Assembly (NCBI GenBank): GCA_903884505.1
Contig: CAISET010000019.1
Coordinates: 1 to 34,158 of the forward strand
Length of the DNA: 34,158 nt
Reading direction: 5' to 3'
Source of the DNA: an uncultured Microcaldota archaeon
Lineage (GTDB): Archaea; Micrarchaeota; Micrarchaeia; Burarchaeales; Fermentimicrarchaeaceae
Part shown: positions 1 to 34,158 of the stretch, piece after piece
Layout: each line of letters starts with the position of its first letter
Numbering within the stretch: the first letter of the stretch is position 1
Position numbers and translations under genes: made by a program
The notes under the pieces: model-generated
Database searches by the model: none
What the model was told of the DNA's origin: nothing
The model's input: the letters and a program-made list of their open reading frames with translations, nothing else

Positions 1-6549: not shown

Positions 6550-7560
6550 TTATTTTTCCATGAAATCGTATATGCCCATAGTAGTTACACGGTAGTTTTC
6601 CTTTACGTTCAATTTCCGGCATGGAACATTCCCCTTGAGAACTTTTGTGATAAAGGCGGATCTGGAGCTGCGCAGCTCTGGCTTCAACGTTTCATCAAGT
6701 TTTTCATTAAATTGGTGGCCATCTTGGGTGTTATCAACTGCATAGAGTATCACATCATCAAAGCTGGCAGCGGACATATTAAATGCCATAAGCAGACGGT
6801 TCATCGGCTCAAATCCCCCTTCGCTCGTGATAAATTCTCTGACCTTAAGGTCGCGCTTAAGGAATTCGTGCGTAAGCTTGTAGCTGTGCGCCCCTACGTA
6901 GTGCGTGAGCAGTGGTGGTCGTTCCATCACAATTGTTGCCCGTCTTACCGCTTTGGATGAGAGCAACTTTCTCAAGTGGTATTGCGCAGTTGAAACCGGC
7001 ATGTTCATCCTTCGTGCGATCTCTTTAAGCGATATGCGTGCATTGCGAAGTAGCAAGCGGAGCATTATACGCTTGGATTCTTCGATAGGCAGGTCTGTAA
7101 GCACATCCTCATTTAGTGGGAAGAAACCGAACCAGTAGCCTGTGACCACACTGCCTTCCCAACTATCCATAAAATCAGATAAGGCCTGCCTAAAGTAATT
7201 CGCCCATCTGGCGAACTCGTACGGAGTCCTTGCTGCAGCAAAAAGTATCATGTCAAAATCGCCTTTGGTAAAAGCCGCGAACTGTGCGGTCGGATATTTC
7301 GCCAGCGCGTTCCTGATAACCTTTTCATCTGGCGGCTTGGAGAATCTAATAAGCACAACATACGCCGCATCGAAGCCCAGCTCGTGCTCGTCGAGCTCAA
7401 GTGTGTATCTCAGCTTGTATTCGTCCTCAAGGATCGCCAGGCGTTTCTTCAGCGTCTTCGGCGCGCAGTGCAACTCTTTCGCTAAAGATGAAATGCTCCG
7501 GCGGCAGTCTTCGCTCATCGCCCTTAGGACATCCCTTGAAAGTGCGTCTACTTCCACCAT
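6550..7560 (-). CDS. Lrp/AsnC-like regulator with two helix-turn-helix domains (paralog of 2024-3034)
   Basis: The 336 residues have the same length and domain order as the gene at 2024. The N-terminal HTH (about 5-55; VDALSRDVLRAMSED, APKTLKKRLAILEDEY) is followed by a RAM-like domain (FAAFTKGDFDMILFAA, about 95-110). The second winged HTH lies at about 165-215 (IMLRLLLRNARISLKEIARR, PVSTAQYHLRKLL). The tail is VPCRKLNVKENYRVTTMGIYDFMEK. I chose the ATG at 7560 because it aligns with the paralog's start and a TATA box sits about 28 bp upstream. The open frame runs on to 8160, but that extension overlaps the divergent small genes and has no similarity, so I reject it. It is a probable ligand-responsive regulator. 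Confidence 0.88.
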   Translation of the reverse strand: MVEVDALSRDVLRAMSEDCRRSISSLAKELHCAPKTLKKRLAILEDEYKLRYTLELDEHELGFDAAYVVLIRFSKPPDEKVIRNALAKYPTAQFAAFTKGDFDMILFAAARTPYEFARWANYFRQALSDFMDSWEGSVVTGYWFGFFPLNEDVLTDLPIEESKRIMLRLLLRNARISLKEIARRMNMPVSTAQYHLRKLLSSKAVRRATIVMERPPLLTHYVGAHSYKLTHEFLKRDLKVREFITSEGGFEPMNRLLMAFNMSAASFDDVILYAVDNTQDGHQFNEKLDETLKPELRSSRSAFITKVLKGNVPCRKLNVKENYRVTTMGIYDFMEK

Positions 7561-7581
7561 ATGCGAGTTTGTTTGAGATTT

Positions 7582-7662
7582 CTTGTATATATAGCTATGC
7601 CTAAGTCCAACTTTTACAGTATTTCCAGTTAAATTTCGTATAAAGTGGCACATATTTAAATA
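7582..7662. promoter_or_regulatory. Divergent promoters between the Lrp paralog and the small-gene cluster
   Basis: On the minus strand CTATATATACAAG (7582-7594) lies about 28 bp before the ATG at 7560, implying a leaderless mRNA. On the plus strand CATATTTAAATA (7651-7662) predicts a start near 7685, ahead of the 7696 gene. The intervening 60 bp may hold regulator sites. Confidence 0.5.
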
Positions 7663-7695
7663 CGGGATGAGCAATAAAGCCAGAGGGTGTGGTCG

Positions 7696-7863
7696 ATGGT
7701 CGTCAAACTCTTGGGGGAAACGGGGGATTGCACGCCTGTGGAGCTCTCGCCGGTCGAAATCGGGAGCGATGACCGCACCTGCGCCGTAGAAGAGGAGGAA
7801 CGCCGGATGGTCCGCCTCGAAGAAGAGGCGAGGAAGGCGTTCTACGGAATGGCAGCCGAGTAA
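7696..7863 (+). CDS. Small acidic hypothetical protein (55 residues)
   Basis: The frame begins MVVKLLGETGDCTPVE and ends RKAFYGMAAE. The C-terminal half is a highly charged Glu/Arg helix (EEEERRMVRLEEEARK). A TATA box at 7651-7662 and GGGTGTGG just before the ATG support expression. It is the first gene of a plus-strand run leading to the HTH_10-methyltransferase fusion. I do not recognise a family and cannot assign a function. Confidence 0.55.
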   Translation: MVVKLLGETGDCTPVELSPVEIGSDDRTCAVEEEERRMVRLEEEARKAFYGMAAE

Positions 7864-7870
7864 GGGGGAA

Positions 7871-7933
7871 TCAGGAGGAACCTGAAACTGAAGGGGGCGA
7901 CAGGCCCCCTGCGGTTCGGAGGGGGTGTCGACG
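7871..7933 (+). promoter_or_regulatory. Structured leader, type 2, copy A
   Basis: The element reads TCAGGAGGAACCTGAAACTG (7871-7890), then a hairpin GGGGGC (7893-7898) / GCCCCC (7904-7909), then GCGGTTCGGAGG leading into the ribosome site. GAACC (7878-7882) can pair with GGTTC (7913-7917), enclosing the hairpin. The same order occurs at 13219-13274 with different bases in the hairpin. It lies between two small genes and would control the second. No known RNA family was recognised. Confidence 0.5.
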
Positions 7934-8128
7934 ATGGACTGCACGCCTATTGGAAAAAAGGCCGAAGAGGTCGAATCGCACTGGTTCAAGGTGGGTGAGG
8001 GGAAGGAAGCGAAGGCTATGCGCGAGGTCACTCTGAGGCTGTCAGACGGGGAAGAGGAGAAGTTCATCGACCCGGTGGAGTACCCGCCTGAGATTGTTTT
8101 GCTAGGGATTACATACTGGAGTTCATAA
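7934..8128 (+). CDS. Small hypothetical protein (64 residues)
   Basis: The frame begins MDCTPIGKKAEEVESHW and ends GITYWSS. It shows a mixed strand/helix pattern with a central MREVTLRLSDGEEEKF segment, no membrane span and no Cys motif. I chose the ATG at 7934 because GGGGGTG lies 5-9 nt upstream; a GTG at 7925 is in frame but overlaps that site. A structured leader precedes it. The family is unknown. Its leader resembles that of the membrane protein gene at 13275. Confidence 0.6.
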   Translation: MDCTPIGKKAEEVESHWFKVGEGKEAKAMREVTLRLSDGEEEKFIDPVEYPPEIVLLGITYWSS

Positions 8129-8146
8129 TTGACGGATGACGAGGTG

Positions 8147-8224
8147 ATGGAGATGACCATGGGGGAAATGAAAAGGGAGGCGCTGAGGGAGATGGTCGGG
8201 AAGTTGGGGCCAGGAGAGGTATAA
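8147..8224 (+). CDS. Possible 25-residue peptide gene
   Basis: A short frame translates MEMTMGEMKREALREMVGKL and ends GPGEV. It could form one amphipathic helix. GAGGTGAT (8141-8148) is a near-perfect ribosome site, but it overlaps the first ATG, so an ATG at 8153 or 8159 may be the true start. It sits 34 bp before the HTH_10-methyltransferase gene and could instead be only its leader. Low confidence. Confidence 0.3.
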   Translation: MEMTMGEMKREALREMVGKLGPGEV

Positions 8225-8258
8225 ACTGGAGTGTATGGTTCAGCAGGAGGTGAGAATA

Positions 8259-9734
8259 ATGAAAGAGGTTGTTTTTTCGATATACCATCATGACTGCTGG
8301 GGACCGAAGACGAGCGAAGCGTTCCCGGAGCTGAAAATCAAGCTAATGTCAAATCCGGTGTTTCAGAGGCAGAAGGGAAAGGGGGGAGTTTTTACGGCTC
8401 TCTGGAACTTCAAGGCGCATGATACAACGCAGCTGAACGACGTGGTCAGCTATGTGAGAGGCCTGCCGACTACGGTGAAGTTCGAGCCTGTGCAGAAGGG
8501 AATGACGAGCATTACTGCGCTTATGGGCATAAAGACGGACGGCCTGGCGATGAGCAGGCTGCTGGAGAACAATTGCCATATCGCGAAGCCGCTCGTGGTG
8601 CAGGGAGGCTTGGAGCACTGGGACGTGATTACGGAAGAAGGGCTGGGCACGAAGAAGCTTCTTGATGAGCTGGCGGAGGTCGGCGAGATAAAAGTCAAGA
8701 GCCTTGGGAAGCACGAAGTGGAGAATAACGAATTTGAGCTTACGGAGAAGCAGCGGGAGGCGCTCAACCTTGCAATCAGACGGGGGTATTATTCGTGGCC
8801 AAGGAAGGTTACGCTGGAGGAGCTCGCCGAGCTGGCTGGTGTGTCGAGGGTTACATTTGAAAACCATCTCAGGAAGGCAGAGGCGAGGGCCGTAGGACCA
8901 CTCCTCTCAGAGACTGTGTTCGGAGAGGAGGATGACGGGGATCTGGTTGGGGTTGTGCGCAGAAGGGCGAAGAGGGAGCCGGCACGCCCTGAACCGCCCA
9001 AGCCAAAGGAGTTCATCCAAATGTCCGCGTATATCGACCTGGACCAGTACCAGATTTTCGAGCTGAAGCACCCGTTCTATGTGGAAATGATGGAAAGGAT
9101 GGTGGAAGTTGCGGAAGCGGAGAAGCCCGGGGGGCAGCTGAGGCTGCTGGAGATAGGCGCTGGGACTGGGATATTCACATCAAGGCTCCGCAAGATCAAG
9201 GAGGCGTCAATAACCTGCGTTGAGCCGGACGCGAACTGCTTCAAGACGCTTGTGAAAGCGTTCAGCGGCGGAAATCAGAAACTCAGACTGGCAAAGGAGG
9301 ATGGAGTCACATTCAGGGGAGCTGCGCCATACGACTATTGTCTCTCGAGCTTCGCGCACCACCACATCCCATACGGCAAGAGAAAGGAGTATGCTGCAAA
9401 CATAAAGGCGAACCTGAAGAAGGGCGGCGCATACGTTGTGGGGGATGAGTTCATACCTGACTTCAGCAATGAAGAGGAAAGGAAAGAGTCGCTGAAGAGG
9501 TACCACAACTACATAATCGACCTTGCAGAGAAGCAGGGGAACCACGAGACTGCTGAACTGGAGAGAATCTTCCTGGAAAAGAACCTGCAGGGCGAGGAGT
9601 ATAAGATTTCCTGCAATATGTTCGAGGAGGAGATGCGGAGCGCCGGCCTCAAGGTTGAGCAAAAGATGAAGATGGGGCCGATGGAAAGGGATGACGTTGG
9701 TGGAATTTATGTTTATGTTGTGAGGAAGGCTTAG
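8259..9734 (+). CDS. HTH_10 regulator fused to a SAM-dependent methyltransferase
   Basis: The protein has 491 residues. The N-terminal domain (1-155) begins MKEVVFSIYHHDCWGPK, the His-His-Asp-Cys-Trp start shared with the paralog at 10567. Residues about 160-210 form an HTH_10 (bacterio-opsin-activator type) helix-turn-helix: TEKQREALNLAIRRGYYSWP, then VTLEELAELAGVS. From about 265 a class I methyltransferase follows, with SAM-binding motif I LLEIGAGTGIFT at about 296-307 and an acidic CVEPDANC strand end. GGAGGTGA just before the ATG at 8259 fixes this start; the in-frame ATG at 8235 gives an extra eight residues that the paralogs lack. A regulator covalently joined to a methyltransferase suggests a sensor-enzyme or self-modulating regulator. 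Its stop overlaps that of the convergent methyltransferase gene. Confidence 0.85.
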   Translation: MKEVVFSIYHHDCWGPKTSEAFPELKIKLMSNPVFQRQKGKGGVFTALWNFKAHDTTQLNDVVSYVRGLPTTVKFEPVQKGMTSITALMGIKTDGLAMSRLLENNCHIAKPLVVQGGLEHWDVITEEGLGTKKLLDELAEVGEIKVKSLGKHEVENNEFELTEKQREALNLAIRRGYYSWPRKVTLEELAELAGVSRVTFENHLRKAEARAVGPLLSETVFGEEDDGDLVGVVRRRAKREPARPEPPKPKEFIQMSAYIDLDQYQIFELKHPFYVEMMERMVEVAEAEKPGGQLRLLEIGAGTGIFTSRLRKIKEASITCVEPDANCFKTLVKAFSGGNQKLRLAKEDGVTFRGAAPYDYCLSSFAHHHIPYGKRKEYAANIKANLKKGGAYVVGDEFIPDFSNEEERKESLKRYHNYIIDLAEKQGNHETAELERIFLEKNLQGEEYKISCNMFEEEMRSAGLKVEQKMKMGPMERDDVGGIYVYVVRKA

Positions 9735-10513
9735 CGCTTTCTTCCCACGCAGATGTAGGTGTGCGCCCCTTCTATTATTTTTTCAAATTCAAGGCCTGCA
9801 GATGAAAAAAGATTGGAGACTTCGTCCTTGGCCCAGCGATGGGAGATGTAGACTGGCTCCTTCCCGGAGCCGATCACGATGTTGTGGTTCTTCTCATCGT
9901 ATTCATAAACTGCGAGGGTTCCGTGCAAATCCCAGACTACGCGGTCGAACATGGGGTAGTTCTTCTTGTAATATTCGACTTCAGCGGCGTAATTGTCCTT
10001 CCCGGCTTTTCGCTTGTAGAGCGCGAAAACAAACCGGTCGCCTGACCTTGCAACGCTGCTAATTTTTTTCAGCGCCTTTGCCCTCCGCCCAGGGGGAAGG
10101 TTGCCGAAGGTGTTTGAGAGTGAGAGAAAAACCGCGGGCTTTGGTTCCTCCTTAAGCACCTGGCTGAGGTTTTGGAGCTTCTCAAAATCATCAGGGAAAA
10201 GAATCAGTCTCTTCGAGTAATTGTGCCAAATTTCCATGCACAGGTTTATCATGTGGGGGGAGTAGTCCAGCCCTATTACGGATTCGATGCTTTGTATGCC
10301 ACGCAACCAGTCCAGCTCCCTTCCGGTCCCGATCCCAAGGTCGACGAGCACGTGCGAATCTTGCCCCTTGAGAAAATCAGAAATCAGCACTTCATCGGCG
10401 AACTTATCAGATGCCTTATCTGTATTGTGGTATAGCTCCGCAGTCAGCGGATGTTTCCAAAACGGGTCAGAGAGGGCCACGGGGTCACCAAATGTATTCT
10501 GCTTGTTACTCAA
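9731..10513 (-). CDS. SAM-dependent methyltransferase, class I
   Basis: The 260 residues contain motif I VLVDLGIGTGRELDWL at about 55-70, followed by GLDYSPHMINLC, where the Asp after the second strand should bind the SAM ribose. The VFLSLSNTFGNLPP stretch corresponds to motif IV. The protein ends in an antiparallel strand pair, EGAHTYICVGRKR, typical of the fold. The substrate is unknown. The start is a TTG at 10513; no upstream ATG is in frame and the next Met is after the SAM motif. It converges on the HTH_10-methyltransferase fusion (4-bp overlap of ends) and lies just downstream of two other HTH_10 genes, so it may be part of that operon. Confidence 0.85.
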   Translation of the reverse strand: MSNKQNTFGDPVALSDPFWKHPLTAELYHNTDKASDKFADEVLISDFLKGQDSHVLVDLGIGTGRELDWLRGIQSIESVIGLDYSPHMINLCMEIWHNYSKRLILFPDDFEKLQNLSQVLKEEPKPAVFLSLSNTFGNLPPGRRAKALKKISSVARSGDRFVFALYKRKAGKDNYAAEVEYYKKNYPMFDRVVWDLHGTLAVYEYDEKNHNIVIGSGKEPVYISHRWAKDEVSNLFSSAGLEFEKIIEGAHTYICVGRKR

Positions 10514-10566
10514 TTTAATCTTTTGGTATTCCCGTTATCATTAGGGCGTTCAATTGATTTCGCTTA

Positions 10567-11238
10567 TTAAAACTCACCATTAATGGTTTCCACAAATTTT
10601 GGCATAAGTTTACCTTCTGCTTTTCTGAGATGCTCTTGATAGACTTTTCTGGAAGTCTTCGCGACCTGCGCCAGTTCTTCAAGTGTGACTTTCCTTGGCC
10701 AAGAGTAATACCCTTTTTCAACAGCCAACGAAAGCGCATGTTCCTGCTTTGAAGTAAGCCCATGGATTCCCTTGTCTGGCGTATATTTGCCAATTCGGCG
10801 GACTTTGACTTCTCCGACTTCCTCTAGACTGGAGAGCAAATTTTTAACATCGGAAACATTTTCAGTTACAACGTGCCACTGCTCCGTTCCACCGCTAACG
10901 ACAAGAGGTTTTATTTGGTGGCAGTTACTTTCAAGAATCCGATCTACTACCCAGCCACCGGATTTAACTCTCAAACAAACAAGCGCAGCCGAATCTTTTT
11001 TTTCTAGAACACGTAACTGGTTTGTTTGTTTAAGATCGCGAGTATAACACAACATTTTTTCAAGATCTGCTGCATCGCTGCCGCTAAATCTCCATAATAC
11101 AGAATAGATTCCATTCTGATCTGTTCTCTTTAGCAGTATTGGAAGTGAAATCATTTCTAAAGGATTTTCTGGGAATGCTGATGAAACTTTGGGGCACCAG
11201 CAATCATGATGGTATATCGAAAAGATTACCTCGCGCAT
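10567..11238 (-). CDS. HTH_10 (bacterio-opsin-activator type) regulator
   Basis: The 223 residues begin MREVIFSIYHHDCWCPKVS. The C-terminal HTH_10 (about 160-210) reads TSKQEHALSLAVEKGYYSWP, then VTLEELAQVAKTS. The overall layout equals the first 215 residues of the 8259 fusion without the methyltransferase. The conserved His-Asp-Cys near the N-terminus might bind a metal or haem; this is speculation. The ATG at 11238 shares one base with the stop of the upstream gene (TGATG), implying translational coupling. It looks more A+T-rich than its neighbours. Its role is a probable transcription regulator. Confidence 0.85.
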   Translation of the reverse strand: MREVIFSIYHHDCWCPKVSSAFPENPLEMISLPILLKRTDQNGIYSVLWRFSGSDAADLEKMLCYTRDLKQTNQLRVLEKKDSAALVCLRVKSGGWVVDRILESNCHQIKPLVVSGGTEQWHVVTENVSDVKNLLSSLEEVGEVKVRRIGKYTPDKGIHGLTSKQEHALSLAVEKGYYSWPRKVTLEELAQVAKTSRKVYQEHLRKAEGKLMPKFVETINGEF

Positions 11239-11894
11239 CAGATTCCACCTCCGTTGCCCTTTAGCTTCAGCATTAGCTTGGATTCTGCTTTTCTGAGATG
11301 GTCTTGGTAGACTTTCCTTGAAATCCCGGAAGTCTTTGCCAGCTCTTCAAGAGTCACTCGTCGCGGCCAGGAGTAATAACCATATGCCACGGCGAGGTCA
11401 AATGCATCCTTCTGCTTCCGGGTGAGCGCATCATCCGTCACCGCAGCCGCATAATCGCCAATCCGTTGTATCTTGACGTAGCCCATTCGTTTTAATGCAT
11501 CCACTGCAGCCCCCAGTTTATCTGCCGATTCTCCCACTACGTGGTACTGCTCGACACCGTGCGCCATGATCACGTTCTCAATGCTGACGCAGCCGGCCGT
11601 CTGAATCGCAGCGAGTGGAGAGCTTTTGTGGAGCCACCTCGAGAAGACAAGGGTCCGGTCAGCATTCCGTTCTATAACTTCCAGTCTCACTTTGCTGTCC
11701 TCTATTTTCTTGTTGCAGTCAAAAACTGCATCGGTAGGACCGGTTATCTCGTAAATGCCATGGCAAAGGACTCGTTTATTCCCGACGAGAATGCCACCCC
11801 AGGAAACCTCCTTGATGGTGGCCTCTGGATGATTCTCGGTTGCACTGCACCACGGACAATCGTTATGGAATAGCTGCAAGCGGACCTCGCGCAT
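11238..11894 (-). CDS. HTH_10 (bacterio-opsin-activator type) regulator
   Basis: The 218 residues begin MREVRLQLFHNDCPWCSATE, a variant of the His-x-Asp-Cys motif with an added Cys-Pro-Trp-Cys pair. The middle ligand-type domain contains MAHGVEQYHVVGES, matching GGTEQWHVVTE in the paralog. The C-terminal HTH_10 (about 160-210) reads TRKQKDAFDLAVAYGYYSWP. It is the first gene of a minus-strand operon with 10567-11238. The CPWC pair could act as a redox or metal site. Two inverted repeats lie upstream (11928-11961), overlapping or next to the TATA box, so autoregulation is likely. Confidence 0.85.
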   Translation of the reverse strand: MREVRLQLFHNDCPWCSATENHPEATIKEVSWGGILVGNKRVLCHGIYEITGPTDAVFDCNKKIEDSKVRLEVIERNADRTLVFSRWLHKSSPLAAIQTAGCVSIENVIMAHGVEQYHVVGESADKLGAAVDALKRMGYVKIQRIGDYAAAVTDDALTRKQKDAFDLAVAYGYYSWPRRVTLEELAKTSGISRKVYQDHLRKAESKLMLKLKGNGGGI

Positions 11895-11927
11895 ACCCCC
11901 ACACCCCTGCTAATCTTTTGGGATGAG

Positions 11928-11968
11928 GTTGTTATTAAACAACACGGTGCATATGCACCGTTTTTATG
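11928..11968. promoter_or_regulatory. Divergent promoter with two adjacent palindromes
   Basis: GTTGTT-ATTA-AACAAC (11928-11943) is directly followed by the 18-bp perfect palindrome ACGGTGCATATGCACCGT (11944-11961). The minus TATA (TTTAATAA) lies inside the first repeat, and the plus TATA (TTTTTATGG, 11960-11968) directly abuts the second. The placement between the HTH_10 operon and the RAM gene makes these strong operator candidates for control of both directions. Confidence 0.65.
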
Positions 11969-12029
11969 GGGTTCGGGCGCACCTGAAATGGGATATTCAA
12001 CCTGCATGCAAAGCCTGGTCGGGTGCACT

Positions 12030-12110
12030 GCCCGGGAAACCGCGCCAGCGGCCGTGAAGCCCCCAAGCTTCTGTTTTTCCCGGGTGGTGCTACTTTGTGG
12101 GGTGGTCGAG
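12030..12110 (+). ncRNA. Candidate cis-regulatory leader RNA (three-way junction), copy 2
   Basis: P1 pairs CCCGGGAAA (12031-12039) with TTTCCCGGG (12076-12084), plus a G-U at the base. P2 pairs CCGC (12040-12043) with GCGG (12048-12051). P3 pairs GAAGC (12056-12060) with GCTTC (12067-12071) and has loop CCCCAA (12061-12066). The ribosome site GGGGTGGT (12099-12106) can pair through GGGG with the P3 loop. Compared with copy 1, the P2 loop changes and one P3 pair changes from G-U to A-U while pairing is kept. TGTTT and the P3 loop are unchanged. Confidence 0.6.
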
Positions 12111-12404
12111 ATGTGCAAGAAGAGGCTGTTGTTCCCTGGGGCAGAGATTTTGTTGCCGAATTACCTAACGACGTATTTTCTCATCAAGCCGGACCTCAGG
12201 TACCGGTCGGAAGAAATCGGGAGAGAGTTGTGCAAGATTCCTGGCGTGGATGAGGTGCACATGACTGCGGGCAGATTCGGCTTCCTCGTGAAGATGAGGA
12301 CGAGGACGAAGGAGCAGTGCGAGAAGAGGGCGAGGAAGCTCCTCCTTAACCCGCAGATCTCCGAAATGGACGTGCTCGTGGTGCCGAAGACTTTTTTGAA
12401 GTAA
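12111..12404 (+). CDS. Stand-alone RAM (Lrp/AsnC ligand-binding) domain protein
   Basis: This 97-residue close paralog of 4728-5030 shares LPNYLT(S/T)Y(L/F)LIKPDL, IPGVDEVHMTAGRFGF and LLLNPQISE(M/V)D. It has no DNA-binding domain. Like its paralog it sits next to HTH regulators and behind a structured leader. I chose the ATG at 12111 because GGGGTGGT lies 5-8 nt upstream; the longer frame from 11988 would translate the leader RNA and is rejected. It probably binds a small effector and may assemble with Lrp-type regulators. Confidence 0.85.
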   Translation: MCKKRLLFPGAEILLPNYLTTYFLIKPDLRYRSEEIGRELCKIPGVDEVHMTAGRFGFLVKMRTRTKEQCEKRARKLLLNPQISEMDVLVVPKTFLK

Positions 12405-12430
12405 TTTTGTTTTCGCCGTAAGTTTTCCCT

Positions 12431-12533
12431 CCTTTTTAAAGCAGAGGCTACCTATGTCGCCTCCTGGGCGGCGACGAATGTTGCTGAAACGACTAGTCCT
12501 GCGGCTGAGCAATTAGTCCCAGAGGTGTTGAAG
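12431..12533 (+). promoter_or_regulatory. Promoter and leader of the 12534 small gene
   Basis: CCTTTTTAAAGC (12431-12442) is a TATA-like box. The leader of about 70 nt contains the hairpin GTCGCC/GGCGAC (within 12455-12476) and a second stem, GACTA (12491-12495) with TAGTC (about 12514-12518). It ends in the ribosome site GAGGTG. The stretch GCTGAAACGACTAGTCCTGC partly resembles the GAAAC...GCGG order of the other leaders, but the match is weak. Confidence 0.35.
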
Positions 12534-12635
12534 ATGAACATGACGATTGCTGCGGAGAAGAGGGTGGCGATGAGGGAGCTTCTTAGGAGGCTTTCCGAGG
12601 ACAATGAGGAAGGCGGCGAGATGCCGAACGAATGA
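12534..12635 (+). CDS. Small hypothetical protein (33 residues)
   Basis: The frame translates MNMTIAAEKRVAMRELLRRL and ends EMPNE. It is a single charged amphipathic helix with an acidic tail. AGAGGTG lies 7 nt before the ATG and a promoter with a structured leader precedes it. Family and function are unknown. The next gene (zinc-finger protein) follows 130 bp downstream on the same strand. Confidence 0.45.
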   Translation: MNMTIAAEKRVAMRELLRRLSEDNEEGGEMPNE

Positions 12636-12764
12636 TGCGCAAGGGGTTCCTGGGGCTACGGCCCGACGCCGGAGGGGTGCGCTGGCGAGGCGTGTTTCGA
12701 CGGCGGGGGACTGGGCGGATGCCCCGGGACCCTGAAATGGGATGTTCGGTGAGGTGTGTTGCCT

Positions 12765-13193
12765 ATGATCGCTTGTTTGGAGTGTGGAATGGAGATTCTG
12801 GCAGGCCCGGACCCGGGGTTCGGGAAGCCGATGTGCGAGGACTGCGCGTTCCTCGAGCGAAGGAGGGAGGAGGAGCGCCTGGACACGAGGGACTGCCCAA
12901 GGTGCTACAGGAAGACAAGGCATTGGGGAAGGGAGGCCTGGAGAAGGGATGGCAGGGAGTATTGCAAGGAGTGCGTGAAGGCTCTGGAAAGGGTGTGGTT
13001 CATAGAGAACTCCTGCATGATGTGCAATGAGCTGATCCGGGGGCATGAGAAGAAGATTGTGCCCCCGGAGAGAATCCAGCAGAAGGACCCGTATGTGAGA
13101 AGTTTCGTTGTGAAGGAGAGGGGAATCTGCTCAGAATGCTATGAGAAGGCGGTGAAGAAGCCGTTCGGGGTGAAGGCAAGAGGAGGGAGATGA
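12765..13193 (+). CDS. Zinc-finger protein with three Cys4 motifs
   Basis: The 142 residues contain three CxxC pairs of pairs. CLEC (4-7) goes with CEDC (about 24-27), CPRC (about 45-48) with CKEC (about 67-70), and CMMC (about 85-88) with CSEC (about 125-128). Each could bind one zinc in a ribbon or treble-clef knuckle. The rest is basic and helical. I do not recognise a named family; nucleic-acid or protein binding is possible. The ATG at 12765 follows GAGGTG by about 10 nt; an in-frame GTG at 12756 overlaps that site. A 17-bp motif shared with the 12111 leader lies upstream. Confidence 0.75.
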   Translation: MIACLECGMEILAGPDPGFGKPMCEDCAFLERRREEERLDTRDCPRCYRKTRHWGREAWRRDGREYCKECVKALERVWFIENSCMMCNELIRGHEKKIVPPERIQQKDPYVRSFVVKERGICSECYEKAVKKPFGVKARGGR

Positions 13194-13218
13194 GGATCTA
13201 TCTTGATTGGAGGGGTCA

Positions 13219-13274
13219 GGAGGAGCCTCAAACTGGGGGAACCAGCGGTTCCCGCGGTTCGGGAGGTGTGAGTT
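13219..13274 (+). promoter_or_regulatory. Structured leader, type 2, copy B
   Basis: TCAGGAGGAGCCTCAAACTG (13216-13235) is followed by a hairpin GGGAACC (13237-13243) / GGTTCCC (13247-13253) with an AGC loop, then GCGGTTCGGGAGG into the ribosome site. GAGCC (13223-13227) can pair with GGTTC (13256-13260) using one G-U pair. In copy A the corresponding stems are GAACC/GGTTC and GGGGGC/GCCCCC. A second GGTTC inside the hairpin offers a mutually exclusive pairing. Confidence 0.5.
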
Positions 13275-13586
13275 ATGGCTGAGGTCAATATTGCGACCGA
13301 GGAGGCGTTCGAGAGGTACTATTCAGGCGGGTTCAGGACGGGGAACCCCTACTGGATGTACCTGGGGTTCTTCAGCCTGCTTTCAATCGGAATGCTCGTG
13401 GGGATGATTTTCGACTGGAGGCTGGGCGGGGATGCCCTGAGGGCCGTTCCAGGGGTGTTTGTGCCGAACCAGACGCAGTACCTGTTCGTTGCGGGGCTGG
13501 AGATTGAGATGAAGCTGATCGAGTATGCGGCGCTGTCCGTGGCATCCCTGGTGCTGGCGGTGTGTTTTATGATGGTGAAGAAGTAG
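13275..13586 (+). CDS. Small membrane protein, two helices (103 residues)
   Basis: Hydrophobic segments lie at about 27-47 (MYLGFFSLLSIGMLVGMIF) and 82-100 (YAALSVASLVLAVCFMMV), with a polar loop of about 35 residues between them. There is no signal cleavage site. GGGAGGTGTG precedes the ATG. It follows the zinc-finger gene by 80 bp on the same strand and has its own structured leader. The function is unknown. Confidence 0.7.
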   Translation: MAEVNIATEEAFERYYSGGFRTGNPYWMYLGFFSLLSIGMLVGMIFDWRLGGDALRAVPGVFVPNQTQYLFVAGLEIEMKLIEYAALSVASLVLAVCFMMVKK

Positions 13587-13589
13587 GTG

Positions 13590-13931
13590 TCAGCTTCGAT
13601 AGCCGAACTTCCGGTCGTATTCCTTGTGGTTCAGAACGTCAATCAAAAAGCCGATTATCTCTGGCTGCCCTCCTTTCAGGGTGTAAATCGCCCTCCAGTA
13701 CGAGTCCAGGTTGAGCTTCCAAAGGTTGCTAACCCCGTATTTCAGAACGTATTCCCTTGGCCAGAGCTTTTTCTGAATCTTTTTGCCTGCTTCGGCGTCA
13801 GCCGCTAGTTTGCCGATTCCTCGGTTTATTATTTTCAGAAGGTAGAGGGCCTCGCTGCTGCCCTTGTCCGCCCTCGATTGCAATTTCGAAAGTTCGGATG
13901 CAACGTCTTCAGCCAGTATGACTTCGGGCAT
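13590..13931 (-). CDS. RelE/ParE-type toxin-like protein
   Basis: The 113 residues end in NLWKLNLDSYWRAIYTLKGG, then IIGFLIDVLNHKEYDRKFGY. The order Leu-Trp-Lys-Leu, Tyr-Arg-Ala-Ile-Tyr and His-Lys-Glu-Tyr-Asp matches the core strands and C-terminal helix of RelE-fold mRNA interferases as found in archaea. The N-terminal half is helical with many Lys/Arg. The ATG at 13931 opens the frame. A gene at 14004-14285 on the same strand, 72 bp upstream, could be the partner, but it does not look like a classical antitoxin. Toxicity is an inference from the fold. Confidence 0.65.
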   Translation of the reverse strand: MPEVILAEDVASELSKLQSRADKGSSEALYLLKIINRGIGKLAADAEAGKKIQKKLWPREYVLKYGVSNLWKLNLDSYWRAIYTLKGGQPEIIGFLIDVLNHKEYDRKFGYRS

Positions 13932-14003
13932 GGTTTTGCTTCGGAGGCTAATACAGTTATACGTCGCTGAGCGCGTGGTTTCCAGTTGCGGAAAAGAAGC
14001 GGA

Positions 14004-14285
14004 TTAGCGAACTCTGGTGCCTCGCGCTATCGCGGCGTCAAGCTTCGGGCTGCTGCCTATCCAGACGATGCGGCGGTCCTTGGCGACGAGGATTTTGCCG
14101 GATTTTTCTAGGTAGTCAAGAATTAGAGAAAAGGTCTGGTACATCATGCGTTTGCGCAGGCTTTTCCAGAGCTGGAGCTTCCCGGGGTAGGTGTGGGCCT
14201 CCCGAATAGCATCCTCGACCATCAGCACGGTGTCGAGGCGGGGCCAGTGGATTACCTGTTGCGCCTGGCGGACCATGGTCATCAT
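14004..14285 (-). CDS. Small winged-helix-like protein
   Basis: The 93 residues contain LQLWKSLRKRMMYQTFSLIL, then DYLEKSGKILVAKDRRIVWI, a helix-helix-strand-turn-strand pattern typical of small archaeal winged-helix proteins. The TATA box CTTTTATTATATAC (minus, 14314-14327) lies about 32 bp before the ATG, implying a nearly leaderless mRNA. It is upstream of the RelE-like gene on the same strand. A role as its antitoxin or regulator is possible but unproven. Confidence 0.65.
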   Translation of the reverse strand: MMTMVRQAQQVIHWPRLDTVLMVEDAIREAHTYPGKLQLWKSLRKRMMYQTFSLILDYLEKSGKILVAKDRRIVWIGSSPKLDAAIARGTRVR

Positions 14286-14327
14286 GTTGTATAAGTCTGT
14301 ATATTATATGAGAGTATATAATAAAAG
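14286..14327 (-). promoter_or_regulatory. Promoter of the 14004-14285 gene
   Basis: The TATA-like box is at 14314-14327 on the minus strand. The region down to the start is strongly A/T-rich and contains TATAC-type repeats (ATATACAGACTTATACAAC on minus) that could be operator half-sites. Confidence 0.45.
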
Positions 14328-14477
14328 CTTTTGCCTGCCTTGTTGGGCCTGAAAGCCAGTATGCTTTGAGGAGGAAAGGACGATAGTTATTTATACGAGA
14401 TTGGAGTTAAGTATCTGCTTCTTTTGCGTGAAGACTTAACTTTAAAGATTAACTATTTAAACTCCGAAGGTGATAAA

Positions 14478-14804
14478 TTGAGGGAAGAGAGGCACTGGAC
14501 TGCAAAGCAGGAGGATGTGCGCGTGGATTACCGGTTTGTGAAAGAGGGCGGTGAGGTCGTGTATTTCAGCATTAATGTCTCCATCGTCGGGAAGGAGGAT
14601 CCGGAGGACGTCTACAGGGTGGATACGGCGCACGGGTATTTGCACGAGCAGAGGTTCTGGCGGTCGAATGAGCCAACGCCCATTCCGGAGGAGAGGTTCG
14701 CCAGCTATTCACATGCGTTCTTGTATTATAGAAAGGAGGTTGCGCGCAATTTCATTACGTGGTCGGAGCTTTATAAGGCCCAGGCGGCCGGAAAGGGGGA
14801 TTAG
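14478..14804 (+). CDS. TumE-like toxin candidate
   Basis: The frame of about 108 residues contains VYRVDTAHGYLHEQRFWRSN, then FASYSHAFLYYRKEVARNFI. The Arg-Val-Asp-x-x-His-Gly-x-x-His pattern and length resemble TumE-family (DUF6516) proteins, toxin partners of an HTH antitoxin. The following gene, one base away, is exactly such an HTH protein, which supports the call. The start is uncertain: TTG at 14478 follows GGTGAT (14470-14475) closely, while TTG at 14424 gives 126 residues and would suit a leaderless mRNA from the TATA box near 14385-14397. The toxic function is inferred. Confidence 0.6.
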   Translation: MREERHWTAKQEDVRVDYRFVKEGGEVVYFSINVSIVGKEDPEDVYRVDTAHGYLHEQRFWRSNEPTPIPEERFASYSHAFLYYRKEVARNFITWSELYKAQAAGKGD

Positions 14805-14805
14805 G

Positions 14806-15150
14806 ATGAGAAAAAAAATGAATGCTGTTGAGTTCATGGACAAGCTGCTGGATATCGAGATGGCTCACCCGGGGACGCTGCCTGAGAGGCTGGTGGTCAT
14901 CGGGGCGGCGGATTTGGCGAGGGTTGCGACGCCAGCAAGGATGGAGCTGCTGAGGGAGGTGGAGAGCAGGCCGCCAAAATCAGTGGGCGAGTTGGCCAGG
15001 AGGCTGGGGAGGCCGATTGAGGCGGTTTCGAAGGACTTGCGCGTGCTGAGCGGCTATGGGCTGCTTGAGATGGCGAAGGAAGGAAGAATCAAGCGGCCCA
15101 GGGTGGAGAAGGATTTGCTGGTTGTGCCGCTCCTGACTAAGGGCGCCTGA
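14806..15150 (+). CDS. HTH protein of the HVO_A0114-like antitoxin type
   Basis: The 114 residues have a winged HTH at about 55-105: SVGELARRLGRPIEAVSKDL, then LSGYGLLEM, ending EGRIKRPRVEKDLLVVPL. The C-terminal 'G..KRP.V.YD...V.IPL' ending is characteristic of the archaeal HVO_A0114-type DNA-binding proteins often paired with TumE-like genes. The ATG at 14806 is one base past the stop of the preceding toxin-like gene, so the two should be co-translated. It probably represses its own operon and neutralises the toxin. Confidence 0.7.
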   Translation: MRKKMNAVEFMDKLLDIEMAHPGTLPERLVVIGAADLARVATPARMELLREVESRPPKSVGELARRLGRPIEAVSKDLRVLSGYGLLEMAKEGRIKRPRVEKDLLVVPLLTKGA

Positions 15151-15154
15151 GCCG

Positions 15155-16423
15155 TTATCCCACTCTGAAGACAAGCAGAGTCTTACCACTCGCAACAACT
15201 AGCCTGTCCCCACCCGCGGAGCCCACGAAGCTTATTGGCTCGGAAAGGCCCACGCTCATGGTTTCGGTTCCGTTCTCAAGAACGCGCAGCCTGATGTTGT
15301 AGGGTGTGTTGTCTGCAGTGTAGGTTTTGCCGCCTATTGTGGCGCTTGTTCCACCAGCAACTGAATAGGTGGGGCAGGGGCTGCTTATCTGGTCCGCCCA
15401 GCCGGGGGCTGAGGAAAGGTGGGTTACGTCGGCTGCGGTTTGCTGCCCGGACGAGTCGAAGGTTACTGTGCCGTTCGACCAGTCGGCGCCAAGGTTGCGC
15501 TTGTAGTAGTAGGTGAAGGCAGCGGAATTGTCGTCGGGAGCATGAACGGATGTGCAGCCGTAAGTTCTTTCCTGGCCGAAGAGGCCGCCAGGGATGCTCG
15601 TGTCCGTCCAGTAGAGCAGGAGGCCGTAGTAGCTCCGGATGTCGCGGTTCAGGACCTCATTCCCAGTGTCGCCGAACATGCGTATGCTGAGAGAGGTGTT
15701 GTAGTCAAGGCAGCCTGCAACAGCGACGATGCCGGGGGTTGCTGCGAAGGATGTGCACTTGCCGACCGCCTTCTCAAACCGTTTCTGGCCACTGAGCGAG
15801 TAGCGGTAGACGGCCCTGTCACGCGCAGCAGTTTTCGTGACTGCGGTGATGGAGTCGCCAGAGATGAATATGCGGTCAATGGTGGAATCCAGGGTGGCGT
15901 TCCATTCCGCGGGAAGGCCGCCTGTGGCGCAGGGGAGGGCGGTTATCTCATCAATTGCGAGGTAGTAGTTGGCGGTTCCCTGCAGCGGCAGGCGCTCGTC
16001 CTTCACGGCGCTTACCTGGTCCCTGGGCTCGCCGCGGACAGTGAGGTTGTAAACGGCAACGAGGGTGCCGTTCTGGGAGATGACGTCGGCAAGAGTCAGC
16101 ACGACTTCGCTGGCGTTTATGGATTCGCCGATTCCAAGGACCAGCGGGCCCCTTATCACGCGCTCTGCGCCCATCCCAGTCTGCATGATCTTTGTCGTCG
16201 CATGCTTCACAAAGCACCCGCCAGGGGTGGGGCTGGCCTCGAGCACCGGAGTCCCTGAAGGGGTCGCCTCCACGGATGGCGTTGGCGAAGGCGCCGGAGT
16301 TGGGGTTGAAACTGCGGTCGGTGCAGGTGTTGGAGTCGGCACAGGTTGCTGGCCGCTGATACATCCTAGAAGGGAGAGTGCGACTGCGACCAGAAGGACC
16401 AAACATATTCCTTTCGCATGCAT
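15155..16423 (-). CDS. Surface lipoprotein with shared beta module and propeller-like C-terminus
   Basis: The 422 residues start with a lipoprotein signal (MHAKGICLVLLVAVALSLLGC, cleavage before Cys21). A long Pro-Thr-rich linker (25-60) follows. Next comes a module of about 105 residues (VKHATTKIMQT...ANYYLAIDEI) nearly identical to one in the adjacent gene. The C-terminal 250 residues have repeated strands such as RIFISGDSITAVTK, AATPGIVAVAGC and GGDRLVVASGKTLLVF, which look like beta-propeller blades. The protein is probably anchored outside the cell; ligand and role are unknown. GGTGGTGA lies about 8 nt before the ATG, 13 bp after the stop of the upstream lipoprotein gene, so they form one operon. 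Confidence 0.75.
   Translation of the reverse strand: MHAKGICLVLLVAVALSLLGCISGQQPVPTPTPAPTAVSTPTPAPSPTPSVEATPSGTPVLEASPTPGGCFVKHATTKIMQTGMGAERVIRGPLVLGIGESINASEVVLTLADVISQNGTLVAVYNLTVRGEPRDQVSAVKDERLPLQGTANYYLAIDEITALPCATGGLPAEWNATLDSTIDRIFISGDSITAVTKTAARDRAVYRYSLSGQKRFEKAVGKCTSFAATPGIVAVAGCLDYNTSLSIRMFGDTGNEVLNRDIRSYYGLLLYWTDTSIPGGLFGQERTYGCTSVHAPDDNSAAFTYYYKRNLGADWSNGTVTFDSSGQQTAADVTHLSSAPGWADQISSPCPTYSVAGGTSATIGGKTYTADNTPYNIRLRVLENGTETMSVGLSEPISFVGSAGGDRLVVASGKTLLVFRVG
15986..16105. repeat. 120-bp identical segment, copy 1
   Basis: This segment is identical to 17208-17327 at every base I compared and lies inside a longer similar region of about 310 bp. It encodes part of the shared lipoprotein module. 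The high identity points to recent duplication or gene conversion between the two adjacent genes. Confidence 0.85.
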
Positions 16424-16436
16424 AGTTCACCACCCC

Positions 16437-17789
16437 TTAGCTGCATGGCGTGCAGTTGAGCGTCCCGGAGCAGGTCTGATGCCCCGAAACAGCGCAAACG
16501 TTCCCGCCCAAGTCCGTCTCCATATTCTCGCAATAGATGTCCTGCGCGTTTAGGCAGGCCGTATTGTTGGCGAAAATGTTGTTGGGCGCCGTGGCGTACA
16601 GCCCGAAGTTCGTGTTCTTCACCAATCTGTTTCCCGTCACCGTGTTGTTGACCGAACCCGCGATGTAGATGCCATATCTGCTCCCAGTGACGTTGTTGCC
16701 CCTGATATCGTGGCTGCCGCCTTCAACGATGTATATCCCGTAGTCCCCGGTGCTCTTCATGCTGTTGTCCAGAACCCGGGCCCCGTGCGCGCTGACCACG
16801 CTCACGCCAGTGAACCATGTTCCGGTGAATGTGTTGTTTGCCACAACCGAACCTGTGCCGGCATCGCTTATGGCGACCCCGACCCTGAATGCGCTGAAGC
16901 GGCAGTTTTTCACGACCACGTTGGGCGCGCCTATGAAAACGCCGTTCGTCCCCCCCGAGGTTCCAACCATGTGCCCCCTGCAATCGAGCGAGGAGCCCGC
17001 CGCGCTGGAGCTGAACCGGATGCAGTCCGTCAGGTATCGCTGGTATTGGTCGCTGCCGGTGATGTCATGGTCAAGCACGTAGTCACCCCGCGCGTCAATC
17101 TCGATGCCGCAGTTCGTGATTGCGTTGCCTGGCGGCGGGGTCGGGCTGGAGCAGAGCATGGGGCTGATGTCATCAATCGCAAGGTAATAGTTGGCAGTCC
17201 CCTGCAACGGCAGGCGCTCGTCCTTCACGGCGCTTACCTGGTCCCTGGGCTCGCCGCGGACAGTGAGGTTGTAAACGGCAACGAGGGTGCCGTTCTGGGA
17301 GATGACGTCGGCAAGAGTCAGCACGACGTCGCTTGCCTCTATGGAGTCGCCTATCCCAAGGACAAGCGGGCCCCTTACCACGCGCTCGCCGAACACATCG
17401 GTCTGCATGATCTTTGTCGTCGCATGCTTCACAAGGCACCCGCCAGGGGTGGGGCTGGCCTCGAGCACCGGAGTCGCGGTCGGCGCAGGTGTTGGAGTGG
17501 GAATAGGAGTGGAAAATGATGTGCACGTGCAATTGATAGTGCAGTAGGAGCCTGCGGGGCATTCATGGCCGCGTTCGCACTGCTCGCCCGGATCGGGGAC
17601 GCCGTCGCCGCAATATGGCGAGGACCTTGGAGTTGGCGTTGGAATCGCAGTAATCTGGACGGTGGGGGTGGCCTGCGGGGTCGAAAAAGGCGTGCTTGTG
17701 GGGGTAGGCTGCGGGGATGGCGGCGCCTGCGTGCAGCCGAATAGGAAGATGACCGTGAGCAGAAGCAAGAGTACGAGTGCGCGTTTCAA
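16437..17789 (-). CDS. Surface lipoprotein with Cys-rich repeat, shared module and right-handed beta-helix
   Basis: From the TTG at 17789 the protein has 450 residues and begins MKRALVLLLLLTVIFLFGC, a clear lipoprotein signal. Then come a PT-rich linker, a Cys-rich CGDGVPDPGEQC motif (about 60-90) like the disulfide repeats of myxobacterial-type surface proteins, and the shared module (about 105-208). A parallel beta-helix fills about 230-440, with repeated strands such as VVVKNCRFS, VVANNTF, ARVLDNSM and HDIRGNNVTGSRYGIYI, the NosD/pectate-lyase-like pattern. It is a probable surface protein that binds or processes polysaccharide. An ATG at 17849, just where a leaderless transcript would begin, is an alternative start adding 20 residues. 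Confidence 0.8.
   Translation of the reverse strand: MKRALVLLLLLTVIFLFGCTQAPPSPQPTPTSTPFSTPQATPTVQITAIPTPTPRSSPYCGDGVPDPGEQCERGHECPAGSYCTINCTCTSFSTPIPTPTPAPTATPVLEASPTPGGCLVKHATTKIMQTDVFGERVVRGPLVLGIGDSIEASDVVLTLADVISQNGTLVAVYNLTVRGEPRDQVSAVKDERLPLQGTANYYLAIDDISPMLCSSPTPPPGNAITNCGIEIDARGDYVLDHDITGSDQYQRYLTDCIRFSSSAAGSSLDCRGHMVGTSGGTNGVFIGAPNVVVKNCRFSAFRVGVAISDAGTGSVVANNTFTGTWFTGVSVVSAHGARVLDNSMKSTGDYGIYIVEGGSHDIRGNNVTGSRYGIYIAGSVNNTVTGNRLVKNTNFGLYATAPNNIFANNTACLNAQDIYCENMETDLGGNVCAVSGHQTCSGTLNCTPCS
17208..17327. repeat. 120-bp identical segment, copy 2
   Basis: This is the partner of 15986-16105. The two copies are direct repeats 1222 bp apart, and recombination between them would delete or fuse the intervening gene parts. 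Confidence 0.85.
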
Positions 17790-17865
17790 GCAATCACGCC
17801 CTACCGAAGCTGGCTTATCGGGTTCTGCACGGGCCGCTTGATAAAGCATGGTGTTGGTTTCAGCA

Positions 17866-17880
17866 TACTTATATAAATAA
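17866..17880. promoter_or_regulatory. A/T-rich box serving both directions
   Basis: ACTTATATAAATAAG is nearly symmetrical. On the minus strand it lies about 25 bp before the ATG at 17849; on the plus strand it lies about 48 bp before the ATG at 17921. It is the likely TATA box for the lipoprotein operon and possibly for the isoprenoid-synthase-like gene. Confidence 0.45.
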
Positions 17881-17920
17881 GGATGTAGTTAAGTATAAGT
17901 AGTCTCCTTCTGGCGTTGTT

Positions 17921-18973
17921 ATGGAGAAAGTGAGGGCTGGTCCTGACAGGCTTGCTGAGCTGCGTAGGGCGTACGAGAGGGTGGAACCCGATGAGGGGAA
18001 GGCGCCGGCAGGGAAGCTGTTCCCCTTCACGCTCCCTGCGCTGAAGTACATGCTCCTCGACGCGAAAGGGAGGGATAAGGAGAGGTTCGAGGAGGCGACC
18101 GGGGAGATGAGGGAGAAAAGGGGAATCGAGATTACACTATGGCCGCGGCTTGCGCTGGCAATGGAGATTTGGAGGAGGAGCGTCGGGGTGGGAAGGGAGG
18201 AGTATGAGAGGAGGAGGGCGCCGGAGATTGCGAACCTGTTCATGGTGTTCTGCGGGATAGGGGACGCGCTGAGCGAGCAGATGATGCTGTCTAAGGAGGG
18301 GAAAAAGGCGCAATACCCGAAGTGCATCTACTCGGCGAAGGTGTATGAGCCGGAGGAGCTGCTTGGCGATTTCGTGAAGGCGATGGAAAGGCTTATCGAC
18401 GAGGCGGAGAAGGAGCCGGGAAGGAGGGAACTGGTGAGGAGGCTGCTGAACGAGAGCATCAGATGGTCCTTTGAGAGCGCAGTGCGCGAGGACGGGCTGA
18501 GGGAGCGGGAGCGGAAGGGAGCGCATCCGTCCGTGAAAGAGGTGCTGGAGGTCCATCATTTGAAGACCGGCGGGAACGTGAAGCTTTTCGTGGAGGCGAT
18601 GAATTTCCTGCATCATTTGGAGAATGAGCCAAGGGCGAGGAAATTTGCAGAAGTTTCGTATGCGATGGGGAGGGCGACGCAGGTGCTGGATGACGCGAAG
18701 GACATTGAGAAGGATTTGAAAGAGGGGTGGCCGAACCTATTTGTAGCCGCGGCAATGGAGTGCGGGGAGATTGGGAAATTGGGGAGTGCCACGGAGGAGG
18801 GGAGGATTCCTGGAAGGTTCGGGAGGCTGGCGTGGCTGCGGGGAAGGCTGCCGAAGACGTATGGGAGGGCGATGGGAGCGTATTACCGGTTCGCGGAGGA
18901 GTGCGAGGCATATTTCGGGGTGGAGTGGAAATTCTACAAGGCTTATTCGATGTGGCAGAAAGACGAGCATTGA
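17921..18973 (+). CDS. Isoprenoid-synthase-fold protein with degenerate first Asp motif
   Basis: The 350 residues are largely helical. VHHLKTGGNVKLFVEAMNFL (about 212-231) matches the KT..LF element of trans-prenyl diphosphate synthases. YAMGRATQVLDDAKDIEKDL (about 246-265), followed by KEGWPNL, matches the second Asp-rich motif DDxxD and the GxPN loop. Where the first DDxxD should be, there is only FCGIGDALSEQMML (about 109-122), with a single Asp. Loss of the first motif argues against ordinary chain elongation. It may be a terpene-synthase-like enzyme, a prenyl-binding subunit or a partner of an active synthase. The ATG at 17921 is the only good start. The neighbours give no pathway clue. 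Confidence 0.6.
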   Translation: MEKVRAGPDRLAELRRAYERVEPDEGKAPAGKLFPFTLPALKYMLLDAKGRDKERFEEATGEMREKRGIEITLWPRLALAMEIWRRSVGVGREEYERRRAPEIANLFMVFCGIGDALSEQMMLSKEGKKAQYPKCIYSAKVYEPEELLGDFVKAMERLIDEAEKEPGRRELVRRLLNESIRWSFESAVREDGLRERERKGAHPSVKEVLEVHHLKTGGNVKLFVEAMNFLHHLENEPRARKFAEVSYAMGRATQVLDDAKDIEKDLKEGWPNLFVAAAMECGEIGKLGSATEEGRIPGRFGRLAWLRGRLPKTYGRAMGAYYRFAEECEAYFGVEWKFYKAYSMWQKDEH

Positions 18974-18982
18974 GAGATATGA

Positions 18983-19008
18983 TTATATATGGCTATAGTT
19001 GTATATAA
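18983..19008 (+). promoter_or_regulatory. Promoter/operator of the RHH-RelE pair
   Basis: TTATATATGG (18983-18992) and TTGTATATAA (18999-19008) form an imperfect inverted repeat around a CTATAG centre. The downstream half is also a TATA box about 24 bp before the ATG at 19027. This is a likely site for antitoxin autoregulation. Confidence 0.5.
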
Positions 19009-19026
19009 CCACGCATAGGTGGTTTG

Positions 19027-19218
19027 ATGAAAGGGGAGATGACGACGGTAATGGTGAGCAAGGAGGTGCGGGACGAGCTGCGGAAGCAGGGGTTCAAGGA
19101 TGAGACCTATGATGTGATAATCCGCAGGCTTATTGAGCTGGCGAAGAAGGACATGTTCATCCAGAGGCAGAAACACATTTTGGAGACCCAGGAGTTTGTT
19201 CCCCTTGAGGAAGTTTGA
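19027..19218 (+). CDS. Ribbon-helix-helix/VapB-like antitoxin
   Basis: The 63 residues begin MKGEMTTVMVSKEVRDELRK and continue GFKDETYDVIIRRLIELAKK. The short N-terminal strand followed by two helices is the archaeal antitoxin layout. The C-terminal 20 residues (QKHILETQEFVPLEEV) would be the toxin-binding tail. The toxin-like gene starts within its last codons, so the two are translationally coupled. GGTGG lies just before the ATG, and the promoter carries an inverted repeat. Confidence 0.75.
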   Translation: MKGEMTTVMVSKEVRDELRKQGFKDETYDVIIRRLIELAKKDMFIQRQKHILETQEFVPLEEV

Positions 19219-19483
19219 GGTGCTTTTATCCGCGGTTGCCGTGAAGGAGCTCAGGCTGCTTAGCGAAGGCGAGGCAAGGGGGATTAAGGAGAAGATGGGG
19301 GCATTGGCGGAAGACCCTTGCAAGCCGCGCCCTAAAGCGGACATCAAAAAGCTGGCGGGTACGAAACCGGAATTTTACCGCCTCCGTGTTGGCGAGTACC
19401 GGATCATTTATTGCGTGCAGGAGAATAAAGTGAAGGTGACGGAGATAATGAGGCGGAGCAGGGGATACGGCTGGCTTGAGTAA
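19205..19483 (+). CDS. RelE-family toxin
   Basis: Ninety-two residues from the TTG at 19205 begin MRKFEVLLSAVAVKELRLL and include KKLAGTKPEFYRLRVGEYRI, then IYCVQENKVKVTEIMRRSRG. This is the standard RelE order: beta strand, two helices, 'L.G....YRLRVGDYRIIY' strands and a final strand with basic residues. RelE toxins cut mRNA on the ribosome. The start overlaps the antitoxin stop by 14 bp; a GTG at 19220, preceded by GAGG, is the alternative. It is paired with the RHH antitoxin. Confidence 0.85.
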   Translation: MRKFEVLLSAVAVKELRLLSEGEARGIKEKMGALAEDPCKPRPKADIKKLAGTKPEFYRLRVGEYRIIYCVQENKVKVTEIMRRSRGYGWLE

Positions 19484-19530
19484 GAGGTAAATGCTGTTTT
19501 AGGGTATTCCAGCCGGCATGGGAAGTAGGC

Positions 19531-21228
19531 TTATCTGACGAGTTGCCTGAGCCTGCCTGTGAGGCGGCGGAAGGCGCTTGCAGGCGCGGAGTCCTCCGAG
19601 AAGAGCAAACTCCTTAGGAGAAGGAGGTTGAGGGGGAGGCGGCCCTTTGCACGCTGCGGAATGGGCTTGAGGGGGGAGAGGGCGCGCTGTTTTGGAAGAT
19701 TAGCGGGCTTGAGAGGGGCGAGGAGGAGATTTGCGCGCTTGAGCTGGCGGAGGTTTTTGCGGAGGGAGGTTTTGAGGGTTGAGAGGCGCTTCTCCATCTT
19801 CGGGAGGGAAACTTTGAGGGATTTGAGCCTTGCAGTGGAGCTTGCGAGAGAATTGAGCTTTTTGCGGGAGTCGCGGAGCTCTGCGCGGAGTTCATGAAGC
19901 TTCTCCTTGGTGCGGGCTGCGGATTCCTTTAGGAGATGGAGCTGTTCCTCGAGCTTTTCCCTGCGACTGCTGGCGGATTTCTTGAGGAGACGGAGCTGCT
20001 CTTCCAACTCCTTAATTTTCTCCTTAAGCTCCTTGATTTTTTGCTTGAGCTGTTTCACCTGTTTGAGCGAGGTTTCGAACTGCTGAATCTTCTCTTTTGT
20101 GGATTTAATTTTCTTGAAGAGGCCGAAGGCCTCGAGCTGGAGCTGAAGCTGCTTTTTCCTGAGGAAGGAAGAATGGGCGGTTAGCTGCTGAGCTAATTCA
20201 ATGCGCTGGGAATTAGTCAAGGTGCTGGGAGATGGAACGCGGAGGTTTGCGGGTGATTGGGTTTCGAGGATTATGGTTTGCTCAAGTTTTGGGGGCGTTT
20301 TGGAAAGGAGGGAATAGGGAAGCTGCGACGTATTTCCGGCGGTTGCCTGGGGAGTTGCGGTGAGTAGAAGGGAGAGTTTTGTTTCTGTAACTGCTGCCGG
20401 AATCGCCCGTCTTTCGTACGCTGCGGATTGCTGGAGCGCGGAATCGGCATCCGTTATGGGAGCGCTTCGCTGGGCTTGCGCCTCTGAGGATGGCTGGATG
20501 CGGAAGGCTGCTTGCGGAAAGAGTTGCAGATGGTCAAGGATGGGGCGCAGGCTGCTAGGGGCGGCTTCGTGGATGCTGGCGGCTGCAGGAACGGGCGGGA
20601 TGAATTGCGTGAGCGTGAATTCCGTTGGAATCATGAGGGGCTGTTCAGGCGGAGTTACTGCGCCGATGAAGGGGATGATATACCTTGCGTCATAGGCCTG
20701 GCCATCGGTGCGGACGTCGGCCTTGCCTGCGCAGCCGGCGAGAGTGGTTTTGCCGCCCTTTTGGTTTGGGAGGTCTTCGATTGCGAACTCGAAGCGCAGC
20801 TCGGCCTCCACATCCGAGTTCGCTTTTACGTTGTCCAGCTTGAGGAAGGCCCTGCTGTCCGCGGATTCTATGGTTGGGAGGCCTCCGGAGAGGTAGAACT
20901 GCCAGCCGTAGCCCTGGCTGTTTTCCGAGTTTTTGCCGATGCCCTTGAGAGCATAACCATAGGTTTCGTGATGGTAGTATGTGGCGCCAGGGATGAACGT
21001 GGATGCTACTAGGAGGTCAACACCTTTTGGAACCTGTATATTCAGGGTGTATTTCTCTGAACCTGTGTTTATGGTGAGTTTTAGATTCACCATTTCAGTC
21101 GAAGGATTCGCCATCAGTTTCCCCCAGTCAGGAAAGACTATTGCGCGAACCTCCTCGCCCGTTAAGATTTTCATAGCTGGAGCAGTCGCAATAGTAGTAG
21201 AAGCTTTCGTAGCAGTCTTCGTGATCAT
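19531..21228 (-). CDS. Unknown protein with long C-terminal coiled coil
   Basis: In this 565-residue protein, residues about 40-190 form a beta-rich globular domain (VNLKLTINTGSEKYTLNIQV, YGWQFYLSGGLPTIES). The alternation 'ltI..g...y...V..G...L........' and GYGWQFYL.GG vaguely recalls DUF4430-type domains, but I am not sure. Residues 190-360 are low-complexity and Pro/Ala/Ser-rich. Residues about 370-500 are a long Lys/Glu/Leu coiled coil (KQLKQKIKELKEKIKELEEQ). The C-terminus is very basic (RRLTGRLRQLVR). I see no signal peptide. A start at the internal Met19 is possible. The function is unknown, perhaps structural. Confidence 0.7.
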   Translation of the reverse strand: MITKTATKASTTIATAPAMKILTGEEVRAIVFPDWGKLMANPSTEMVNLKLTINTGSEKYTLNIQVPKGVDLLVASTFIPGATYYHHETYGYALKGIGKNSENSQGYGWQFYLSGGLPTIESADSRAFLKLDNVKANSDVEAELRFEFAIEDLPNQKGGKTTLAGCAGKADVRTDGQAYDARYIIPFIGAVTPPEQPLMIPTEFTLTQFIPPVPAAASIHEAAPSSLRPILDHLQLFPQAAFRIQPSSEAQAQRSAPITDADSALQQSAAYERRAIPAAVTETKLSLLLTATPQATAGNTSQLPYSLLSKTPPKLEQTIILETQSPANLRVPSPSTLTNSQRIELAQQLTAHSSFLRKKQLQLQLEAFGLFKKIKSTKEKIQQFETSLKQVKQLKQKIKELKEKIKELEEQLRLLKKSASSRREKLEEQLHLLKESAARTKEKLHELRAELRDSRKKLNSLASSTARLKSLKVSLPKMEKRLSTLKTSLRKNLRQLKRANLLLAPLKPANLPKQRALSPLKPIPQRAKGRLPLNLLLLRSLLFSEDSAPASAFRRLTGRLRQLVR

Positions 21229-21314
21229 TCGAGATAGCCCTATTTAAGATATTTGTAACTGGACTTTAAAATGCTTACAATCTAATGATGCACGGCGATT
21301 ATATGAAATTGTTT

Positions 21315-23252
21315 CTAATTAATACCGAGTTGTCTGCATAATTTAAGTAGCTCGGTTCTAAATTCATCGATTTGGGGATTATTTGGAAAATACGCGCTGA
21401 CCACATTAATGAGCGGTACTGCTTCTTTGAAGTTTTCTTCAGAAAAGGCACGCAGACAGCGTATTAATGTGTTGTGCCCGTTATTTGGTATAATTTTCCT
21501 GAAAATAAAAGGTAGATTGCCGGCCCTAATTCCTTGATCCAGATGATGAACGATCCCTACATAGGTGTCTTCGCCGTACAAAAATGTAATGATACGGGTG
21601 GGCGTTGCTGTTTTAAATTTGCATATTTTGGCGTCACGTACACAACATGTGGCGTTGCAAGAAATACTGTCCTCAGGTAGTATGACAAAATCCAGTAACG
21701 GAGCTTTACCATTTTCCAGCATATACTGTGCTACTGCAACTGTCAAAAAAATTTCTGGATTCCCAGGGTATTTTTTTGCACCTTTTTGCTCACGGGTGAG
21801 CAATGACAACAAAAGGTTTTGTGACCACTCAGGCATAGAAGCGGAGTACGAGTCAAACAATTTCTGTGCTTTCTCATAATCACCAATTAGAAAAGTGAGA
21901 TTTATGAGTTGCATCATTTCGAATGGATGATACATGCGCCGTTTAAGTGTATATGTCTGCTCTTGTGCGGTTTGTGTGGTAGAAGAAATTATTGATTCGT
22001 GGCAACTCAAAAACTTTATGTCTGGGACCTTATCTGATGGAATAGAACGCAAGATATCCGCTCTAAATTCGGCTTTCTGTTCTAGCAAGTTGCGCATCTG
22101 TTCATAGTCTTTCTGGTGAAATGCAATACAATAGTAGCGCATTTTAAAAATAGTGTCAGAAATAGAAATTAAAGGTCTGGTACTTTTTTGGCAAGCCGCT
22201 CGGATGGCGCTCGTTTTGATGATCTCATTGCATTTGGAAAATGCTTTATCTGCCTTTTCATAATTTTCATAATGGAATAACGCACATAATCCGAGTATGT
22301 AATAGCCGATTATGGACTCCCGCGACTTTTGAATCACTTTTAAAGCAGCAAGTTCAAGTTTTCCAAAATCAGTCCCAGTACGCAATAATGCAAACAATCT
22401 TGCATCGTTTGAATGAGAGTCTAATATGTCAGAACAAGCATCAGTTATGTCAATTATCTTTTGAAGATCGCCATTATTCAAATAATACTGAGTTAGATTG
22501 GATATAGCAAAAGGATGTCTCAGTTTAGTGGCTATGCTTAGTTGCTTTAAACCTTTCTCCATTTGGTCTTGATTCAAGAGTCCAGTACCACTATTATTGA
22601 GATATGAAGCAAATAATTCGGAGGCTGAAAGAGCTTTGATCTTCGTAAATTTTACACCTAGTCCACCGATAGGTATTGAAAGATCTATCAAAACTAAAGC
22701 TAGATCAGGATTGTCTTCGAGCTTTGAGACCGCGAGCACTTCGCAACGAAATGTCTTATCCAATGCAAACAGGGGATGCGCATAGCGTGCAAGTCGTTTA
22801 TCCGTAGTCAAAAAACCAGCACATACGTGCCCTAACGGTGCCCCAGATTCATCCGCTGCGACATTGAAAGCTAGGGCGCGCTTCGCGTCTTTATTAAGGC
22901 CAGCTTGCTCACAAATCGAAATAAACATATTAACGAATTCAAGGCAGTACGCTTTTTTTTCGATTCCAATTTGTTCAGGAATTAATGGTTGTCCATCTTT
23001 ACGCGGCATTGACATATCGAAACAAAAACCGTACTCACCACCGACTTTTATACGCTTGAACAGATCGATTACTGCCAAATCGCCATCTTTAGAAAACTCT
23101 TTCTCAAGGCGCCGTGCCTCATCGATAATCCAACCGGAAGCTTTAAGCGGCTCTATTCTCTCATTCTTAAGTAGGTCGCAAGCTAATTTCGCAAAATCAT
23201 CTCGATATGTGGATATATGCACGCGTTGAGTTTGTTTGGAATTAGTATCCAT
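21315..23252 (-). CDS. Transglutaminase-like domain plus TPR-like repeats
   Basis: In this 645-residue protein, the N-terminal region has KKAYCLEFVNMFISICEQAG with Cys103, GHVCAGF with His142 and HPLFALDKTF with Asp165. The Cys-His-Asp order and spacing fit the papain-like transglutaminase fold; activity as protease, crosslinker or neither is unknown. From about 230 to 640 there are helical pairs of TPR type (HPFAISNLTQYYLNNGDLQK, FHYENYEKADKAFSKCNEII, FLIGDYEKAQKLFDSYSASM). The gene starts 8 bp after the stop of the metallopeptidase gene, so they are one operon. The operon is clearly A+T-richer than the flanks, suggesting horizontal transfer. Confidence 0.7.
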   Translation of the reverse strand: MDTNSKQTQRVHISTYRDDFAKLACDLLKNERIEPLKASGWIIDEARRLEKEFSKDGDLAVIDLFKRIKVGGEYGFCFDMSMPRKDGQPLIPEQIGIEKKAYCLEFVNMFISICEQAGLNKDAKRALAFNVAADESGAPLGHVCAGFLTTDKRLARYAHPLFALDKTFRCEVLAVSKLEDNPDLALVLIDLSIPIGGLGVKFTKIKALSASELFASYLNNSGTGLLNQDQMEKGLKQLSIATKLRHPFAISNLTQYYLNNGDLQKIIDITDACSDILDSHSNDARLFALLRTGTDFGKLELAALKVIQKSRESIIGYYILGLCALFHYENYEKADKAFSKCNEIIKTSAIRAACQKSTRPLISISDTIFKMRYYCIAFHQKDYEQMRNLLEQKAEFRADILRSIPSDKVPDIKFLSCHESIISSTTQTAQEQTYTLKRRMYHPFEMMQLINLTFLIGDYEKAQKLFDSYSASMPEWSQNLLLSLLTREQKGAKKYPGNPEIFLTVAVAQYMLENGKAPLLDFVILPEDSISCNATCCVRDAKICKFKTATPTRIITFLYGEDTYVGIVHHLDQGIRAGNLPFIFRKIIPNNGHNTLIRCLRAFSEENFKEAVPLINVVSAYFPNNPQIDEFRTELLKLCRQLGIN

Positions 23253-23260
23253 GTAATCAC

Positions 23261-25318
23261 TTATTGATTCGTGGTTTTATTTGCGTTGGACTTAAGGAAT
23301 TTTATTGCCTCTTCAATTTTTTGAGGATAGGTTAAATTGCGCGCGGTGTACTTTAGTAAACCGGTTTCGGCATCAGGTTCTAATTGCCTGAGACCGAACT
23401 CATTGCTGAATTTTGCGAAATAACCTCTAACTAAAGCAATCACATTTTCACGAGTATGCGGTAACTTATTAATACGAATAGTTTCTGTTAACATAATAAG
23501 GACGTATGCGGCTTGACCTACGGTGGGTCTGAAAATTCCTAAATGCTCTAGGAGATAAGGGACAGCGTGAAATAGCTGTTCTTTATATGCTTGCTCTGTC
23601 TTGTCCGATGAGTCTAATCTGGCAACGTAACTCAGAAGTTGTGCATGCTTCTCTGGACGGTACAATTGGGGAAATAACTTATCTTTAACCTCTTCCATAA
23701 AGTTTTGAACACTATATTTCACAAAAGGATTATTGGCCGCATTATTAGGGCCGAACTGCTCGGCAACTTGTTTTGAGATGTACTCGCAGAGAGTTTCGAT
23801 AGTCGGTTGGACTAAATACTCGTCTTCATATGTATGAGATTGCTTGTTAATCCGTCTTGCTATCTCGGCTGGGCTGCTGGGAAATGCAAAACGTTTCTCC
23901 AATCTTAATGATAAGTCAACAATTTTAACCAAGCGTGAACGCTGATAATCGGTTGCGGGAGGCCAATTCAGTGTAATGTATTCTGTTACTGCCCGAATAG
24001 TCATAATTTCTGAGAAATCCGATTGGGGTGGGGTTGCAACCTTATTGGCGCGCAGAGTAGCGATGCGGTTTGCTTCTTCTTTCGGGCTTAGTTTTGAAAT
24101 TACGAGGCGGACAGTTATTCCTTGTTCTTCGGGTTGTCCGGTTCCATGATTCTGTTTGCATTCTACGGATAGTGAATCCTTCTTTGCTTTGACCTGATCG
24201 AAATGGCTTCCCGTGCCTTCAACTGCGCCTATGTCATGCTGGTCCCAACCATGCGAATAAAGGACATCCACGGGGCGTGGCAATCCATCTCGTTCGGCAT
24301 ACGCGACAATGCCTATCTCTGGACTGAGGTCGAAACTTAGTGACGGAAAAATGGTATTGAGAGTATCAACCGCCGCAATAAGTTCTTCGGCACGCATACG
24401 ATATGCTGTGTCCGATTCTTCAAGTAAAATCATTGTGCCAGGAATCTTTAATGGTTCGTCTAAGTCTGGCTTCTGTTCTGCAGGTAACTGCGCGGCAATG
24501 CGATCAAGTATGCCACCATCAGCTGCAGCTACTTCCCAGCCTTGGAGCTCGGCACCACCTGATGGATTCGAGCGCGGTGCGATCAACTCGTCGAATGCTA
24601 TATTCGGAGACAGGTAATCAAACGAGTTTCCGATACCATCAAGTGAACCGGAAGCCATAACTGAGTTGATGATTACCTGATGTCCAACAACTGACTCCAG
24701 TTTTTCGAAAAAATCGAAGGCAGGTTTTTCCGATATTTCTACCTGATTTGCGCTTATGCCGGCAACTTCGTTCAGAACTTTAACTGCCAAGTAATCAATT
24801 GCCCCCTCTTGGAGACGCCCCACATCCCCGCAGTTTGTAGCCGTATCCCGTATGCCGCAAAATGCGTGTAAAACCTCATGGATAGTAGTGGCCGCGATGT
24901 CCACTATGCCCTTAGTTGGATCTGTTTCTAAGTAAGCAGCGTAAGCTTCCGAATTTATGCATAACGTGTGTGAATTTGGATCGAACCTGCCTAGAATATG
25001 CCCCTCAGGTTCCTTATTATAACTAGCCGTATATTCTTCACACGCCTGGGCATCATCGATAAATTTTAGTTGAAATTGCTCTGCATCTTGATTGAGCAAT
25101 CTGAGTGTTGCCTTTGCTGAGACTATGGCGGCATCCCTAAGGACTGTTTCTTCCCATTTGTCCTTGGCCCAATCGCGATACTGCGCACTCCCTTTTACGG
25201 CACCAAAACCATCTGGACTAATTCCTTTATGCTCTAGATAACCTGAACTCTCGAGCAGTAGCCGCAAGAAAGGAGATGCGTCGAGTTGCTTGCCATCAAC
25301 TTTCACGCGGAGAACCAA
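23261..25318 (-). CDS. HExxH zinc metallopeptidase-like protein
   Basis: The 685 residues contain TTIHEVLHAFCG with HEVLH at 147-151, and LQEGAIDYLAVK with Glu171. HExxH plus a downstream Glu in an EGxxDYL helix is the gluzincin zinc-site pattern, with Glu148 as the catalytic base. The remaining 500 residues are not recognised; they contain helical segments (ERNRIATLRANKV-like, RLVKIVDLSLRLEKR). There is no signal peptide, so it should be cytoplasmic. The start is a TTG at 25318 with GGTGA 5 nt upstream, 12 bp after the zinc-ribbon gene's stop. It is co-transcribed with the transglutaminase/TPR gene. Confidence 0.7.
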   Translation of the reverse strand: MVLRVKVDGKQLDASPFLRLLLESSGYLEHKGISPDGFGAVKGSAQYRDWAKDKWEETVLRDAAIVSAKATLRLLNQDAEQFQLKFIDDAQACEEYTASYNKEPEGHILGRFDPNSHTLCINSEAYAAYLETDPTKGIVDIAATTIHEVLHAFCGIRDTATNCGDVGRLQEGAIDYLAVKVLNEVAGISANQVEISEKPAFDFFEKLESVVGHQVIINSVMASGSLDGIGNSFDYLSPNIAFDELIAPRSNPSGGAELQGWEVAAADGGILDRIAAQLPAEQKPDLDEPLKIPGTMILLEESDTAYRMRAEELIAAVDTLNTIFPSLSFDLSPEIGIVAYAERDGLPRPVDVLYSHGWDQHDIGAVEGTGSHFDQVKAKKDSLSVECKQNHGTGQPEEQGITVRLVISKLSPKEEANRIATLRANKVATPPQSDFSEIMTIRAVTEYITLNWPPATDYQRSRLVKIVDLSLRLEKRFAFPSSPAEIARRINKQSHTYEDEYLVQPTIETLCEYISKQVAEQFGPNNAANNPFVKYSVQNFMEEVKDKLFPQLYRPEKHAQLLSYVARLDSSDKTEQAYKEQLFHAVPYLLEHLGIFRPTVGQAAYVLIMLTETIRINKLPHTRENVIALVRGYFAKFSNEFGLRQLEPDAETGLLKYTARNLTYPQKIEEAIKFLKSNANKTTNQ

Positions 25319-25330
25319 GAAGTCACCCGG

Positions 25331-25555
25331 TCAGTCCCAATAACCAGTAATTATAAAATTCGAATTATCTGCACCGCATTTTGGACAGACAGTTGGGATA
25401 TTTTGGAGATGATTTCCGGTGTAATACAATTTTTCAGCTTCGCCTCTTGAAATATGTTCAGACTCCATTTTGCTTTTTATCCAGCCAGGAGTGTGGTGAA
25501 GTGGACCGATCAAAAACTTTGTCCCGCAGATTTTGCACGCGTATCCGGTTGCCAA
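25331..25555 (-). CDS. Small zinc-ribbon protein
   Basis: The 74 residues carry CKIC (about 7-10) and CPKC (about 57-60) at the two ends, giving one Cys4 zinc ribbon with a long insert that contains LHHTPGWIKSKMESEHISRG. It is the first gene of the metallopeptidase/transglutaminase operon. The TTG start at 25555 is preceded by GAGGT at a spacing of about 7, and a TATA box lies at 25601-25612. It may bind nucleic acid or the two larger partners; the function is unknown. Confidence 0.7.
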   Translation of the reverse strand: MATGYACKICGTKFLIGPLHHTPGWIKSKMESEHISRGEAEKLYYTGNHLQNIPTVCPKCGADNSNFIITGYWD

Positions 25556-25599
25556 TTAGTTACCTCGTTTTCCACCCTCTGACTCTAATCCGCGAGTTT

Positions 25600-25612
25600 C
25601 AAGTATATAATA
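25600..25612. promoter_or_regulatory. TATA box between the zinc-ribbon operon and a small plus-strand ORF
   Basis: The stretch reads AAGTATATAATAC on plus and GTATTATATACTT on minus, so it is nearly symmetrical. It is placed for the minus-strand operon (about 50 bp from the TTG) and about 32 bp before the plus-strand ATG at 25640. Confidence 0.45.
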
Positions 25613-25639
25613 CCTATTTCTCCGAGGCAGGATATACAA

Positions 25640-25738
25640 AATGTTATTCCGCCGCAGACTGGAACCGGTAAAAGTGCTGCACAAGCTTGATGCATGCGAC
25701 TGCGAGATAGTCAAGAACAGCGAGAATATGCTAGTGTG
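25640..25738 (+). CDS. Possible 32-residue peptide gene or remnant
   Basis: The frame translates MLFRRRLEPVKVLHKLDACD and ends ENMLV. A TATA-like box about 32 bp upstream would give a leaderless mRNA. No ribosome site or similarity was recognised. It could be the start of a truncated gene, given the broken HEAT-gene tail just downstream. The rest of 25556-25858 holds only that tail and the promoter. Confidence 0.3.
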
Positions 25739-25796
25739 AGCGTACTTCTTAACTATTGCAAGGCGATCAGGCTGATGTCAGTAAGGTAATCGTGCC

Positions 25797-25855
25797 TAAA
25801 CCTGCCTTGGAGAAATCATCCTGAGCGCGGTTGCGGCCTCGTGCTGCACGCGCTT
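25797..25855 (-). pseudogene. Duplicated 3' end of a HEAT-repeat gene
   Basis: On the minus strand this reads KRVQHEAATALRMISPRQV and stop, identical in protein to the last residues of the HEAT gene at 31877-32503. At DNA level 52 of 55 bases of the core match (25801-25855 versus 31882-31936). The differences, and one more in the last codon, are all synonymous and the stop is kept. The upstream part of the gene is missing; the frame begins 3 bp after the stop of the last Cys-rich paralog. It is a truncated paralog whose tail evolved under coding constraint. Confidence 0.8.
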
Positions 25856-25858
25856 TAT

Positions 25859-26566
25859 TCAGGTTGGGCGGGCGTGTTCACAAAGCTGGCCGGGGGAGCA
25901 GAGGGTGGAATTGCAAGATGAACAAAATGCATGGCATGCTTCCTCAAAGAATGGAGGGTACTGCGACTCGAATCCCTGAGTTACAACCACGTTGATAAGG
26001 ATGTTTTTACGGATCATCGCATCGCCAGAACTCGCGTATATCTCCGACCAGGTCGTATTACAATCTCCCTCTCCTATCCCAACTGAACGCACTGCTCTGC
26101 CGCAGCCTACGTCCATGGGGCTCGCATTCCTAAGCCTCGCCTCTATTTCTGCGCATATGTTTGCATTGCCGCTTGCGCAACTGATCTGAAATTCGGCTTC
26201 GTTAGAGTAGCATTGCTCGGTTAGATTGCAGTACATCGCAGTAACGTTGTTGTATGTGCAGGCGCAGGCCTTCGGGTCTTCTGCCGGTTTGCAGCCCCGG
26301 CAATATTCCTCCAAGGTGCTGTAGCAGACGAAGGTCATGTTGCTGAGGTCGCAGGAGTAGCCATCGCAGTAGACGCCACCGTACTTGTCTGAAGATGCAT
26401 AGTAGCAGCCTTCACCTATGCAGGTGCGAGGATCGGAGGCGCCGCCGTAGACGACGTTCTGTGGCTTTTCAAACGGCTTGAAGAGGACGACGGCTGCGGT
26501 AATGGCGATAAGAAGAAGAGCGATGAGGAGAACGAGACCGGTTGCGAGCAGATGGCATTTCTTCAT
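25859..26566 (-). CDS. Cys-rich membrane-anchored protein, paralog 1 of 4
   Basis: The 235 residues have an N-terminal hydrophobic anchor (about 8-30) after a short basic start (MKKCHLLA). Then comes the conserved block FEKPQNVVYGGASDPRTCIG, with EGCYYASSDKYGGVYCDGYS and CRGC, ACAC pairs. The C-terminal half keeps the pattern C..FC..CNSTLC.P.QLCE.AR. The Cys count is high and largely conserved among the four copies, so extracellular disulfides are likely. It is last in the operon. The DNA of its conserved block is closest to that of paralog 4. I do not recognise a named family. It is followed by the HEAT-gene tail. Confidence 0.75.
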   Translation of the reverse strand: MKKCHLLATGLVLLIALLLIAITAAVVLFKPFEKPQNVVYGGASDPRTCIGEGCYYASSDKYGGVYCDGYSCDLSNMTFVCYSTLEEYCRGCKPAEDPKACACTYNNVTAMYCNLTEQCYSNEAEFQISCASGNANICAEIEARLRNASPMDVGCGRAVRSVGIGEGDCNTTWSEIYASSGDAMIRKNILINVVVTQGFESQYPPFFEEACHAFCSSCNSTLCSPGQLCEHARPT

Positions 26567-26599
26567 TCGGATTCCTTTATGACGGTTGATATGTATGGA

Positions 26600-27325
26600 C
26601 TATGAGGACTGGGCATGTTCACAGATTTTGCCCGGCTGGCATAAGGACGACTCGCACTTCGTACATAGAGCTTTGCAGGCTGTCTCAAAAGTGGGTTTTG
26701 GCGGCTCGAACCAGTTAAGAAGACTTGCTCTACTGAAAATTTGCAAACGAACCGAGTCGTTTGCAGCATCGTAAATATCATTCCATGTTTTGTTTGCACA
26801 TTCTCCACTCTGTAAGCCTCTAATGCTCACTATCGCATCATTACAGCCATATTCATAATCTGCCGGACTCGCATTCAGTATTCTCTGCTCCATCTCCGCG
26901 CATCCTCTCACGACGTCGGTTACGCAACCTACTTGGTATTCCGCCTGGTTGCTATAGCAGCTCTCGTTGAGGGTGCAATATCTCGCTGAAACGTTGTTGT
27001 AGGTGCATGCGCATGCTTTAGGGTCCTCTTGCGGCCTGCAGCCACGGCAGTATTCATCGAGCGTGTTGTAGCAGATGAAGGTCAGGTTGCCAAGGTCGCA
27101 GGAGTAGCCGTCGCAATAGACGCCGCCGTAGCGGTCGGATGACGCGTAATGGCAGCCTTCTCCTATGCAGGTCCTTGGGTCGAAGGCGCCGCCGTAGACG
27201 ACGTTCTGTGGCTTTTCAAACGGCTTGAAGAGGACGACGGCCGCTATGATAATGATTACGAGGATAAGCAGCGTTGCGGCTGCGAGAATTGGGAGGCTGA
27301 GCGCGAGGATGTGGCGTTTCTTCAT
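26600..27325 (-). CDS. Cys-rich membrane-anchored protein, paralog 2 of 4
   Basis: This 241-residue protein has the same layout: basic start MKKRHILA, a long anchor helix (about 7-32), the block FEKPQNVVYGGAFDPRTCIG with CHYASSDRYGG, then the Cys-rich region with CRGC, ACACTYNNVSARYC and the C-terminal ACKALCTKCESSLCQP. The C-terminal half (about 125-230) differs more between copies than the N-terminal 115 residues. Its conserved block is closest to that of paralog 3. It was probably produced by tandem duplication. The gap to the next gene is 33 bp. Confidence 0.78.
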   Translation of the reverse strand: MKKRHILALSLPILAAATLLILVIIIIAAVVLFKPFEKPQNVVYGGAFDPRTCIGEGCHYASSDRYGGVYCDGYSCDLGNLTFICYNTLDEYCRGCRPQEDPKACACTYNNVSARYCTLNESCYSNQAEYQVGCVTDVVRGCAEMEQRILNASPADYEYGCNDAIVSIRGLQSGECANKTWNDIYDAANDSVRLQIFSRASLLNWFEPPKPTFETACKALCTKCESSLCQPGKICEHAQSS

Positions 27326-27337
27326 TGAATCAACTGA

Positions 27338-28054
27338 TTACATCTGCCGTGCATGTTCGCAAAGTTGGTTTGGCTGGCATAGGGTGGAGTTGCAGAAAGA
27401 ACAGAAAGAGCGGCAAGCTTCTCCGATGCCGGATAGCGGGGGTTCAAACCCTTGAGTCAGGAGAATGTTCTCGGCAATGTCCGAACGGATTGACGCGTTT
27501 GCTCCGGAGTAAATTTCAATCCAGCTTTTATTACATTCCATTACGGTTAATCCCCTCACACTGACTATGGCAACATCGCAACCTTCGTCCATTGGACTCG
27601 CGTTTCTTAGCCTTCCCTCCATCTCAGCACATGCCCTTGCAGTGTCGGTCACGCATCCTATCTGGAACTCCGCCTGGTTTGCGTAGCACCGCTCATTCAT
27701 GCTGCAGTATCTAGTCGAAACGTTGTTGTAGGTGCATGCGCATGCCTTCGGGTCCTCTTGCGGCCTGCAGCCACGGCAGTATTCATCGAGCGTGTTGTAG
27801 CAGATGAAGGTCAGGTTGCCGATGTCGCAGGAGTAGCCGTCGCAATAGACGCCGCCGTATCTATCGGAGGATGCATAATGGCAGCCTTCACCTATGCAGG
27901 TTCTTGGGTCAAAGGCGCCGCCATATACGACATTCTGCGGCTTTTCAAATGGCTTGAGGAGGACGAAAGCAGCTATGATTATGACTGCGAGGATAAGCAG
28001 CGTTGCGGCTGCGAGAATTGGGAGGCTGAGTGCGAGCATGTGGTGGTTTTTCAT
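27338..28054 (-). CDS. Cys-rich membrane-anchored protein, paralog 3 of 4
   Basis: The protein has 238 residues from the ATG at 28054, which is preceded by GGAGG at a spacing of 8; the longer frame from 28069 overlaps that site. It begins MKNHHMLALSLPILAAA, then the anchor, the FEKPQNVVYGG block with CHYASSDRYGG, and the usual CRGC and ACAC pairs. The C-terminus is ACRSFCSFCNSTLCQPNQLC in pattern. Location and role are as for the other copies: anchored, outside the cell, unknown ligand. Confidence 0.78.
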   Translation of the reverse strand: MKNHHMLALSLPILAAATLLILAVIIIAAFVLLKPFEKPQNVVYGGAFDPRTCIGEGCHYASSDRYGGVYCDGYSCDIGNLTFICYNTLDEYCRGCRPQEDPKACACTYNNVSTRYCSMNERCYANQAEFQIGCVTDTARACAEMEGRLRNASPMDEGCDVAIVSVRGLTVMECNKSWIEIYSGANASIRSDIAENILLTQGFEPPLSGIGEACRSFCSFCNSTLCQPNQLCEHARQM

Positions 28055-28093
28055 GCTAAGTTCCTCCATGATGGTTTAAGCTGGGCGAGTTTA

Positions 28094-28816
28094 TCACGTG
28101 GAGCGAGCATATTCACATAGATTATTCGGCGTACAAAGCGAGGAATTACAAGAAGCGCAGAACCCGCTACACGTTTCATCAAAGTTAGGTCGTGGCGGTT
28201 CAAGTCCCCCAACCAAACCAACATTATGGAAAATCTTTGACTTAATCGTTTCATTGGCACTCGCATATATCTCCGCCCAAGTTTTGTTCCTGCACTCCTC
28301 CTCTTTTAATCCCCTAATCGATGCCACGGCTTCGTCACACCCGTACTCTAGATCCGCAGGACTTGCATTCCTAAGCCTTGCCTCCATTTCAGCGCACGCT
28401 GCGGCGGGATTAGACGTGCAATTGACTAAGAATTCAGCCTGGTTAGCATAGCATCTTTCATCCATGCTACAGTACCTCGCTGAAACGTTGTTGTAGGTGC
28501 AGGCGCATGCCCTTGGGTCTTCCTGCGGTTTGCAACCTCTGCAGTATTCCTCTAGGGTATTGTAGCAGACGACAGTCATATTGCCGATGTCACAGGAGTA
28601 GCCGTCGCAGTAGACGCCACCGTACTTGTCTGAAGATGCATAGTAGCAGCCTTCACCTATGCAGGTGCGAGGATCGAAGGCGCCGCCATATACGACATTC
28701 TGTGGCTTTTCAAATGTCTTGAAGAACAGGACGGCTGCGACGATGATGATTGCTATGAGGAGAACTGCAGCTGCGAGGATTGGGAGGCTGATGACGAGAA
28801 TGTGGCGTTTCTTCAT
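28094..28816 (-). CDS. Cys-rich membrane-anchored protein, paralog 4 of 4
   Basis: The 240 residues begin MKKRHILVISLPILAAA, with an anchor at about 7-32, then FEKPQNVVYGGAFDPRTCIG with CYYASSDKYGG. The C-terminal block has TCSGFCASCNSSLCTPNNLC. It starts 5 bp after the stop of the 997-residue secreted protein, so translation is likely coupled. The conserved block is closest to paralog 1, giving an outer-pair/inner-pair pattern across the array. The function is unknown; adhesion or surface-layer association is possible. Confidence 0.78.
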   Translation of the reverse strand: MKKRHILVISLPILAAAVLLIAIIIVAAVLFFKTFEKPQNVVYGGAFDPRTCIGEGCYYASSDKYGGVYCDGYSCDIGNMTVVCYNTLEEYCRGCKPQEDPRACACTYNNVSARYCSMDERCYANQAEFLVNCTSNPAAACAEMEARLRNASPADLEYGCDEAVASIRGLKEEECRNKTWAEIYASANETIKSKIFHNVGLVGGLEPPRPNFDETCSGFCASCNSSLCTPNNLCEYARST

Positions 28817-28821
28817 CTAAA

Positions 28822-31815
28822 TCAACTCCATTCAGGCTTAAATTCGATATAAACGACTGTGTAAGTAATGACTTTGTTGTTGCCCGTTAGTTGAATTTTT
28901 AGATAGCCGTTTTCGCGGGAAAGTATCGGCGAGCCAAGTGGAACGTCGTAAAAATAATCGTCGTATTTTAATCGTTTCGTTTCACCCAGTTTTGTATCCG
29001 GCGACACAAGCACTACCCTGCTGACGTTGTATCCTTCGGGAATCCTGACTTTGAAATAGTAGTCAGCCGGGACGTCGTTGTTGAAGAGGATGGGGTCCAG
29101 GCAGGTGCCGTAGGGCTTTGTGCGCTCCTCAGGGCAGATGACGCGGGTGTTTATCACGTGGAGGATGCGGGCCTGCTCTCCCTGCGGGCCGGGGAGGCGG
29201 TAGAGGACCGTGTAGGGCTCGTCCTGGGCTTCTGCGGCGCAGGATTGCCCGTCCGTGCCGCAGTATTGAAGCTCGCGCGTGTTGATGAACTCTGAAAGCG
29301 CGGAATGGTAGAGGAGGTCCTGGGAAACTTGTGTGGAAAAGATGGGAAGGTCCGGAGTTGACGCTGCGTCGCGCATCGCGTTGTAGTGCTGGAAAAGGAA
29401 ACGAGTGTCCTGGTCGGAGCCGTCGGTCTGGACCATGAGGTCGTTTTGGTAGTGGACCTCCATATTAACCCTGTTGGACCAGGCGATTGCAGTGAGGACG
29501 CCGCGCATCCAGGCGGGGCGCTGCGACTGGGTGTAGGGGAAGCCTAGGAGGGAGCGCCGCATGTCCGTCTTCATCGGCTTGAAACTCGCGTTCCAGTTCG
29601 TGTAAGCGTAGCGGGCGAATGCACCTTTGGTCAGGAAGAATTGGTCGGAATTGTAGACGTCGGAGGCGGCGTAGAGCGAGTTCCAGCCAGCATCCGCCGC
29701 TGGGACGTAGTCGCTGATTATCATGGCCTTGTCTCCGGAAGCGCGCATCTGCTTCCTGGCTGCAAGCAGGGTGCCGGAGATGGTGTCAAGCGTCTTCTGA
29801 GGGTCTCCGGCGCAAACGCCGTTCTCGGTGGCACCGTAGTCCGTGCTGGCCGGGCTTGTGGCCCTTATCCCGGAGGTGAGGTCGTTGTTATCCGCCGGAG
29901 TCCCGTAGCTCATGTCGGCCCTCCCGACGTCGTCGAAGAGTATGCCATCGAAGTTGTAGTTCTTTGCGAGCCAGCCTGCCTCATGGGCGAGGTGGGCGGA
30001 GTAATCCGGGTCTCCGCTGTAATTGTCATCAAGATTTGTGGTTGCGCTTTCCGGAGAATCTCCGCAGAAGGAAGTTTCTACGTCTATGTCTGCAAGGCTG
30101 GAGCCGATATTCCGCTCCACGAAGCGCACGCGGCGGGGCGCGCCGTTCTCGAAGCGGACGTAGGATGGCGATGAGGCATTCTGGTGCGCGACCTGGAGCT
30201 CATGCCGGCAGCAGGAGTATGGAATGAGATGGTCCCAGCAGGTATCGAGCGGGCCGTCGCATTCGGCGGCGAGAGTTGCTGGGGAGTAGATGAACATCGG
30301 CTCCACGTAGCCAACAACTTTTAGGCCGTAATTCTGCTGCGCCGTGCTGACAATGCTGCGGATCTGGTCCCTTGCCGGCTCCAAGCCGCCAGACTGCTTA
30401 ACAACTGCCTCGGGCGGGTTGGAGTAGTGGTAATCGCTGGTGTTGCCGGATGGAATCCAGGAGTTAATCGTTGTCAATTGGTTGGCGCCTAGCCAGTTGT
30501 ACTGGTAGTATTCGACTACTATGTAAGCCGTGTTGAAGCCATAGCTGCGGATGTCATCAAGCGCGGTTTCGTAATCGGAATAGTCGCCTCTGCCATTAGA
30601 AAGCATCAGGGGATTTGCGATGTTCAGCATGCGCATGTCCCTCGTCCAAGCCGGGACGCCGAAGTCGTCCACGAAAAAGGCGTATTCCGCGGTTTCATTG
30701 GCGTTCCTGCGGTTGCATTCCGCGGACTCGTTTGTTGGCAAGCCCGAGCAGTTCTGCTCAATCTTGACAGTGTACCTTCCTGGCGGGAAGCCGGAAAGGG
30801 GGATTGTGAGATTGAGGTCGGTGTAGTTTGTTCTGCCTATGGCGATTGGGCTATTGAACGATTTTGTAGTTGGGCCGCTTAGGGTTATGTTCAGATTCGC
30901 GCAAAAAGACCTGTTCGCAGAATTCATGAAAACAGCATGAAGCTGCAGCTCGTCCGTGGGCGTGAAGACCCGTTCGTATTGCTCCTCGCCAGTGGCATTC
31001 TTGGTCGTGTAGATTACTGGTTTCGGAAGAAGCCCGTTAAGCCTGCAAAAAAATGGGAGCTCGATTTTGGGCAGCACGACCATGTGTAGCATATGCCATT
31101 GAAACTGGTCCTCGTCCATACTACGGGCCATTGCTGGGTCGTGGGCCATCTCATCATATTTTGAATGATTTCGGACTTCGTCATGCAGTAGGGGATCATC
31201 AACCGACCCGCAAGCGTAAACAGGTGCCAAGAAATAAGGTGGGTCGATAACGTCTGGGTTGGTCGCATTCGGATTCAGCCTCGTACGCGTGTCTATACCC
31301 GGAATCAGCATCAGCAAAAATAGTTTTGTTCTCTTAATTTCCACTCTGCTGAGATCGATGGCATCGCCAGAGAGTCCCCAGCCGTATTCGAAGCAGGGGG
31401 TGTGATAAGGAGTGTTATTGCTCCAAGCGTATGGATCTTTGAAGCAGGGGAATTGCTCCCAGCTCGGATCATAATCGGGGAATTGGCCTTCGGGAAGAAA
31501 AGTGCTGTTCGCCCCGCACCAGGGATCATCACTTATGCCACATGTCTCACAACGGTTATCCCAGCAGAATATGCAGTCTTTGAATATACTTCCCACATTC
31601 CTGCCATGGCCATCCCATACCCAGTAGTTAAAATCGCAGTATGTGTAATTCTCGTCTGTGCCCAACACCATGGAAACGTCATATTTGATGTATATCAGAC
31701 CGTCCGCAGTTACATTAACGACCGATACGGTCACGTCTGGATTCGGGCGATTGTCTGCATTGGCCAATAGTGGAAAGAGGAATATAACCGCAAAAAGGAG
31801 CCCACGAAGGGACAT
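28822..31815 (-). CDS. Large secreted protein with glycosidase-like TIM barrel
   Basis: The 997 residues have a signal peptide MSLRGLLFAVIFLFPLLANA. The first 400 residues are beta-rich, with a Cys cluster at about 65-100 and an Ig-like segment (TIPLSGFPPGRYTVKIEQ). From about 420 to 800 a TIM-barrel-like region contains YGFNTAYIVVEYYQYNW, GLKVVGYVEPMFIYSP and NFDGILFDDVGRADM (about 622-636). The Asp pair after strand four or five resembles the nucleophile position of GH66-like or related glycoside hydrolases. The C-terminal domain (820-997) is beta-sandwich-like. It may cut or remodel an external glycan. A TATA box (TTTTTATTAC, minus 31841-31850) lies about 30 bp before the ATG. It heads the operon of four Cys-rich proteins. 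Confidence 0.65.
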   Translation of the reverse strand: MSLRGLLFAVIFLFPLLANADNRPNPDVTVSVVNVTADGLIYIKYDVSMVLGTDENYTYCDFNYWVWDGHGRNVGSIFKDCIFCWDNRCETCGISDDPWCGANSTFLPEGQFPDYDPSWEQFPCFKDPYAWSNNTPYHTPCFEYGWGLSGDAIDLSRVEIKRTKLFLLMLIPGIDTRTRLNPNATNPDVIDPPYFLAPVYACGSVDDPLLHDEVRNHSKYDEMAHDPAMARSMDEDQFQWHMLHMVVLPKIELPFFCRLNGLLPKPVIYTTKNATGEEQYERVFTPTDELQLHAVFMNSANRSFCANLNITLSGPTTKSFNSPIAIGRTNYTDLNLTIPLSGFPPGRYTVKIEQNCSGLPTNESAECNRRNANETAEYAFFVDDFGVPAWTRDMRMLNIANPLMLSNGRGDYSDYETALDDIRSYGFNTAYIVVEYYQYNWLGANQLTTINSWIPSGNTSDYHYSNPPEAVVKQSGGLEPARDQIRSIVSTAQQNYGLKVVGYVEPMFIYSPATLAAECDGPLDTCWDHLIPYSCCRHELQVAHQNASSPSYVRFENGAPRRVRFVERNIGSSLADIDVETSFCGDSPESATTNLDDNYSGDPDYSAHLAHEAGWLAKNYNFDGILFDDVGRADMSYGTPADNNDLTSGIRATSPASTDYGATENGVCAGDPQKTLDTISGTLLAARKQMRASGDKAMIISDYVPAADAGWNSLYAASDVYNSDQFFLTKGAFARYAYTNWNASFKPMKTDMRRSLLGFPYTQSQRPAWMRGVLTAIAWSNRVNMEVHYQNDLMVQTDGSDQDTRFLFQHYNAMRDAASTPDLPIFSTQVSQDLLYHSALSEFINTRELQYCGTDGQSCAAEAQDEPYTVLYRLPGPQGEQARILHVINTRVICPEERTKPYGTCLDPILFNNDVPADYYFKVRIPEGYNVSRVVLVSPDTKLGETKRLKYDDYFYDVPLGSPILSRENGYLKIQLTGNNKVITYTVVYIEFKPEWS

Positions 31816-31876
31816 ATGGTAGAATTTAGCGTAGGTGTAATAAAAATCTGCTTACACCGGCAGGGTGATGAAGGGG

Positions 31877-32503
31877 CTAGACCTGCCTTGGGGAAATCAT
31901 CCTGAGGGCGGTCGCGGCCTCGTGCTGCACGCGCTTGTCGTGGTGCGTCTCGAGGCTCTGGAGGATTTCAACGATGTGCGGGCTTTTTGTTTCCCTGCCT
32001 ATCGTCCCTATGGCCCAGGCAGCGCTCCAGCGGACGGACGATTCCTTGTCATGGAGGAATGAGGCGATGAGCGGAATGGAGGGCTCGTCGCCCATGCGGC
32101 CGAGCGCCTCGACCATGTGCTCCTTTGCGGAGAGGTCGTGCTCCAGGTGAAGGGCTTCGCGGAGCTTGGGCGCTGCGCGGGATGCGCGCACTGCGCCGAG
32201 GAAATGCGCGGCTTCGGAGCGCATCTCCGGGTTGGGGGAGGAGATGCAGGAGATGAGCGCGGTTATTGCCTGCGCTGAGCCGATGTCGGCGAGCGCGCGC
32301 ATGGCCGCTGTCCGGACTTCCTTGGCATCGTCCTTTAGCGCTTTTGTGAGCGCGGGGACGGCTTCCACGTTCTCGACGCGGCCGAGGCCCTTCGCCGCAT
32401 TCTCGCGGACCTTCGCGTACTTGTCCCTGAGCTTTGAGAGGATTTTCGCGAGCTGCTCGCGCTTGAGCCTTTCGCGGTGAGGGGGTTGTTCAATGTCTGC
32501 CAT
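31877..32503 (-). CDS. HEAT-repeat (PBS-lyase type) protein
   Basis: The 208 residues form about five or six repeats of roughly 31 residues, e.g. KVRENAAKGLGRVENVEAVP, EVRTAAMRALADIGSAQAIT, EMRSEAAHFLGAVRASRAAP and SVRWSAAWAIGTIG. The conserved 'VR..AA..LG.I' marks the PBS-lyase HEAT type, a protein-binding scaffold rather than an enzyme. The TATA-like TATTAAAAGG (minus, about 32526-32535) lies 25-30 bp upstream. Its 3' end is duplicated at 25797-25855 on the other side of the secreted-protein array. Confidence 0.85.
   Translation of the reverse strand: MADIEQPPHRERLKREQLAKILSKLRDKYAKVRENAAKGLGRVENVEAVPALTKALKDDAKEVRTAAMRALADIGSAQAITALISCISSPNPEMRSEAAHFLGAVRASRAAPKLREALHLEHDLSAKEHMVEALGRMGDEPSIPLIASFLHDKESSVRWSAAWAIGTIGRETKSPHIVEILQSLETHHDKRVQHEAATALRMISPRQV
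31882..31936. repeat. 55-bp direct repeat with 25801-25855
   Basis: 52 of 55 bases match, within the end of the HEAT gene. The two copies lie in the same orientation about 6.1 kb apart and bracket the whole secreted-protein operon. Confidence 0.85.
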
Positions 32504-32551
32504 AGGTCAGCTTTTCCTCCGCATCCTTTTAATAACTGCCGCGGGGGAGGC

Positions 32552-32573
32552 TTGCTATTTCTTCAGCTTCTTG
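32552..32573. repeat. Short direct repeat of the membrane-protein gene's 3' end
   Basis: TATTTCTTCAGCTTCTTG occurs here and again at 32601-32618, where it encodes the last residues (KKLKK and stop) of the 32600-33634 gene. It looks like a local 45-bp tandem duplication covering the stop-codon region. Confidence 0.6.
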
Positions 32574-32599
32574 CTTTGGAATTGGCTGGGGGGCATTGC

Positions 32600-33634
32600 C
32601 TATTTCTTCAGCTTCTTGAAGGCCGCCTCGGCCCTCGGGAGAGGGCGGGTGTGGGCGATTGCAAGCTTCAGCGCGGACTGGATGAGGAGGGCGAAGAGGA
32701 GCGAGAGAAGCAGGTAGGAGAAATAGGCGGGAATGGGCGGGAAGGAGAGCGTGGTGTAAGTGAGCGGGATGTAGAGCGCGGGGAAAGCGAGGAAAGAGAG
32801 GAGCTTCTGGAGGAAGGTGAATTCATGCATGCGGCGGAGGAAGAGGATGAAGGCGAGGGAGAGAGAAATTCCGAGGAGAGTGAGGAGAAAGGAGAGGAGG
32901 AGAAGTGAGGCAAGCGGGTAGAAGATGAGCGACGTGCTGGGAAGGCCGAGGCCCATGCGCAGCAGCTCGAGCCCGAAGGAGAAGGTGAAGAGGAGGAAGA
33001 GCGCGAAATACCAGAAGGTCCTGGTGTGCTCGAGGATTATCTTGAAATCGGTTTTGCTCGCGCCTGCCGTGAGCGAAAGCGCGGAAAGGAGGTAGAAGAA
33101 GATAAAAGTTGATGGGCTGGAGAGGTCGGAGTTGAAGACGACTGAGAGGATGGAGAGGAAATTCGAGAAGAGGAGCGAAAGGGAGGAGGAAAGGTCCGCG
33201 GCCGAGAGGGAGAGGGAGCCCGGGAAGAGGAAGTAGAAGGCTGCGAGAAGGAGGAACGGGGGCGCGAAGCACGGGGCTATGGTCGCGATGACCGCGGAGA
33301 AATAGCCCCAGGCCGAGCGGCGGTGGGAAATTCTCACTGCGGAGCGCTCGGGGGAGATGCGCTCGTGCAATTCGGGTGAGGAGCCGGTGAGCGCGCTGAC
33401 GAGCGCGTGGCCCAGGAGCTCGTGCGACGCGACTGCGGGCCAGCCGATAAGCCAGTAGAGTATGCGGTTCTTCCTCAATTCCGGGAGGATGATGCGGTAG
33501 TAGGCGTGGAGGATTATCAGGGACTGGAGGTACCAGAGGGGAAGCACGAATGCCATGAAGACGAGGAGCGGGAGAAGGAGTTCAAGGAGGAAATAGGTAA
33601 GCATGTAGCCGAAATCGAAGAAAACCTGGAGCAT
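32600..33634 (-). CDS. Polytopic membrane protein with HELLGH motif
   Basis: The 344 residues form about eight hydrophobic helices. Near residue 70-85, at a membrane helix, lies AVASHELLGHALVSALTG. This is strikingly like the HELGHAL zinc motif of site-2 (M50-type) membrane proteases but with one extra Leu, giving HExxxH rather than HExxH. I see no clear second NPDG-type motif, so it may be inactive or a different family. The C-terminal region is a cluster of Leu/Phe/Ser-rich helices. The TATA element at 33655-33666 serves this gene and the divergent thioredoxin; its transcript would be nearly leaderless. Confidence 0.65.
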   Translation of the reverse strand: MLQVFFDFGYMLTYFLLELLLPLLVFMAFVLPLWYLQSLIILHAYYRIILPELRKNRILYWLIGWPAVASHELLGHALVSALTGSSPELHERISPERSAVRISHRRSAWGYFSAVIATIAPCFAPPFLLLAAFYFLFPGSLSLSAADLSSSLSLLFSNFLSILSVVFNSDLSSPSTFIFFYLLSALSLTAGASKTDFKIILEHTRTFWYFALFLLFTFSFGLELLRMGLGLPSTSLIFYPLASLLLLSFLLTLLGISLSLAFILFLRRMHEFTFLQKLLSFLAFPALYIPLTYTTLSFPPIPAYFSYLLLSLLFALLIQSALKLAIAHTRPLPRAEAAFKKLKK

Positions 33635-33654
33635 GAGAGGTGAGGGGGAGGCGG

Positions 33655-33666
33655 TTAATATAAATT
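33655..33666. promoter_or_regulatory. Shared TATA region of membrane protein and thioredoxin genes
   Basis: TTAATATAAATT is A/T-rich in both directions. It lies about 25 bp before the minus-strand ATG at 33634 and about 35 bp before the plus-strand ATG at 33695. Confidence 0.5.
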
Positions 33667-33694
33667 GATGCGAAAATCACTGCGAGGTGCGATG

Positions 33695-34015
33695 ATGGCA
33701 GTTGCCCATGTTGGGGGAAAGGAGTTTGAGAAGCAGGTTTTGGGGAGCAAAATTCCCGTGCTCGTTGATTTCTATACGGAGTGGTGCCCCCCGTGCAGGG
33801 AGATGGCGCCAATCCTCGAGAAGCTCGAGGCGGAGATGAAGGGGAAGGTCAAGATCGTGAAGGTGGATATTGAGGAGGAGAGGGAGCTTGCGGAGAATTA
33901 CGAAGTGGAGAACATACCCACGTTTATCATATTCAAGGGAGGGAAGGAGATAAGCAGGGACAGGGGCATGCACCCGCGCGAACTGATGAAGATGTGGTTG
34001 GAGCAAGTCGTGTGA
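33695..34015 (+). CDS. Thioredoxin
   Basis: The 106 residues contain the active site FYTEWCPPCREMAPIL (WCPPC at about 31-35), then KVDIEEERELAENYEVENIP with the cis-Pro loop NIPTFIIFKGG (about 72-82). This is full thioredoxin length and order. WCPPC replaces the common WCGPC, a change known in some thioredoxin-like proteins that shifts redox potential. It reduces protein disulfides in the cytoplasm. GAGGTG 5 nt before the ATG at 33695 favours this start over the ATG at 33692 or the upstream ATG at 33668. Confidence 0.93.
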   Translation: MAVAHVGGKEFEKQVLGSKIPVLVDFYTEWCPPCREMAPILEKLEAEMKGKVKIVKVDIEEERELAENYEVENIPTFIIFKGGKEISRDRGMHPRELMKMWLEQVV

Positions 34016-34028
34016 TTTCCGTTGAGGC

Positions 34029-34158
34029 TTTTTAGTTGAGGTTTTTACCATATGCGCCGGCGAGCGTAGCGAAGAGCGAGCCGCTGAAGCTGGCGAGCGA
34101 CGGCGCATGGGAAAAAAGTCATTTTTAGTTGAGGTTTTTACCATATGCGCCGGCGAGC
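34029..34158. repeat. Direct repeat, period about 93 bp, with internal hairpin
   Basis: A 37-bp stretch (34029-34065), starting TTTTTAGTTGAGG and ending GCGCCGGCGAGC, is repeated exactly at 34122-34158, where the window ends. Between them ATGCGCCG (34051-34058) has its reverse complement CGGCGCAT (34102-34109), so each unit can form a hairpin with a GGCGAGCG-rich loop. It lies just after the thioredoxin gene. It could be a dispersed or tandem repeat, or act as a transcription end signal (A/T runs around it). Confidence 0.7.

Follow-up and report, generated by a model that had tools for sequence, protein, structure and literature searches.

Within the window, by which we mean the whole 34,158-nucleotide stretch of archaeal DNA that was analysed, two stretches are probably copies of a mobile DNA element from DPANN archaea, one that is short, non-coding and non-autonomous and has a triplex-forming 3′ end. 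Computation shows that they belong to a family with covariation of both paired and mirror-related bases, a fixed 3′ end, flanking duplications and spread. The initial annotation had presented the two stretches as a conserved RNA element or mobile regulatory cassette. Of this, the conserved fold stands (compensatory changes in the hairpin), and so does the mobility (11 copies in the genome, flanking duplications, identical elements in unrelated flanks), whereas the RNA leader and its regulatory role are not supported.

The two window copies are genuine and beyond chance. The motif TCAGGAGGA-N-CCTS-AAACTG has two exact matches in the window, where 0.02 are expected even with three mismatches allowed, and the pattern TCAGGAGGANCCTSAAACTG occurs exactly twice within it. 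Downstream of the pattern, each copy has a hairpin and then GCGGTTCGG, and single-strand folding shows that both copies form the hairpin. The annotated leader type in two copies is present without a mismatch to the pattern, but its limits had to be redrawn (Table 1), the element being slightly longer than first given because the G-run before TCAGG is part of it. The inner arms of the hairpin are indeed unlike in sequence yet paired in both copies, as had been seen. A change from A-U to G-U in the outer stem, which had also been claimed, is absent: the two window copies have the same AACTG/CGGTT stem, as do 84 of 86 distinct elements.

Table 1. Element copies in the window and their parts.
Feature	Position	Strand	Evidence
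Element copy 1 (core, 57 nt)	7863..7919	+	Covariance model match, 74.9 bits, E 1.4e-14
Copy 1, 5′ purine strand AGGGGGAA, mirror of hairpin purine arm, putative triplex third strand	7863..7870	+	Sequence, mirror covariation
Copy 1, conserved linker TCAGGAGGAACCTG, small stem TC/GA	7871..7884	+	Alignment A2
Copy 1, AAACTG-hairpin-CGGTT: outer stem AACTG/CGGTT, inner stem AGGGGGC/GCCCCCT	7885..7916	+	Folding, covariation
Copy 1, 3′ terminal CGG, fixed 3′ end of the family	7917..7919	+	Copy similarity and flanking duplications break here
Element copy 2 (core, 55 nt)	13208..13262	+	Covariance model match, 68.4 bits, E 4.8e-13
Copy 2, 5′ purine-rich strand TGGAGGGG, partial mirror of arm GGGGAACC	13208..13215	+	4/7 triads
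Copy 2, conserved linker TCAGGAGGAGCCTC	13216..13229	+	Sequence, alignment A2
Copy 2, AAACTG-hairpin-CGGTT: outer stem AACTG/CGGTT, inner stem GGGAACC/GGTTCCC	13230..13259	+	Folding, covariation
Copy 2, 3′ terminal CGG	13260..13262	+	Copy similarity and flanking duplications break here

The pattern AAACTG-N-GCGGTTCGG is found in eight places in the 1.5-Mb genome to which the window belongs (none for the reversed pattern used as a control), and in 10 of 60 genomes, this one included. Two pattern matches (L009 and L021), apparently due to chance and with no surrounding element, were excluded from alignment A2, as were the big-loop copies L006, L015, L018, L023 and L033, which were later recovered by the covariance model. 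This model, R1, was built on 26 copies; it detects 11 copies in the window's genome and, across the class, one or more matches in 55 of 301 genomes, with a maximum of 18 per genome. In total, 127 model matches correspond to 98 unique copies. A covariance-model search in relatives, which the initial annotation had proposed as a check, thus does find further copies, but these are not specifically upstream of genes. A scan of GTDB contigs returned 40 stretches. Every one of them has an archaeal title, for the most part Micrarchaeota or 'ainarchaeum', along with one Aenigmatarchaeota and one Diapherotrites. The exact pattern has no match in viral contigs, and an 11.5-kb stretch of the window has none among plasmids. 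The whole window gives no Rfam match at the gathering threshold, and a relaxed search around copy 1 returns matches only far below gathering scores. A search of open-access full texts yielded no publication describing an element of this kind in these archaea. So far, the element has been found only in DPANN-type archaea.

In the hairpin, 99.2% of cells are paired across 26 copies and seven pairs have changed on both sides, amounting to 35 cells versus 8.9 when shuffled, with none of 500 shuffles as good. The first eight bases of the element have no consistent Watson-Crick explanation, and are the mirror image of the 5′ purine arm of the hairpin. Among 12 distinct pairs, the mirror holds at 86 of 96 positions, versus 63.1 (SD 3.7) when shuffled; the direct orientation is at chance level. 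Among 86 distinct elements, the first strand opposite an A-T pair is A in 80 cases, T in 5 and G in 9, and opposite a G-C pair it is G in 469, A in 9 and C in 2; canonical triads make up 554 of 602 cells. The 29 distinct combinations comprise 203 triads, of which 172 fit, versus 128.7 (SD 5.1) for shuffles that ignore relatedness (0 of 20,000), and shifting the strands by one reduces the fit to the mirror rule from 0.85 to at most 0.67. The purine strand and the purine arm of the hairpin covary as G·G-C, A·A-T and T·A-T. Copies of the GGGGAGGG...GGGAGGGG type obey the mirror rule; the exceptions are a few copies, mostly with C-containing arms, among them window copy 2, which fits the triplex rule poorly (four of seven positions).

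These three triads are those of the antiparallel purine motif, which form in DNA and cannot form in RNA according to the work on Escherichia coli triplex repeats (Holder et al. 2015, PMC4666352). The element also has the strand order that the same paper terms class I, i.e., third strand, purine, pyrimidine, with the third strand mirroring the purine strand. Since the mirror covariation follows the purine-motif rule, a DNA fold rather than an RNA fold is indicated. We infer from the sequences that the 5′ G-rich strand and the hairpin would form an antiparallel purine-motif triplex. In L006, L015, L018, L023 and L033, the linker stem contains two additional hairpins, and L042 has two in the loop of the main hairpin; their sequences are unrelated from one copy to the next.

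Compensatory changes in a hairpin could also be the mark of a cis-regulatory leader, in which a folded 5′ untranslated RNA responds to some signal and regulates the gene that follows it, and plausible start codons do lie shortly downstream of both window copies. This reading is nevertheless very unlikely, and we rejected it on account of the DNA-type mirror rule, which is not a Watson-Crick RNA feature, and of where the copies lie. They show no orientation bias to neighbouring ORFs, the downstream ORF being sense in 24 cases and antisense in 19 (44 copies outside predicted ORFs), with crude ORF calls that place 47 of 91 copies inside some predicted ORF. L030 is antisense to a DUF63 gene, other copies sit within tRNA introns or at tRNA 3′ ends, and Rfam has no such family. 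Any effect on neighbouring genes is probably incidental.

As for tRNA genes, 13 of 98 copies either lie inside an ARAGORN call or have a 3′ end no more than 12 nt away from one (31 calls in 345 kb). Copies are found at the 5′ ends of tRNAs for Leu, Thr (twice, at apparently orthologous sites), Ser and Cys, in antisense at the 3′ ends of tRNAs for Ala, Leu and Ala, and inside introns of tRNAs for Thr, Arg and Gly, with another two intron calls, L020 and L105, being doubtful. By eye, L022 and L032 are also within tRNAs. Copies also follow stop codons. In L002 (window's genome, contig C2, 1440–1600), the T-loop of a tRNA-Gly(GCC) is interrupted by an insertion with the element in antisense. When examined by hand, this insertion fits a bulge-helix-bulge intron (central helix UUCA/UGAA, bulges AAU and ACU), and removing the putative intron restores a normal T-loop. 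A bulge-helix-bulge intron was rejected as a general explanation: L002 fits, but the anticodon-loop insertion L032 misfits at the element end.

In many copies, the 13–26 nt directly 3′ of the invariant end ...GCGGTTCGG are repeated just upstream of the element. When the 80 nt upstream and downstream were compared for the 96 of 98 unique copies that have both flanks, a direct repeat scoring at least 22 was found in 24 of 96 copies versus 4 of 960 mismatched controls, and one scoring at least 32 in 15 of 96 copies versus no control. A stricter, ungapped test is passed by 18 of 95 copies (null, 0 of 942). The downstream repeat begins 0–5 nt past the last G of GCGGTTCGG in 23 of 98 copies, versus 3 of 1,904 controls. 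Mismatches between duplicates amount to 12 of 288 at positions 1–16 versus 30 of 108 at positions 17–22 (Fisher P = 3e-10), a contrast that is partly built in because selection used positions 1–18. With selection on positions 19–48 instead, six copies pass: L015, L016, L030 and L140 taken together have a single mismatch in the 64 bases that make up their first 16 positions, and L002 and L043 correspond to a neighbouring tRNA and a tandem repeat, respectively.

In the window's genome, L001, L006, L008 and L042 bear a duplication. Most copies are without one, including both window copies (scores of 15 and 14, the 99th percentile of controls being 21), and some 3′ junctions have extra A residues. 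Repeats of the downstream flank all lie within about 125 nt upstream (17 are near), and beyond 250 nt there is none in 163,480 bases, as in the control. A larger element with a distant second end was therefore rejected, all the available upstream sequence having been searched. A MITE was also rejected because terminal inverted repeats are absent: on inspection of A2, the left GGGGAGGG and the right GGTTCGG are not inverted copies.

Identical elements occur at unrelated sites. One 57-mer is present five times (L019, L045, L048, L049 and L108) with mutually unrelated flanks, and one 55-mer also occurs five times, two of its copies being L011 and L089, which share a gene junction. In some copies the similarity extends upstream: L062 and L129 are 100% identical over 77 nt upstream, through the element and for 6 nt beyond, diverging thereafter; L081 and L084 have 158 nt of upstream sequence in common at 87%; and L091, L101, L116 and L070 share a body with nested hairpins by inspection. 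Since these shared bodies differ in length and end at the same 3′ end, the element is best described as a constant 3′ end with a variable 5′ extent. In genome G066, an element follows rtcB (Pfam RtcB) and the last 13 rtcB codons are repeated beyond it, while the rtcB 3′ ends of three congeners are without element. Together, the fixed 3′ end, the upstream duplicates, the unrelated flanks and the shared bodies are a signature of short mobile elements.

L011 (1420–1560) and L089 (800–910) lie at the same gene junction, between the genes for the AcnX large and small subunits, in two species. The element is identical in both, the upstream flanks have ~79% identity and the downstream junctions differ; in L011, both genes are intact despite the duplication. 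In L060 (1501–1666), two different family elements are in tandem, 54 nt apart.

The duplicated gene ends have an unexpected property. Across eight Pfam-supported loci, 18 codons differ between the duplicates, and in 15 the change is synonymous; the rtcB differences include TTA versus CTG. By our own estimate, ~40% would be synonymous in a freely drifting remnant (P = 0.0002), in a test that rests on few loci because L015, L059 and L030 carry 11 of the 15. In this count, L024 was read in the NifU frame (none synonymous, one not), L030 only from its ATG, and L118, L120, L008, L042, L031 and others were excluded for want of a Pfam-supported frame. In L059 (1450–1615), L015, L030 and L031, the differences are almost only synonymous, as if the sequence had been recoded or imported from another lineage. 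Target duplication followed by plain drift was rejected as an account of all copies, since it does not predict this excess. A diverged allele of the gene may have come in with the insertion or been encountered afterwards; alternatively, the remnant is under some other constraint.

Duplicates that differ mostly synonymously in several genes, much like two functional alleles, would also be produced by a non-mobile fragile site, at which a triplex repeat breaks at its 3′ base and repair copies a related chromosome from slightly upstream, leaving the duplicate as a homeologous scar. The triplex repeats of E. coli have been linked to local instability (PMC4666352). We consider this scenario improbable, since it leaves unexplained both the identical elements in unrelated flanks and the shared bodies with a common 3′ end.

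For the mobile element that we favour, the invariant part would be the 55–60 nt 3′ end, which a structured body of 0 to ~150 nt may precede. As a single DNA strand, this end would fold into the hairpin, with its AACTG/CGGTT outer stem and free inner arms, and the 5′ G-rich strand would fold back into the major groove of the hairpin as an antiparallel purine-motif triplex. Upon insertion, the exact 3′ end ...GCGGTTCGG would be joined to the target and a 13–26 nt target duplicate left upstream. The copies presumably do not encode the mobilising enzyme, and a recombinase acting in trans may recognise a single-stranded DNA stage.

No association with a partner enzyme was found for reverse transcriptase, Y1 transposase or Cas1, and no clear one for tyrosine recombinase, in comparisons of genome classes that were made by eye and ignore relatedness. 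Tyrosine recombinase (PF00589) is present in 15 of 20 copy-rich versus 13 of 20 match-free genomes, with one below the cut-off in each class. Cas1 occurs equally often in copy-rich and match-free genomes (2 of 20 in each case) and is absent from the window's genome (G000), which does not point to a casposon. Y1 transposase (PF01797) is absent from G000, G002, G008 and G013, all of which bear copies. In REP/IS200-type Y1 systems, short hairpin repeats are believed to travel as single-stranded DNA with the help of an enzyme supplied in trans. The present element differs in having flanking duplications and in belonging to a genome with no match to Y1 transposase.

SINE-like retroelements have a fixed 3′ end, a variable 5′ extent and target duplications of variable length. 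A trans-acting reverse transcriptase copying an RNA 3′ tail by target-primed reverse transcription would leave copies that share one 3′ end, are truncated to varying degrees at the 5′ end and have target duplications of varying length. The element does have a fixed 3′ end, a body of variable length, duplications of at least 13–26 nt and additional A residues at some 3′ junctions. Such an origin is still unlikely. Reverse transcriptase (PF00078, RVT_1) has no match in the window's genome, which is 100% complete, or in G002, G008, G009 and G013, all with several copies, an unbinned extrachromosomal source being possible; moreover, the mirror rule, which is of DNA type, suggests selection on a DNA fold and not on RNA. 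Returning to the triplex-ended mobile element, a more specific version, possible but on balance doubtful, is a class of mobile elements known to date from DPANN archaea alone. In it, a selected intrastrand DNA triplex would serve as the recognition end, movement would be as single-stranded DNA, gene ends and tRNA boundaries would be the preferred sites to which the 3′ end is joined, and some loci would have received a synonymously diverged end of the target gene that keeps the gene intact.

Intrastrand triplex repeats were recognised decades ago but have no known function (PMC4666352), and two groups of them are close to the present element. The BoxC/PIT/TM-ECO repeats of E. coli and its relatives can adopt an intrastrand triplex of the purine motif (Holder et al. 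2015, PMC4666352). As in the present element, they are dispersed, G/C-rich and triplex-capable, have no functional class of neighbouring genes and vary patchily in copy number among relatives. They differ in being class II (pyrimidine strand first, third strand last), in their length of 37 nt, in having loops of 3–6 nt where the present linker is ~20 nt or more, and in being always intergenic, with no link to mobile elements found by the authors. Unlike them, the present element combines an additional, conserved outer stem with a conserved 3′ end, is flanked by duplications in some copies and is found inserted in tRNAs. Membership of BoxC/TM-ECO was rejected: the consensus CCCTCNCCC...GGGNGAGGG...GGGNGAGGG (PMC4666352) is class II, and the strand order in A2 is reversed. 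The repeat finder used in that work would miss the present elements because its loops were limited to 1–6 nt.

The second group, the repeated G-rich sequences of Methanomicrobiaceae, are class I triplex-capable archaeal repeats (Chashchina et al. 2021, PMC8044849). Like the present element, they are archaeal and dispersed, with a G-rich strand 5′ of a C-rich tract and without strand bias. For these repeats an antiparallel triplex was indicated in vitro (PMC8044849), whereas that of the present element is predicted from sequence. They also differ by a central loop of 3–5 nt, by being all intergenic and by belonging to another archaeal lineage, and the available part of that paper reports no conserved outer stem or 3′ end and no evidence of mobility. 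Neither conserved outer stem and 3′ end, nor mirror covariation, nor flanking duplications are reported in the accessible portions of the two papers (PMC4666352, PMC8044849).

The present family shows evolutionary covariation for the triplex itself, beyond mere sequence potential, together with marks of insertion. This makes it a testable question whether a triplex can be an end recognised by a recombinase, and it adds a mobile repeat to DPANN archaea. If the more specific version, with a selected triplex as the recognition end, is correct, the triplex repeats of E. coli and methanogens would gain a plausible origin as ends of mobile elements. The family also calls for caution with repeated "leader" structures in DPANN genomes, which may be mobile-element ends.

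Two further features of the window were observed. On the plus strand, positions 8235–9734 encode a 499-residue protein in which an HTH_10 DNA-binding domain is joined to a methyltransferase domain. Between 26118 and 28658, a diverged repeat is present four times in tandem, 73–84% alike over 300 nt with a spacing of ~750; the repeats lie within minus-strand ORFs and are apparently a tandem gene family.

Follow-up and report, generated by a model that had tools for sequence, protein, structure and literature searches.

The secreted-protein operon of this archaeal contig is bounded on its far side by a 60-base fragment of the neighboring HEAT-repeat gene, which is probably a scar of horizontal acquisition and, as such, an ordinary trace of genome plasticity of a known kind. 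The fragment thus probably marks as acquired DNA the operon, whose five orphan products, one large and four small, are predicted to be secreted or anchored in the membrane; it adjoins a second strain-specific block. We favor, at a probability of roughly 40%, the reading that the fragment is a recombination scar and not a working element, left when incoming DNA displaced the end of the resident gene by homology-facilitated illegitimate recombination. If this is true, the locus would extend to an archaeon the displacement of modules behind a conserved gene end, which has so far been proposed for competition loci of bacteria. Throughout, "the window" is the whole stretch of 34,158 nucleotides that was analyzed.

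The intact HEAT-repeat gene (31877–32503, minus strand) encodes a 208-aa protein that matches Pfam HEAT_2 (E = 1.5e-34) and is either the source or an allele of the fragment. By whole-genome search and alignment, the two copies of the repeat lie at 31877–31936, comprising the last 19 codons (190–208) and stop of the gene, and at 25796–25855, both on the minus strand, and agree at 56 of 60 bases (93%). This confirms the preliminary description of this DNA, which had placed the HEAT 3′ end at both edges of the 6-kb operon, with a repeat one base longer than it noted. It also noted that all differences are synonymous and the stop is kept, and this holds: the four differences, in codons 197, 199, 204 and 208, each change a third base without altering the amino acid, and both copies end in TAG. 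When the 81 bases around the fragment were compared with the whole genome, only two places matched at E ≤ 0.001, the second with E = 3.5e-20, and there was no third copy. The longest exact run common to both copies is 23 bp. The edges of the repeat are abrupt on both sides. Of the 20 bases that precede the copies, across the junction 25855/25856, 4 agree, and of the 20 that follow the stop, 3 agree; these alignments are no better than shuffles (219 and 55 of 500 as good, respectively).

As a control, we compared 430 kb of the same genome (about 28%) with itself and collected direct repeat pairs within the same stretch that were 300–25,000 bases apart, at least 35 bp long and at least 85% identical. 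Among the 59 pairs obtained, the HEAT tail (E = 1.5e-18 in this comparison) is the sole one in which one copy covers the stop of an open frame of 150 codons or more while its partner falls outside any such frame. The fragment begins 3 bp past the stop of the last secreted-protein paralog and is in frame with that paralog, a one-in-three chance that we do not read as meaningful. A 32-aa open frame (25641–25739, plus strand) lies between the HEAT tail and the next gene, which encodes a zinc-ribbon-like protein; this frame had no match in 16 other genomes and was rejected as a second gene remnant.

How did the two copies come to differ only at synonymous positions? If all four changes fell in the fragment, the probability of an all-synonymous pattern is 0.003–0.006; if a fossil was free to drift and synonymous changes arose in the gene as well, it is 0.020–0.035. 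Synonymous divergence between the copies is about 0.36 (dS, on 14 synonymous sites), with no amino acid changes. When the ortholog from the relative G003 is used as an outgroup, which is single and distant, two changes are placed in the fragment and one in the gene, with the fourth undecided. Since synonymous-only change is unlikely for a free-drifting fossil, both copies probably diverged mostly as the coding ends of working alleles, for which support is moderate, four differences being few. The preliminary description had gone further, proposing that the fragment was under coding selection after a duplication and was only later truncated. Divergence as coding ends is the part that has moderate support; a truncated paralog is unsupported, and an allele of one HEAT gene, brought in by recombination, would give the same pattern more simply.

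Comparison with G003, which belongs to the same family but another genus, suggests what the locus looked like without the operon. Among 300 other genomes of the phylum, the HEAT protein has two matches at E = 1e-22 or better: a full-length ortholog in G003 (54% identical over 208 aa) and a 38% match to part of a 511-aa frame in G084. In G003, which has a single HEAT copy at this locus, the gene is followed after 59 bp by a 93-aa gene and then by 113-aa, 104-aa and Cys-rich genes. The window carries these four genes in the same order from 14285 to 12756, the first two being 88% and 95% identical, and synteny extends to the thioredoxin and membrane-protein genes that lie on the opposite side of HEAT. 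One exception is a G003 gene before HEAT, presumably superoxide-dismutase-like, that is absent from that place in the window. The HEAT gene and the 93-aa ortholog are thus 17.6 kb apart in the window versus 59 bp in G003. The far edge of the extra stretch is set by the 93-aa gene and its upstream region (14004–14340, minus strand), which align collinearly with the G003 HEAT 3′ flank. Because HEAT adjoins the 93-aa gene in G003 with synteny on both sides, about 17.5 kb (roughly 14345–31876) appears either to have been added after the HEAT stop or to have been lost in G003, with insertion favored. The operon is part of this stretch, which is absent from the G003 locus and is split by the tail into the 6-kb operon and an 11.5-kb part. 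As G003 joins HEAT to the 93-aa gene and not to the DNA directly beyond the fragment, that DNA does not appear to be the ancestral flank.

Two arguments were set aside. That the insertion is precise at the stop could be taken as a sign of site-specific insertion, but the conserved sequence that precedes the next gene in G003 starts 6 nt past the HEAT stop, so any harmless insertion would have to fall within that short gap. We also looked near the far edge (about 14345) for a decayed HEAT tail, a third copy that would show serial insertion at one site, and do not claim one. When the alignment was anchored to the G003 HEAT end, an equal or better score came from 19 of 400 shuffles and from 53 of 400 pieces taken at random from the window; when it was anchored to the window's own HEAT end, it came from 122 of 400. 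Unanchored, 53 of 500 (G003 tail), 360 of 500 (fragment) and 292 of 500 (HEAT tail) were as good, or 22 of 500 once the part alignable with G003 was added.

The operon itself is rare. On the minus strand, the HEAT gene is followed after 61 bp by a gene for a 997-aa protein (28822–31815), then by four tandem paralogs (25859–28816) and, 3 bp later, by the HEAT-tail fragment. The 997-aa protein has a signal-like N terminus by eye, no Pfam, PHROG or NCBIfam match, no relatives in 59 other genomes and no second copy in its own genome. The paralogs (235–243 aa) are Cys-rich with a hydrophobic N terminus, also by eye, and are 62–73% identical to the copy at 26600–27325. They have no match in 300 other genomes of the phylum, so that no other genome searched carries operon paralogs and no donor locus with HEAT followed by the operon was found. 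Searches of plasmids (with the 997-aa protein), viral contigs (997-aa protein and paralogs) and phages (6-kb DNA) also gave no matches. Weak PDB matches over about 31 residues hinted at a likeness of the 997-aa protein to TAL-effector repeats and were taken as chance; a structure predicted without an alignment was unusable (mean pLDDT 35.6).

The rest of the 17.5-kb stretch is similarly strain specific. Directly beyond the fragment lies a block of three genes (21315–25555, minus strand) encoding the 74-aa zinc-ribbon-like protein, a 685-aa protein present in none of 59 other genomes and a 645-aa protein in none of 7. By ORF analysis and profile searches, the remainder (14345–21228) encodes a 565-aa coiled-coil-like protein, a ParE/RelE-like toxin, a 350-aa protein with a weak polyprenyl-synthase match (none of 20 other genomes), two lipoprotein-like proteins with a common block, an HVO_A0114-type helix-turn-helix protein and a DUF7718 protein. 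One of the lipoprotein-like proteins (422 aa) matched 1 of 20 other genomes, G003, weakly and within its first 71 residues only. Overall, for the six kinds of protein tested from the stretch, searches of 7 to 300 other genomes per protein found no relative over the full length. The genes for the lipoprotein-like neighbors (15155–17849) share a block of about 300 bp that is 89–92% identical while the remainder differs, suggesting domain shuffling. GC3 is 0.80 in the HEAT gene, 0.55–0.67 in the operon, 0.36–0.40 in the three genes beyond the fragment and 0.64–0.77 further on. Because GC3 drops from the operon to the block beyond the fragment, the two may have different histories, although low GC3 is not unique to the stretch: a gene outside it (10567–11238) also has a GC3 of 0.36.

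The reading that we favor for these features is displacement in several steps. Strain-specific DNA would already have been present between the HEAT stop and the 93-aa gene. DNA would then have arrived from a relative in which the HEAT 3′ end is followed by the secreted-protein operon. At one end, homologous exchange inside the resident HEAT gene would have joined it to the chromosome; at the other, illegitimate joining would have occurred just past the stop of the last paralog. The resident gene would now have the donor's version of its end, and its own last 19 codons and stop, with the old downstream DNA, would have been shifted 6 kb away. We infer the donor, the order of events and the mechanism; this reading is supported by the G003 arrangement, in which HEAT adjoins the 93-aa gene and the genes to either side match, and by the failure to find the operon proteins in relatives. 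Synonymous divergence without amino acid change would suit two alleles better than an old, free-drifting fossil. Further, one edge lies inside the HEAT gene, 3 bp past the stop of another gene and with no similarity across it, and the other edge coincides with the HEAT stop, beyond which the neighbors of two alleles could differ. Against displacement, the undisturbed order comes from one diverged outgroup alone, and loss in G003 is an alternative. The process is also infrequent: 3e-10 per recipient is given for homology-facilitated illegitimate recombination in E. coli (PMC3240628), and in three other bacteria it is put orders of magnitude below homologous recombination (PMC5361080). Among the open-access papers listed in our literature searches, we saw no archaeal case.

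A close likeness is to Vibrio T6SS effector loci, where displaced 3′ ends are described and homology-facilitated illegitimate recombination is tentatively proposed by the authors (Kirchberger et al., 2017; PMC5361080), with the same displaced-end origin also suggested there for Rhs loci. As at those loci, a gene 3′ end and the old downstream genes lie behind a new module that carries the gene's conserved part. Unlike those loci, the present one involves a gene for a HEAT-repeat protein, with no amino acid difference between its two ends; its operon lacks a recognized toxin or immunity gene, and we describe one example in an archaeon and not repeated arrays. We favor displacement because no mobility gene was seen in the segment, its gene-internal edge shows no homology and its footprint is similar to that in Vibrio.

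It is also possible, and nearly as likely, that the operon entered by integrase-type or single-crossover insertion, with a truncated paralog weaker than either. In the insertion scenario, a 6.1-kb circle with a HEAT-tail attachment site would have entered the HEAT 3′ end; the circle's tail would have replaced the gene end, leaving the old end at the far side as a second attachment site. Site-specific integration classically leaves a direct repeat, such as the 60-bp one here, where a gene ends. Direct repeats flank the segment as attL and attR would, with one completing the target gene; HEAT is left whole, and the repeat ends precisely with its stop. An attachment site derived from another allele would be expected to show synonymous-only differences, and a 408-aa tyrosine recombinase on another contig (C36) might act in trans. 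Integrated elements described for Thaumarchaeota, 14 of 68 of which use protein-coding 3′ ends, share the 3′-end direct repeat, the intact gene and the strain-specific DNA between repeats, and the repeat length here is within the 29–69 bp cited for crenarchaea (PMC6563490). However, Thaumarchaeal attachment sites are described in the same paper as generally short, and, unlike those elements, the segment here has no integrase, replication or transfer family match and no terminal repeats that we could find, its repeat copies differ at 4 of 60 bases and its outer flank does not appear to be ancestral.

The search for mobility genes covered 15 proteins of the stretch in Pfam and PHROGs, and 10 of these in NCBIfam. 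Although the scans matched the ParE/RelE-like toxin and the HVO_A0114-type protein, they matched no integrase, transposase, relaxase, replication or Cas1 family, and the five operon proteins matched no recombinase, replication or transfer family. Tyrosine-recombinase matches lie elsewhere in the genome only. The operon is separated from the repeats by 3 bp at one end and 61 bp at the other, which leaves little room for mobility genes. Direct and inverted repeats at the segment ends are no better than shuffles (93 and 185 of 300 as good), the latter also unlike a target-site-duplicating transposon such as a casposon; across 12 comparisons involving the operon segment or the low-GC block, the best (4 of 300 shuffles) is not significant after 12 tests. 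Neither exact tail pattern occurs in any viral contig, and the lack of a supported third tail near 14345 also weighs against insertion.

A doubtful alternative is that HEAT, perhaps with the operon, was tandemly duplicated and the second copy later deleted down to 19 codons and the stop. All-synonymous differences would suit two working copies, and the four tandem paralogs of the operon show that tandem duplication occurs here. However, no close second HEAT copy was found among the candidates scored (52 of 70 from a first look): the best other match in the genome is 34% identical, and the 13 others listed are at 30–36%. Codons 1–189 left no trace in window positions 1–31800 (best blastn E = 0.63, best tblastn E = 0.87), and the 997-aa gene lacks a second copy. 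When contigs were scanned with the HEAT protein, in a search that is limited to close relatives, the one match was a bacterial HEAT-like protein (31%). The preliminary description had suggested that the operon inserted into, or was duplicated with, a HEAT paralog, and that relatives be compared for one or two intact HEAT genes; insertion after the HEAT stop fits G003, whose one copy stands directly before the 93-aa gene, and the paralog is not supported.

An improbable extension is that the HEAT 3′ end is, in this archaeal lineage, a recurring docking site for integrase-less cassettes, each bringing a synonymous gene end and pushing older cargo downstream, like an integron without its integrase; this idea would take in the other HEAT genes of the genome that have integrase-like neighbors. 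Least likely of all is an assembly artefact in which two strains' versions of the locus were misjoined at the repeat. In its favor, the genome is in 37 contigs, of which the window is one whole contig, but the longest exact run of 23 bp is below usual assembly k-mers and contamination is listed as 1.87%.

Other HEAT-repeat loci in the genome have features of their own. At L034 (1450–1890, contig C7) and L035 (1489–1920, contig C30), other HEAT-repeat genes are directly followed, or overlapped at their 3′ ends, by short Phage_integrase-like genes of 146 and 143 aa. These proteins may be non-catalytic, since the first arginine and the tyrosine of what we take to be the recombinase motif seem, by eye, to be lost. 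At L039 (contig C22, 18.5–38.4 kb), an array of HEAT-repeat frames contains common stretches of about 40–170 bp with 85–95% identity. Several of these span the point where one frame ends and the next begins, as though the array were a place of recombination between gene ends.

Elsewhere in the window, three small paralogs (4729–5020, 12103–12394 and 1572–1775) lie near regulators that we take to be Lrp/AsnC-like, and a 99-aa G003 protein matches them at 77%, 75% and 42%, respectively. Finally, the contig ends in an exact 37-base direct repeat (34029–34065 and 34122–34158, 93 bases apart), which is perhaps the reason that the assembly stops there.
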